Source of the DNA: Ornithodoros turicata
Lineage: Eukaryota > Arthropoda > Arachnida > Ixodida > Argasidae
Assembly (NCBI RefSeq): GCF_037126465.1
Contig: NW_026999296.1
Span: 310,001-374,000 of the forward strand
Reading direction: 5' to 3'
DNA: 64,000 bases
Part shown: piece by piece, positions 1 through 64,000 of the stretch
Layout: each line of letters begins with the position of its first letter
Numbering within the stretch: position 1 is the first letter of the stretch
Position numbers and translations under genes: made by a program
The notes under the pieces: model-generated
What the model saw: the letters and a program-made list of their open reading frames with translations, nothing else
Database searches by the model: none
Told to the model about the DNA's origin: nothing

Positions 1-202
1 CAAGGTAAATGTACAAAGACTAAATGCCTACGGGAAAACCTAATAGTACAGGTACAAGTTTCCCGGCCTGATATTTGGTAGAGCGTGTTTTGTCGTCACG
101 TGCCTAACGTATTGGTGTGTACGAGTTCTACACTGGTGCACTAGAGTGCCACAGTGTTTTTATGAAAATTCGAAGTTATCCATGTGTTCCATGTTATGAA
201 AC

Positions 203-555
203 ATGCTATGTTTCAGGGGCACGGAAGAGGAAAACTTCTATATCAGGAGGCTAGTTTTATCCGGGAAGAAGGGGATAGTTGCGTTAGCATCTATTGATTA
301 CACAAAGAAAATCGAGGAATTTATCAGCACTGGAAAAAACAGAGAGGGGGCGCAGGTTAAAGAACATGTTTTGGCGCAACGCGCTCTCGTTGGTTGTTCT
401 CTTGGGGGTGAAAGGGGTGTTTGCTTCGACTTGCTCGAAAAATTAAAAAAGAAATAAACATTTGGTTGCAGTTCGGTGCAGGTCCTTGACGTTTTTATTC
501 TCGATCCTTGCCCTACCCAGCACTGTGTTTTTTTTTAATTCTTTTTAATTGAAAC
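203..555 (+). mobile_element. Retroelement 3' end fragment, copy 1
   Basis: An 84-codon open stretch (203-457) is followed by a short AT-rich 3' region. Positions about 447-552 (AAATAAAC, then TTGGTTGCAGTTC, then CCTACCCAGCACTG, then a T-rich run and TTTTTAATTG) match 4680-4775, so this is the 3' end of a dispersed repeat. The translated part (around SGKKGIVALASIDYTKKIEE) is only weakly like the start of a PLE reverse transcriptase, so the class is not settled. A splice-acceptor-like TTTCAG precedes the open frame, but I see nothing else arguing for a host exon. Confidence 0.35.
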
Positions 556-2261
556 ATGTACCAACCAGTCCAAACACTCGCTCTTTTCAATGTTATGTTC
601 CTTATTTTACGATCGAGGTATCATATATCATAATCTGTGACCGAGTCAAAAACGGAACATAAACAAGGTCCCATGACTTGAAGATGGCGTTTCGTGTGAC
701 GTGGGGCCAGGACACGACAGCGGTATCGATACAAGCGAGCTCTTGAGGATGGTTAAAAAAATGCGAACTTAGTGGAGCAATATGTGGCCAGACGTGTGGA
801 GGTCTCGCAAAATTATGCGGTGCACTTCTCAAAACTTAGAAATCAACTTTATGATACTTCACACGTAGAAGCAACATTTTGAGAGAACACAGTGCGAATA
901 AATGGATTTCAATGACATAAGTATAGTAGGATTCTCAAGACTGCAGGCTGAGGAAACATGAGCGATGGGCGAGAAAGAAACACAAACACGACATGGCTGC
1001 GTCGCCCATCGATCGCGGAGGCTTCCTCAAGTTGAGGTTACTCCAACAGCTAGTCTGCATCTGCGTCATAATATGTATAGGTCGTGACGACACGTGGCTT
1101 ATTCCGTTGTTTGGCGTAGCACTCCCGGAGTCCAGAGGGGGATTCGGGAGGAATGAAATCGATACTTTCCAGATGCGGACGTATAAGGAAGGAATAATGA
1201 ACGATTGATTGATTGAACGAATGGTAAAGGCAAAAATGTATATGCTAGTCGCAAACCAGTTGTGACTAGCTACTTCACGACGCGTTATTGCGGACTCGCT
1301 ATCAGTAAAATAAATTTTACTTTGAAACTTTACTTTCTGCGAGTTTATTGACACGTCGTATATACAGACATTCTACCTTGAAAAGTTTACTTTCAAAGTT
1401 GGATTTATGAGAGATCCATTTTTCAACTCAGTCTATTCCTACATTGTTTACTTGAGCGTAGTCCCATTGTTCCGATTATGGGCTCAGTATCAAGCTGGAC
1501 GACTGTATCCCTTTAGGAAGGAACCTGCGACGTCAGCTGACATTTTTATTTTCTCTTTATTTTGGTAGGGAGGCGGAAGACTTCCATTTTGAACAGATCA
1601 GAAGAGGAAACAACATTCTGAATGACAGAAGGCTGTGACAGAACTTACCTTAATCGATGTTATAGCAGTGTACAAGCGCCGCAGTTCCCTTGGGTGCCCT
1701 TGATTGGTTGATAAGTGTTGTCGAATGGTTCGACGAATACCTGCTACGGTAAAGTACAAAATAAATAAATAAATGTTAAGGGAATGCGAGCCTGACCAAG
1801 GTCACAGGGACCAACTGTGCTATGTGGCTCAGTGCAGCATCGCACTACGGAGCCTATAGTAGTATTAGAGTCCTACAAACCTCTGTTGGATGTCACATGA
1901 TATTTGCCCACGTACCCTGCAGGTCACATGTCACACTTGGGCCCTGCACTGATGGTTCACTGCTTCCGACGATCACTTTCGGCACGATCGTCATAGGCTT
2001 TTCAAGGTCAGACCAATGGCCCTCCTGCAACGTGCCATGTGACTTACAAGGTACCCTCATGATCTGACATCGTTAGAGATGAGACGTGACGTCACAGGTG
2101 TGTCGGAAAGGGTCTTGTCTCAAATTCCGTATAAGGCCATCTCCATGCTTTGTAATTACACACTTCACTTGACGTTCCAAGGTGTTTGTGGTAGAAAGCG
2201 TGTAAAAAACAATGATTGGTGGACAGTCGGAGTTCACTTTAAGAGTGGAATAAAACCAAAA
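556..2261. other. No recognised gene
   Basis: Only short overlapping open frames are present on both strands, without recognisable motifs. I see no RNA gene or repeat structure that I can name here. Confidence 0.5.
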
Positions 2262-2570
2262 CCAGCTCCCATGGCATAGTGGTCAGGAGGATCGCTCTGC
2301 CACGCCCAGACTTGCACGTTCCACGGGTTCTAATCCTGTCACCGGCTGTGCTGTCTGAGGTTTTCCTTGGGTTTTCCGAAGACTCAGACCAATGTCCCCC
2401 ACAGTTCCCTCTGAAGTCGGCCCAGGACGCCACATTAACCTTCCTGTCACCAACTCCTTCCTGCTGTCCTCTCTCCATTTGTTCACGCCTGTACTCCGCT
2501 CATAGCCACAGTTGCTTCGCGGCGATCACACAAATTAAAATGAAAAAAAAAATATTTAAAAAGACAATAA
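2262..2570 (+). mobile_element. tRNA-derived SINE
   Basis: The head is tRNA-like: a box A-like stretch TGGCATAGTGGTCAGG (2272-2287) and a box B-like stretch GGGTTCTAATCC (2325-2336), spaced as in a tRNA gene. The body (about 2345-2530) holds TTTTCCTTGGGTTTTCCGAAG and CACAGTTGCTTCGCGGCG, and it ends in an A-rich tail (2536-2570). From memory the body resembles tick SINEs of the Ruka type, which supports an arachnid origin. Transcription would be by RNA polymerase III, with retrotransposition in trans by a LINE; both are known of the class and not shown here. Target-site duplications were not settled. Confidence 0.75.
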
Positions 2571-4639
2571 AAATTGCGCTAAGTATTCCGGCAACAACAG
2601 ACGTTCATAAGGTCATGCCCACGAACTGTAAAATAACTCATAATCTGTCCGTAATCCTTTACATGCCCCCCTTCCCATGTCTGTAATATTCTTGAGCTTT
2701 AATTCCTCCTAACACAGCCGCTCCTAGCCATCTTGTTGGAAGACACATCCGTCACGTGGACATTACGTTTATATTCACGAACGACCGTTACAATTGTAAT
2801 ATCTTATACTCGACAAAACTGCACAAATATAAAAATGTGTATCATAATATGCATTAATTAAGCTAGAAGGGAAAATGTCTTATGAACTATGTGAGCAACA
2901 CTTACACTCAGTCACTGCACGGTCACTAAGAAAGAGATAACGTTCGAGGGGGTACTTCACGTGATGCCTTCATGGGTTCTTATCGTCTTATCAGTTGTTT
3001 TTCCACCTGCAGGCCACCCATGGTGACCTTTCCTAGCGAGGACATCATTAAACTTACACTTTATATGACGAACTATGAGAAAAAGCCGACAGCTATTGTT
3101 GACAAAGACACCACTAGACACGAGAAGGGATGGCGCAGTGACATTGTTCCCCACTGCGGATGCTACGAACCGCATGAGACTATAAGAGGACAATGATGGG
3201 CGAACTACAGAGGTATTTATTGATAGTAACATTTACTGTGAACATTCGAATTAACCGTAACACGCCCGCCGAAAAAGGGAAAAAAAGGCCGACGGCACAA
3301 GTAGGTGGGAATTCTGAGCGAGCATCGGTGAGAGTGACGCTTTATATTAATCCAAGGAGAAGCAAGGGCACGCTTCGGTGATCCTTGGGAAATTTAAGTA
3401 GCAACCTTTCGGATGCAGCGTACGCTATTTACTGTGACGATACAGATTAATAGATAACGAGTCGCAGAGGAGTTACAGGATCAGCGAAGATAAACGCAAG
3501 AAAATGCCGCTTCTAAAAATACGCAATACAATCGATAAAAACAATTCTCAAACACAGTGAGAACAGTAAAAAAGTAGTGAAACACTACAACGCAGCGTAA
3601 ATAATAGTGAAAATATACGCATTGTGGATCTCACCTGACTCTGGACTTCCAGTGATGTTCACTTGAAGAGATGGAGATTCATCGCATCACATGGCGGGGT
3701 CTGGAGCGACGCTTATGGGAAACCTGCTTATGTGGTAGGCTGATAAGGCGTTATCTTTCACCGCGTCTTTGTTTGTCGTGCGAGTAAGTATCACCTCCTG
3801 GTGCGGGAATGTGGCTTTAGAGTAAGACTGAAGGTATAGGGTTACACCACTAGGTGCAAGCAGCACTTAAATGGTAAATCGTTGTTTAAGTTGTAAAATA
3901 GCACAGTATAGTAGCATAGCATGGTTTGGTATATGATGTCTTTTAAGTAAATGTAGAATAGAATGTGGTGATCTCACATTCATAGTATATGCTTTGATTG
4001 AGAGAGCAGAGATGACGTCATGGGGTATGGTTGCTTTGGAGCGAGTATCTTCGTAAATGAAGGTGGTATAATGCGGGGAAAATATAATAGAGGAGAGGAT
4101 ATTGTTGGCACTTTCCCCCACAGTCGGTGCGAAATTCAACACGATCCCATTTTAAAACCTTTTTTGTCTTTCTGCGTTGAAGACATTACGTAATATACTT
4201 GTTACAGTCCCTGTTGTCTTCCCAGACCTTATGCGACTCTGTTCTACCGTCCCTGGACTATAAGGCAAACACCTTTGCAGCTCCTCTGGCGTTATAGGGA
4301 AGAATGGAGTGAGTCTTTCAGCTCGATTTGGCTCGATAAAATCTCGAGACGGAGTTTGCATAAGGCACAAGTCCTAAATAGACGCTAATGCGAAGGAGAT
4401 TATAAATTTTAAAGTTAACGCTACCCACACGAAGGTTATTCGTTTATAGAATGCTCGAATGGAGAACGTTCGAAATGGTGACGCCAGATTTGCCTGGTCT
4501 CGGTATGATTTACGACGGAAATGTTCCTGAAATGATGATGTCGTGATGGTATTCGACATAAATATGTTTTTAGCAGAGCAAGCGTTTGGGTTGGTTGGTT
4601 CATATTGCATTAAAAACAATTAAAAACACCCAGTGCTGA
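2571..4639. other. No recognised gene
   Basis: No open frame longer than about 100 codons and no recognisable domain or repeat was seen on either strand. Confidence 0.45.
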
Positions 4640-4790
4640 GAGGGGTGAGAGGGGAGTCACGGGTTTGTTCGAAAAAAGAAAAATAAACTTCACTTGGTTG
4701 CAGTTCACTGCCGGTCTTGGTCCTCTTTTTTATCCTCTGTCCTCGTCCTACCCAGCACTGGGGGTTTTTAATTGTTTTTAATCCAATGTT
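4640..4790 (+). repeat. Retroelement 3' end fragment, copy 2
   Basis: This is a second copy of the 3' terminal sequence at 447-552, with the same order of blocks: AAATAAAC, CACTTGGTTGCAGTTCACTG, a T/C-rich stretch, CCTACCCAGCACTG and TTTTTAATTG. The two copies differ by substitutions and small indels, as expected for old dispersed retroelement ends. Confidence 0.55.
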
Positions 4791-7700
4791 TGTAGAGTGT
4801 GTATTTCAATGGAACCGCGTTAAACCCTTCCGGGTATTTGCTTCTACCTGCAATATGTCTTCTGTAGTAGATCATTCGAGACAACTTCGAGAGTCTGACT
4901 GCAGAACAGATGTCTTCCTTCAAATAGACCACGTCACGGTGAAGAGTTCGTCAAAGAATGTTGTCTGTGAATCGAATAGCGCTCTCTTTTCTGCGAAGGA
5001 ATGCTGCTGAACGACTAGCATTTGTTTACATGCATCCATTTACATCTGCATGCACTCATGTCGTGTGCGTGTAAGATGCGTTTCCTTTTGTTTCGTAAAT
5101 GTATTCCTCCGTGCTCTAAAGACTTTGACGATGCAGATATATTATTAAACTGAGCAGACATTCTAGCCAGTCCTTCTGTCCTCCGTGTAATTCAAACCAG
5201 TAAAACTGCGCGATCCTCCTCTCTAGTTGTCGCCGTCTGTTCCCCGTCATGGCAGCCAGTTGTCTTTTGAGTTGTCAGGAAATAATACAAAAACTAGCAC
5301 GGCAGCTCCCAGAGTGTTCAATGTAATGATGGTGCTTATCTATTCTCAAAACCTGTTGCAAACAGTATGTTTGATGCTCTCTTTGATAGATAAGGTCTCC
5401 TCTTGTGCCCCGTCCCTTTGAAAATAACTGATCAGGCGATAACAACGCACGAAGCCATCACGTGCAATTCCACTCGTAAGTGGACTCCTCGTTGAATCCT
5501 TTGTAATGGACAAAACGCTTAAGTTTACACAACGATATGAAGTAAACCAAGGACGACAACAACAAGTAAATGAGGATCAATGATAATATGGGGCCAAACT
5601 TAAGAGTCAAAAAGCAAACTAATAACACTGGAAAGAATATCGTCTTGTTTCCGAGCCCGATTACAGCAACCTTCGTGACCGTGATGAAATCTTAGTTAGT
5701 TAGTTTAACGCAAGGATTTTCCTCACCTAAAATGCCCCAAGGGTGGCTGTTATCACGCCCAGAAATGAGACAGATTTTTTTTTCAAGTGTTATTATTAGG
5801 GTTGACGGGAACTGTACGTTAGCAAGGATTAAAGTTGTCTCAGTATGAGAACAAATCCTTAACCTTGGTAAATTATTGCAATGGTCTTCTTCCTGTTTGT
5901 AAACAAATCATGTCATTGTGTTCGACAGTGCCACCAATTTGATAGAGTTGAACTACGCTCGAAGGCAAGGGCGAACAAGGTCGCGCTCGAAAGCCATGGT
6001 CTCGAGAGGATTAGAAATGGTCCACGAAGGGGACGCGACCTTCGGTCCAACCTTTCTTTCAATTGGAGGCAGTGAACAAGTGCACACTCGTGCAGCCCAG
6101 CCCTTCTCCTTCGGATTTGTTTCAGTCTCTTTACCAACGTCACGATGACGTTTCTCGGGTAGAGAAATTTCTCGCGTAGATGTCTATTCTGTGTGAAACC
6201 AAAGATCCTTAAACGTCCGGGATCTACGTATCAATAATAAAGTGCAGATAACGGTGACAGATGATCTAAGCTTCAATACAATATAATTTTCGACATATAA
6301 TAGCAATCTTGTTGGGTTGACACTGGGATTCAATGCTTTAAAGGCTCGTCAAGAAATGAATTCCGGAGTTACGCAGGGGCGGAGATCAAAGTGGTGAGCG
6401 TGATGACAATTGTGCCGCAGATGAGGCTATTTGCTCCATGCAGTACTAGTATGATAATGATTTTTTGGCGTAAATGAAAAGGAAACATCTAGCATAACAA
6501 TATATGTTGTCTATTTTAGACAAGCATATGAAAATGAACTTTTACACTCTGTGCACAACTTCGGAGAGCAAATGTTCGTCCTCTCCTAGCACAATCTCCA
6601 CCTGATGCTTAGCTGAGTAGTTATAGCAGTGGTAATATAAACTAGCAGCCGCAGTTTAGTGTTGCCGGTAAATACAGCGGCTTGTCTGTGCCACGCATTT
6701 GCCTGAGACCGCTACGTCTGTGCCGAAGATTTGTTCTTTCACACTATAAATGTGCACGAATACCAGTGATCCCATTCACTTTTCAACATCGCTGATTAAT
6801 TTTTATTGCAATAAATTTACCTAGGAACAGCGTGCACCGAAACATATGCGAACTATACCAACCAAACGGCACGCTACAGGAAATGTTTGCACATAATTCT
6901 CGCAAGAGGCGTTGAAGGCCAAGGAGCGGAAGTGCCGGCTGTGAAACGCATAGTCCCTACGCAAGCTGTGCTGATGCAAATATTTCCCGTCTATCGAAAA
7001 CATGTCACTTCCACAATCTCTCTCTCTCTCCAGGGAACTTCTTGTTTTATACACTACTTCGCAATGATCTAACAAGACCACACAGCCACAACTTTTTACA
7101 TGATCATTCGTTACCACATTGCCCTTCTTGAGGGCTGCTGTTGACAAGAAAGCTTGTTTCACATGCTGAAAAGGATCGGAACGCGAAAAATGGCCGAGTG
7201 TTTTGTTGTATACGTAGAAGAGGGTGGCACCTGGAGGGTCCCCACTGAACAACAGTATCTGAGGGGAAAACAATATCCGCGCGTCTCAGATGCAAAAAAT
7301 AAAGAAGAAAGCACGCAAAATCACGGAAACGCGTTAGCATTAAAACTTGAAACCCCCTTTTGAAATTCCCCTTCGCAAACGTTACACAACCCTTCACAAC
7401 GACCCTCCACAATGCTAACGCAAGACAGCATTCGCAGCCAAACCAGCCTTTGTGCTTCCTCCGATTCAGCTTGGCGGCGACAGGGGTACTGAGCTATCAT
7501 AGTCATAGAGGCCTATCCTAATGGAAAACTCATGTGACCTCCGGCGCTGAACGAATGACATGATCTACAAATTATATACAGCTATACTAGAGTGCCCAAA
7601 CTTCGCTTGTTCCTGCTATGAGGGTTGTGACGCGAATGTTATGGAGTCAGCAAGGCTTATCCCCCTTCAGGCCTCCCCCAAGGCCCCCTTATCCCCTCTT

Positions 7701-7812
7701 CATATGTTGACTTGTTGAACTTTCTCAACTAAACCCTGAGCGCGCAACGACCTTCGGCCAATGGGCACCGACATGATGCCTAACACAACGATACCACGTG
7801 ATCATGACGTAG

Positions 7813-7814
<2 letters not shown>
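4791..7814. other. No recognised gene
   Basis: This stretch contains short open frames only. The longest (6821-7273, minus, 150 codons) has no domain I recognise and overlaps frames on the other strand. A short TC run lies at 7017-7031. Confidence 0.45.

Positions 7815-7843
<29 letters not shown>
7815..7843. repeat. (TA)n tract, left edge of family B array
   Basis: A pure AT dinucleotide run passes directly into the family B unit at the unit's GAGTAT position (read on the opposite strand). Confidence 0.95.
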
Positions 7844-7849
7844 CTCATG

Positions 7850-7927
7850 GAACGATGCGACAGCACCAGAAGACACGTGTTTCGCCGTGTTTGTGGCTCG
7901 TCAGCCCTGCGTGGCTGCGCATCGTTC
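7850..7927 (-). ncRNA. Type I hammerhead ribozyme, family B copy 1
   Basis: Read on the minus strand, the core CTGACGA is at 7904-7898. Stem II follows, then GAAA and a self-complementary ACACGTGT stem III ending at the expected cleavage C. The outer stem I strands (7850-7860 and 7917-7927) pair over ten base pairs. Stem II has a changed loop edge (GCCACAAACACGGC) and the inner stem I is weakened by G-U pairs, so activity may be lower than in the next two copies. Confidence 0.75.
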
Positions 7928-8310
7928 GGGATTGGCAAACCAGGGGTCACTCAGCGAGCGATATACACCTGGGAGGGTGACTGAGCACTCCTCAATGCCA
8001 CAGTGCAAGCCAGTGAATTATAAAGAGGGGGGAAAAGCCATTAAAAAAATTCAAACTTACAGATTAAGATGGCTTCAAAATTCAAACTTACAGATTAAGA
8101 TGGCTTCTATGACTGCAATACGTGCAGCCATAGAAGCCATCTTAATCTGTAAGTTTGAATTTCAAACACGTCTAGCGTCATCTACTTATCTTTTTAATGG
8201 CTTTTTCCCCCTCTTTATAATTCACTGGCTTGCACTGTGGCATTGAGGAGTGCTCAGTCACCCTTCCAGGTGTATATCGCTCGCTGAGTGATCCCTGGTT
8301 TGCTAATCCC

Positions 8311-8388
8311 GAACGATGTGAAGCTACCCAGGGCTGACGAGCCGCAAACACGGCGAAACACGTGTCCTCTGGTGCTGTCGCATCGTTC
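8311..8388 (+). ncRNA. Type I hammerhead ribozyme, family B copy 2
   Basis: Core CTGACGA is at 8334-8340, stem II GCCG-CAAACA-CGGC at 8341-8354 and GAAA at 8355-8358. Stem III is ACACGTGT (self-complementary, two pairs plus a tetraloop if folded alone). Cleavage is expected after C8366. Inner stem I pairs CCAGGG (8328-8333) with CTCTGG (8367-8372). An outer stem I pairs GAACGATG with CATCGTTC across an internal loop, where tertiary loop contacts normally form. All invariant core positions are present. Confidence 0.85.
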
Positions 8389-8598
8389 CATGAGTATATG
8401 TTTCTCTACGTGCAGCCATAAAAGCCATCTTAATCTGTAAGTTTGAATTTCAAACACGGCTAGCGTCATTTATTTATTTTTTTAATGGCTTTTTCCCCCT
8501 CTTTATAATTCACTGGCTTGCACTGTGGCATTGAGGAGTGCTCAGTCACCCTCCCAGGTGTGTATCGCTCGCTGAGTGACCCCTGGTTTGCCAATCCC

Positions 8599-8676
8599 GA
8601 ACGATGCGAAGCTACCCAGGGCTGACGAGCCGCAAACACGGCGAAACACGTGTCCTCTGGTGCTGTCGCATCGTTC
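8599..8676 (+). ncRNA. Type I hammerhead ribozyme, family B copy 3
   Basis: This has the same architecture as the copy 288 bp upstream. The core CTGACGA is at 8622-8628, GAAA at 8643-8646, and the expected cleavage is after C8654. Its outer stem I is better, with GAACGATGCGA (8599-8609) pairing perfectly with TCGCATCGTTC (8666-8676). Confidence 0.87.
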
Positions 8677-8789
8677 CTTGAGTATATGTTTCTCTACGTG
8701 CAGCAATAGAAGCCATCTTAATCTGTAAGTTTGAATTTCAAACACGTCTAGCGTCATTTACTTATTTTTTAATGGCTTTTCCCCCTCTT

Positions 8790-8790
<1 letters not shown>

Positions 8791-8823
<33 letters not shown>
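8791..8823. repeat. (TA)n tract between family B array and palindrome
   Basis: An imperfect AT dinucleotide run. It begins exactly where the family B unit reads CCCTCTTTATA, the same unit position as the junctions at 55066 and 55101. Confidence 0.95.
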
Positions 8824-8966
8824 GAACAAATAGGCTAATATATCAGACGGCTACGAAGTTGAATAAAAGTGAAATAATAAGACTTGGACTACAGATTACA
8901 GGAACGTTAACAAAAACTAATTTATTTAATGGGCATTTTAACACATAGATTAAAAAAAGAATGGTC

Positions 8967-8998
8967 GACGTTTCGACAGTGGCACTGTCTTCGTCAGG
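8967..8998 (-). ncRNA. Hammerhead motif, PLE type (left arm)
   Basis: On the minus strand this reads CTGACGA, stem II GACAG..CTGTC, GAAA, then ACGTC with the cleavage C. Stem III is only AC/GT with no loop, so a single copy cannot close it. Two transcripts paired through the palindromic ACGT could, as proposed for minimal PLE hammerheads. Confidence 0.6.
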
Positions 8999-8999
8999 A

Positions 9000-9035
9000 C
9001 CTGACGAAGACAGTGCCACTGTCGAAACGTCGACC
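9000..9035 (+). ncRNA. Hammerhead motif, PLE type (right arm)
   Basis: Mirror copy of the motif in the left arm. Core CTGACGA is at 9001-9007, stem II within 9008-9023, GAAA at 9024-9027, CGTC at 9028-9031, and the expected cleavage is after C9031. The core is intact. Confidence 0.6.
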
Positions 9036-9128
9036 ATTCTTTTTTTAATCTATGTGTTAAAATGCCCATTAAATAAATTAGTTTTTGTTAACGTTCCTGT
9101 AATCTGTAGTCCAAGTCTTATTATTTCA

Positions 9129-9132
<4 letters not shown>

Positions 9133-9167
<35 letters not shown>
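9133..9167. repeat. (TA)n tract between palindrome and PLE1
   Basis: A pure TA run that separates the palindromic terminal repeats from the 3' end of the minus-strand PLE. Confidence 0.95.
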
Positions 9168-9171
<4 letters not shown>

Positions 9172-9300
9172 TCTACAAAATGGAGGTTCGAACGACCAGG
9201 ATGTTGTATATAGATAGGGGAGAAAAGACACCAGAGACTGAAGTAGGGAGTGGAGGAAAGTTATTTATTAAGCTGGCATTTAAACTAAGGGTCTGGGGAA

Positions 9301-9340
9301 GTCTACGTTTCGGCGGAAGCTCCGCTTTCTTCGGGACTGA
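9301..9340 (-). ncRNA. Decayed hammerhead motif in PLE1 3' terminal repeat
   Basis: The minus strand reads CCGAAGA in place of CTGANGA, then stem II (GCGGA with TCCGC), GAAA and CGTA. The U4 core position is changed to C and the cleavage triplet would be GTA. It sits where a PLE hammerhead is expected, but it is probably inactive. Confidence 0.5.
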
Positions 9341-9627
9341 GAAGAAAATCTATGTACAAGATCTTTTAAAAGGTTACAAAAGTGTCGTCACAGCCGGTAC
9401 AATTCCGCTGCGAGGCAGTCGTCAGTGAGTCATGTTCTGGAAGATTCCTTAAGGTTCCTGGGTCATCGGCCGGGAGATTACGTGTCAGAGCCTTGGAGTT
9501 CCAGAAAGGTGTGGGGTCGCGCTCGTTGAAAACCTGTTGTCCGGGGTGTTCTTAGCGTCTTTGTGTCCAGCTGTAAAGAAAAGAAGAAAAGAGGCAGCAG
9601 GCACTCCGAGGACACACAGAAAAAAAG

Positions 9628-10622
9628 TTATCCGGATATGCTTCTTACAGTTGATAGCACTCCTTTATCCTCATTTATTAAAGATTGGAATTTGCAGATC
9701 AAGTACGATTCGCGTTGCTCTATGCAGCGATCGGATGTGAAATTTGACTCTAAAATAAAAAGTGCAACGTTATTAATGGAATGACTGGGTCGACTAAAAT
9801 GGCGGGAAACCGGGAGGCTACCTTTTTTCGAAACATCTGATCGGTGGTTATTGAATGGAATCCTAAATGAATTTTTACTTTGACCTACATATTGCGCGGA
9901 GCATGTTGTATATTGAATGATATAAATAATGTTACTGGAGTTACAGTCAAAGTCGCCATTGATTTTAAGGGAGAAGTCGGAGTTTGTACTCTTGACCGCT
10001 GCCGTGCTTTGCATTGATTTGCATATTTGGCATCTTTTACCATTGCATGGATGGCATCCCGCCGTATAGGTGTTAATGGTTTGGGAACTTTGGAGTTGAC
10101 TAGTCTGTCTTGAAGGTTGCGGGCACGTCTGTGGGTAACTCGTGGCTCCTCGGCAAATATGTGTCGTGTCCGTTCAGACTGCAGAAGGATGCTATGGTGG
10201 CGGTGGAGGATACTGTTAATATTACCCGCGCCTGCACCTAAGGTAAGAACAAGGTTTACGCGGTCGCCCTTGGGTTCGTCGTTGCGTTTACCGAATAAGT
10301 TCATCCGGTCTATTTGTTGTGCTTTGGACAGGGCGTCTTTTACTAGACTGGGTGGAAAATTACGATTAACGAAGGTCTGCTCTAATTCCGCGAGGTTTTT
10401 GTTTAGAACATCGTCGTCCGAGCAGATCCTCCTGTATCGGAGTGCCTGGCTATAAGGAGTGGCGAATTTAGTATGGCGCGGGTGGCAACTGTTAAAGGAA
10501 AGGTACTGCTGAGCATCAGTTGGCTTTCGGTACAGGTCAGTGGAAAATCCCTTCTCGGTTAAGGTTACTTTTACATCTAGGAAATCAACAGTCGTTGCCG
10601 AGAAGGAGTGGGTGAACTTCAT
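9628..10622 (-). pseudogene. PLE1 RT thumb, linker and GIY-YIG endonuclease (two frames)
   Basis: Two overlapping frames (9885-10622, 245 codons; 9628-10014, 128 codons) together cover the C-terminal half of a PLE protein. The first begins after the catalytic FLDD and carries TVDFLDVKVTL, YRKPTDAQQYLSF and HPRHTKFATPYSQALRYRRI, all found again in PLE2. The second holds the endonuclease: IIYIIQ (the GIY counterpart), QYVGQS (the YIG counterpart), then FNNHRSDV and the late EQRESYLI. This nuclease is thought to nick the target for priming in PLEs. A frameshift near 10000 separates the linker from the nuclease. Confidence 0.85.
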
Positions 10623-11844
10623 GGCGGGGTGTACCAGATTGAAATCGCGAATGAATCCTGTGAGATCTTTTTCGGAGTGTCGTCCAGGAAGCGTTTGTAT
10701 AGACTAGGTTTTTTGTCGCGCACGGCTAGAAATTTTTCCTCTAGCGCGCCCATGAAAATATTTGCGTACGTTGGTGCCATCTTAGTTCCCATAGCTGTGC
10801 CATTTATTTGTAGATAGTGGCGGCCGTCAAATTCGAAGTTATTATTTTTGAGGATCAAGTTGAGTAGAGTTGGTAATACAGATTGGTCAACCGCGCGATG
10901 GGAGTACTTCAGTACGCCGCCTCCGCTGCTAGCACGCCATCCTCATGTGGGATGTTAGTGTAACCGGAGGTAACGTCTAGCGTTACAAGCAAGCCTGCAT
11001 TGGGTGGTTGGCATTTGCTAAGTAATTCGAGGAAATGGTTGGTGTCCTTAATATATGAGGGTAATCGGGGAGGTATATCTTTAAGGAGGTGGTCAACGAA
11101 GCTAGAAATTTTCTCCGTGGCGGTGCCGATTGAGGAAACTATAGGTCGCCCTGGGTTTCCCGGTTTATGGGTTTTCGGTAGCATGTAGAACCTGCCTGGT
11201 TTAGGGTTGTGGGGGGCTAGAAATTTATATAGGCAGGAGTCGATTATTTCACGCGCTTTTAGGGATTTTAGGGTTTTGGTGATTTCGGCAGCTATCTTAT
11301 TTGTTGGATCACTGTCAAGCGGCTTATAGAACGTGTTACAGCCCAGTTGTCGGAAGCCCTCGTTAAGGTAGTCCTGTTTGTTCATCACTACGATTGCCCC
11401 TTCCTTGTCTGCCCTTTTGATAATGATATCGCCACAGTTCTGTAAGTCGGAGAGGCTGCGCTGCTCAGCTGCTGTTAAATTTGGTTTAGTTTTGCGGTTA
11501 GATGAATTGTTGTATGCGTCAAGTACATCCCTTTGAACAGCCTTGATGTACATATCCAGGGCGTTGTCGCGGTTGGCATCGGGTGTGAAATCAGAAGTTG
11601 GTTTAAAGGGATTCGGATTGGAGTTAGGTTTGGTGAAAAAATATTCTTTTAGGCGCGTATGCCTTGCGAAATTGTCCAAATCAAGATGGAGTTGATGTTC
11701 ATTTAGTTTAGCGTTGTTGGGGCAGAATGACAGACCCCGATTCAGAAGTGAGAATTCTGAGTCGGTGAGGGTGCGGGATGACAAGTTCACAACGTTTTGT
11801 GATACAGTTACACGTTGTTGGACGGAAGAGGCCGCACCATCCAA
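10619..11844 (-). pseudogene. PLE1 reverse transcriptase, N-terminal and palm (broken)
   Basis: The 311-codon frame 10909-11844 carries the PLE RT fingers (DKEGAIVVMNKQDY, GRFYMLPKTHKPGNPGRPIV) and motif A. Motif A reads LVTLDVTSGYTNIPH here and LLATFDVTSVYTNIPH in PLE2, so the aspartate is kept but a hydrophobic residue has become Gly. The frame is lost shortly after. The 79-codon frame 10619-10858 carries motif B ([17 protein letters not shown]) and the catalytic RFLDD, then shifts out of frame. The fragments show RT identity beyond doubt, but no intact enzyme could be made from this copy. Confidence 0.87.
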
Positions 11845-11957
11845 TTCACCATCATGGTCACGTGGAAGTTGGGGCAGTAATATTGAGTAGAGGTGACCGT
11901 TTGTTTATTTACCGAGATACTTTCTGGGAGCGTTTCATTATTATCAGCTAAAATAGG

Positions 11958-12473
11958 TTAGCATACTCCGTCCCTGGCAAGCATTTTGCGTTTAGTTCCC
12001 GATACGAGCTGTTCACGGGACCTGCAAAATTTTGACAATTCTTCTTGATGGGCGTCGGATAATGTGGTCGTATCGTGGATGATTTTCGCTTCCCGAGAAA
12101 GTTCGTTAATGGAGTCATCGCAATGAGAGATTAGTACATCTATGAGCGCAGCAGAGGCATTTTGAACGATGTTATTCCACTGACGGGGAAGTCTATCATC
12201 GAGGGCGAATGTCGGGTTCACTTTAATGGTCAACGCTCTAGGAGTTTTTTCTTGCTCTTTGTAAAGTTTGATTGCGACGCGGTGAGAATTGTAGCGTATT
12301 TTCTTGTCGCATACTTGACGGAGCCTAAAGAACGATTCAGTCTCGGGAGATATGTCGGCGACGTATCTCCCCAGACTGAAGTGGGCTGCAAGTGGACAAT
12401 AGAATCGCTTCAGTGAACGTGTACAAGCAGTCTCATACCTAAGATTTTTGGTTTTCGGCATATCGTTCATCAT
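11958..12473 (-). pseudogene. PLE1 N-terminal region
   Basis: A 171-codon frame immediately upstream of the RT frame and on the same strand. It is basic and helical-looking (for example KKIRYNSHRVAIKLYKEQEK, LSREAKIIHDTTTLSDAHQE). I know no catalytic motif in it; its position and charge fit the variable N-terminal part of PLE proteins. It is separated from the RT frame by about 110 bp with stops, so the junction is either decayed or read through a frameshift. Confidence 0.6.
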
Positions 12474-13104
12474 TTATCTGTGGCTTGTGAGAAGCGGAGG
12501 GATGGAGGAAACAAAAGCAAGTTTTCTGTGCACACGGTAAACGGAATTCAAGGTTCTTTAGCCATTTCAGCTATATGAAGTCCCTGGGAAAGGTTAAGCG
12601 GGTTGGGACGCTTTCATAGATGTGGTTTGTTACATCATGGGTGCATGCTTTCCACACCATGACACTGATTAAAAATGATTATTTTTGTTACACGTTATGA
12701 CTCGCAAGATAAAAACCCTCGAACAGATAACCGACTAAAGCACACATGCCACATACCTCAGAGCTACAACCAATCCCATTGGAAGCCAGTCTGTGGCATC
12801 AATGCTTCAGCAGTTCACGGTACCATTTCATACACTGTTATTCCCATGTTGGTTGCAACGCACACCTTGGTACAAAGAACCTTCTTTTACGTTCATGTGG
12901 AATGATTCTGTTGCAGAATGATAAGTGGGCTATGACCTCGTTTTTGCTATTAGACTGACCACAAGAACACTTGACCGGCACCGAGGATTTGTTCATCTTG
13001 CAGTGTCCTAGCTCACCTGTGGTGAGGACTATGCAGGTCAGTTAGGCAGTTGAATGATCTCTGCTTATGGCAACAAAATTATGTGTTATGCGGAAACAGC
13101 TTAT

Positions 13105-13638
13105 TTAAAGCAGGATGGGGCAAAGGTATGCGCATGCCCCGATGTTTCCTGACGTGACCTGGTACGTTGAAGAGACAAACAACTCACCTAACGAATCTGT
13201 TTCTCTTATCAGTGTGATTTTTCTTCTGTTTTTTTTCTCCCATTTTACAAGTTTATGATCTAGGTACATAATGACCCACTGAAGAGTACAATATAATAAA
13301 TAGTATAAAATTATTAGTGCGAAATAAGTTGAGTGATCGTTTACCCTCGCGCATGAATCACCCAACTCGAACACTATTTGTTTTTCTTGTCCTGATGATG
13401 GCTGTTCTGATGCCTGTCGGCTAGATAAAGCCTTATAAAGACTTATCTCTAACTGCAGTCGGCGTGCGACTTCTTTGTTGTTCGCGACACATTGGAGTCT
13501 GAGAAGCACTCTTGTCCGACCAATCAGATAAAAAAGCAAAGGGACGACAGCAAACGATTCGTTAAGTGGAGCTGTTTCTCTTTTAACGTACCACACTAGG
13601 TAAACACGGACCCATGCACTCACCTTTATCGCGCACAT
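13105..13638 (-). CDS. Hypothetical open frame, probably repeat-derived
   Basis: A 177-codon minus-strand frame. I do not recognise it. Its middle (ANNKEVARRLQLEISLYKAL) looks like ordinary protein, while its C-terminal third lies in the 122-bp sequence duplicated 540 bp away (13779-13900). There the same residues (CARVNDHSTYFALIILYYLL) are reproduced in another short frame. This argues for repeat-derived or chance coding. No splice signals or domain were identified. Confidence 0.15.
   Translation of the reverse strand: MCAIKVSAWVRVYLVWYVKRETAPLNESFAVVPLLFYLIGRTRVLLRLQCVANNKEVARRLQLEISLYKALSSRQASEQPSSGQEKQIVFELGDSCARVNDHSTYFALIILYYLLYCTLQWVIMYLDHKLVKWEKKNRRKITLIRETDSLGELFVSSTYQVTSGNIGACAYLCPILL
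13237..13358. repeat. 122-bp direct repeat, copy 1
   Basis: Matches 13779-13900 almost exactly (GATCTAGGT here, GATCGAGGT there) from CTCCCATTTTACAAG to CTCGCGCATGAAT. The near identity suggests a recent duplication or two copies of a short dispersed repeat. Confidence 0.9.
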
Positions 13639-13778
13639 TTATGACGATTTAGATGTGGTATTTCTATTGTAAAGAATTCCAAGGAGATCGTTTAGCCGCT
13701 GGTAACCTTGTCTGGTGCTATATTGTGTGCTGCCGCGTCGAAACTTCAAATATTTCGAATATTTCAAATTAATAGACA

Positions 13779-13900
13779 CTCCCATTTTACAAGTTTATGA
13801 TCGAGGTACATAATGACCCACTGAAGAGTACAATATAATAAATAGTATAAAATTATTAGTGCGAAATAAGTTGAGTGATCGTTTACCCTCGCGCATGAAT
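13779..13900. repeat. 122-bp direct repeat, copy 2
   Basis: Second copy of the 13237-13358 sequence in the same orientation. The flanks of the two copies differ, which defines the ends of the duplicated block. Confidence 0.9.
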
Positions 13901-14992
13901 ACATGTCCAGCACTTGCTCAACCTTGACGTAGTCCCACGTGGAGCACGTGGTTTTACTCCCATGGTGCATTCTCTATTTTCTCTTTCTTCGGGGACGTCG
14001 AGCTTAACCGTCCTCATGGTTCGTAGTTTTCGTACTACCGAGGGCGCACATGATATCGTTTGACTACAACGCGTTTTCTTTACTGCATCCTACACTTGCA
14101 CGAATATGAATGGAGAATGTCGCGGAGAACTCGCTGAACTTGCACTTCCATTTCCTCCTTATCGTCAGCATCGCGATAGTTGATCATGATATCAAGACCA
14201 TTCATCCTCCCACCAAGACAGCTTCATGACCAAAGCTTGCGCATGCTGTCTTGTCAAAGGAATGCTTCATTAGCCAACACATCGGAACACCGGAGAGGAA
14301 CACGCGGAACCGTGCGAGGAGGACGTGTGAGTTCTTGTCGAACTCTTGTAGCCGCATTTTTTCGCATTTCGGGCACCGTTCCACACACAACCGAAAAAAA
14401 AAAAAGAAAACACCGTCGTCAAGCAGGCTCGTGGAAGATCGTGTCACAGGACCACTTTAATCGAATGTGCATCCCGTTTCATCTGTCCTTCCTTTCGCTC
14501 TTCCTTCCTTCGTTTCTAGGCTGAACTAAGACTAGCACACTGCACTGTGCATCAGGAAAACGCTATTGTCGATGGTAACGCGATCGCGTGCACAAATTGT
14601 TCGTCGTATTAGCGAGGAAGTGTCAGTTTAAGAGCAACGGGCGCGCATTAAAGATTGCTTCGAACGTGATTGTCATACATTCATTTCAGTTGCTTTGTCA
14701 AAGACAAGAGGGAGTACTGCATCAATCAAACACGGTGATATGTATGCCTTAAGGCGATAGCCCGGAGCTCCGGACAGTATTCGGATTGCGACGGCATTCG
14801 ATTATTTTCCACACGTACGTTATTCACATAAAATAGAAAGGTTCCCTGTTTTACAGAACACGAATAAAATACGTCGTACTAAGGTGTTATAAGCTAGTAG
14901 TTTGGTCGCCATCGGATAAGTTTTTAAGGATCGCTTTAGATACCCTTAACTTCTCTAAGGCTTTGGAAGTAATTGACTCAATGTGATCTGAC

Positions 14993-15150
14993 CACCCGAG
15001 GCGCCACAATGTGCTAAAAGTCGAGTGTAATGGGGGTGGGCGGTATGGGTCTTATCAAAGTACTTCAGTTTCACGAAAGTGTTCAAGGCCTTCCACGTAC
15101 CCGTCTAGCCCCGTTGCACTCGACTCTCAGTACATTGTGCCGCCTGGGAC
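14993..15150. mobile_element. Hairpin MITE, degraded copy
   Basis: A diverged copy of the MITE at 17282-17440. It has the same arms (CACAATGTGCTAAAAGTCGAG and CTCGACTCTCAGTACATTGTG) and a similar centre (CTTATCAA..GTTCAAGGCCTTCCACGTACCCGTC). Arm pairing is reduced by substitutions. It lies beside the dead LINE fragment. Confidence 0.7.
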
Positions 15151-15159
15151 GTCAGCTTA

Positions 15160-15965
15160 TATTTAAATATAACCCCTAATTATTTTAACGAACGCACTAG
15201 TTTCACATTTTGCCCACACATTTTCTAGTCAAATACCATCAGAGTATTGCGGTTGGAAAAAGTCATGGTAACACATTTGTCAATATTAAAGAGTTTTAGC
15301 AGACCGTTGATAACGTGGCTAGCGACTCACCGTATCAACCGGAACCAATTAGTGGATAAGATTCTGAGTCACGCACGAGTGCCATTGGTTCCGATAGAGA
15401 TGATAACTTTATCAACGGTATACTAAAACTCACTATTAATTTCCATGTCCCAGTTGCGGCACCAATTAATTATCCTATTTAATGATTCCTGGAGAAGGAC
15501 CTGGTCATTTGCCGATGTGGCTTCGCTATAAATGACCCAGTTGTGGGCATATCAACGTATCTTTGGTGGTACTTCCTTTACAATATCATCAATAAACAGT
15601 ATAAACAACAGTGGACACGGCACTGATCCCTGGGGTACCCCCGACGTTGCAGGAACTTCTGTAGACAAACAATGATTGGACAAAATTATCTGTGTACATC
15701 CGGATAAGTAACAATTCACCTAGTTGTGTTATTATTATTTATCAAACTGTTTCGTTTCAAAAGAAGCTTCTGTGCCAAACTTTATTAAACGCCTTACGCA
15801 TGTCTATAAAGATAAAATCATATTGGTTATTAGCGTTAATGCGAGATAGAAGGCTGAACACAAACGCAATCAACTGGGTAGTATTTGAATATCCTCGCCT
15901 AAAACCGTACTCATGATTAGACAAAAGCGTGCTATATTCCAAAACAAACCACGCCCATTGATTAA
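15160..15965 (-). pseudogene. Non-LTR retrotransposon RT fragment (CR1/Jockey-like)
   Basis: Minus-strand translation gives RT landmarks in order: YGFRRGYSNTTQLI (15940-15870), FIDMRKAFNKVWH in the motif A position, TSGVPQGSVPCPLLFILFIDD (about 15660-15590) in the motif B region, then a decayed catalytic box read as YAHNWVIYSEA where YADD is expected. The post-catalytic stretch NRIINWCRNWDMEIN follows, and further on a relic of the KYLGV motif near 15170. In-frame stops and lost catalytic aspartates show it is dead. It appears 5' truncated, as is common for LINEs. Confidence 0.8.
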
Positions 15966-17281
15966 TCTTAAAACCATACGAAAAGCACTTTTCTTTGATT
16001 TAATAAAGGTGTTACTCGTTGCCGTTCCGGCTGTATGTGCTCCCGGTAAAGGACACTATAGGGCGTGCTACTAATACCGTAAAACTGGAAATTTTTGGGA
16101 CGACTTAATTTCAAAGAATTTAACGATCGAACTCTTTTACAACGTAATATAATAGCGGGAATGTAAAAGAATAACCACTGGAACTCGCGAAGAAATGAGC
16201 CCCACAAATAGAGACCTACTCATTAACTGTCTGCGTTTCAGAAATTCGTTCTTCTCAAATATTTCTATAATTGAAACCGACACTTCAACATCAATAGTTT
16301 ATGCGCATATTGTATCACTTCGGATTGTAGGCTTGAGGGGAGGAGGTTGAAGCGAATAAAGGGCGAGCGAAGGAAATTCACTGCATGATTATGATATTCA
16401 CTTCGGGGGCGACCGCTTAACCCCCATTGATGTCGTTCTCGCGGGATTGGAGTTCATGGCAAGCCTATACATAAGCCTGGCTGGATGTAGAGGGTTGATT
16501 GCACTGCCGCCAGTGTCATCAAGCCCAGAACCCGCGATTTCCGCTTCCGTCCGCTTCCACAGGGGTTCGCGAAGTTACCATCTAACGAACCCACTCCAGA
16601 AACTCGCTCCCACACGAATAGACGAATTCAGAAAAGTGCTCTTTGCTCTCAGTGCTCTCTGCGCACGTATTGCATCCTGGGCGCTTGCTGAGCAGAGAAA
16701 CGAAGAATAATCTTTCACATTTCGCTTTCGCTGACCTTGACGCATCGTGGGCAATGGACCGGTAGGGAAGAAATTGGAACAATTTGGAGGTCACCCGTTT
16801 CTTTGGTATTAGTAAACTCCCACAGTTCAAGGCGACGCTAAGCACTCTGGGGTTTTCGGAACTCGTCTATTCGTGAGTCCTTGAGACTGCGAAATCAACC
16901 AGTTTTGCAGTACTAGGGAGTTTTAGTGAATAATCGTCAATCAAATGATGTGTTAACCCTTTCGCCAGGGCTCAACGAGAAGATGTTCCGTCTACCCAGT
17001 GGTCACAAACGACACCGTTCGCGAACCGCTTGGCCGAAAACGATTAATTAAAATTCCCTATAAGCTCTCACACAGGGTACACAACCCGTCACATAGGTAC
17101 GCAAACCGGCATATTGATCGTTTACCGTGCTGCTGCATGTAACTAGGTGCGGCACATTCTAGGGGCTAGAGTACGCTACAGTGTATCCCTTAAAATGCGC
17201 GGAATGTCCTGCCGTTTAGTGCAGCTGGCAAAACGATGCAATAAAGTGTCTCTTATTAGATAAGAGCGAACTGTTACTTCC
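15966..17281. other. No recognised gene
   Basis: Short open frames only. The largest pair (16447-16710 plus, 16582-16845 minus) overlap and carry no domain I recognise. Confidence 0.45.
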
Positions 17282-17440
17282 TACCCAAGCAGCACAATGT
17301 ACTGAAAGTCGAGTGCAATAGGGGTGGACGGCATGTGTCTTATCAATGTTCTTTAGTTTCTCGAGTCTGTTCAAGGCCTTCCACCTACCCGTCCACCCCT
17401 ATTGCACTCGACTTTCAGTACATTTTGCTGCTTGGGTAGT
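17282..17440. mobile_element. Hairpin MITE, well-preserved copy
   Basis: A 159-bp element whose roughly 50-bp ends are near-perfect inverted repeats (CTACCCAAGCAGCACAATGT at the left, its complement ACATTTTGCTGCTTGGGTAG at the right). The inner arms include CGAGTGCAATAGGGGTGGAC. The loop is about 55 bp and there is no coding capacity. The structure is that of a foldback MITE moved in trans. A second copy lies 2.3 kb upstream. Confidence 0.85.
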
Positions 17441-18054
17441 CAACCACACTATCGGTATCCTGATAAAGGTGTACGCCGTAAGGAACTTATGAAATCGCTC
17501 TGCAATCTACTCTTCATATGAAGCAGCTCGCTTCCAAGGGCTTGCTATCACACAGTAACATGAAGTGGTGTGAGCCTTTGTGACTTATTCGTAAAAAAGC
17601 GGGTACTACCCAACGGTCACTTGTGCAGTCGTTGGTTACGTCAACTTACTGTTGTCCTGACAGGAAGTGGACTTTCAGAGGTGAGTCATTCGGAGCACGC
17701 CATAAGTGAATTATTTCGTCTCCAATCTTGCAATATATATTGAGCATCCGCTTTGCATATGCTTATGTGTTTAAAGATGGTGTAAATGCAGGAGATAGTA
17801 ACGTTTATGTGATAAATAGGCAGAGAGGCATGCAGAGCCGTTGAAACAATTTAAAATTACTTTTCGGGGTCCATACGGATTCTATCATCTCTTCGCGATA
17901 TGAAAGATTCTTTCATCCTCAGACTAATAAAAAAATGAAGACACGAGATTCATCCGTTGCGCCGATTGTAATTAAAACATGAATAAAGGTGCCGGTTTGG
18001 AGGTTCCTCTTTGCTTCCTCCGAATCGGCGCAAAATGGCAAGGGTAGTGCATGC
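17441..18054. other. No recognised gene
   Basis: No feature recognised on either strand. Confidence 0.4.
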
Positions 18055-18490
18055 AAGTAGGGGATAAGTCGAATTATCCCCTTTTTAGTATTTTTGTCGC
18101 AATGACATCTACGTACCAGTATGTACCTTGTAAATAAAATTTAGGACCATTATTACAATTTACTGACACGCTACAGGAACGTATGAAACGGGAAATGCAT
18201 GCGTGGCAATGGGATGGACAGCCAGATGAAAGGTTTTCCGGAAATATCGGTAAATTGTTCTTCCATATCACTCAGTGCAGAAAAAATCTGCGAGTCTCAG
18301 AATTGAGCCTCTGTATATAATAGGATGATAAGTCGACTTATCCCCTTTTGTGTACTTTCATTGCAATGACATCTGCATAACGGTATGTCTGCAAAAGAAA
18401 ATTTAGGGCCGTGTTACAATTAATTGAGCCGCTACGGGACGACAAGGAATGGGAAATGCATGCGTGGCAATGGGATGGACAGCCAGATCA
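18055..18490. repeat. GGGGATAAGTCGA repeat family, tandem pair
   Basis: Two direct copies (about 18059-18225 and 18325-18490) share GGATAAGTCGA, TTGCAATGACATCT, AAATTTAGG, and GAAATGCATGCGTGGCAATG followed by GGATGGACAGCCAGAT. Between them is TTCCGGAAATAT..CTCAGAATTGAGCCTCTG. The reverse complement of this arrangement recurs at 61760-61995. No coding capacity; probably a non-autonomous DNA element. Confidence 0.65.
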
Positions 18491-18840
18491 GGCCCCTTTT
18501 CTACGCATGCATACAAATGGTGTAGCTTAAATTTTGCTACGATGCGGAAATGAACTTCTGCTTCCACTCGAAAAACATGTTCTTCCTACCTCACGTGGCC
18601 GTGTCAGCAGTGCTAGTCAGCGTTGTAATCGGAAAAACGTGCGCACTGTGCTAATAAGTCATATTTTGCTGGCAATGCAGAACGTTATTTTCAAGATTGT
18701 GCTCATTTAGCAACACGATAATCACGATCTAGGCTACTCCACTGCACAAAGGTAACTGGCCATCCTGCCGTCACCATGAAAGTCCGACCCGTGAAAACTT
18801 TTTTCTGCACGAAAACCCTGCGCGTGCGTTGTTATATTGA

Positions 18841-19080
18841 AAAAGGGGATATGTCATGCTCCTGGATTTCGTTCAATTTCTGCTAAATCACATACACAGA
18901 AATGATGGGAATGGGACATACATGTAGAGTAGACACATGCATATGTGTTACACATATTGCATTTGCATTATTCGTGGAAACTTATCTGCAATTACTTTAC
19001 TAAATATTCACTCGCAGTTTTCTCGGTTTGGAATTTTTCGACTTATCCCCTTACTACATACTGAGGCTCAACTATGAAAG
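18841..19080. repeat. GGGGATAAGTCGA repeat family, second type
   Basis: From GATATGTCATGCTCCTGGAT to CGACTTATCCCCTTACTACATACTGAGGCTCAA. The inverted counterpart lies at about 58025-58260, with the same landmarks (GAGCATGACATA, ACATGATTGT, CATATGCAAAATGTG, AAGGGGATAAGTTGAAAAA) in reverse order. Confidence 0.6.
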
Positions 19081-19655
19081 CACGCAAATTGTGCGAGCTG
19101 CCCCTTTCCGAATTTCGTTGTCCAAACAACCAGGGATCGGAACCGGTATTTTTTAGAGCCCCTCTCCAAAAAGAAAAAAAGAAACGCGGTCAGCGGTAGG
19201 GACGTTTACAGGGATTGGAACCGTTACTTTTATCGGTCCTGGTTTAACGGGTACTTCGGCAGTAATTTTGCTCCATGAAAGCGAGCATACCCTCCCCGCA
19301 CACGGTTGTAAGAGCAGGATAGAACAGTTTCAGGTAAAAACACAAGACAAGTAATAAACGCATTCATTACTTACATATTATTTTACTGCATTGTACTCTC
19401 GTGGCCATCGTTGGCTCCGAAAAAAAAAAGCGAAGCATGCGAAATGAAAGTTAAAAGTTAGCATGTTTATATAATTAGTGAGCAAATGAGCCGCTCGCTA
19501 CTGAGTTCATGGTCGATGTCCCAGGAATCTCTACCAAACTACATTTATTCGATGGCGCCTCCTGTTCACGAATTATTCAGCCGGGGGATTTTCGTGTCCC
19601 AGAAAACGTGTCATTGAATTATAATTAAAAAAAACACACACACCACCTTGTTGGA
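19081..19655. other. No gene; short repeated GGGAT(C/T)GGAACCG motif
   Basis: CAGGGATCGGAACCGGTATT (19133) and CAGGGATTGGAACCGTTACT (19211) are two direct copies of one motif. It could be the terminal region of a transposon, but I find no inverted partner or duplicated target. Otherwise nothing is recognised. Confidence 0.3.
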
Positions 19656-19990
19656 ACTGAAAATTTGCGAACCCAGTGCAAAGCCAGTCGAGTGTATAAG
19701 GGAGAAAAAAATTAGCAGGACCTCTTTGGCTGCACGTATAGCATATGTGTATATATATGTTTGTAACTCAAACGTCGCCATGCCAGCACTGGACAGCTGT
19801 TTCGGCCTTATTGGGCCTCATCAGCAGTACGCAGGCAGGTAACGTTTGAGCGGATGGCGTCAGAAGGTCACATAACACGTGATTCCTCCTGTGAGGGTGA
19901 GGTAAATCACCACTGAAACTCCAGTGCAAAGCCAGTGAAGTATACTAGGCTACAAAATAACCGGAGCTCTTTGGCTGCACGTAAAGCTTT
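19656..19990 (-). mobile_element. Solitary family A' retrozyme-like unit
   Basis: About 1.3 copies of the 235-bp unit of the array at 20379-21862, in the same orientation: GCAAAGCCAGT, the pyrimidine-rich block, CTGCACGTATAGCATATG, then the ribozyme and the downstream half with CACGTGATTCCTCC. It differs from the array in having the intact ribozyme core, so it may represent the active ancestor of the array. Confidence 0.7.
19781..19838 (-). ncRNA. Type I hammerhead ribozyme, family A' with intact core
   Basis: Minus strand: CTGATGA (19824-19818), stem II GGCC-CAATAA-GGCC (19817-19804), GAAA (19803-19800), CAGCTGTC (19799-19792) with cleavage expected after the C at 19792. Inner stem I pairs TACTG with CAGTG (one G-U). 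An outer TGCC/GGCA helix lies across an internal loop. Stem III is the self-complementary ACAGCTGT. All invariant core residues are present. Confidence 0.85.
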
Positions 19991-20039
19991 ACGGACAGGA
20001 TAGGAAAGCCGCTTCTTTGAAGATGCGCAATAAACCAAA

Positions 20040-20341
20040 TAAAGAAAAAAAAAGACGTTCCTTCACGAATTTTTTGCGGACGATCTATCGAACGGATTTT
20101 TGTTCTGAAAACGGCTTTGGTATCTGGTGACCGAAGAGATCAGATGTTCTCATTGGAGCAACTTCGTAGCTGTTATAATTAAAAAGTTAATTATTGAAAG
20201 TTAATTAAGACATTGCCTTAGGAGTCTGTTAATGCCCCCCTAGGCAGTGCCCTTCAGCATATGCTATATTACAATTGATTTCATCTCGGAAAAAGTGATT
20301 GATATATTTTTAAAAATCTGTTCACACTTAACGTGGACACC

Positions 20342-20344
<3 letters not shown>
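20040..20344. mobile_element. DNA transposon end, CCCTGTATA-ended family, copy 1
   Basis: A non-coding stretch ending GTGGACACCCTG directly at the (TA)n tract. The interior (GTTCCTTCACGAATTTTTTG, CGATCTATCG, TAACTTTTTAATTATAAC, AGCATATGCTATATTACAAT) recurs in reverse complement at 55780-55950, where the other end reads GGGACACCCTGTATAC. Ends of this kind next to TA suggest a Tc1/mariner-type non-autonomous element; no transposase frame was seen. Confidence 0.55.

Positions 20345-20378
<34 letters not shown>
20345..20378. repeat. (TA)n tract at edge of A' array
   Basis: A pure TA run. On the right it passes into the A' unit at TATAAGGAAAAA, the unit position homologous to the 53220 junction of family A. 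Confidence 0.95.
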
Positions 20379-20381
<3 letters not shown>

Positions 20382-21862
20382 AAAAAAAAATAGCCAGAGC
20401 TCTTTAGTTGCACGTATAGCATATGTTTGTAACTCAAACGTCGCCATGCCAGTACTGGACAGCTGTTTCGGTCTTGTTGGGCATCATCAACAGCACGCAG
20501 GCAGGCAACGTTTGAGTAGATGGCGTCAGAAGGTTACGTAACACGTGATTCCTCCCGTCAGGGTGAGATAACTCACTCACTGAAAGCCCAGTGCAGAGCC
20601 AGTGAAGTATAAAAGGAAAAAAAAAATAGCCAGAACTCTTTAGCTGCACGTATAGCATATGTTTGTAACTCAAACGTCGCCATGCCAGTACTGGACAGCT
20701 GTTTCGGCCTTGTTGGGCCTCATCAACAGTACGCAGGCAGGCAACGTTTGAGTGGATGGCGTCAGAAGGTTACGGAACACGTGATTCCTCCCGTCAGGGT
20801 GAGATAACTCACTCATTGAAAGCCCAGTGCAAAGCCAGTGAAGTATAAAAGAAAAAAAAAATAGCCAGAGCTCTTTAGCTGCACGTATAGCATATGTTTG
20901 TAACTCAAACGTCGCCATGCCAGTACTGGACAGCTGTTTCGGCCTTGTTGGGCCTCATCAACAGTACGCAGGCAGGCAACGTTTGAGTGGATGGGGTCAG
21001 AAGGTTACGTAACACGTGATTCCTCCCGTCAGGGTGAGATAACTCACTCACTGAAAGCCCAGTGCAAAGCCAGCGAAGTATAAAAGGAAAAAAAAAATAG
21101 CCAGAGCTCTTTAGCTGCACGTATAGCATATGTTTGTAACTCAAACGTCGCCATGCCAGTACTGGACAGCTGTTTCTGCCTTGTTGGGCCTCATCAACAG
21201 TACGCAGGCAGGCAACGTTTGAGTGGATGGCGTCAGAAGGTTACGTAACACGTGATTCCTCCCGTCAGGGTGAGATAACTCACTCACTGAAAGCCCAGTG
21301 CAAAGTCAGTGAAGTATAAAAGAAAAAAAAATAGCCAGAGCTCTTTAGCTGCACGTATAGCATATGTTTGTAACTCAAACGTCGCCATGCCAGTACTGGA
21401 CAGCTGTTTCGGCCTTGTTGGGCCTCATCAACAGTACGCAGGCAGGCAACGTTTGAGTGGATGGCGTCAGAAGGGTACGTAACACGTGATTTCTCCCGTT
21501 AGGGTGAGATAACTCACTCACTGAAAGCCCAGTGCAAAGCCAGTGAAGTATAAAAGGAAAAAAAATTAGCCAGAGCTCTTTAGCTGCACGTATAGCATAT
21601 GTTTGTAACTCAAACGTCGCCATGCCAGTACTGGACAGCTGTTTCGGCCTTGTTGGGCCTCATCAACAGTACGCAGGCAGGCAACGTTTGAGTGGGTGGC
21701 GTCAGAAGGTTACGTAACACGTGATTCCTCCCGTCAGGGTGAGATAACCCACTCACTGAAAGCACAGTGCAAAGCCAGTGAAGTATAAAAGTAAAAAAAA
21801 ATAGCCAGAGCTGTTTAGCTGCACGTATAGCATGTGTTTGTAACTCAAACGTCGCTATGCCT
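20379..21862 (-). mobile_element. Family A' hammerhead repeat array (about 6.3 units)
   Basis: Direct repeats of 235-236 bp, with CAAACGTCGCC starting at 20434, 20670, 20905, 21141, 21375, 21610 and a truncated one at 21845. The unit is clearly homologous to the 236-bp unit at 50096-53220 in order of blocks, with many substitutions between them. All six complete ribozymes in the array carry the same core change (TTGATGA for CTGATGA), so the change predates amplification of the array. It sits directly downstream of PLE2 on the same strand, in the place of a 3' terminal repeat. Short minus-strand frames repeated in each unit are a by-product of the repetition. Confidence 0.8.
20435..21690 (-). 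ncRNA. Six hammerhead relatives with C3-to-U core
   Basis: Each copy (about 80 bp, outer stem starts near 20435, 20671, 20906, 21142, 21376 and 21611) keeps stem I (GTACTG with CAGTAC), stem II GGCC-CAACAA-GGCC, GAAA and the palindromic stem III, but has U for the invariant C3. Pairing of position 3 with G8 is needed for catalysis, so a U-G wobble there should severely slow cleavage. The first copy has further damage in stem II and the fourth has a changed stem II to GAAA junction. Confidence 0.7.
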
Positions 21863-21933
21863 GTGCAGCAGGACCTTGAGGAAATGCCAGTGAGCCTGAA
21901 AAAGAGACAAAAGAGCATATGTATTGTGCTGGG

Positions 21934-23046
21934 TTAGGAATGCAGGTTGCGAATAGCAGAAATGATTCCTGGATCTTCGTTTATCTGACACTGGAATTTA
22001 TGAATGAGATAAGATTCGCGCTGTTCCCTGAGCCGCTGGGAAGGAAAGCCTGACTGCAGGGTGAAAATAGATATGTTGGTGATTGAGTGTCCTGGTTTAC
22101 TGAAATGGCGCGACACTGGCAGATTAGGTGTCTTCGCGACGTCAGATTTGTGGTTATTGAATCGCGTTCTAAATGACGTAGCTGTCTGTCCGATATATTG
22201 GGCGTTGCATTCATTGCATTGAAGAAGATAGACAACATTGGAAGAATTACAGTTAAAGTCGCCATTAACGTTGACCCGATAATTAGAATTGGTACTTTCT
22301 GCAGAGTTAGCGGCTTGCATTGATTTACAAATTTGGCATCTACTTGCATTGCAAGGGTGGCAACCAATGTTATTTTCTGGAAGTTTGTTAATTTTGGCAT
22401 TTACTAGTCTGTCTTGGATGTTCCGCGCCCGGCGATAACTTATGCGCGGTGGCTGTGAGAATATTTCCTTCATCCGATCAGGTTGTGAAAGAATTGTGTA
22501 GTGGCTGTTGAGTATCCGGCTAATGTTAGGAACGCTGCCATTGAATGTGACAGTGAGATTTACTGCAGAGTTTCCATTGGTTCGAGGAGATCTTTGGAGC
22601 AATTGCTGGCGATCTGTGGATCTTGCCCTGGCTATAGCGTCTTTCACAAGTTTGTCCGGGTATTCACGATCAATGAAGGTTTGTTCTAGTCGTTTGAGAT
22701 GGTTGTCTAGTTCAGCATCGTTAGTGCATATTCTGCGGTAGCGCAATGCTTGACTATAAGGTATGGCTAACTTAGTATGTCTTGGATGGCAACTGCGGAA
22801 CGATAAGTACTGCTGAGCATCTGTAGGCTCCCGGTATAAGTTGGTTGAGATACTGCCGTTTTGTAACTTGACTTCCACATCCAAGAAGGTAACAGTGGAG
22901 GCGGAGTAGTGAGAGGCAAATTGAATGTTAGGGTGAATTTGGTTGAACCGGTTGATGAACGTGAGAAGGTCGCTTTCAGAATGAGGCCATATGATAAAAA
23001 TATCGTCTAAAAATCTCTTGTACACAAGTGGTTTCAGTAAAAGCAA
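21934..23046 (-). pseudogene. PLE2 RT catalytic box to GIY-YIG endonuclease
   Basis: A 370-codon uninterrupted frame. Near residues 9-20 is KRFLDDIFIIW, the catalytic DD box of PLE reverse transcriptase. Then come VTFLDVEVKL, YREPTDAQQYLSF and HPRHTKLAIPYSQALRYRRI. The linker has a Cys cluster (CHPCNASRCQIC). The endonuclease follows: VVYLLQC (GIY counterpart), QYIGQT (YIG), then FRTRFNNHKSDV and EQRESYLIHKF near the C-terminus. Reverse transcription and target nicking are known functions of these domains. It cannot be translated from its own start as a whole PLE; it belongs to the frame that ends near 23034. Confidence 0.88.
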
Positions 23047-23757
23047 GTGGTTTCAGTGGTTACGGAACATTCGAGAAATGTTTCCTTCAGGGATGCCATG
23101 AAGATATTTGCATAGTTGGGGGCCATTCTCGTGCCCATAGCTGTCCCGTTAACTTGCAGATAATGCTTGTTATCAAATTCAAAGTTATTGGAGGTCAAAA
23201 TAAGTGTTAGCAGTTCGGTGAGGACTGTCGGATCATACGGCTGGTCAGGTTGATTTTTGTATGCTGAAACGGCCGCTGCTATACCATCTGCGTGGGGAAT
23301 ATTAGTGTAAACGGACGTGACGTCAAACGTTGCCAAGAGACAGCTTGAGGGAACGGTTACTTGCGATACAGTTTGAAGGAAATGATTGGTGTCTTTGACG
23401 TAGGAAGGTAATTTAGGGGGGATAGATTTAAGAACGTGATCGACGAAGGACGATATATTTTCTGTAGCGGTACCGTTACTGGACAGAATTGGTCTTCCGG
23501 GATTGCCTGGTTTATGTATCTTAGGGAGCATGTAAAATCGGCCTGGTTTAGGGTCTCTAGGAAGTAAGTATTCGTAGAGCGCATCGCCAATTTTCTTAGT
23601 GGCCTTTAACCGTTTTAGTGTTTTACATATATCAGCGGCAATTTCATTGGTGGGGTCGGATTCGAGAGGTTTGTAACAGTCTCCACAATTAAGTTGACGG
23701 AGTCCTTCCGCCACATAAGCTTGCTTATCCATTACGACTATGGCACCTCCTTTAGCT
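23034..23757 (-). pseudogene. PLE2 RT fingers and palm (upstream frame)
   Basis: A 232-codon frame in the expected order: KQAYVAEGLRQLNC, GRFYMLPKIHKPGNPGRPIL, motif A (LLATFDVTSVYTNIPH) and motif B (NGTAMGTRMAPNYANIF). It leaves frame just before the catalytic box because of a local duplication in which AGTGGTTTCAGT occurs twice, around 23027 and 23047. Apart from this break the RT motifs are intact, so the element may have decayed only recently, or the break could be a sequencing artefact. Confidence 0.87.
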
Positions 23758-23764
23758 ATTTAGA

Positions 23765-24037
23765 CTATGGCACCTCCTCACTTAGTCACCAACCTGTGTT
23801 AGTCATGACAAAAGCGCATGCGCTGCTCTCTTTCCCTCGTACATAACCCTCTCCCATATATAAAGCTTGTTCTTGTCACCAAACCCCAGTCCCGTCGAAT
23901 GCAGCGCTGACTGCCGAAACGTCGACTCCTATCCCTATATGTGTTATAAACTCCCCTTTGTGTTTTCCTGTAAGCTCTTTGTCGTCTTCTGATTTTTCCT
24001 GCTTATTTCATTCTCGTGGTCAACCGCCCTCCTAAGC

Positions 24038-24042
<5 letters not shown>
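23765..24042 (+). mobile_element. PLE terminal-repeat fragment
   Basis: Plus-strand non-coding piece with the layout of the PLE terminal repeats: TATATAAAGCTTG, then a degenerate hammerhead motif GCTGACTGCCGAAACGTC (23906-23923), then GACTCC..TTATAAACTCCC..TTTTCCTGTAAG, ending at a (TA)n tract. Stem II of the motif is almost gone, so no activity is expected. It is in the opposite orientation to PLE2, as PLE terminal repeats often are. Confidence 0.5.

Positions 24043-24090
<48 letters not shown>
24043..24090. repeat. (TA)n tract bounding the PLE2 block
   Basis: A pure AT run of about 48 bp at the outer edge of the PLE terminal fragment. Confidence 0.95.
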
Positions 24091-24093
<3 letters not shown>

Positions 24094-25383
24094 ACGTAAC
24101 AATGAATCACCCATAAAGAGCAGACTATCGCAGCCTAGGAGCGAGCTGTGCTGCGTCATTACCAATTCACCTTTCAATTCTTGACCATGCTAATCTTGCG
24201 TCGGATCCCTTATTTCCGGGTGGATCAAAGATGCTGCGTAACCATCACTAGCAAGAAGTCAGTCGAAGACATATACTGTTGCTTGAAAAATTGGGAATAA
24301 TTTGCCGCACGATATCACAACCAAGCCGTTTTCCATCAATATTGCTATCAAATTAACAATATTAAGCAATCTCTGACACATTTGAAGCTTGCTGTGTTGG
24401 TTCTGCCAGTCAAGAGTTCTAGAGCCTACTCAACTACGCCTGTCAACTTAACATGTTTCTCAGCTGTTTTACGGTGCATTTAAAGTTATCTACTTCTACA
24501 TATTTCTGTACTTGACTGCTAAAGAACTACAGAGTTCTAGATTTTCTACGGCTTGATCGAACACCTCATTTCACTCTTTAAGGCGAGAGACTGCATGCTT
24601 TTCATCAGCTCAAGCCATGAACAGAAGAGAGACCATGGAGGAAACGTCTCAAGGTAACGTGGTATCCGTCCAATCCCGACAAGGTAGGCCAACTATAGAC
24701 TATAATGGAAGCTATGTGTCCAAATATTGCGCGTAACAAGGTCCCTTACAAAAGAAAAAGACAGAAAGAAACATGTCGTTTGATGTAGATGAAATGCTGG
24801 TCCGCCACCAGTTACTTACGTACGCCTTTGTTTATTGCACGAAGATCTTTACCACACCATGCCTTATGATGCAGTGATATGAATTTTAATGCCTATTTTA
24901 ATGCCCTACGGATGTGTCTTTTGTAGGTAAGACCCCGCCGTTGCTAGAAAAGTCATCGTTAACATCACATAGTTGTTCATAGCCTGCAAACACAATATAC
25001 CATTGACATTAGAGGGACTATTGAGTTTAGAGGGACTATTCCATATGAAAATATGTGTATGTGAACTATACTGTAAGTATATAAATACTGTGAGTATATA
25101 TACTGTGAGTTCTATAACCTCTGGACGTGCAAGAAATTTCTTGCGATGTTCCCCTCATTTCCATTGTTGCGATGACCAACTGGATCAGCTATTCCGTGCT
25201 CACATTGGCCGTTAATCGTAGTTCGCCACAATCTGAAGGCTGACTCAGATTAGTGCATTTACGGCTGCCTACAGCGTCTTACGTGTGCCGTCATTCCATA
25301 CAAATGATGTTCGGTTGCCATGATTCGCTGTCAGCGGCCGTACCAGGCAAGCGCGCCCGTAACCGCAGTATTGTGAATCAGCC
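24091..25383. other. No recognised gene
   Basis: Short open frames only, with no recognisable domain. A short local duplication (TTAGAGGGACTATT, 25009-25040) is the only structure noted. Confidence 0.4.
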
Positions 25384-25603
25384 TTAAAGGGACGGTCTCC
25401 TACACCCTGGCCCATCCACAAAGCGTACCATTCGATTCCTCATTGCTGAAAATGTAATACTGTGAATTCGCTCGTCCAGAATCGTCACGGTTATTAAATA
25501 AACGAATTAAGTTGATAAGAACAGCGCCAGCACTTCGCGATTTCTGTTGGCAATAGCGATATCCGCTACGATGGCAGACAGCTTATTGGATGAACAGATT
25601 GTC

Positions 25604-25642
25604 TGCTCTCGCGCCTTTTAGTAGCGGTGAGAGCAGACGACT
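25604..25642. repeat. Short inverted repeat
   Basis: GTCTGCTCTC and GAGAGCAGAC form a perfect 10-bp stem around a loop of about 19 bp. No function is assigned. Confidence 0.6.
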
Positions 25643-26879
25643 TCCAAAAGGTGCTCGAGGATCACAGCGACGGCAATAAATTTGCTGCATGTGGTCTGGT
25701 CAAACGAAAGACGCGTATTGTAAAATGTGGCCGAACAACAATGTCAATACGTCTCGCATCTTCATTTCGAGCGGGAGTTTACGTGGATGACTCCACCTAA
25801 TAAAGGCATGTACGCTTATTCACTAACTTGTCTCGTATCGTTCGCTATTTTGCGCACTTCTAGTTCGTATTACCTGCGAAAAGAATATTCCGTATGGAAG
25901 TGGTGGAAACGTAACCCGGGTGTATGACAACTCTTTTGTCGACGACAATGTGACGGAAGTGGTTATAGAAAGGCACCCGTTGGGAGTGACATACTCGAAG
26001 CATCTTCAACAAAAGGTCTGGTTGTCACACGCTTGCGTGTACTCCGCACGCTTCGTTCACGATGCATATGAGGCAAGAAACGTTCTGCGAGCACGATATG
26101 TATGGGACGGCGCCGGACGCGGCTCAAACTAAAAGCTGTCGACCGTCACCCAGTCAACTGTTAGCGGCAACGGTGCCCAAAGAACTGGATACGCAGTATT
26201 GAAAGGTAGGTATTACTTTGTTGATAACAGCCAAAAGTGATGTGTATAGAAATTGTCGGCACCGCACGAAACGGCGGTTCCGCGGTAGTATTGCGAGAAG
26301 GAAGTGCTTGATCCAGCAGGCTACATCAATTTGCTTTGCATATAGCCTCTCCAAGGTATTATTCCTACAGGAGCAGTATATCGCCAAACTATGCTTAATA
26401 ATGTTGTCTTGTACCCCTTCAGTAGCTGACACTAACTGATGAGAGTGGCACTCCTTCCTGTGCCAGAATCAACACCTATTAATGGGTCACAAATATAACT
26501 CAAATTCGCAGGCTTCACAGCTCTCTTCTATCGTTCACAGCTCTATTTAATTTGTCCCTGCACTATGCTGATGTGAGAAAAGTATTGCACAATATAAAAA
26601 TGTAAGTTATATCCACAAATCAGTGTTGTGATTATATGATGTTCAAGATGCAAAAAACAAGACAACCTTGTTGATAGGACAGGACGACAGGTTGCTCAGA
26701 GCTTGCTTGAACATCATTATGACTACCCGATACCAGCAACCCAATTTTAACACAATTGGTCAGTGCTGTGGACGCACATTACAATAAGAAAAAATAAAAG
26801 ATGACTACATAAACACTCAACTTCCGCAACCTTTATAATCAACGTGCTGGAGTATGTTAGCTTGCAACTGCTGACAGCG

Positions 26880-27975
26880 AATCAAAATCTGAGTCAGCAT
26901 GGGCTCATGAACACACCGGTGTAACATCAGCAAAACGACATGTCGACAAGTTGCAAACTCCTGCTCCATCTTGCACATTTGTCATTCACATCTAGGTATT
27001 TTTGATATTTTGTAAACATTTCCACATCTTTCATATTCAACGTGCTGGACATGTCAGTGTGCAACCCCTGATATCGAATCAACATCTGAGACAGTATGGG
27101 CTCATGAACACACCGGTGTAATATGAACAAAAATAAGACTGACGACATGTCGACAAGTTGCGAACCGCTGTTCCATCTTACAAATTTGTCGTGCACATCT
27201 AGATATTTTTGATATTTGTTAAACATTTCCACAACTTCCATATTCAACGTGCTGGACATGGTAGTGTGCAACCCAATATTGAATCAAAATATGAGCCAGT
27301 ATGGGCTCATGAACACACCTGTGTAATATGAGCAAAAATAAGACCGACGACATGTCGACAAGTTGCGAACCGCTGTTCCATCTTACAAATTTGTCGTGCA
27401 CATCTAGATATTTTTGATATTTGTTAACATTTCCAAAAAACTTTCATATTGAACGTGCTGGACATGGTAGTGTGCAACCCAATATTGAATCAAAATCTCA
27501 GCCAGTATTGGCTCATGAACACACCGGTGTAGCATGAGCACAAATAAGACTGACGACATGTCGACAAGTTGCAAACCGCTGTTCCGTCTTACAAATTTGT
27601 CGTGCACGTCTAGGTATTTTTGACATTTTTTAAACATTTCCACATCTTTCATATTAAACGTGCTGGACATGTTAGTGTGCAACCGCTGATATCGAATCAA
27701 AATCTGAGCCAATTTATGGGCTCATGAACAGACCGGTGTAACATGAGCAACAATAAGGCAGACATGTCGACAAGTTGCAAATCGCTGTTCGGTCTTACAA
27801 ATTTGTCATAGACGTCTAGGTATCTTTGAAAGTTTTTAAACATTTCCAAATCTTTTATATTCAATGTGCTGGACATCTTAGTGTGCAACCCCTGACACAA
27901 TAAAAATCTGAGCCAGTATGGTCTCATGAACACACCGCCATAACATTAGCTAAAATATGGCAGTTGCATCTTGCA
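26880..27975. repeat. 206-bp tandem satellite (about five units)
   Basis: The anchor ACATGTCGACAAGTTGC recurs at about 26936, 27144, 27350, 27556 and 27762, giving a period of about 206 bp. Each unit has TATGGGCTCATGAACACACC, the anchor, TACAAATTTGTC, TAGGTATTTTTGATATTT and ACGTGCTGGACATG. Units differ by point changes and small indels. The minus strand of each unit is open for about 69 codons (KYQKYLDVHDKFVRWNSG and LQLVDMSSVLFL recur), but 206 is not a multiple of three, so the frame does not run through the array. Confidence 0.85.
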
Positions 27976-28579
27976 CATTCGTAATGCACGTCTAGGTATT
28001 TTTGATATGAAGTATTGTAATTATCAATGATGATAAGGGCTTATTCGATGCAGAAACATGGTCATCGATGCAGACATGTGGAATGACCCTGAAAAGGGCT
28101 TTTTTTTTCATAGGTCAGGGGTAATTGAAGACGTTGACGTAGATCAGCTTATCCTTGATTTTGTCATTTGCTCCAGGTGTAAAGACATGAATGAAAGCCT
28201 TCACTTATCACGTTGACAACCTCCTGCCGCTTGCGCGAATGAATAGAGAGAGCAGCTTCCTACAGAAGACTATCCAAGTTGTGATACATATGACGAAATG
28301 CTCAAGTCTGAAATTTTGCATAACGTACCATGAAACACACATTTTTATATGCAAATAAAAAGCTGCGCAACAAAAAGAAACCTTACAACACCTTTCAGGA
28401 GAATAGAACGCCATGTGTACGTGACGGATCGAAACAGGTTCCGGATTGTGCGCAAAACACATCCTGGTATTGGCGAGCAGTGGCTATACACACACACCTG
28501 CAATGTTTGTGCAATTTAGAATGGTGTCACGATCAGGAGAAACATATATACGCAAAAAGTGCGCTTTTATGGGTGAGTC

Positions 28580-28876
28580 TTACCCTTCAATCGATTTCGG
28601 ATCATCCACTACTTCCACTTGGTAACCACGTTGTTGTGGCAAAAGGTCAGCAGCTAAAGGTTCATCGACGTCCCCGTTATTCAATCGGTCGGCGCCGATG
28701 AGCTTATTTTCACCGCTTAGTGACAAGGAACCTTCAGTATCGCTAAGTTTGCTGTCAGGCATTACGACGTCGCACGTGACAACTTCCAAGCGCAAACCGC
28801 TTACACCTCCGACTGTATTGTGCATTGTGCTTCGGTCGCACAATGGGCGACCTGCCACCATAAATCCCATAACCAC
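28580..28876 (-). CDS. Hypothetical coding segment ending at a splice-donor-like site
   Basis: A 98-codon minus-strand frame with ordinary protein composition, rich in acidic and polar residues (SDTEGSLSLSGENKL, GYQVEVVDDPKSIEG). Its stop overlaps a donor-like GGGTAAGA, so it could be an exon that continues elsewhere. I do not recognise a domain. It lies near the right end of the possible TIR element and reads inward from it, so a transposon-encoded protein is as likely as a host exon. Confidence 0.25.
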   Translation of the reverse strand: MVMGFMVAGRPLCDRSTMHNTVGGVSGLRLEVVTCDVVMPDSKLSDTEGSLSLSGENKLIGADRLNNGDVDEPLAADLLPQQRGYQVEVVDDPKSIEG

Positions 28877-30425
28877 GTGACATATGACGTTGCATGAGAG
28901 GGAGTTGAATCCAGCTGCAACTTCCGTCGTCTGCTGTCACGACATATTTCTTCAAACTTCTCGAAAACCACTTCGTTGTTCTGGTTGAAACTTCGCGACT
29001 GTGTTTCTGTAGCACTCTTGAATATAATTTCAGCTAAGTTTCGGAATCGCTCGACCTGTACGAGACCGTCCCTTTAAAGCATTCAAAACCATCCAAACTA
29101 CTCTCCAGCTTCTGCGAGGGCAGCCGTTGTAGACGACACGAGCAACAGCAAAGAGGCGCGTACTAGCACGACTGGACACCTCTCTCAGCAATCGACTGAT
29201 TATCACCCAATCAGCGTGAAGAACACTTACATCAATATTCTCAAGGCCAATCAGGAGCAAGGAATCTGAAGCAGCGCTTCCGCGTATTTCCGCCAGTGAC
29301 GGCGTTCTTTTGCAAGCGGCGCTTTCCGCTGAGCTTCCGGCCACTGGCCAAACGCCCCTCAAGCTGCTGCTTCGTTACAGTGTAAATAATTTTACGTACG
29401 AGTAAATCATAGTATCATAGAAACACCCTTTCTATCCCGCAAACTTAGCAAATGGTGTAAAAAGAGCATTACTAAAGGTGCAATATCGACATACACCACC
29501 TTTTTTCCCATGTGTGTAAAGCGAGGTGTTCAAAGAGGTGTTTACGTCCAATACGCTTTCTCACACCCTATTTGAACTGGGAATATGGTTTTTAAACGGC
29601 GGTTTAATTGGTCAAAAGAAAATTATACTGGTTTCGCAGCTCCACTCAGCAGTTAATGACATTACAAACGATAACTTGAGTTAAAAACACAGTATTTAGC
29701 AGAAAAGGATATCAGGAATTTAAATGGTATCCTTGACTCGTTGCAGGCGTACGTTTTAATTGCAAAGACTAATTTCCGTCACCGTTACAGACGTTTTCCT
29801 CTGCTACACTTAACGAACGTGCCCCAAACAAATTGTATATCAGTCTATGATCCATCCGATACGTCAATAGAGGCTACCGAAGGTGACCAAGTCCCTTCAA
29901 GCTACGGCACTCACGCCTACGGTACCTAACAAGCCGTGCCTGTGACGCATTGCGCTCCGGGTTAGGTTGTACGATGAAACCACGGCTGGAAGTCTGCCGT
30001 GTTCAAGGTGGTGGTTGCCGTAGACTCAAAAACATCTAACTGTATGTGTTTGTATGCTGTCGTTGGAGCTTGTATTACACTAACCATTTGTGAGGCAATA
30101 TTTGCCACGAAACAATTCCATCCTGAAAGGTATTCTCAATAGAATACCCCCCCCCCCCTTTACCAGTGTTTTTGTTGTTAAACACCCATTATAAGAGGGT
30201 TTTATGAGGAAGACACCTAATTGAAGGGACTATAAAACGACTTTTTTCTTCGTTTCGTTTGAAAGAAGACATTTTTCTGAGTCTAAAACCGAAATTTTAC
30301 TTTCGTCGCGCGAGCGCATTTCTCGGGAGCGAATTTAAACGCAGCGGCGAAGGGAGGACAGCTGGCGCCGCGCCGTGGGGAGCTGCCGAGCGGAGATACA
30401 ACAGGCAACTTGACGCGACCACGGC

Positions 30426-30464
30426 CGGCTCAGCAACACGTCATCGTGACGTGTTGCCGAGCCG
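30426..30464. repeat. GC-rich palindrome with CGTCA/TGACG half-sites
   Basis: GCAACACGTCA and TGACGTGTTGC form a perfect 11-bp stem with a three-base loop. After one mismatch the stem continues with CGGCTC/GAGCCG. The centre contains two CRE-like half-sites. It could be a regulatory site or simply the fold of a transposon. Confidence 0.6.
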
Positions 30465-30766
30465 AGGAATCCCGCCAGGAGCATGCGCCGTAGGATCCCG
30501 CGTATGCGTTCATCGGGAGTGGAAATCTCCATGACAGCAGCTTTCGCGCGATCGGCAGATTTCGGCAGTGGCGGCAGCCACAGCGCGAGCTCGCGGCAGT
30601 ACTTGCCATTGTGCAACACCGGTGACGTAACGGGGAACCGAAGTGCGGTCCGTACAGTTACACCATCGACAGGGAAATATGTGCGGGAGAGGAGGAACGT
30701 GGAAGAGACATTTCCAGCGCGCGCTCTCGCAGAGTGGAGCGATTTCGTCCGGAAAAATTTGTGGCA

Positions 30767-30872
30767 TCAACGATGAAAGATGAAAGTCACTGAAAAGGTT
30801 AGCCAGCTGAAAAGGTTAGCCGATCCCTACAGCTGGCTAACCTTTTCAGTGACTTTCATCTTTCATCGTTGA
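30767..30872. repeat. 43-bp inverted repeat (hairpin)
   Basis: The arms 30767-30809 and 30830-30872 are perfect reverse complements around a 20-bp loop. The arm sequence (AGCTGGCTAACCTTTTCAGT, then GACTTTCATCTTTCA) resembles the 3' tail of the tRNA-derived SINE at 62590-62870, so this may be an inverted duplication of that tail. Confidence 0.85.
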
Positions 30873-31144
30873 TTCCTTAGGCAAATTGAGGCTTTGTTTG
30901 TATCTGTCCCTTCTATGTTGTTCCAGCCTCAGAACATCAGTTTATCTCTTGTGGCATGTTAGTTTCTCTGCGGGAAGAACAATTTCCATCGAAAAAAAGT
31001 ATGGGGGTTCGGGAAATTTCATAGTCCCTTTAGAGTGTGCTTCAGACAATAACCTTCATTCGGGTGTAAAGGCAACACCAAAAAGTTGTGCGCCATGGGA
31101 CAAGCCATTTACACCAAAAACTGTAAAACGTTTACTGTGTAGAC

Positions 31145-31587
31145 ACGTCCGCCCAAAGGGCTGATTGGTTTTAGCAGTGTGATGTTTTCTCCAATTTCCA
31201 GAAAGGGAATTCCGGCATACTCTCAACAACTGCCGTCTGCTCTTACTATGCATCACATAAAACTGCACAGGAACTATTCCAGAAATTTGCGTGTGACTTT
31301 CAGGGTTATCGTCGGTAATGAACGATGAGTAAAAGAGCGCTAATTTTTCGGAATCGACCGCGACTAGAGTCACTAAATAGACAGCAGAGTAGCGACACAG
31401 AGCCACGTCGGCGAGCAAGACCGCCATCTTGGGTCCGGAGCGACCTCGTCGCCTAGCCATGGGACGCCAATCTTCCCCTTCTCCGCAGTAGAACTGCGCG
31501 CTCTCAAGCCAGTTCGCAACAGAGGTAACAGGTTTTGGATGGAAGGTACTGAACGTGGATGATGCGTTCTTAGAAAGAGAAATCACG
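31145..31587. other. No recognised gene
   Basis: A minus-strand open frame of 185 codons (31056-31613) overlaps this stretch. It runs through the transposon end at 31060-31140, so it is probably not a gene. Nothing else is recognised. Confidence 0.35.
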
Positions 31588-31626
31588 AGTAGTAGGAGGT
31601 CTTGTCCAGTCAACTTGGGGTTCAGT

Positions 31627-31660
31627 TAGCTCCATGGGTGTCTGGTTCGAACCCCACAGC
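31627..31660 (+). other. tRNA-like fragment at left end of giant inverted repeat
   Basis: TTAGCTCCATGGG followed by GGTTCGAACCCC resembles tRNA boxes A and B, but they are only about 19 nt apart, too close for a tRNA gene. The mirrored copy is at 43815-43846. It may be a tRNA or SINE relic. Confidence 0.35.
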
Positions 31661-31989
31661 GTCTGGGACACTGTCGCGTGTGCGGAGAGCGCGGTGCCTG
31701 TGCGGAGGGTTGTCCGCGCGCTTATCGGCGAGGGGAGGGCTGCGTGCGCGTTTGCCCTCTCACATTTTTCGGCCTCGGCCAACTTCTTTCATCATTTTTC
31801 AATCTGCGCCGACTTTTTTCGCGACTTTTTCCCGTGCGCGACAGGCAGCGCTCGGGTGGAGGGCTGCTGCGGTGGGCGGAGCGTGGCCGGAGGGTTGCGT
31901 GAGCGCTTACTCGCTCACATTTTTCAGACTAGGCCGAGTTCTTTCGTCATTTTTCAATCTGTGTCGATTTCAATCGTAATTTTTCCCCG

Positions 31990-32960
31990 CTACAACGGGT
32001 GTGCAGTAGGCTCTTCACATGCAAAGGATAGCCATGCACAAAAGTACAAGTGAAAATATATTTATTAAAGTCATTAGTCTCGAGAATTATGACTCTGTGT
32101 GAAGGAGAAAAACTTAGCCAAAAATCTGATGCAATAGCATTGAAGGGCTATCACAATTTTTCTTTATTAGTGAAATTACGAGTAATTACGCAGAAGGGGT
32201 AGCACATTTTACTCAAAGAAGATATTTTTATCAATACGATTACAATCAAAATTAAAAGTTTTATTATAAAAAGTCTAACATAACCACCATAGTGGAGTTT
32301 TAATTACAAAGTTCTGATATGTAACTTCAAGAACAATAGCTGGACCGACTTCTCTAGCGATTTTTTTTTTCAGCGTGTGGTGGGCGGTGCGCAGGTGAGG
32401 GGCTGTCCGTGTGTTTACCAGCGGCTGAAGAGCTGAGCGTACACTTATGATCGTACATACTGGCTGACTTCTTTGGCTATTTTTCAGTCTGAGCCGAATT
32501 CGTTCGCATTTTTTTTTCATGCGGGGCGCAAGTAGGGACATGCACACTGACAACATCGGGCCACATCTTTGGCGATTTTTTCACCCTGGGACGACTTCAT
32601 TCGCAATTTTTTCCCCGCTACAGCAGGTGTGCAGTAGGCGATTTACATGCAAAGGATAGCCATACACAAACGTACAAGTGAAAATATATTCATTAGTGTC
32701 AGGAATTATGTTATGACTCCGTGTGAAGAAGAAAAACTCAGCCAAAAAATCTGATGCAATAGCATTGAAGGGGTATTTTATTAGTGATAATCACGCAAGT
32801 TTTCAATTAAGCAGAAGGAGTAGCATATTTTTAATAAAAGAAGATATTTTTAATCGATACGATTACTATTAAATTAAAAGTTTTATTATAAAAAGTCTAA
32901 CATGACCACCATAACGGAGTTTTAATTACATAGTTCTAGTATGTAACTTCATGCGCAACA
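31990..32960. repeat. About 630-bp tandem duplication inside the left arm
   Basis: 31990-32340 and 32618-32960 share CGCTACA.C.GGTGTGCAGTAGGC, GCAAAGGATAGCCAT, AGTGAAAATATAT, CTGATGCAATAGCATTGAAG, and AAAGTCTAACAT(A/G)ACCACCAT. A third partial copy of the last block is at 33020-33090. The same arrangement is mirrored in the right arm, so the duplication predates the inverted duplication. Confidence 0.75.
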
Positions 32961-33594
32961 GCTAATATTCCATTATGATACATTTAATCGATGAATACAT
33001 TTTTAATCAATATAATTACAATGAAAGTTTTATTAAAAGTCTAACATGACCACCATCGTGGAGCTTTAATTACAAGTACCGATAGATGTATGTGAACAGC
33101 AGAGAACCTGGAAGACCATGGGACACGAACACAAGAGGAAATAAAATGTATAACACTACATTGGTTAATCAAAACAACAGAGGAGGAGACTATCATTTAA
33201 CTATCATAAAATCATCCTCGTGACTTCCCCATACAATTTTCATTCTATGAGACACTACAAACCTTACTTTGTTTATGAATTCAACACAGAAAATATATTA
33301 AAAAATGAACTTCAACACATAGCACGCTCCTAGCCAACAATCAGCTCTAATAATATCTGCCCTGATTTGTTGAAGACGGGAGGCGTACACCTGACAGTTA
33401 TGAACATTTTCGAGCGCAATGGGGACGATTATTCCAACATTACACAATTAATCAATTTCTTAATAAGTAAACAGCATAGACATACGGAAATAATGAGAAA
33501 AACGATCAATAGAGAGCCAAAACTTATCATACATAACCTATATATATCATAACCTATCAAACATAAACAACAGACACATGCAGGAAAATAAATG

Positions 33595-34030
33595 AAAAAT
33601 AATCTATCAAAACGATCAACATGCACGGATGAATGGCAGAGAAACACTTTAAAACGGCACATGATGAATAATTTAATACAGCACAGAGCTCACGCTGAAT
33701 AGCAGAGAAACAATCTAAACGGCGCATCTGCCAACATGTAAACAACAGACAGGAAAATATTACTGAAACAAGATCAACAGCTAATAGAGAGCCAAAATCC
33801 AACACGTAAACAAGAGGTACACAAAGGATAAATAGTTGAAGAACAATCTAACAAAACAAGAAACATGCACGGATGAATAGCAGAGAAACACTCTAAACGG
33901 TGCATCTAGCAACGGTAAACAACATGCAGGAAAGTAATTGAAAAAGAATCAATCAAAACGATAAACATGCACGGATGAATAGCAGAGAAACGCTTTGAAC
34001 GATGCATCTGCCAACATGTAAACAACACAC
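33595..34030. repeat. Module repeated four times (GATGAATAGCAGAGAAAC)
   Basis: GGATGAATGGCAGAGAAACA, AATAGCAGAGAAACAATC, GATGAATAGCAGAGAAACAC and GATGAATAGCAGAGAAACGC recur at irregular spacing, each followed by a TTAAACGGCGCAT-like stretch and several by AACATGTAAACAACA. The mirrored array is at about 41570-42010. Confidence 0.75.
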
Positions 34031-37022
34031 CGGAAAATAATAGCGAAACAAACTATCAAACATTACAATTTGAAATAATATATCTTTTGAACTATCATAA
34101 AATCAACCTTGCGAGCTAACAATATAGAATTTTCATCCTACTCAGGCACTATAAACATTACCTTGACAGAGCTATCCAAAACACGCACCACATCTATGCT
34201 TTACACAGTACAACAAGACTCGAGACCCGGCGGGGTCACTCTCTCCCTCTATGCAGCCCGGTGGGGTCACTCTCTCCATCTATACAGCCCAAAGCATGGA
34301 ACCTGTTGTCAATCTGTGGGGGTGGGGTAAATCCCCTCTCTTTTTCACATTCTTTTCTCCAAAAGGAAATATTCTTAGGTTCGGTGTACAGAGACGAATT
34401 TTTTTATTGATCGCAAATAGACATTGAATTATTCGACTCTCAAGAACACAATAAGAATTCTATCAAAAACAATAGAACGCAAAAATCTAAGAATAGACTT
34501 TCTAAGCAAACGAGAAAATGTTATCGGTGCAAACAATACTCAACGAGAAACGTTTCAGATCAGACACAACTATTAGGCAATCATTATTCTCAAATCACAA
34601 AATATCAATCGAGTGAAAGTCAAGTTTATTCAGTGATAGAAACAATACTAATTCGAAAACGAGAAACAAATTTAATTACATATTTTTTATGATAACTTTG
34701 CAATACATGCAGAAGCCACAATCAACTCATCTGAAATGTAAATTATAGTGTTTGCTACAGCGGAAATCAACGCACACAACATTCCAAACTAATAGAATAT
34801 TTTTATTAATATCAATCGAGTGATCATCTGAAACATAGTCAAAGCAGTAATTAATTTAGGCAAACATTTTCCTAACCACGCAGCGCAAATATACATCACA
34901 GAAACACGTATTTTTCATTCAGGACCCACTAGTGGAAACGAAGTGAGAGAGGGAAGCTGAGTTCCCGTACACTTTCGTTAAGGTTACGCCCGCAGGGAGT
35001 AGGGGAATCCAGGAATAGTCTTGGTATACAAAGCCATAAACCGACTCCAGCAAGGTCAAGTTAGGGAAGGAGGGGCTCTAGCGCTGTCTTGTACATGGAA
35101 TCATTGAAAGCAAACGTTTTTTTCCTTACACATCACATCTATTTTGTAAATTGAATTTCATAATTCTCACGGCAGGTGGAACATTCTAAACGCGATAATA
35201 AATTTTTAATAAATAAAATTACCACCAATATGATTTAATTAAATGTCGAGGCGCACTACAAAACAGAACAGACAATTGCTATACATTGAAGAGATGGACG
35301 GATTTTGTACTCGTTACCATACGTCATAGGAGGACCTGATAAAAAGCTGCTTCGAAAAGGAGGAGCCGCGAAACGATTCATTTATCGCTGCATTTCAATA
35401 CGTCCTAGACATGGTCGTATTCGGAGATATGGCACAAATTATGGAATTCAAGATGCGAGAACTTGTATGCCGAATCTACAATAGTTATAAAAATATTTGC
35501 ACGTCATCATCGGAAGGCACACTTGGGTTGATTGATGGAGTTTTTGAGGTTTTACTAACGAAGAATTGAAATACACTAACCAAAAAACGTAATTGTAATC
35601 ATTGCAATGGGTATAGCATTAATCAAGAAAGCAATAAGATCAAATTATCATATACAAGCAAGTCTATATCGCAGCATTCATTACGGATTTGTTGAAATTA
35701 CACCTAACGGTTGAAATGGAAAGTACATAAAAAAATCTTATCACGTGATATATTCCACTAGAGCCTCTACACATTTCATTTTATTCTACCAGTCAGGATG
35801 TCGAATGAACAGAAGTTCCAATATTGTCGTGCAACGGTCTGATGTATCAACATTATTGAAACTCAACAACATATCAATTGTGGTGGGCCACCGGATGATT
35901 TTCATCTAATACTCTCTCTTGTAGCCCATTCAAGAATCTTCATACAAAGAAAGGAAGCATCAATAAGAGACTGTGCAAGTTCGTCCGCAACAAAGTGCAA
36001 GTTGTTGAAGCAATACAAACACGGCCGACAACATATCACCTGCGTTAAATCAACGCTGGATTTCAAGCGCCTCAATAATCAGAATAAATACTTGATGTCT
36101 TCGGAATTTATCAATCAAGACAACAAACGAAAACTTCGGAGTTTGGAATAGAACTGTAATTTATCAAAATAACAAGTGTAATAATTGAAATATTAATTGT
36201 AGTTCTTTGTCATCATTGTAACTATATTCTACACAGCGCAATGAAAACAGCTTATGACTAGATTGAACGATTGCTAAGGAGACACAACATACAAGGATCT
36301 TCGCACGAATCAGCGCTGGCAATCAAAGAGATTTTTACACGGCCCACACTCTATACCAACACGACCACCCGAAGGAACGAATTGTAGAAGAATCGATAAT
36401 ATAAATTTAGAGGCATGTTACAGCTATCTTTGTTTACAAAGAGGATCACTACATATTTGCGATAGTTTATTTTACGAATTAAATTGCATAGTGTATATAT
36501 TTTCTTAGACTATTGGACAGTTGACAATACTATATTGAAAGGAATCTATTATCAAATGACGCGATGCAAGTGATGGACATGCATGATGCGCTAGCGGAGA
36601 CTACAATTCTAATCATCATAACATGCGGCACACAATTCCAATAAGGTTTTGGGAGAATCGAATCACGCAACTGTCATCAGAAATGTTTAACCAATGAAGA
36701 TGTGCACTATCCGTAAGATATGTAATTATAATAAGTAAATATTCCTTTTGCAAACTTAACCAAAGCAGCACACATAAACGTAGCTCCAATTCACAGGACG
36801 CACCCGAGTTTTTTCATTAGCCATACTGAAAAACTATGAGTCATATGAGGCATATGAGGCACTACAAATGGGAAGGACATATATTAATTTTAGAAGATTT
36901 TAGATCATAATGAAACAAAATGCAAACTCCAACACCAAAAGGTTCTTGTTTAAATTTTCAAAGTCAAAACTGTATACTCTTTCTTACAATTTTTTAATAT
37001 ATAGATTAAAAAGCTGTCTATA

Positions 37023-38011
37023 CACAGTAATCATTTTAAACCTTTATTTGCCTCAAACCAAGGTGTACTCTTATAAAAACACCCTCTTTCTATTCCACAA
37101 AGAGTGCAAAAAGTGCATTACTAAAGGTGTGATATCGACATACACCACGTTTTATCCAATGTGGATCATTAAGGGTGTAAAGTAGGGTGTTGAAACAGGT
37201 GTTTTCCGCCAAATTCACCTTTTTTACACCCATTTGAATTGGGTGTATGGTGTTAAAAATTGTGTTTTATTTCGTGAGAGAAAAAATGCTGGTTTCACAG
37301 CTCCGCTCAGCAAGTAATCACATTATAGACGATAACCTGAGTTAAAAACACAGTATTTGACAGGGAGGGATGTTAGAAATTTAGCTTATATCTTTGACTC
37401 GTTGCATGCGTGAGTGTTAATTGCAAAAACACATTCCCGCCACCGCTACAAACGTTTCCCGCCCCACCACATGTAACGAATGTGCCCCAACAAATTGTAT
37501 TTCAGTATATGATCCATCCGACACGCCAATATAGGCTACTGAGGGCGCCCTATGTCTCTTTATGCCTCTGCACTCAGGTTGGTCCCACAGTGTTACCAAG
37601 CTAACGAGGCGTGCCTGCGACGCATTGCGCTCCGGTTTAGGTTCTACGATGGAACCACGGCTGGAAGTCTACGGTGTTCGCGGTGCTGCTTGCCATAGAA
37701 GCAAGAGCGTCGAACTGCATGTCTCGGCCAGTGGTGTCGGTATGCTGCCACGGAAGCTCCTATTACACTATTTGCGAGGGAATATTTGCGAACAAATAAT
37801 TCCATCATAAATGGTGTTTTCAATAGAATACTCTCATTTTAAGGGTGTTTTTGTTTTTATACACCGATTACAACAGTGTTTTACCAGGAATACACTTAAC
37901 GAAAATGTGTATTAGAAAACACCCGTCATTTGAGTGTAAAGGCAACACCAAAAAGGTGTGCGCCATGGGACAAGCCATTTACACCAAAAAAGTGTAAAAA
38001 AGTTTACTGTG
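37023..38011. mobile_element. TIR element (TTACTGTGTA family), copy 2, inserted in left arm
   Basis: Ends CACAGTAA (37023-37030) and TTACTGTG (38004-38011) are inverted repeats, flanked by TA at 37021-37022 and 38012-38013. Removing the element and one TA restores the right-arm sequence AAAGCTGTCTATA(C/T)AGTCACAC with one difference. This proves an insertion into a pre-existing palindrome arm and a TA target, as used by Tc1/mariner-type transposases. The interior is non-coding, with repeated GTGTAAA/TTTACAC and AACACC motifs. Confidence 0.88.
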
Positions 38012-38126
38012 TATAGTCACACATTGTATACAATATATTTGTTTGTACATTAATTGCTAAAATTTATCAGATCACATTCGAGAGCAGTGGTGACTATCGG
38101 TAAGTGTTTAATTAAAATTTGAACTG

Positions 38127-38484
38127 CTGCCGTAATTTACGAACTGAGTTGTAGAAAGTGTAATTTCGCAGCTTTAGCTGGCTCACTTTGATACGCGAAG
38201 GTTTTAAGAACTCTTTCACGATGTCAAAGAATTTAATCGAGTGATATTTTCTATATACTCTATAACGTAATGTGAATTCTCCATGACGCGGATAGTAAAA
38301 GTTACGAATATTTTTCGAACGAAATGGTCATCCGAGTCGTCGAACCCGTTTCCGGAAGAAAGCAACACGCTCGTGTGCGGTACCGCGTTAACGCATCGGG
38401 CACAGAATCGCGTTCGGTTTCGGGTACGGCATTGGGGAAATGCGGCCCGGCGTGTTGCCGAAACGCATTCGACGACGCGGATGA
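38127..38484. other. CpG-rich spacer of the giant inverted repeat
   Basis: A 358-bp unpaired centre. Its right half (about 38325-38480) is dense in CG dinucleotides (CCGAGTCGTCGAACCCG, GTGCGGTACCGCGTTAACGC, GAATCGCGTTCGGTTTCGGG), in sharp contrast to the AT-rich arms. A 92-codon plus-strand frame (38283-38561) crosses it but runs into the arm, and I do not recognise it. The centre might be a promoter or origin-like region, or foreign sequence. Confidence 0.6.
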
Positions 38485-39119
38485 CAGTTCAAATTTTAAT
38501 TAAACACTTACCGATAGTCACCACTGCTCTCGAATGTGATCTGATAAATTTTAGCAATTAATGTACAAACAAATATATTGTATACAATGTGTGACTGTAT
38601 AGACAGCTTTTTAATCTATTATTAAAAAATTGTAAGAAAGAGTATACAGTTTTGACTTTGAAAATTTAAACAAGAACCTTTTGGTGTTGGAGTTTGCGTT
38701 TTGTTTCATTATGATCTAAAATCTTCTAAAATTAATATATGTCCTTCCCATTTGTAGTGCCTCATATGCCGTGACATAGTGAGTAGACTCATAGTTTTTC
38801 AGTATGGCCAATGAAAAAACTCGGGTGCGTCCTGTGAATTGGAGCTACGTTTATGTGTGCTGCTTTGGTTAAGTTTGCAAAAGGAATATTTACTTATTAT
38901 AATTACATATCTTATGGATAGTGCACATCTTCATTGGTTAAACATTTCTGATGACAGTTGCGTGATTCAATTCTCCCAAAACCTTATTGGAATTGTGTGC
39001 CGCATGTTATGATGATTAGAATTGTAGACTCCGCTAGCGCATCATGCATGTCCATCACTTGCATCGCGTCGTTTGATAATAGATTCCTTTCAATATAGTA
39101 TTGTCAACTGTCCAATAGT

Positions 39120-39819
39120 CTAAGAAAATATATACACTATGCAATTTAATTCGTAAAATAAGCTATCGCAAAATATTAGTGATCCTCTTTGTAAACAAAG
39201 ATTGATGTAACATGCCTCTAAATTTCTATTATCGATTCTTCTACAATTCTTTCCTTCGGGTGTCGGTGTTGTATAGAGTGTGGTCGTGTAAAAATCTCTT
39301 TGATTGCCAGCGCTGATTCCGTGCGAAGATCCTTGTATGTAGTGTCTCCTTAGCAATCTTCAATCTAGTCATAAGCTGTTTTCATTGCGCTGTGTAGAAT
39401 ACATTACAATGATGATAAAGAATGCAATTATTATTTCAATTATACACTTGTTTATTTTGATAAATTACAGTTCTATTCCAAACTCCGAAGTTTTCGTTTG
39501 TTGTCTTGATTGATGAATTCCGAAGACATCAAGTAATTTATTCTGATTATTGGGCGCTTGAATCCAGCGCTGATTAACGCAGGTGATATGTTGTCGCCGT
39601 GTTTGTATTGCTTCAACAACTTGCACTTTTTGCGACGAACTTGCACAGTCTCTTATTGATGCTTCCTTTCTTTGTATGAAGATTATTGAATGGCGTACAA
39701 GAGAGTATTAGATGAAAATCATCCGGTGGCCCACCACAATTGATATGTTTGTTGAGTTTCAATAAGTGATGATACATCAGACCTTGCACGACAATATTGA
39801 ACTTCTGTTCATTCGACAT
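39120..39819 (-). CDS. Hypothetical short frames in right arm
   Basis: Two minus-strand frames (39613-39819, 68 codons; 39120-39356, 78 codons) are unrecognised. The first is followed, after a one-base frame change, by further open sequence rich in Lys, which may indicate a frameshift in the gene or the assembly. The left-arm counterparts are broken. Confidence 0.2.
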
Positions 39820-39885
39820 CCTTGACTGGTAGAATAAAATAAATGTGTAGAGGCTCTAGTGGAATATATCACGTGATAAGATTTT

Positions 39886-40365
39886 TTATGTACTTTCCAT
39901 TTCAACCGTTAGGTGTAATTTCAACAAATCCGTAATGAATCGTGCGATATAGACTGCTTGTATATGATAATTTGATCTAATTGCTTTCTTGATTAACGCA
40001 ATACCCATTGCAATGATTACAATTACGTTTGGTCTAGTGTATTTCAATTCTTCGTTAGCAAACCTCAAAAACTCCATCATCAACCCAAGTGGTCCTTCCG
40101 ATGATGACGTGCAAATATTTTTATAACTATTGTAGATTCGGCATACAAGTTCTCGCATCTTGAATTCCATAATTTGTGCCATATCTCCGAATACGACCAT
40201 GTCTAGGACGTATTGAAATGCAGCGATAAATGAATCGTTTCGCGGCTCCTCCTTTTCGAAGCAGCTTTTCATCAGGTCCTCCCATGAATGGTAACGAGTA
40301 CAAAATCCGTCCATCTCTTCAATGTATAGCAATTGTCTGTTCTGTTTTGTAGTGCGCCTCGACAT
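39886..40365 (-). CDS. Hypothetical protein, 159 aa, intact only in right arm
   Basis: The frame starts at an ATG in AT-rich context and begins MSRRTTKQNRQLLYIEEMDG. It is mixed in charge and helical-looking, with a hydrophobic segment NVIVIIAMGIALI near residue 115 flanked by charged residues. I do not recognise a family. The left-arm counterpart (35243-35727) has the same start but several indels and an early stop. Retention of a 159-codon frame in 65-70 percent AT DNA is more than expected by chance, so this may be a real gene of the duplicated unit. Confidence 0.35.
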   Translation of the reverse strand: MSRRTTKQNRQLLYIEEMDGFCTRYHSWEDLMKSCFEKEEPRNDSFIAAFQYVLDMVVFGDMAQIMEFKMRELVCRIYNSYKNICTSSSEGPLGLMMEFLRFANEELKYTRPNVIVIIAMGIALIKKAIRSNYHIQAVYIARFITDLLKLHLTVEMEST

Positions 40366-40914
40366 TTAATTAAATCATATTGGTGGTAATTTTATTTATT
40401 AAAAATTTATTATCGCGTTTAGAATGTTCCACCTGCCGTGAGAATTATGAAATTCAATTTACAAAATAGATGTGATGTGTAAGAAAAAAAACGTTTGCTT
40501 TCAATGATTCTATGTACAAGACAGCGCTAGAGCCCCTCCTTCCCTAACTTGACTTGCTGGAGTCGGTTTATGGCTTTGTATACCAAGACTATTGCTCGAT
40601 TCCCCTACTCCCTGCGGGCGTAACCTTAACGAAAGTGTACGGGAACTCAGCTTCCCTCTCTCACTTCGTTTCCACTAGTGGGTCCTGAATGAAAAATACG
40701 TGTTTCTGTGATGTATATTTGCGCTGCGTGGTTAGGAAAATGTTTGCCAAAATTAATTACTGCTTTGACTATGTTTCAGATGATCACTCGATTGATATTA
40801 ATAAAAATATTCTATTAGTTTGGAATGTTGTGTGCGTTGATTTCCGCTGTAGCAAACACTATAATTTACATTTCAGATGAGTTGATTGTGGCTTCTGCAT
40901 GTATTGCAAAGTTA

Positions 40915-41496
40915 TCATAAAAAATATGTAATTAAATTTGTTTCTCGTTTTCGAATTAGTATTGTTTCTATCACTGAATAAACTTGACTTTCACTCGATT
41001 GATATTTTGTGATTTGAGAATAATGATTGCCTAATAGTTGTGTCTGATCTGAAACGTTTCTCGTTGAGTATTGTTTGCACCGATAACATTTTCTCGTTTG
41101 CTTAGAAAGTCTATTCTTAGATTTTTGCGTTCTATTGTTTTTTGATAGAATTCTTATTGTGTTCTTGAGAGTCGAATAATTCCAATGTCTATTTGCGATC
41201 AATAAAAAAATTCGTCTCTGTACACCGAACCTAAGAATATTTCCTTTTGGAGAAAAGAATGTGAAAAAGAGAGGGGATTTCCCCACCCCCAGATTGACAA
41301 CAGGTTCCATGCTTTGGGCTGTATAGATGGAGAGAGTGACCCCACCGGGCTGCATAGAGGGAGAGAGTGACCCCCCGGGTCTCGAGTCTTGTTGTACTGT
41401 GTAAAGCATAGATGTGGTGCGTGTTTTGGATAGCTCTGTCAAGGTAATGTTTATAGTGCCTGAGTAGGATGAAAATTCTATATTGTTAGCTCGCAA
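40915..41496 (-). CDS. Hypothetical open frame, 193 aa, repeat-containing
   Basis: Minus-strand frame with a short tandem duplication (PGGSLSPSMQPGGVTLSIY) encoded by two copies of a roughly 30-bp GGGGTCACTCTCTCC unit. The C-terminal half is rich in Asn, Thr, Lys and Arg, as is common in AT-rich non-coding DNA. The left-arm counterpart (34109-34330) shares the first residues and then diverges by frameshift. No domain is recognised. Confidence 0.2.
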   Translation of the reverse strand: MRANNIEFSSYSGTINITLTELSKTRTTSMLYTVQQDSRPGGSLSPSMQPGGVTLSIYTAQSMEPVVNLGVGKSPLFFTFFSPKGNILRFGVQRRIFLLIANRHWNYSTLKNTIRILSKNNRTQKSKNRLSKQTRKCYRCKQYSTRNVSDQTQLLGNHYSQITKYQSSESQVYSVIETILIRKRETNLITYFL

Positions 41497-43883
41497 GGTT
41501 GATTTTATGATAGTTCAAAAGATATATTATTCAAATTGTAATGTTTGATAGTTTGTTTCGCTATTATTTCCGGTGTGTTGTTTACATGTTGGCAGATGCA
41601 TCGTTCAAAGCGTTTCTCTGCTATTCATCCGTGCATGTTTATCGTTTTGATTGATTATTTTTCAATTACTTTCCTGTATGTTGTTTACCGTTGGTAGATG
41701 CACCGTTTAGAGTGTTTCTCTGCTATTCATCCGTGCATGTTTCTTGTTTTGTTAGATTGTTCTTCAACTATTTATCCTTTGTGTACCTCTTGTTTACGTG
41801 TTGTATTTTGGCTCTCTATTAGCTGTTGATCTTCTTTCAGTAATATTTTCCTGTCTGTTGTTTACATATTGGCAGATGCGCCGTTTAGATTGTTTCTCTG
41901 CTATTCAGCGTGAGCTCTGTGCTGTATTAAATTACTCAACATGTGCCGTTTAAAGTGTTTCTCTGCCATTCATCCGTGCATGTTGATCGTTTTGATAGAT
42001 TATTTTTCATTTATTTTCCTGCATGTGTCTGTTGTTTATGTTTGATAGGTTATGATATATAGGTTATGTATGATAAGTTTTGGCTCTCTATTGATAGTTT
42101 TTCTCATTATTTCCGTATGTCTATGCTGTTTACTTATTAAGAAATTGATTAATTGTGTAATGTTGGAATAATCGTCCCTATTGCGCTCGAAAATGTTCAT
42201 AACTGTCAGGTGTACGCCTCCCGTCTTCAACAAATCAGGGCAGATATTATTAGAGCTGATTGTTGGCTAGGAGCGTGCTATGTGTTGAAGTTCATTTTTT
42301 AATATATTTTCTGTGTTGAATTCATAAAACAAAGTAAGGTTTGTAGTGTCTCATAGAACGAAAATTGTATGGGGAAGTCACGAGGATGATTTTATGATAG
42401 TTAAATGATAGTCTCCTCCTCTGTTGTTTTGATTAACCAATGTAGTGTTATACATTTTATTTCCTCTTGTGTTCGTGTCCCATGGTCTTCCAGGTTCTCT
42501 GCTGTTCAGATACATCTATCGGCACTTGTAATTAAAGCTCCACTATGGTGGTCATGTTAGACTTTTAATAAAACTTTTAATTTTCATTGTAATTATATTG
42601 ATTAAAAATATATTCGTCGATTAAATGTATCATAATGGAATATTAGCTGTTGCGCATGAAGTTACATATTAGAACTATGTAATTAAAACTCCGCTATGGT
42701 GGTCATGTTAGACTTTTTATAATAAAACTTTTAATTTAATAGTAATCGTATCGATTAAAAATATCTTCTTTTATTAAAAATATGCTACTCCTTCTGCTTA
42801 ATTGAAAACTTACGTGATTATCACTAATAAAATACCCCTTCAATGCTATTGCATCAGATTTTTTGGCTGAGTTTTTCTTCTTCACAAGGAGTCATAACAT
42901 AATTCCTGACACTAATGACTTTAATAAATATATTTTCACTTGTACTTTTTTGTATGGCTATCCTTTGCATGTAAATCGCCTACTGCACACCTGCTGTAGC
43001 GGGAAAAACATTGCGAAGGAAGTCGTCCCAGGGTGAAAAAATCGCCAAAAATGTGGCCCGATGTTGTCAGTGTGCATGTCCCTACTTGCGCGCCGCATGA
43101 AAAAAAAATGCGAACGAATTCGGCTCAGACTGAAAAATAGCCAAAGAAGTCAGCCCAGTGTGTACAATCATAAGTGTACGCTCAGCTCTTCAGCCCGCTG
43201 GTAAACGCACGGACAGCCCCTCACCTGCGCACCGCCCACCACACGCTGAAAAAAAAATCGCTAGAGAAGTCGGTCCAGCTATTGTTCTTGAAGTTACATA
43301 TCAGAACTTTGTAATTAAAACTCCACTATGGTGGTCATGTTAGACTTTTTATAATAAAACTTTTAATTGTGATTGTAATCGTATTGATTAAAAATATCTT
43401 CTTTGATTAAAATGTGCTACCCCTTCTGCTTAAATGAAAACTTGCGTAATTATCACTAATAAAGAAAAATTGTGATAGCCCTTCAATGCTATTGCATCAG
43501 ATTTTTGGCTAAGTTTTTCTCCTTCACACAGAGTCATAATTCTCGAGACTAATGACTTTAATAAATATATTTTCACTTGTACTTTTGTGTATGCCCTTGT
43601 GTTGTGCCCTCCACCCGAGCGCTGCCTGTCGCGCATGGGAAAAAGTCGCGAAAAAAGTCGGCGCAGATTGAAAATTGATGAAAGAAGTTGGCCCAGGTCG
43701 AAAAATGTGAGAGGGCAAACGCGCACGCAGCCCTCCCCTCGCCGATAAGCGCGCGGACAACCCTCCGCACAGGCGCCGCGCCCTGCACACACGCGACGGT
43801 GTCCCAGACGCTGTGGGGTTCGAACCAGACAACCATGGAGCTAACTGGACCCCAAGTTGCCTGGACAAGACCTCCTACTACTA

Positions 43884-44219
43884 CCACGTGGCACGACCGG
43901 CCCAATCGCGGACACTGAACGGCGGCTTCTGCAAGGAAAGGGAAAGCGATATTCTGTACCCTTATTTAGTGAGTCTAACCGCGACGGATACAACAGTCAC
44001 TTTAATGCTTGTTTAATGGTTGTTTTAAGCTTGTAATGTTGTGAGTTGTAAAGTGACCCAGTGCAAAGCGTAAATCACAGCTATCAACTTTCGACGGCGA
44101 TAGAAGGATCTCTGAGCGTACCTTTGGGAAGTTCTGTCTGTACAGAGTGAGATGAAAATGGATGCTCTGAGCCTGGAACACAGAAGAAACAACACCACCA
44201 CACACGAGTATCAACTGCC
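43884..44219. other. No recognised gene
   Basis: 44160-44215 (GATGCTCTGAGCCTGGAACACAGAA) resembles 62530-62580 and may be part of the repeat family described next. Confidence 0.4.
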
Positions 44220-44400
44220 TAGGACCCTCTGAAACGTCAGCCAGCTGTAGGACTCGAACCTACACCTTCTGTGTTAGCAGTCGAGTTAGCACCTCACGAC
44301 TTCCAAGGCTGTGTGATTTGAAGGGACAAGCACATCCACTCGCTCACTCATTTCACTTTCACTCTTACATGTTTTCTCGCTTACGCACGCATTCATAGGT
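44220..44400 (-). mobile_element. tRNA-like SINE, inverted copy
   Basis: On the minus strand: GAATGCGTGCG, AGCGAGAAAACATGTAAGAG, TGAAAGTGAAATGAGTGAG, then a tRNA-like part with box B GGTTCGAGTCC (44260-44250) and CTACAGCTGGCTGACGTTTC at the 3' end. It is head to head with the next copy. The same family is at 62590-62870. Confidence 0.65.
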
Positions 44401-44436
44401 TTATTTCACCACGTTTCATATGTCAATACCCGTCGT

Positions 44437-44700
44437 GTTCAACAGATGCCGCTTGCGTCGTCGTGTCGTATGAATGTGTGCGTGTGTGAGAAAACATGCA
44501 AGAGTGAAAGTGGAACGAGTGAGTGTGTGGTTGTGTTTGTCCATGCAAATGACGCAACCTTGGAAGGGGGTTGAGGAGTTGTGTTAGCTTAGCTCAATTT
44601 GTAGAGCCCTGAACCAATGGAGGAATCCACGTCAATATAGAAGATATGCGTCCGTGTCCTACCAGCTGGCTAATATTTTCAATTACTTCCTCTTTTCATT
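44437..44700 (+). mobile_element. tRNA-like SINE, direct copy
   Basis: Leader AACAGATGCCGCTTGCG, GTATGAATGTGTGCGTG and GTGAAAGTGGAACGAGTGAG, then a tRNA-like part with box A-like TTAGCTCAATTTGTAGAGC (44589-44607) and a decayed box B near 44649-44660, ending ACCAGCTGGCTAATATTTTC. The unusual order, leader first and tRNA-like part near the 3' end, is the same in all three copies. Confidence 0.6.
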
Positions 44701-44755
44701 GTATACAGTGCTTGCTGACTCATTCTTATATTAACGCGTATAGTCTACTGCTAAA

Positions 44756-45120
44756 GGGACTATCAAACGGCTTATTCTCGCTTCGTCTTTTTCTTTTTTT
44801 GCACCGAAAAGATGTTTGTGAAAGCACGACCGAAGTTTTACATTCGCAAGTGAACTTTTTTTTTGTTCGTGGCCAAGTATAGACGACGTACAGAACCTAC
44901 CGACCTTGTTCACGTGGCGACGATGCACAGTGGGCAATTGCACATGGAGTTGGGTGTGTTAGTACCCATTTGCCATTTTCCCAGGGTGACTTCACCGCAT
45001 ACACGAAGACCACCAACGTTGCAACAGAGCATGCTTCCCAAACTACCCACAATTTTACTGTTTTTGAAGAGAAAAATACGTGCTAAGCGTCTCACGTGAC
45101 ACCTACCCTGTTTGAAGAAT
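44756..45120. repeat. AAAGGGACTAT element fragment
   Basis: The first 100 bp match the left part of the nested element at 30225 (AAAGGGACTATCAAACGGCTT, CTTCGTCTTT, CGAAGTTTTACATTCG). No right-hand inverted end was found, so the copy is truncated or diverged. Confidence 0.45.
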
Positions 45121-46945
45121 TGTACGCTTGCACATTTGTTCGTCCTGGCTCCTTCACCCCTACGTAAAGGAGTATCATTGGAAAACCTTGAGCATGCCAT
45201 CGCTTGGGCCTTATGACACCACCGTGAACCGCAGTGCTACCAGGATTGGCCTACGCTCCTTGGTGAAAGTCGCTTACAAACTCAATGTAGGGAGGCACTG
45301 ATAACACGCGTCAATACCGTTAACAGAAGACAAGAATTGAGAGGAGCAAGGAGGAGGGGAGGAGAGGAGGAACGTGGATGTGCAATGAGGAGGGGGTTTG
45401 AACCGTACGTGGTTGCAAGATCGCGCACTTTAACCCCGAAGGATTTATCGTATAAAAATTCCCTAAGCGCATGTATTCTCTTCAGCAAACATTTAAAGGA
45501 GTAAAGAGGGCCATCCAAAAAAAAAATTCAGCTTAAGACATCTGATGAAAGTGTGTGCGTCATTATACCGAATAGCGTAAAAGGTTTTGATGTGTGCAAT
45601 TTCTTTCCCAGAAAAAAAAAAAACTCACATAAACATAGCTCCGCGCGTTCACCCTTAACTCCCACTCCAGCTATAACGAGGATGAGGAGGTAGGATGCCA
45701 TGTCACTGATACGGTATAAGGAGAACTCGTTCTGGTCCGCCGGTCAGTGGGGGTCAGCGCCTTGTCCCTTTGCCGCCGTAAACCTGTTTTGCCAGTTCTC
45801 CCGGAGAATTGGGGATAGAAGGAGTGACCGAAGCATTACCGAGCAACGAGAAAGGCTTTATCAGAACCCCGAACAGCCGAGTAGCACACGACAGCGGCGT
45901 AGCAGGCAACATTTCTCTAGGCCAAAGAGCGAGCGTTCTCCTTATAGCGTCAGCGCGAGGTTCCAGGCAGATCACAGGCTGGTACTGCTCTTCACCACCG
46001 TTGCGCACGGTCGCTTCTTGCGACGTATTTTAAATTCAATTTCTGCTGTGATCATGACTGTGTGGTGTAAATGACTTCGCATGGTGTATCTTACTGGCCT
46101 ACTTAACAGTTTTATAGGAAGAAAACTGGGTGTTAAAAATGACTTCTGTGCCACTTTAACAATGTGTTCGGGATAATTTACGGCCCATTAAATATTTGAG
46201 CTGTGCCAACACATTTGACGATGCTGCTGCAACGTAACGTGACAAAGGGAATGTTCGTTGCCTGACGACTGTGAAACACATATGCCTAACATAGGTGTCG
46301 GACTCGAAACTCCCGTTTGAGCCGTTTCGGTCGTAGTTGGCTCGCGACTAAAGCGTTGAATGATGAATTACGGGAGAAATTTCGTAGAACAATTATCAAC
46401 GGTGCGAGTTTATGCCTTCGTAGATATTCAGTCCGCAACATAACCCCTCCTCCTCCCCGCCCCCATCAATATATCGAGCGATCCGATGTTATGCCGATGG
46501 TGCAAATAACTGTATGCGGTAGTTCTGGAGTACCATGCACTCACATATCTTTCGGTTTGGAACAGGCACTGTCATGATGGATGCTGCCTCTGGGATAAGA
46601 CCTGAACTAGCCTATAGTTCAGAAGACGTCTCATACCTCGCACGTCCAGAATCGCATGGAAATCGCGCGAAGGAGTATGCTGTGCAAAACACCAGGCCCA
46701 TACATGAGAGGTACGCGTCGTTCGCAAGCAGAAAATCGTCGTTCGACCTTTATCCTGCAACTGCGCAGGGAAACACAGAAAAAATGGCAAAAGCTGGATT
46801 CTTCTACACTGGTAATCAACCTTTTTTGTTTCGTGAACCGATGCCTCCATGTACCATTTGAGAATTTCCCGGTTCGAAATCCCTTTGTTGAATCCCGGAT
46901 GAAAATACATTCAGATGCTTAGGAAACACTTGGTGGAAGTAAGGT
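45121..46945. other. No recognised gene; possible LTR remnant
   Basis: Read on the minus strand, 46010-45700 has a TATA-like GCTATAAGGAGAACG and then CTGATAAAGCC, a layout that could be an LTR. I find no TG..CA ends, primer site or duplicated target. The short open frames (up to 124 codons, 45700-46074) have no domain. The rest is unrecognised. Confidence 0.3.
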
Positions 46946-47450
46946 AAAACCACAAGTTACTTCGACAAAGTGACTCACGACTTGTTGTCCGTTGCGAAGA
47001 AATTTCCTGAAGAAAAAAAAAAAGTCAGTCTTGTTTTCAAAAACAGCTCCGGTCTTGACCACCTCACGCCTTTCGCCAAACCTGGAGTTACTTGCAAGAA
47101 TCACCAGAGCAAATTTGTCCCCTGTTGTTTAAATGTTGTTTATCGGATTCCCTTAGCTTGTGGTCTCTGTTATATATTGGCCAGACAAAACGTTGCTCAA
47201 GTGATCGCTTGAGACAGCCTTCATTACAATTAAAAAATAAAGCTTCTAACTCCGAAATTACCAACCATTTGGAAGAATGCTCAGATTGCTTCCCTGTATG
47301 GCATGAAACAATTGTAAAGAGTTCTGAAGTACACCCTCACAGAAGGCTTTTGAGAGAGACCCTTTGCATAACCTCTTGGTGGGAACTGTGTCAGCAAACC
47401 ATTCGTAATCCTCGGTCCGGCCTTGAACAGACTGCTCTTTCTCCCGAACT
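46946..47450 (+). pseudogene. PLE4 fragment, GIY-YIG endonuclease
   Basis: Plus-strand C-terminal end of a PLE from a different clade than PLE1-3. Motifs in order: HDLLSVAKKFPEEKKK, LTPFAKPGVTCKNHQSKFVP with a Cys, VVYRIPLACGLCYI (GIY to YIG with conserved Cys), then, after a frame change near 47180, CYIGQTKRC, NKASNSEITNHLEEC (His and Cys of the nuclease) and HETIVKSSEVHPHRRLLRE. The RT domain is missing, so this is a 5'-truncated, frameshifted copy. The following 200 bp (CACCAGCTCGCTTGCTTCC at about 47610) are probably its 3' untranslated part. Confidence 0.8.
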
Positions 47451-48375
47451 GACCCCTTTTTGTCCTCATCTGGTTGTTTCTCTTCCCCCTGTTGTGTATA
47501 TATTTCCTGTATGTGAAGTAAACTTTTTAGCTGTGTTTGAGATTTCGTGTTTGTGTCTGTCCCATCATGGTTCCCTAGTCTCGAGGTTTTACATGATGCA
47601 TCATCTTCACCAGCTCGCTTGCTTCCTAGCCATGTTTTCGTTGTCATATCGTTTTTAGTTCACCGCCTTGTACCACTGCAATACTAACACTGCCATTTTG
47701 CATTGCATCTGCGAAATTTTTACATATGAAAATTATCGCTTGAGTAAGTGTCGCACGCACGTTGCACTTCACTTTCACCTGAAGTGAATGCATTGTGGAA
47801 GGATTGATTTTTTTTCTTTTTCCTAGCTCAGTTAATCGCATTCGTTCAATTAACGCGTGACATTAGAACAATCTGCCGTAGTGTATCTAAAAGGCGTTTC
47901 GAGCATGTAACTCAACGGTCTCACATTCTTGTGTGGTCTACACTATTATTAATTGTTAAACTACCCCCTCTAGACACAAGTGGAGTCCTCCTTTCTGAGA
48001 GATCCAGTCAAGGTCTGGCACCATCCAATCATATTTGCATTGTAAATATATCGTTTCTACTTTATCAATATCAATCGGAAGGGAAACTAAAGAGCCTTTT
48101 ACCTTTTGTAATACTCTTGGACATCCCAATGAGTGTGCCCACAAATCTGCAAATAACTAAAATGAAGACAGCAATCACGATATTCGCGAAAGCCGAGTGT
48201 TGTTGCTGAAAAGGAAATAATTTCTCACGGGTTCAGGACTTTTGACAAATTACACAGGACGTGCAACAACCCGCTGCATGCAAACCTGTTGAGGCGGTTT
48301 GCCTGAATGCCAACAACGACACGTGAGTTATGTGATAAAGATTACTAACGTTATATCTAATCTGAAGGAATCCTG
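47451..48375. other. No recognised gene
   Basis: The first 200 bp are probably the PLE4 3' tail. Nothing is recognised after that. Confidence 0.35.
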
Positions 48376-48790
48376 CGAGAGATCAGACTGGACTGTGTCT
48401 AAACACTCGGCTCAGCGAACACAAGAGAAATGCGGAGTCGCTGTCTGGCAATTCCGAGCTTGTCGGTCATCTTAGACTTTGTAATAATTGTTCCCCGGCC
48501 TTCGACGAGACAAGTGTCCTAGATTCTGTTCGGGACCCTGTGGCGAGACTGTTAAAGGAGTACAAAGAGATTGTCACGAGGGGAAATTGTGTAAGCGTGG
48601 CGTCGGTTGCTCCCTCGCAACCAATTCGGAAGTTGTTGGGTACGTAGGTGATGCTGTCATTGCTGTGTGATTGCTGTGTTCGAGAACGTGTCGTGTAGTC
48701 CCTCCTCTGTCCATTTCTCGAATTCCATTTTTTACCATTTTTTCACCATGTACCAGCTGGCCTGCACCCTTGCCCTTTTGTCATTCCCGC
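48376..48790 (+). pseudogene. PLE5 fragment, end of GIY-YIG endonuclease and 3' tail
   Basis: Plus-strand translation gives SLNTRLSEHKRNAES, NSELVGHLRLCNNCSPAF and ARLLKEYKEIVTRGNCVSVA, matching the region after the YIG motif in GIY-YIG PLEs (Arg-X-X-Glu/Asn-His, then a His/Cys pair, then a terminal helix). The tail at 48747-48775 (CACCATGTACCAGCTGGCCT) resembles the PLE4 tail, so the two elements are related. The GIY and RT parts are absent. Confidence 0.65.
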
Positions 48791-49971
48791 GAGAGCGTTG
48801 CAAGAAACAAGGATGGAAACGCGCGCAGGGTCGTCTCCTAGTGCTGGATGTCTCCCGAAGCATTTGCGCAATTTCGCCGGCAGAGGAACGAAAAGCAGCG
48901 GCCCTGTAGGCGCTGCACAACGCATATTTCGAAGCCATGGTCGCATTTTATTGCTCCTCGATCACAGACCGTGGTACCAAAAAGTCCCATGCGAATTACC
49001 GAAATAGCTTTTATGCGACTTGATTAACTTCGCTGCAAGAGGAGACGGTGGATTGTGACAGTTTGGCGGCATTTCCTCTCTAGAAAAGTCATACGATAGC
49101 GACAAATGATTGCACGCCTCTGACAAAGATGAGCTGCCTGAGCGACCTGAGCCACATTACAGATGCGTATCACTTAAGCTCGGAAGACACAACAAGAAGA
49201 AAGAAAACAAACGCAGTTGCCAAACAGTGGAGTTGTGACATTCAAGCGTTCCACAACTTTATCGGGGTGGAAGACATAGAAATAGTTGTGGCGGCCCGTG
49301 GAAGACGACGATGACGCGCCTCTGCTGCCGCGCGTTACTGCGCTAGGCATAGCCCGCCATATTAGGCAGCCAGTTCTACCGGCACCGTGCTAGCGCGAGG
49401 CCACGACCATCTGCCCGCTGGGACATTCCATCATCGCCGGTCAGGACTCATGCAGGGGAACACCACTTCCTCTACACAGTGAAGCGTAAGCGAATTGTGG
49501 AGGCATAGATGTGGTCCCCGCGCAACAAGCTCTGGGTAGCCTCCACGGAGGCAAAGTCATTGTATGCTTATGATCAATGCTTATGGTCAGGTCTGTATAC
49601 TCAAAATGCATTCTCTCTGTCTCTCAAAATACACGTCACTAGCGATTCTGACCATAGGGCACAAACGGCTGGTCGTGAATAGTCTGTTGCTTGTCGGCAA
49701 TGTTCCTCTGTGTCGAATTACGAACGAATTGTTCGAAACAATTTATCATAACCACGATAAACCTGCATTTCAAACCGGCCGACAGACAGAATAAATATTG
49801 ACACTGGAAGCGATTCCACATGACCTGATTACAAAGATGCTTACGTGGTTCTTATGCTTTGCGTGATCACGTTCTTCTCTCCGCGCAGGTGCTCAAGATC
49901 GCACAACCTGCTTTCAGTGCGGCAACTCTCTTTGCAGTTGGAGCGATGAGGACGACCCGTTATTTGAACAC
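48791..49971. other. No recognised gene; possible LTR-like start at 49289
   Basis: TGTGGCGGCCCGTGGAAGAC (49289) opens a GC-rich stretch of about 250 bp that could be an LTR fragment. No partner or target duplication is visible. The rest is unrecognised. Confidence 0.25.
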
Positions 49972-50071
49972 NNNNNNNNNNNNNNNNNNNNNNNNNNNNN
50001 NNNNNNNNNNNNNNNNNNNNNNNNNNNNNNNNNNNNNNNNNNNNNNNNNNNNNNNNNNNNNNNNNNNNNNN
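49972..50071. other. Assembly gap (100 N)
   Basis: Exactly 100 N, the usual placeholder for a gap of unknown size. Only about 25 bp separate it from the start of the 236-bp array, so the array is probably incomplete at this end. Confidence 0.99.
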
Positions 50072-50250
50072 CCGTATCAATCCGCCGACCATGCGGACTT
50101 ATAAACATATGTTCAACGTGCAGCCAAAGAGCGTATGCTATTTTTCTTCATTTATTACTTTACTGGCTTCGCACTGGGCTTTCAGAGGTGAGTCGCTCAC
50201 CCTGACGGGAGGAAATCACGTTCCACGTGACCTTCCGACGCCACTCGCTC

Positions 50251-50329
50251 AAACGTCGCCCACCTACGCATTGCTGATGAAGGCCCAGTAAGGCCGAAAC
50301 AGCTGTCCAATGCTGGTGTGGCGACGTTT
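50251..50329 (+). ncRNA. Type I hammerhead ribozyme, family A unit 1
   Basis: Core CTGATGA is at 50274-50280, stem II GGCC-CAGTAA-GGCC at 50282-50295 and GAAA at 50296-50299. Stem III is ACAGCTGT (self-complementary; two pairs with an AGCT loop if folded alone), with cleavage expected after C50307. Inner stem I pairs GCATTG (50268-50273) perfectly with CAATGC (50308-50313). Across an internal loop the outer stem pairs CACC/GGTG and AAACGTCGCC/GGCGACGTTT. Every invariant residue and all three helices are present, so I expect an active ribozyme. Confidence 0.92.
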
Positions 50330-50486
50330 GGGACTTATAAACATATGTTCAACGTGCAGCCAAAGAGCGTATGCTATTTTTCTTCATTTATTACTTTACT
50401 GGCTTCGCACTGGGCTTTCAGAGGTGAGTCGCTCACCCTGACGGGAGGAAATCACGTTCCACGTGACCTTCCGACGCCACTCGCTC

Positions 50487-53161
50487 AAACGTCGCCCACC
50501 TACGCATTGCTGATGAAGGCCCAATAAGGCCGAAACAGCTGTCCAATGCTGGTGTGGCGACGTTTGGGACTTATAAACATATGTTCAACGTGCAGCCAAA
50601 GAGCGTATGCTATTTTTCTTCATTTATTACTTTACTGGCTTCGCACTGGGCTTTCAGAGGTGAGTCGCTCACCCTGACGGGAGGAAATCACGTTCCACGT
50701 GACCTTCCGACGCCACTCGCTCAAACGTCGCCCACCTACGCATTGCTGATGAAGGCCCAATAAGGCCGAAACAGCTGTCCAATGCTGGTGTGGCGACGTT
50801 TGGGACTTATAAACATATGTTCAACGTGCAGCCAAAGAGCGTATGCTATTTTTCTTCATTTATTACTTTACTGGCTTCGCACTGGGCTTTCAGAGGTGAG
50901 TCGCTCACCCTGACGGGAGGAAATCACGTTCCACGTGACCTTCCGACGCCACTCGCTCAAACGTCGCCCACCTACGCATTGCTGATGAAGGCCCAATAAG
51001 GCCGAAACAGCTGTCCAATGCTGGTGTGGCGACGTTTGGGACTTATAAACATATGTTCAACGTGCAGCCAAAGAGCGTATGCTATTTTTCTTCATTTATT
51101 ACTTTACTGGCTTCGCACTGGGCTTTCAGAGGTGAGTCGCTCACCCTGACGGGAGGAAATCACGTTCCACGTGACCTTCCGACGCCACTCGCTCAAACGT
51201 CGCCCACCTACGCATTGCTGATGAAGGCCCAATAAGGCCGAAACAGCTGTCCAATGCTGGTGTGGCGACGTTTGGGACTTATAAACATATGTTCAACGTG
51301 CAGCCAAAGAGCGTATGCTATTTTTCTTCATTTATTACTTTACTGGCTTCGCACTGGGCTTTCAGAGGTGAGTCGCTCACCCTGACGGGAGGAAATCACG
51401 TTCCACGTGACCTTCCGACGCCACTCGCTCAAACGTCGCCCACCTACGCATTGCTGATGAAGGCCCAATAAGGCCGAAACAGCTGTCCAATGCTGGTGTG
51501 GCGACGTTTGGGACTTATAAACATATGTTCAACGTGCAGCCAAAGAGCGTATGCTATTTTTCTTCATTTATTACTTTACTGGCTTCGCACTGGGCTTTCA
51601 GAGGTGAGTCGCTCACCCTGACGGGAGGAAATCACGTTCCACGTGACCTTCCGACGCCACTCGCTCAAACGTCGCCCACCTACGCATTGCTGATGAAGGC
51701 CCAATAAGGCCGAAACAGCTGTCCAATGCTGGTGTGGCGACGTTTGGGACTTATAAACATATGTTCAACGTGCAGCCAAAGAGCGTATGCTATTTTTCTT
51801 CATTTATTACTTTACTGGCTTCGCACTGGGCTTTCAGAGGTGAGTCGCTCACCCTGACGGGAGGAAATCACGTTCCACGTGACCTTCCGACGCCACTCGC
51901 TCAAACGTCGCCCACCTACGCATTGCTGATGAAGGCCCAATAAGGCCGAAACAGCTGTCCAATGCTGGTGTGGCGACGTTTGGGACTTATAAACATATGT
52001 TCAACGTGCAGCCAAAGAGCGTATGCTATTTTTCTTCATTTATTACTTTACTGGCTTCGCACTGGGCTTTCAGAGGTGAGTCGCTCACCCTGACGGGAGG
52101 AAATCACGTTCCACGTGACCTTCCGACGCCACTCGCTCAAACGTCGCCCACCTACGCATTGCTGATGAAGGCCCAATAAGGCCGAAACAGCTGTCCAATG
52201 CTGGTGTGGCGACGTTTGGGACTTATAAACATATGTTCAACGTGCAGCCAAAGAGCGTATGCTATTTTTCTTCATTTATTACTTTACTGGCTTCGCACTG
52301 GGCTTTCAGAGGTGAGTCGCTCACCCTGACGGGAGGAAATCACGTTCCACGTGACCTTCCGACGCCACTCGCTCAAACGTCGCCCACCTACGCATTGCTG
52401 ATGAAGGCCCAATAAGGCCGAAACAGCTGTCCAATGCTGGTGTGGCGACGTTTGGGACTTATAAACATATGTTCAACGTGCAGCCAAAGAGCGTATGCTA
52501 TTTTTCTTCATTTATTACTTTACTGGCTTCGCACTGGGCTTTCAGAGGTGAGTCGCTCACCCTGACGGGAGGAAATCACGTTCCACGTGACCTTCCGACG
52601 CCACTCGCTCAAACGTCGCCCACCTACGCATTGCTGATGAAGGCCCAATAAGGCCGAAACAGCTGTCCAATGCTGGTGTGGCGACGTTTGGGACTTATAA
52701 ACATATGTTCAACGTGCAGCCAAAGAGCGTATGCTATTTTTCTTCATTTATTACTTTACTGGCTTCGCACTGGGCTTTCAGAGGTGAGTCGCTCACCCTG
52801 ACGGGAGGAAATCACGTTCCACGTGACCTTCCGACGCCACTCGCTCAAACGTCGCCCACCTACGCATTGCTGATGAAGGCCCAATAAGGCCGAAACAGCT
52901 GTCCAATGCTGGTGTGGCGACGTTTGGGACTTATAAACATATGTTCAACGTGCAGCCAAAGAGCGTATGCTATTTTTCTTCATTTATTACTTTACTGGCT
53001 TCGCACTGGGCTTTCAGAGGTGAGTCGCTCACCCTGACGGGAGGAAATCACGTTCCACGTGACCTTCCGACGCCACTCGCTCAAACGTCGCCCACCTACG
53101 CATTGCTGATGAAGGCCCAATAAGGCCGAAACAGCTGTCCAATGCTGGTGTGGCGACGTTT
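50487..53161 (+). ncRNA. Hammerhead ribozymes, family A units 2-13
   Basis: Twelve further copies, each 79 bp, starting at 50487 and every 236 bp to 53083. All keep the same core, stems and cleavage site as unit 1 and differ from it only in the stem II loop (CAATAA). Confidence 0.92.
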
Positions 53162-53220
53162 GGGACTTATAAACATATGTTCAACGTGCAGCCAAAGAGC
53201 GTATGCTATTTTTCTTCATT

Positions 53221-53240
53221 TATATATATATATATATATA
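53221..53240. repeat. (TA)n tract ending the family A array
   Basis: The array breaks at CTTCATT(TAT) and continues as TA repeats, the position homologous to the 20378 junction of A'. Confidence 0.95.
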
Positions 53241-53325
53241 CAGAAGAAATAAGTTCGCACAGAGCACCACCAAAGGAATATTTTCAGATGACTTCATTTA
53301 ATTCATTTTGAAATTACACAGACAC

Positions 53326-53360
53326 GACGTTTCGAACGGTGGACCGTTCTTTTTCAAGTG
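53326..53360 (-). ncRNA. Variant hammerhead motif (left arm)
   Basis: Minus strand: TTGAAAA in place of CTGANGA, stem II GAACGG-TCCA-CCGTTC (six perfect pairs), GAAA, CGTC. Positions 3 and 8 are U and A instead of C and G, so the pair between them could be kept. Activity is uncertain. Confidence 0.45.
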
Positions 53361-53516
53361 AAAAGATTACGTGCAAAACACACTCGACAGGACCCCGCAC
53401 AAAGAATTTATGACCTCCCTTCGGCAACCTCAACGCACTGCGATTTCCCTTCCCCCGCCACTGTCGAAGCACACGAAAGTGAGTGTTTTCTGTTTGACCA
53501 ACTCATTATATCTTTT

Positions 53517-53551
53517 CACTTGAAAAAGAACGGTCCACCGTTCGAAACGTC
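53517..53551 (+). ncRNA. Variant hammerhead motif (right arm)
   Basis: Mirror image of the left-arm motif with the same U3/A8 combination and perfect stem II. Confidence 0.45.
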
Positions 53552-53681
53552 GTGTCTGTGTAATTTCAAAATGAATTAAATGAAGTCATCTGAAAATATT
53601 CCTTTGGTGGTGCTCTGTGCGAACTTATTTCTTCTGTGTATTAATACGGCGCCGTCTGAATCTTCAAGACCTTCAAGAGAG

Positions 53682-53700
53682 TATATATATATATATATAT
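53682..53700. repeat. (TA)n tract, left edge of PLE3
   Basis: A pure TA run directly followed by the PLE3 terminal repeat (AGAAGTTCAAAAAAAGACGC). Confidence 0.95.
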
Positions 53701-53798
53701 AGAAGTTCAAAAAAAGACGCGGAAACAGATTTTAGGGAAGTTAAAAACACTAGTTTATTACGTGGGGAGACGTTAAAAAGTAAAATGGGCAAGGGGTC

Positions 53799-53831
53799 GA
53801 CGTTTCGACAGTGGCACTGTCTTCGTCAGGA
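53799..53831 (-). ncRNA. Hammerhead motif in PLE3 left terminal repeat
   Basis: Minus strand: CTGACGA (53829-53823), stem II GACAG..CTGTC, GAAA, CGTC. It is identical over the core to the motifs at 8967-9035. Stem III (AC/GT) has no loop, so dimeric folding would be needed. Confidence 0.62.
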
Positions 53832-53877
53832 CAAAAGATGCGTAACTGATTACACATTTCTTAAATAGGTTTGCTAC

Positions 53878-54405
53878 ATGACGTACATGACGTACATGAC
53901 ATACAGGCGCGGGCGCAACCTTCACGATAATCTAGTTAGCTCTAAAGTTAGCAAAGCAGCGCATCCAGGAAACGGCTGTCACCCGTGCGATGGTCGAAGG
54001 TGTCAAATATGCAAATTAATGCAAAGCACCCAAGTACTTAAAAGTACAAATTCCAATTTTTCCGTCAAAATTAATGGTGACTTCGACTGTAATTCATCTA
54101 ACGTCATTTATGTCATTCAGTGCGGCATGTGCCAAGCACAATACGTAGGTCAGACTAAAACATCATTTCGGATCAGGTTCAACAACCACCGATCTGACGT
54201 TACCAAAAAGCCAAACCTCCCGGTCTCTCGCCATTTCAAACAACCAGGTCATTCACTAAATAACGTGTCACTTTTTATTCTCCAGTCAAATTTTAGCTCA
54301 GATCGGTGCAGGGAACAACGCGAATCTTATCTCATTTACAAATTCCAATCAACCATTAACGAAGATCTGGGAGCACTTTCAACGGTAAGAAATTTGGCCG
54401 CCTAG
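53878..54405 (+). CDS. PLE3 GIY-YIG endonuclease (RT-less remnant)
   Basis: A 175-codon intact frame. After a short MTYMTYMTYRRGR start made from the repeated ACATGACGT sequence, it has the PLE linker with a Cys cluster CHPCDGRRCQIC (about residues 34-45), then the nuclease: VIYVIQC (GIY, about 75-81), QYVGQT (YIG, about 88-93), FRIRFNNHRSDV (Arg and Asn/His), LPVSRHFKQPGH, and EQRESYLIYKF with the late catalytic Glu region. The apparent start lies in repeat DNA, so the frame is probably a truncation product rather than a selected gene. Absence of stops suggests recent insertion. Confidence 0.8.
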   Translation: MTYMTYMTYRRGRNLHDNLVSSKVSKAAHPGNGCHPCDGRRCQICKLMQSTQVLKSTNSNFSVKINGDFDCNSSNVIYVIQCGMCQAQYVGQTKTSFRIRFNNHRSDVTKKPNLPVSRHFKQPGHSLNNVSLFILQSNFSSDRCREQRESYLIYKFQSTINEDLGALSTVRNLAA

Positions 54406-54676
54406 ATGAGCTACACTTTCCTCCTTTTCGTTTCCCTTCTGTTTTTCTTTTCTTTTTTTTCTTTTTCAGCAAAGTTTGAAGCAGCGCTCACCCTGCCCGG
54501 AATTTTCCCCAAAGCGGACAGTGACCTACGGCGAATGACATCACCACCCGGACTTGACCTTCTGGAATATTCCCGAATCTGACTCACTGACAAACGCCTG
54601 TGGCGTGCCCGTACCGATTATACGTCATGTAGCAAACCTATTTAAGAAATGTGTAATCAGCTACGCATCTTTTGTC

Positions 54677-54707
54677 CTGACGAAGACAGTGCCACTGTCG
54701 AAACGTC
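54677..54707 (+). ncRNA. Hammerhead motif in PLE3 right terminal repeat
   Basis: Core CTGACGA is at 54677-54683, stem II within 54684-54699, GAAA at 54700-54703 and CGTC at 54704-54707. Same form as the left copy, on the coding strand of the element. Confidence 0.62.
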
Positions 54708-54842
54708 GACCCCTTGCCCATTTTACTTTTTAACGTCTCCCCATGTAATAAACTAGTGTTTTTAACTTCCCTAAAATCTGTTTCCGCGTCTTTTTTTGAA
54801 CTTCTGTAAAACTTCGTGGCCGTTTGATAATCCTTTTACCTC

Positions 54843-54846
<4 letters not shown>

Positions 54847-54882
<36 letters not shown>
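54847..54882. repeat. (TA)n tract, left edge of 55-kb family B block
   Basis: A pure TA run that breaks into the family B unit in the middle of stem I (CAGCTACTCCGGG). Confidence 0.95.
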
Positions 54883-54885
<3 letters not shown>

Positions 54886-54895
54886 CTACTCCGGG

Positions 54896-55062
54896 CCGAC
54901 GAGCCGCAAACACGGCGAAACACGTGTCCTCTAGTGCTGTCGCATCGTTCAATGAGTATCTGTTTCTCTACGTGCAGCCATAGAAGCCATTTTAATCTGT
55001 AAGTTTGAATTTCAAACACGTCTAGCATCATTTACTTATTTTTTTAGTGGCTTTTCTCCCCT

Positions 55063-55104
<42 letters not shown>

Positions 55105-55713
55105 AGGGGGAAAGCCATTAAAAAAATAGGTAAATGATGCTAGACGTGTTTGAAACTCAAACTTACAGTTAAGATGGCTTCTATGGCTGCACGTAGAGAA
55201 ACAGATACTCATTGAACGATGCGACAGCACCAGAGGACACGTGTTTCGCCGTGTTTGCGGCTCGTCGGCCCTGGGTAGCTGCGCATCGTTCGGAATTGGC
55301 AAACCAGGGGTCACTCAGCGAGCGATATACACCTGGGAGGGTGACCGAGCACTCCTCAATGCCACAGTGCAAGCCAGTGAATTATAAAGAGGGGGGGAAA
55401 GCCATTAAAAAAATAGGTAAATGATGCTAGACGTGTTTGAAACTCAAACTTACAGTTAAGATGGCTTCTATGGCTGCACGTAGAGAAACAGATACTCATT
55501 GAACGATGCGACAGCACCAGAGGACACGTGTTTCGCCGTGTTTGCGGCTCGTCGGCCCTGGGTAGCTGCGCATCGTTCGGAATTGGCAAACCAGGGGTCA
55601 CTCAGCGAGCGAGTGACCCCTGGTTTGCCAATTCCGAACGATGCGCAGCTACCCAGGGCCGACGAGCCGCAAACACGGCGAAACACGTGTCCTCTGGTGC
55701 TGTCGCATCGTTC
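54896..55713. ncRNA. Four hammerhead relatives with U4-to-C core
   Basis: Copies at about 54896-54945 (plus), 55214-55291 (minus), 55501-55578 (minus) and 55636-55713 (plus). Stem II GCCG-CAAACA-CGGC, GAAA, ACACGTGT and the long outer stem I (GAACGATGCG with CGCATCGTTC) are kept; the first copy lacks its 5' outer strand. U4 is an invariant core base, so cleavage should be strongly reduced. Confidence 0.72.
55066..55101. repeat. (TA)n tract inside family B' block
   Basis: Joins two copies in opposite orientation. Both sides break at the same unit position (CTCTTTATA). Confidence 0.95.
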
Positions 55714-55721
55714 AATGAGTA

Positions 55722-55723
<2 letters not shown>

Positions 55724-55772
<49 letters not shown>
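55724..55772. repeat. (TA)n tract, right edge of family B' block
   Basis: The unit breaks at AATGAGTATC(TA)n, the same position as at 7843 in the other B cluster. Confidence 0.95.
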
Positions 55773-55774
<2 letters not shown>

Positions 55775-56160
55775 CTTATTTCGAGACGAGATCAATTACA
55801 ATATAGCATATGCTGCTGGGCACTCCTTAGGAGCACACACGCAAACTCGTAAGGCAATGTCCTAATTACCTTTCAATAACGAACTCTTGAGAATATCTGG
55901 ACAAAAATTCGTGCGATAGATAGCCCCCAAAAAGTCGTGAAGGAACAACATTTTTTTATTGAGTTTGTCCATTGCACGTCTTCAGAGACGCGTCTTTCCT
56001 TTACTCCCGATGTGAGAGGGCGAAGGACAAAGACAAATGTACCGGGTGACGCTATCGGAACTGCCCTTGTCTTGGGTTGCATTTTCTGTTTCCTTCTAAT
56101 CTTTGTCCAGGGCGCAATTTTTTAAAGTATGTTCGCGTTTAGTTGGGACACCCTGTATAC
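55773..56160. mobile_element. DNA transposon, CCCTGTATA-ended family, copy 2
   Basis: 55783-55950 is the reverse complement of 20060-20290 in block order (GAGATCAATTACAATATAGC, ATAGCATATGCTG, TTCGTGCGATAGAT, GTCGTGAAGGAAC). The right end is GTTGGGACACCCTGTATAC. The left end is lost at the (TA)n tract. The short open frames here carry no transposase motif. Confidence 0.55.
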
Positions 56161-56576
56161 AAGATGTTACCCAATAAAAGGCATGCCGTGCTCTCCAAAT
56201 AATAATAATAATGATTCTCGGCTTTACGTCGTGAGGCAGTCAACGTCCAGTGGTGCGCACCGCGTGTTCAACGCCTCAGGCTAAACACACTTCGCACGTT
56301 GTCAGCCATCCGACACACCAGATCAGCATACGGGTGTGCCCTGACGTACTCGTTGCACCTTTTTTCTGATAATTAGTGGCAGTCCAACGGAGAACGTTCT
56401 TCATCCACCGTTCGCGTTGCCAGTCGCACGTCGGAGTATAAATCTGTCTTATAGGTCTGTCAGCATTCTCGATGTGTCCCTGCAATGTCGGGACACCGCC
56501 GGCATGTGTCGAATATTGAGGGGTGTAACGCCGAACGACAGCCGGCCTTTTACGTATCCGTCGCTTTTCCATGTTT
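56161..56576 (-). other. Region downstream of the IAP stop codon
   Basis: Probably includes the 3' untranslated region of the IAP gene (minus strand, immediately after the stop). I see no clear minus-strand AATAAA close by. AATAATAATAATGATTCTCG near 56200 begins a dispersed-repeat-like stretch. Confidence 0.35.
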
Positions 56577-56749
56577 TCAGGCCAAGAAAACCTCCCTCGT
56601 GGTTGCGATCTTGCGCTTGCATGAGGGACAGACTGTGCTGGATGCGGCACATCCAGTGCAGGAGACAAGATGACTGCATGGAAGGAAGATGATGTGTCTG
56701 TCTCCCGTCTTGCAGATGATGCACTTGCTCAAGTCACCTGTATCAGCTT
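56577..56749 (-). CDS. IAP-family protein, last exon with C-terminal RING finger
   Basis: Terminal coding exon, 173 nt ending in TGA at 56579-56577. It encodes a C3HC4 RING with the exact IAP spacing: C-x2-C-x11-C-x-H-x3-C-x2-C-x6-C-x2-C (CIIC, PCSHLVSC, TGCA, CPSC), then a short tail ending VFLA, like the F-L/M-S/A ends of IAPs. RING domains of IAPs act as E3 ubiquitin ligases and mediate dimerisation; the substrates are caspases, the protein itself and signalling partners in the cytosol. A pyrimidine-rich acceptor (AACTTCTCTTACAG) precedes the exon. It starts with two bases completing a codon left by the UBA exon. Cys/His positions are all present. A MIB- or MEX3-type RING is less likely because of the tail. 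Confidence 0.8.
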
Positions 56750-58024
56750 CTGTAAGAGAAGTTCGAATATTAAAGGTTAAACTGTACGGCTCTGAGTCTA
56801 CGACGACTCTACTAACCGCGGTTGAGAATCCTCATTCAGCCCGCAGAATATTGTACGAACATACTACCCTTGTACATTTCAAATGAAATGGCATTTTTCA
56901 AACTGTGAGTGATTTTTGAGAAGGAGTGTGACCCAAAGAGAGAGGAGAGCACTTTCTGAAACTTTGGGGTCGTCAGGATACTGCGTTGGCTCCTCCCCTG
57001 CAGTCTTTCCTGCAAACTATAAAGTACCAACAGCACGAACAACGAAGACAGGACGATTGCTCAAGAACAACACGTTGCTTGGTGCACCGTCACGGTTTGT
57101 CTTTGATTTAAATCATGATGATGATGACATGATTTAAATTTTAAAAAATTAAATTTTAATAAAATGATTAAAAATGAAAATGATACCTTCACACCAGACA
57201 TGCAACGATTGTTTAGGAAAATACATTTATTTCTGTTTAAAACGTCGTATCTTGAGTGCGTGTATGAGTGTGGTGTCATCGATGTAATGACATTAGAGAC
57301 GAATGACCAACAAGCGTTGTGTGTAGCGGTTACGGCGCAACTACAAGTTGGCACCTACGGTACACGTCTTCGTGTCCGCAGCATCGGTACAAGCCCAGAC
57401 ATCAAGTTGTGGCAACATAATTTACTTACAATAAAAGAGGCAACTGCCTCGAGCATCGGCAACATGAGACATTTCTTTCAGTCGAGCGAGTAACGCTGAG
57501 ATTCCGTACTTCTTAGTCTATACCGGAAGTTTCATGGCACAGAAAGTCAGGATTCTTCTCCCATCCATCTCGATCCAATCAGGCGATAAGGGAGCGGAAA
57601 ATGCACCCTACGTGCTGACGTTGCACTCCGCTTGAGAGTGAGCGTCGGATAAAGAACAACAGATCACGCGACCAGCCACTCCATGGGAAAATAAAGACTG
57701 AGTTGTCTCGACTATGCGACATCTACCGACCCTACCACAATCTTCTAACGTGAATGATACATTGCAATTTAATGTTCTTTCTTCCAACCCCCCCCCCCCT
57801 TGCTTTCGGCCTCTCAATACTAATGTGACGCTATTGTCCCGTTAGAAGTAGAAGATAAGACGACATCCGAACTTAATAGTTCAATAATGCCAAGAGTACA
57901 AGTTCAAAATATACCACGGAAGTTTGTAGTCTCGACGAAGGTAATTCAACGGAGAACTTGGCAGTGAGGACAGGTAAGCAAGTCAGCGCACCACACAAAC
58001 GTGTTGGCAGCGTCCACCACCCAT

Positions 58025-58260
58025 AATTGAGCCTCTCTATGCAATAAGGGGATAAGTTGAAAAATCGCAAACGGAGAAAGTAAAGTAATGTCGCTGTAAA
58101 GTAATTACATCTGAGTTTCCTCGAATAACGCATATGCAAAATGTGATATACATAAGCACAGGCATGTGTCTACTCTACATGATTGTCCTGCTAGCATCGT
58201 TTTTTTGGGGTGTGACCTAGGAGGAATTGAACAAAACCCAGGAGCATGACATACGCCACC
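58025..58260. repeat. GGGGATAAG repeat, inverted copy of 18841-19080
   Basis: Reads TAATTGAGCCTC, AAGGGGATAAGTTGAAAAAT, CGCATATGCAAAATGTG, TCTACTCTACATGAT and AGGAGCATGACATA, the landmarks of the 18.8-kb copy in reverse complement. Confidence 0.6.
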
Positions 58261-59059
58261 TTTCAAGGCGGAATAGCAAGCCGGCCTGCTGCCTGGCTGA
58301 CCTTTCCTCCTTTATTTCTGCTTTACCTTTTTTTCTGTAAAAAGAGTTCTTTTTTTTAAGTGTAACACCGCGTGCACAGCGTGATCGCGCAGAAAAAAAA
58401 AAGACAGAAGAAAAGGTTAATGAGTCGGACATTGATGGCAGGGAAGGGTAACGGTAATGATAACGGAAACAGAAACGGTATAATACCGAAATTGGAGATG
58501 GTAACGATATAACGGAAACGCATACGACGGTCCTCGACTACCGGAAACAGAAACGGAAACGAAAATTACCGTTTGGTATTGAATTCGGGTAATGGCTATT
58601 CCTGTTGTGCGATGGAATATGAGTGACTTTCCATTTTTGTTTTTGAACTTTCATGACTCCATTCCCTGTAGTATCTGCATAGTACACGAGACCATGGAAA
58701 GAAGGCACAATGACGGATCTCGAGGGCGCATCCCTCGCTTACCTCGTCTCAGTCGCCGTAACTCCATGCCAACATCACATTATTATACTCCACCGTAGCA
58801 CGACGATGAGAACGTGACGATTTTTAGTTACTTAATTCGTACTTTTTTTCGATACCTCCGTGACTATGGCAGTATTATTTACCACTGAGAGCGTCCGCTT
58901 ATAAATGCGACACTGGATGAAGGTTACTCCCATCTTGAGTTGCTGGACTCCGACTGACCAAAGACATGTTCCTACATTATTGATTTTAAGACTTGCAAGA
59001 TGTGCGCATCCCAACGACGCAAAATTACTTGTGTAGTGTAAAAAACCAACAAAAAAACC

Positions 59060-59262
59060 ATATGGAATATATACGGGACCCATACATAAGATATTTTTGG
59101 ACATGGGGCATATGTGTCATATGGACATATGGGTTATATAGACTATACGGGGTGCTCATATGGCTCGTATGGCCCATACGAGAATATCCATATCCAACAA
59201 TCCCGTATAAACGTGTCCCGTACAATTCCCATGTGGCCCATATATCCACATGTGTGTGTAAG
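59060..59262. repeat. CATATGG/CCATACG motif cluster (left)
   Basis: Dense short motifs on both strands, such as CATATGG, CCCATAC, CCCGTA, CATATGTGTCATATGG and GTATGGCCCATACG, spaced about 8-25 bp apart. A matching cluster lies near the other end of the same hAT element. Confidence 0.7.
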
Positions 59263-60879
59263 CCACAGCGGAATTATGAGACCGCTTATACTGGGCCCAC
59301 AGAGCACAAGGTTATGTTCCACGTTGAAGTACCCACTACTGGGGTAGCGGTCGTATGACGATGCGGAGTAAAGATTATTTAGGGTGCATCCAGTGACGCA
59401 TAGTGGGGTACCAAAATCCACCTACACGCTAGGCACAAAGGGGGAGGATACATTGTGAAAGCGGTACAGCGGTACATCTTAGAAAAATGTAGGTGTGTCG
59501 AGCGAATATCTTTACGCGACCATTGTGGAGAAACAACCAGGAAACTTTTCTCTGTTATCCAGTTTATTTGGCTTGTTTCATTCAAGGTCACGGTTCTAAA
59601 AGCTTGCGCTGCTATGAAGTAGATCTTGAGTTGCGTTGGTGAAGTGTACACCCTACCTGTTTCGCAGTAAACACAACTCAGTAAAGTACTTTCCAACGAC
59701 CTGCAGCTTAACTTACTTTATGTCTTTGAAGATCTCAGCGATGTATGTGTTCGTTTTTCCACGTCAGGTTCGTTATAGCCCGCCTACAGGACAAATGCGA
59801 TTAAAAAGAGCACGTCGAGGCCATCAAAACTATGTTACACGCGACTATGTACCTGCAACCGGAGCGGTTTTAGGAAAATGCTGCAGCCCCTCCCATGTAT
59901 TGTGAGGAGTGCCAACACGGAAACCGGGAACCTGACAACCCCGAAGGTTAGAGAGCTGCGGTCAATTTTGTCACGTTTTGTACATCAAGGGGAATAGGTT
60001 AAAAAAAATAACATCGTCGGACGCGAGCTTCCGTTGGACCCCATAGTTGGCAAAAACAGCGTTGCGAACGCGTCTCCGCCCAGAATTTCCGAACCGCTAA
60101 GGACGGGACAGCGGTGTGATTTGGCCAATCATGGAACTATTCGAGACGTACTCGCACGCACATTTTGGCGTTAATCCGACAAACGCTGCTAGAGTGACGG
60201 CGCTCCTAACATGTCGTATATGCTTATGGAGGCAAAAAATTTCCACGTTTGTCGGCTACCGTGAGGATTTGTAACAAACCTTGGGCGTGCTAGTGAATGA
60301 GGAGGAACGTGGAATCCGTCACAATAAACAGCATCTCGATAGGACCATCTTAGGCCTCCATACTAGACGCACAACCCCATCAAGTGACGCCACCGTCAGT
60401 AGAAAGAGACTCACTACTGCCATGAACCACTAGGATCCCCAAGAGCCTTGAGCAGGCTATCCGTGTGTTCCAGATAAATACCTGAAGAATCGGTACTTTA
60501 GGTACGGGAACAGGTTAGAAAGCAGGAGAAATGCGTGTTAGGGTATAACTAATTGTATTCTCGGCAAGCAGCGATATCATCCAACCTGACCTAACCTATT
60601 CGTGTGTGTCACCTCACATGTCGTTCGGAGCGTGTATCTTATTTCTGCATCGTTTCCGTCCGTCCGTTACCCTTCAGACCCTCACATAGGAATGTAGCAG
60701 TGAGTTCATTTATCTGCACATTCCTCCAGGGCAGTGACACAAATTTCGTTCTCACAATCCATTTTTATAAGGTAAGTGCGTGACGCAATCAACTGTCACA
60801 TTTCAAAAATGGCTTTGGCGTAATTGTAATCATAACTATGTGGCAGAATCAATGTTTCGAATTATTTGTCATATGTGAT

Positions 60880-61225
60880 TCTTACGTCCCTCATACTATC
60901 CTAATGTGCATCATACGGCCCCACATGTGTACAACTGCTGTCACATACGAAGTCGTATGGAACCCATACTGCTGCCATATCACTTCATACGGGTGGAAGA
61001 TATGTGGTATACGGTCCCATATCACTTCATACGAGGCCCACATAAGTATCATATTGACTCCATATGTATCCGTACGGTACCCATAAGTATGCCGTGTTGC
61101 CTACGTACGACTTCATATGTATAATATATGGTCCCATATGTATTAATATAGGGTCCATACGAATCTGTACGGGAGCCATACAAACTGATATAGGAACCAT
61201 ATGAGTCTCATACGGGATTTTTCAA
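60880..61225. repeat. CATATGG/CCATACG motif cluster (right)
   Basis: The same motif vocabulary as the left cluster (CATACGG, CCATATCACTTCATACG twice, GGTCCCATATG, GGTACCCATA, GGAGCCATAC) over about 345 bp, ending some 190 bp from the right end of the element. Confidence 0.75.
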
Positions 61226-61759
61226 TAGGGACGCGTGACACCGAAGGAGCACTTGGGCAAAACAAGGTGCTAATAGAGCCGGATGGGCTTTCCGCCCGCA
61301 GCTCCGTAACAGCCGTTTTACTACCGGAAACAGTAACGGAAACGTAACGGTAACGAAAATATAGAAGAAACGAAAATGGAAACGGTAGCGAAAATACGTC
61401 CGTTATCCTTCCCTGATTGATGTTTGAGCCACGGCGACGCCAAGTTTCCTGTTTGTAGTAGAGTAGCCTATTCGACTTGTTCGTGCTGCTAAACGACCAC
61501 AAAATTGAAAATTACGTCCTCGATGACAAGCATAATGATTTATTAGCTTAGTGCACGCGTTTTTTTTTAAATGTGTTTTTCTCGATTACAACGCTCGGTA
61601 GCACTGCAGACACGGTCACGTGAGCTAGGAGGACTGTGTTGTTCCGAGTGTAAGTCAAAGTTCCTTTCCGCATTGTAGCAAAGTTTAAGGTGCACCATTT
61701 GAATATATGCGTACAAAAGCGGAGGGATCTGACTGTCCGTCCCATTGACCTACATACAT

Positions 61760-61995
61760 TTCCCATTCCTTGCCCTCCCGTAGCGGCTCAATTAATTGTA
61801 ACACGGCCCTAAATTTTCTATTGCAGATACATACCGTTATGTCGATGTCATTGCAACAAAAATACACAAAAGGGGATAAGTCGACTTATCATCTTATTAT
61901 ATACAGAGGCTCAATTCTGAGACCCGCAGATATGTTCTGCACTGAGTGATATGGAAGAACAATTTACCTATATTTCCGGAAAACCTTTCATGTTT
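61760..61995. repeat. GGGGATAAGTCGA repeat, inverted copy of 18055-18490
   Basis: Contains CCCGTAGCGGCTCAATTAAT, GTCATTGCAACAAAAATAC, AAAAGGGGATAAGTCGACTT, GAGGCTCAATTCTGAGAC and TATTTCCGGAAAACCTTTCA, in reverse complement to the 18-kb pair. Confidence 0.65.
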
Positions 61996-62589
61996 CACGA
62001 GAAGCCCACCCTGTAATCTGACCTATATCGTAAGTAAACACCGTTTCTGAAACGTGACAAAACGCGCGCAAACAAACGATTCCAAGCATACCAAGTAATG
62101 AAATGAATTCATTGGATACGTTGAAACACTTGAAAAGCACTACAAATGAAACACTTAAGCAATCCACAAATAATATTGATCGTTTTTCTTCATTTATGGT
62201 GCGGGATATTAAGCGTTACCCCCGGTTAACGTGCTAGTTCTTCAGTTACCGGTAACTGAATGATTAGGTAAACTGACACAGTCTTGACAACTTTACAAGA
62301 CTTAATTTAGTACCAAATGACGTCATTTCAACCGGTTCTTGAGTTCGGTCCCGTATGTACCGTCGACGCCACGCTAGCCACCAAGCAGGTACCTAATCTG
62401 CATGGCCGAGCAGAAGGTTGCTAAAACATTGCCATGCTTCATTGTGTCCAGCACGAAATTTCAACACCTCGCGGACTTATATGCTGAAGATATCGACAAT
62501 CATGTTCCTCCGATGTGAACAACGGAAATTGATATTCTGAGGCTGGAACACAGAATAAAGGACAACACAACACTCAGAACATTAGTTAC
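61996..62589. other. Intronic DNA, no recognised feature
   Basis: 62530-62575 resembles 44160-44200 and may be an extension of the SINE family below. Otherwise nothing is recognised. Confidence 0.35.
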
Positions 62590-62870
62590 TGTCGTGTCCA
62601 ACAGATACCGCTTGCGTAGCGCTGTCGTATGAATGTGTGCGTGGGAGAGAAAGCATGTAAGACTGAAAGTGGAATGAGTGAGTGAGTGGATGTCGTTGTC
62701 TCTTCAACTGACACAATCTTGCGTGTCCTTGGGGAGATGTGTAGGCTTAGCGCAATTGGTATAGCCTTGGACCGCCAATCCAGAAGATGTGGGTTCCAGT
62801 CCTACAGCTCGCTAACCTTTTCAGTGACATCTTTCTTTCATTCTTCCTATGTATTTCCACGTTTGGTGCA
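62590..62870 (+). mobile_element. tRNA-like SINE, intronic copy
   Basis: Best-preserved copy of the 44.2-44.7 kb family: leader (CCAACAGATACCGCTTGCG, GTATGAATGTGTGCGTGG, GAAAGTGGAATGAGTGAGTG), box A TAGCGCAATTGGTA (62748-62761), box B GGGTTCCAGTCCT (62791-62803), and tail CTCGCTAACCTTTTCAGTGA. The A to B distance fits a tRNA. It is antisense to the IAP gene and ends about 65 bp from a splice donor. Confidence 0.72.
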
Positions 62871-62934
62871 GCAGAGTCACATCCGCAAGCTATCATGGTG
62901 TCTTATATGCATTGCAAATAGACGCGGTACTCAC

Positions 62935-63178
62935 TTGGAACTTCCCTTGTTCTGACGTTTTGTGGTAAAGACACGACTTCACCTAGCGCCCTGCGTAGGT
63001 CTTGCTCCTCGAGCACGTCCACCAACCCCGTGCTGTTAAGTCTTGCGCGTATCGCTAACTCCACGATGTCCGGGTTGATGCCTTGTAAAATCAGGCGGCG
63101 GACAAGATATGATGATTTTAGGTTCACTACCAAGAACTCTGTTGCTTTGTCAGACTTGCTCCTTTCTGCAAGACTTCT
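62935..63178 (-). CDS. IAP-family protein, penultimate exon with UBA-like domain
   Basis: A 244-nt exon, open throughout, with acceptor TTGCCTTCCAG (a CTAAC branch-like site about 25 nt upstream) and donor GTGAGT. The encoded part LVRRLILQGINPDIVELAIR, then ARLNSTG and LEEQDLRRALGEVV, fits the UBA domain that lies before the RING in IAPs: first helix, a QGI turn where MGF/MGY is usual, then helices two and three. UBA domains bind ubiquitin chains. Phase matches the RING exon. The BIR-coding exons should lie beyond the right edge of the window; none was seen in 63179-64000. The Met-Val-Val frame start is not a real start; the exon begins upstream of it with RSLAERSKSDKATEF. Confidence 0.72.
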
Positions 63179-63629
63179 CTGGAAGGCAAAATGTTGCTAA
63201 GGTTAGAACCACTTTGATACGCTTGATACACGGGTAGCATTACTGTTTTTCCAGAGGGGGACGCCTACTAGAACGGCGTTTGTGCCTATTGACACATGAT
63301 AATTGAGAATCTGAGATCAGATTGCGCAGATCGATGCCCCACACGGTTCCTCCTAAATTCTCTATACTAACTTCTCTTTGTCTTACTCGTTATCACTGTC
63401 CTCTCTGTGATGTGATTCACTGATAGCCGGGTTTATTGTTGTTAGAGGCAAATTTAACATGATGTGTTTTTACCATACACACGGCAGCGACAACAGAGAC
63501 ATCCAGTACGAATCAGACTATGTGCAGTTCTGGGCATGTAACCACTTCGCTGAGGAAACCCAACCGACATAATTCGCCACTTGTCGTGCTCTACGGACGT
63601 CGACACTAGAGGTTGCGATCATTTTCCTA
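63179..63629. other. Probable IAP intron, no recognised feature
   Basis: Upstream intron in gene orientation. No BIR exon or repeat is recognised. Confidence 0.4.
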
Positions 63630-64000
63630 ACATGTTTCTGGCGCAGGATGGGGCTGTGATCAGCGTTCCCTGCTCGCAGTGCACGCGGCGTTGGTGAGGG
63701 CGACTGTGCTTTACAGCCTTCCTATACTGCACAGGATATCAACAACATCATTAAATACCCTTCGGTCCCTGTTTGCTCGAAGCCTTCGTCGCTGCCTCGG
63801 AGTTCCAAGATTGGCTGAAACACGGCAAGTACTGGCTGAAACTGGTGAACTCCTGATTGAGGTTCTACGTCAACGTGAAACGGCTTGGTACTTCCTCTGT
63901 TTGCGTGCTCACATTCCCCGTCACCCGCTCCTCAGGAAAATTCGATGCCGCCCTGAAAGCGACCTCTATCGAGTAGCGCAGAGGCTTCACTGGCTTCATA
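63630..64000 (+). pseudogene. Non-LTR retrotransposon C-terminal fragment, cut by window end
   Basis: The plus-strand frame is open to the window end. It reads WGCDQRSLLAVHAALVRATV, LYSLPILHRIS, RSLRRCLGVPRLAETRQVL and ETGELLIEVLRQRETAWYF. This is the region after the RT domain of LINE proteins (the Y-x-x-P-x-L..LG-x-P-R pattern of CR1/Jockey-like elements). It is 5' truncated and lies in the presumed IAP intron. Confidence 0.7.

What the first reader, a model, noticed from the sequence alone, without database searches (positions are those of the whole stretch)
50096..53220. Thirteen 236-bp repeats, each with a complete type I hammerhead ribozyme (retrozyme array)
Seen: every unit has CTGATGA, GGCC stem II, GAAA, palindromic stem III, and a stem I that pairs for 6 bp and then 14 more across an internal loop. 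Known: small non-coding tandem repeats with type I hammerheads occur in animal genomes and give small circular RNAs (retrozymes). Inferred: this is an active or very recently active retrozyme locus, since the units are almost identical.
Basis: partly seen in the sequence, partly recalled or inferred. Interest (0 to 1): 0.92.

Follow-up and report, generated by a model that had tools for sequence, protein, structure and literature searches.

The report
Tick retrozymes inserted the Penelope way
A tick genome carries a 236-letter repeat with a predicted self-cutting ribozyme, 13 times in a row here and at dozens of other places, and its copies end and sit in the DNA the way Penelope retrotransposons do, so Penelope enzymes likely spread it by copying its predicted RNA circle round and round.

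Summary
In detail: 13 full 236-bp units plus a partial one at 50095-53223, one substitution in all, each with a type I hammerhead. Two corrections: the core has an extra A after CUGAUGA, and the array starts 24 nt after a 100-N gap, so 13 is a minimum. Tick retrozymes are known; the array is a new member of a known kind. New is how it got there. Of 14 independent head-to-head insertions with both ends classed, 13 have one arm at each site. Penelope-like elements (PLEs) here show the same design: TA targets, head-to-head arms, two end sites 35-46 nt apart. At 20345-24090 one insertion between TA tracts fuses a PLE to a 6.3-unit retrozyme array; 39 of 39 other scored PLE copies stop matching at that joint. 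PLE machinery therefore likely makes these arrays by reverse-transcribing circular RNA at a cut target. Cleavage, circular RNA and the enzyme were not tested; there is one chimera only.

The parts
50095..53223 (+). Focal retrozyme array, 13 full 236-bp units and a partial one; 3' end at site A
50256..50331 (+). Hammerhead of unit 1 (the same every 236 bp); predicted cut after C50307
49972..50071 (.). 100-N assembly gap just left of the array
53221..53240 (.). TA tract shared by the array end and a PLE-type end
53231..53646 (.). PLE-type insertion, head-to-head arms
53698..54846 (+). PLE fragment with GIY-YIG domain, 188-nt inverted ends, one short and one long 3' end (42 nt apart) at TA tracts
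54883..55065 (+). Partial unit of the 287-bp retrozyme family between TA tracts
55102..55723 (.). Head-to-head insertion of the 287-bp family (minus arm about 1.7 units, plus arm 0.4 unit), TA tract at each end, arms end at different sites
7844..8790 (.). Head-to-head insertion of the 287/288-bp family, TA tract at each end, arms end at different sites
8824..9132 (.). PLE-type palindrome with hammerhead-like centre; short and long 3' ends 42 nt apart at TA tracts
9168..12473 (-). PLE (frames broken up), GIY-YIG-like C-terminus
20345..20378 (.). (TA)17 at the retrozyme end of the chimera
20379..21861 (-). 235-bp retrozyme array, 6.3 units, 3' end at site A; joined to PLE sequence at its 5' end
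21862..24042 (-). PLE part of the chimera: RT and GIY-YIG frames, about 72 nt of 3'UTR up to the joint, inverted PLE 3' end at the far side
24043..24090 (.). (TA)24 at the PLE end of the chimera
19672..19982 (-). Older retrozyme fragment without the extra A, not at a TA tract

Best explanation
The array at 50095-53223 belongs to a young family of hammerhead retrozymes of a soft tick, likely Ornithodoros turicata, and was likely made by a Penelope-like reverse transcriptase that copied one predicted RNA circle round and round from a cut TA tract. Shown by sequence: the units; the hammerhead pairing with covariation; two fixed 3' ends, A and B; the TA neighbours; head-to-head arms, one at A and the other at B; private variants shared by the units and by both arms of an insertion; one PLE-retrozyme fusion. 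Inferred: the transcript of an array cuts itself at each hammerhead; a host ligase closes the pieces into circles; the PLE protein (reverse transcriptase plus GIY-YIG endonuclease) cuts both strands of AT-rich DNA; each 3' end primes cDNA at A or B; the enzyme runs round the circle many times and the two cDNAs are joined head to head. In the chimera the enzyme would have left the retrozyme circle and gone on along a PLE RNA.
For: Ends: 42 of 46 array 3' ends in 27 loci and the window are at site A (17) or B (25); 36 of 46 have TA/AT repeats of 4 or more units within 40 nt. Pairs: 14 of 17 head-to-head pairs are A+B (13 of 16 after counting L057/L060 once; 13 of the 14 with both ends classed), p about 6e-4 under independent choice; the two 287-family pairs of the window also end at different sites. 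Shared flanking stretches of 14 and 15 bases, edges blurred by the unit, in two insertions outside long TA tracts (L047, L059). One template: three variants in 13 of 13 focal units; private variants in both arms of L051, L056, L073, L074. PLE parity: 10 of 10 TA tracts of 7 or more repeats in the window touch a PLE or retrozyme end (one search read); six of six PLE families were seen at two end sites; 25 neighbouring PLE pairs head to head, 9 tandem, 0 tail to tail. Chimera: 5 of 5 other PLE copies read continue their 3'UTR past the joint; 39 of 39 other scored copies match only the PLE side of it. Enzyme source: 30 of 110 scored copies of that PLE family have open frames of 914 aa or more. 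Literature: a purified PLE cuts and extends both strands at AT-rich DNA and starts inside its RNA at two adjacent sites (PMC11167929); Penelope inserts with inverted arms and a 31-bp tail on one of them (PMC3846280, passages).
Against: No RNA or enzyme data. One chimera only; 12 further 5' flanks gave none. L066 is A+A, L045 and L052 have other ends. L048, L054, L062 and L066 showed no flanking duplication. A and B are 42-45 nt apart in the 236 family but about 104 nt in the 287 family. Sequence likeness of the B-A stretch to PLE tails is weak: rank 1 of 236 for one family, 7 of 235 for the other, with an antisense control of 10.5 and 10.2 against 12.4 and 6.6. L044 and L056 contain variants shared by subsets of units, so some later reshuffling happened. 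The lowest-energy monomer fold is not the active one (-42.7 against -37.5 kcal/mol). The loci were chosen by likeness to the focal unit.
Confidence: 0.77

Rival explanations
1. Satellite DNA: the units multiplied in place by unequal crossing-over, and the hammerhead is a passenger.
For: Tandem order; near-identity; L057 and L060, with the same flanks, differ in length (about 10 against 2 units); variants shared by subsets of units in L044 and L056.
Against: At least 35 dispersed loci (my grouping); two fixed 3' ends in 42 of 46 cases; head-to-head arms with the A+B rule; array-wide private variants shared by both arms; flanking duplications.
Confidence: 0.06
2. The retrozyme is copied by the cell's LINE machinery, not by PLEs; the resemblance to PLE insertions comes from TA-rich targets in general.
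For: An earlier paper saw 15-bp duplications in Nematostella repeats like those of LINEs (PMC4918200, passage); no enzyme was tested here.
Against: Both-strand priming, two neighbouring start sites and head-to-head arms are PLE traits; the one fusion found is with a PLE. LINE fusions were not searched for.
Confidence: 0.1
3. Second arms come from snap-back self-priming of one cDNA, not from priming at both target ends.
For: The 55-kb joint can fold as a hairpin, GTCACTC-AGCGAGC-GAGTGAC; both arms share variants; self-priming was proposed for rotifer Penelope (PMC3846280, passage).
Against: A snap-back arm should end anywhere or at the site of the first arm; instead 13 of 14 classed independent pairs end at the other site.
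Confidence: 0.15
4. The 20345-24090 chimera is two separate insertions, the array having landed in a PLE that later lost its 3' end.
For: Single example; the PLE half is damaged (two overlapping frames).
Against: No TA tract at the joint, same orientation, retrozyme 3' end at site A in TA, and the other TA-flanked end is the same PLE family's normal 3' end. A deletion that removed the PLE 3' end and a TA tract cleanly is possible but is an extra step.
Confidence: 0.2

Closest known systems
Metazoan non-LTR retrozymes (Cervera and de la Pena 2020, PMC7229834, parts 1-4 of 6 read; Argas monolakensis example in PMC4918200, passages read)
   Same: Tandem non-coding units of 170-400 bp with type I hammerheads, many dispersed loci, PLEs in the same genome
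   Different: Head-to-head arms, two fixed start sites, TA targets and a PLE fusion are not described in the parts read; extra A in the core; unit GC 50.8%, just above the reported <50%
Penelope-like elements with GIY-YIG endonuclease (PMC11167929, parts 1-3 of 4 read; PMC3846280, passages read)
   Same: Insertion anatomy: AT-rich target, inverted arms, a tail on one arm, short target duplications, tandem copies, type I hammerhead motifs
   Different: The retrozyme unit encodes no protein and is a complete canonical-type hammerhead in 236 bp; PLE hammerheads are minimal
Plant LTR retrozymes (PMC4918200, passages read)
   Same: Hammerhead-bounded non-coding RNA circles spread by another element's enzyme
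   Different: Type III hammerheads, LTRs, PBS and PPT, 4-bp duplications, thought to use Gypsy machinery
CChMVd (+) hammerhead (recalled, not read here)
   Same: A natural hammerhead with one extra A between A9 and stem II (recalled)
   Different: A plant viroid with another hammerhead topology

Membership tests
Metazoan non-LTR retrozyme | short tandem repeats (about 150-450 bp) without coding capacity | tested here: met
   236-bp units; no frame of 120 aa or more listed in 50095-53223
Metazoan non-LTR retrozyme | a type I hammerhead in each unit | tested here: met
   13 of 13 units; covarying stems. Rfam cut-off not reached by the focal array but reached by three related arrays
Metazoan non-LTR retrozyme | self-cleavage in vitro | not testable with these tools
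   needs a bench test
Metazoan non-LTR retrozyme | expressed as linear and circular monomer RNA | not testable with these tools
   no RNA data at hand
Metazoan non-LTR retrozyme | target duplications, where seen, longer than 4 bp | tested here: met
   shared stretches of 14 and 15 bases in L047 and L059; none found in L048, L054, L062, L066
Metazoan non-LTR retrozyme | GC below 50% (reported as typical, not as a criterion) | tested here: not met
   50.8% for the 236-bp unit
Metazoan non-LTR retrozyme | no LTR, PBS or PPT | not tested
   no LTR seen; PBS and PPT not searched for
Penelope-like element (works like / moved by) | encodes RT and GIY-YIG endonuclease | tested here: not met
   the array encodes no such protein; it is not a PLE. 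PLEs with GIY-YIG lie beside it
Penelope-like element (works like / moved by) | head-to-head arms, tail on one arm, AT-rich target | tested here: met
   14 of 17 pairs A+B; 36 of 46 ends at TA repeats; same in PLEs of this genome
Penelope-like element (works like / moved by) | PLE protein starts cDNA on the retrozyme circle | not testable with these tools
   only the fusion at 20345-24090 bears on it
Satellite DNA | local arrays without fixed insertion ends | tested here: not met
   42 of 46 ends at two sites, dispersed loci

The most novel reading that the evidence does not exclude
One RNA circle serves both sides of the cut: a pair of PLE enzymes holds a single retrozyme circle at its two start sites, one starting at A and the other at B, and both run round it, so every full insertion is a head-to-head pair of rolling-circle copies of one molecule. 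The retrozyme would be a PLE end recast as a circle, and rolling-circle target-primed reverse transcription a regular route by which PLE enzymes build tandem repeats in animal genomes.
Probability: 0.33. Interest if true: 0.87.

Novelty: new variant of a known kind. Interest (0 to 1): 0.74.

Why it matters
Which enzyme moves animal retrozymes is an open question: the 2020 paper calls PLEs a 'strong candidate' because of shared hammerheads, tandem copies and coexistence (PMC7229834). Here retrozyme insertions carry the PLE insertion signature, and one insertion joins the two elements. That makes the question directly testable with a purified PLE protein, a 236-nt circle and a TA target, and offers a reason why such arrays exist: they would be the cDNA of a circle.

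Tried and rejected
PLE-tail mimicry just downstream of site A: local alignments of five PLE tails to three units gave no consistent match there (15 comparisons; whole-unit shuffle p 0.017-0.98). The later test of the B-A stretch gave weak support only.

Arms from two different circles: one search seemed to show private variants in one arm only. That came from loose arm limits and a 'fixed in every unit' rule; with exact arms the multi-unit private variants of L051, L056, L073 and L074 are in both arms. The claim is withdrawn. Single-unit differences between arms remain in L047, L059, L064 and L073 and may be later mutations; L065 is mixed.

26831-27957 (206-bp repeats) as another retrozyme: no Rfam match up to E 1.

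Relatives in other collections: 0 hits in viral contigs; four hits of a 20-mer in genome contigs are Paraburkholderia records, taken as chance and not followed.

A second chimera: no direct PLE fusion at 12 further 5' or outer flanks, nor in the 24 nt before the focal array (some PLE queries came from the same loci, so self-hits were set aside). A haplotype without the focal array: the left flank has a 100% inverted copy at C14:199841-200901 and no full-identity unit was listed near it; not followed.

Rows dropped: one search dropped matches under 88% identity and segments of 60 nt or less. L057 and L060 share flanks and count once.

Literature: no paper on PLE-retrozyme fusions or on PLE or retrozyme insertion in TA repeats was found; the library holds openly licensed papers only. 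PMC8557442, PMC4209133 and PMC5785218 are not held. Papers were seen as a listing only.

Full report
What was given. TRF gives 50095-53223, period 236, 13.3 copies; the 13 full units differ by one base in total. The core pattern occurs 13 times and never in 100 shuffles. Two details were missed. Between CTGATGA and stem II there is one extra A; 197 of 206 cores matched by a pattern in the window and 27 loci have it, and the rest belong mostly to the 235-bp family, so it is a family trait and not damage. From memory, the CChMVd (+) hammerhead has an extra A at the same place. And the array begins 24 nt after a 100-N gap, so the unit count is a minimum and the left neighbour may be only a scaffold join.

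Is it a hammerhead? Rfam does not accept the focal array (best 27.1 bits against a cut-off of 52) but accepts hits in related arrays of the same window. On 12 distinct sequences, 96.1% of 282 cells pair, and 52 cells are changed on both sides against at most 6 when the pairing is slid. Stem III is a palindrome, ACAG|CUGU, or 2 bp and the tetraloop AGCU. In the free monomer the lowest-energy fold pairs GCUG with CAGC and is not the active one (-42.7 against -37.5 kcal/mol). As a circle the unit folds at -85.3 kcal/mol, z -5.5 against 100 mononucleotide shuffles. Cleavage was not tested.

Whose genome. The PLE protein of the window has its best match, 62% identity, in Ornithodoros turicata, and two contigs of the window's genome have exactly the lengths of contigs named O. 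turicata there (150342175 and 83779437 bases). A tick retrozyme (Argas monolakensis) was already drawn in PMC4918200 (legend). The array as such is a new member of a known kind.

The surroundings. The window holds ten TA tracts of seven or more repeats; all ten touch a retrozyme or PLE end on at least one side (read). Insertions at 7844-8790 and 55102-55723 (287/288-bp family) are two arrays head to head between TA tracts. PLE-type insertions at 8824-9132, 53231-53646 and 53698-54846 are head to head too. Two of these have one short and one long 3' end, 42 nt apart in both; the third ends at the same site on both sides.

The genome-wide test. A search with one unit gave 254 matches, a lower bound, the listed ones 98-100% identical. 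I read 27 of the 34 non-window loci in the shown list. A script located 46 array 3' ends in these loci and the window: 17 at site A (unit positions 77-88 from the predicted cut), 25 at site B (34-39), 4 elsewhere; 36 of 46 have TA repeats of 4 or more units within 40 nt. Uniform ends would give this with a chance of about 1e-34, the two windows having been chosen after the fact. Of 17 head-to-head pairs 14 are A+B, 1 is A+A (L066) and 2 have other ends (L045, L052). L057 and L060 share flanks, so 13 of 14 classed independent pairs are A+B, p about 6e-4 under independent choice. Of 12 segments without a partner of the same family 10 end at B, 1 elsewhere, and the focal array, whose left side is in the gap, ends at A. 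Two insertions outside long TA tracts, both A+B, share flanking stretches of 14 and 15 bases (L047, L059); by eye the duplications proper are about 12 and 11 bp. Four other loci without a long TA tract at one or both ends showed none (L048, L054, L062, L066).

One template per insertion. All 13 focal units share three variants against the family majority. Private variants are in both arms of L051 (12/13 and 10/10), L056 (32/32 and 3/3), L073 (3/3 and 2/2) and L074 (4/4 and 4/4); L065 is mixed (1/2 and 2/2). Many other variants are singletons, but L044 and L056 also have variants shared by subsets of units. This fits copying of one circle, or of circles from one source, many times round, with some later reshuffling. 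An earlier script that seemed to show different arms was wrong.

PLE parity. Six PLE families met in these loci were each found at two end sites; read these are 35-46 nt apart, mostly 40-42. In the 236-bp retrozyme A and B are 42-45 nt apart; in the 287 family about 104 nt, an exception. Among 110 listed PLE matches, neighbours within 9 kb are head to head 25 times, tandem 9 times and never tail to tail. Published work agrees: a purified anole PLE cuts and extends both strands at AT-rich sites and starts inside its RNA at two adjacent sites (PMC11167929); rotifer Penelope insertions have inverted arms, a 31-bp tail optionally on one of them, and 8-10-bp duplications (PMC3846280, passages). The block that starts at site A is the best local alignment between the 235 and 287 families (E 1.5e-6), as expected of a start signal under selection; for 236 against 287 that block and the hammerhead score alike. 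Direct likeness of the B-A stretch to PLE tails is weak.

The chimera. At 20345-24090 one insertion between TA tracts runs: (TA)24, an inverted PLE 3' end, PLE RT and GIY-YIG frames, about 72 nt of PLE 3'UTR, 6.3 retrozyme units, site A, (TA)17. In 5 of 5 other copies read, the PLE 3'UTR runs on past the joint: in three of them for about 285 nt to its long end, in one to a short end at TA, and L072 to the same long end without a TA tract (L068 has CT repeats before TA). In the search with the joint itself, 39 of 39 other scored PLE copies match only the PLE side, 38 of them ending at base 125 and one at 127 of the query, and only the window copy spans it (40 of 914 candidates scored). It is therefore a private event among the scored copies. 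The simplest reading is a template switch from retrozyme to PLE RNA within one reverse-transcription run. The same PLE family has 30 of 110 scored copies with open frames of 914 aa or more, so a source of enzyme is plausible.

Conclusion. The retrozyme identification stands. The mechanism that fits best is PLE-driven, twin-primed, rolling-circle reverse transcription of a self-cleaved circle. The DNA anatomy is shown; cleavage, circle and enzyme are inferred. The main limits are the single chimera, the absence of RNA data, and loci chosen because they match the focal unit.

Noticed in passing
window 33024-42577: A palindrome of about 9.5 kb, low in GC (about 0.36-0.39), arms mostly 91-99% complementary, with a 159-aa frame on one arm and broken remnants of it on the other; no Pfam match for that frame.
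   Followed up: partly
window 20379-21861 (-): All six aligned units of the 235-bp array have U at hammerhead core position 3 (TTGATGA), which should weaken cleavage; yet a circle seems to have been copied.
   Followed up: partly
window 54884-55697: Three of three aligned hammerheads of the 55-kb insertions have CCGACGA in place of CTGACGA.
   Followed up: no
window 26831-27957: Another tandem repeat, about 206 bp, 85% alike; no Rfam match.
   Followed up: partly
window 48900-49960: This left flank has a 100% identical inverted copy 158 kb away on the same contig (C14:199841-200901), so the contig may hold a large inverted duplication or a misjoin.
   Followed up: no
G000:C3:106824423-106837050: A large array of Hammerhead_1 matches with a spacing of 233 bp, over 40 listed units, the longest retrozyme-like array seen.
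   Followed up: no
L057 (C136) and L060 (C9): The same flanks (98.6-99.4% identical) with about 10 units in one and about 2 in the other: two haplotypes, a duplication, or an assembly difference.
   Followed up: partly
window 62741-62813: A tRNA match on the + strand, 34.8 bits.
   Followed up: no
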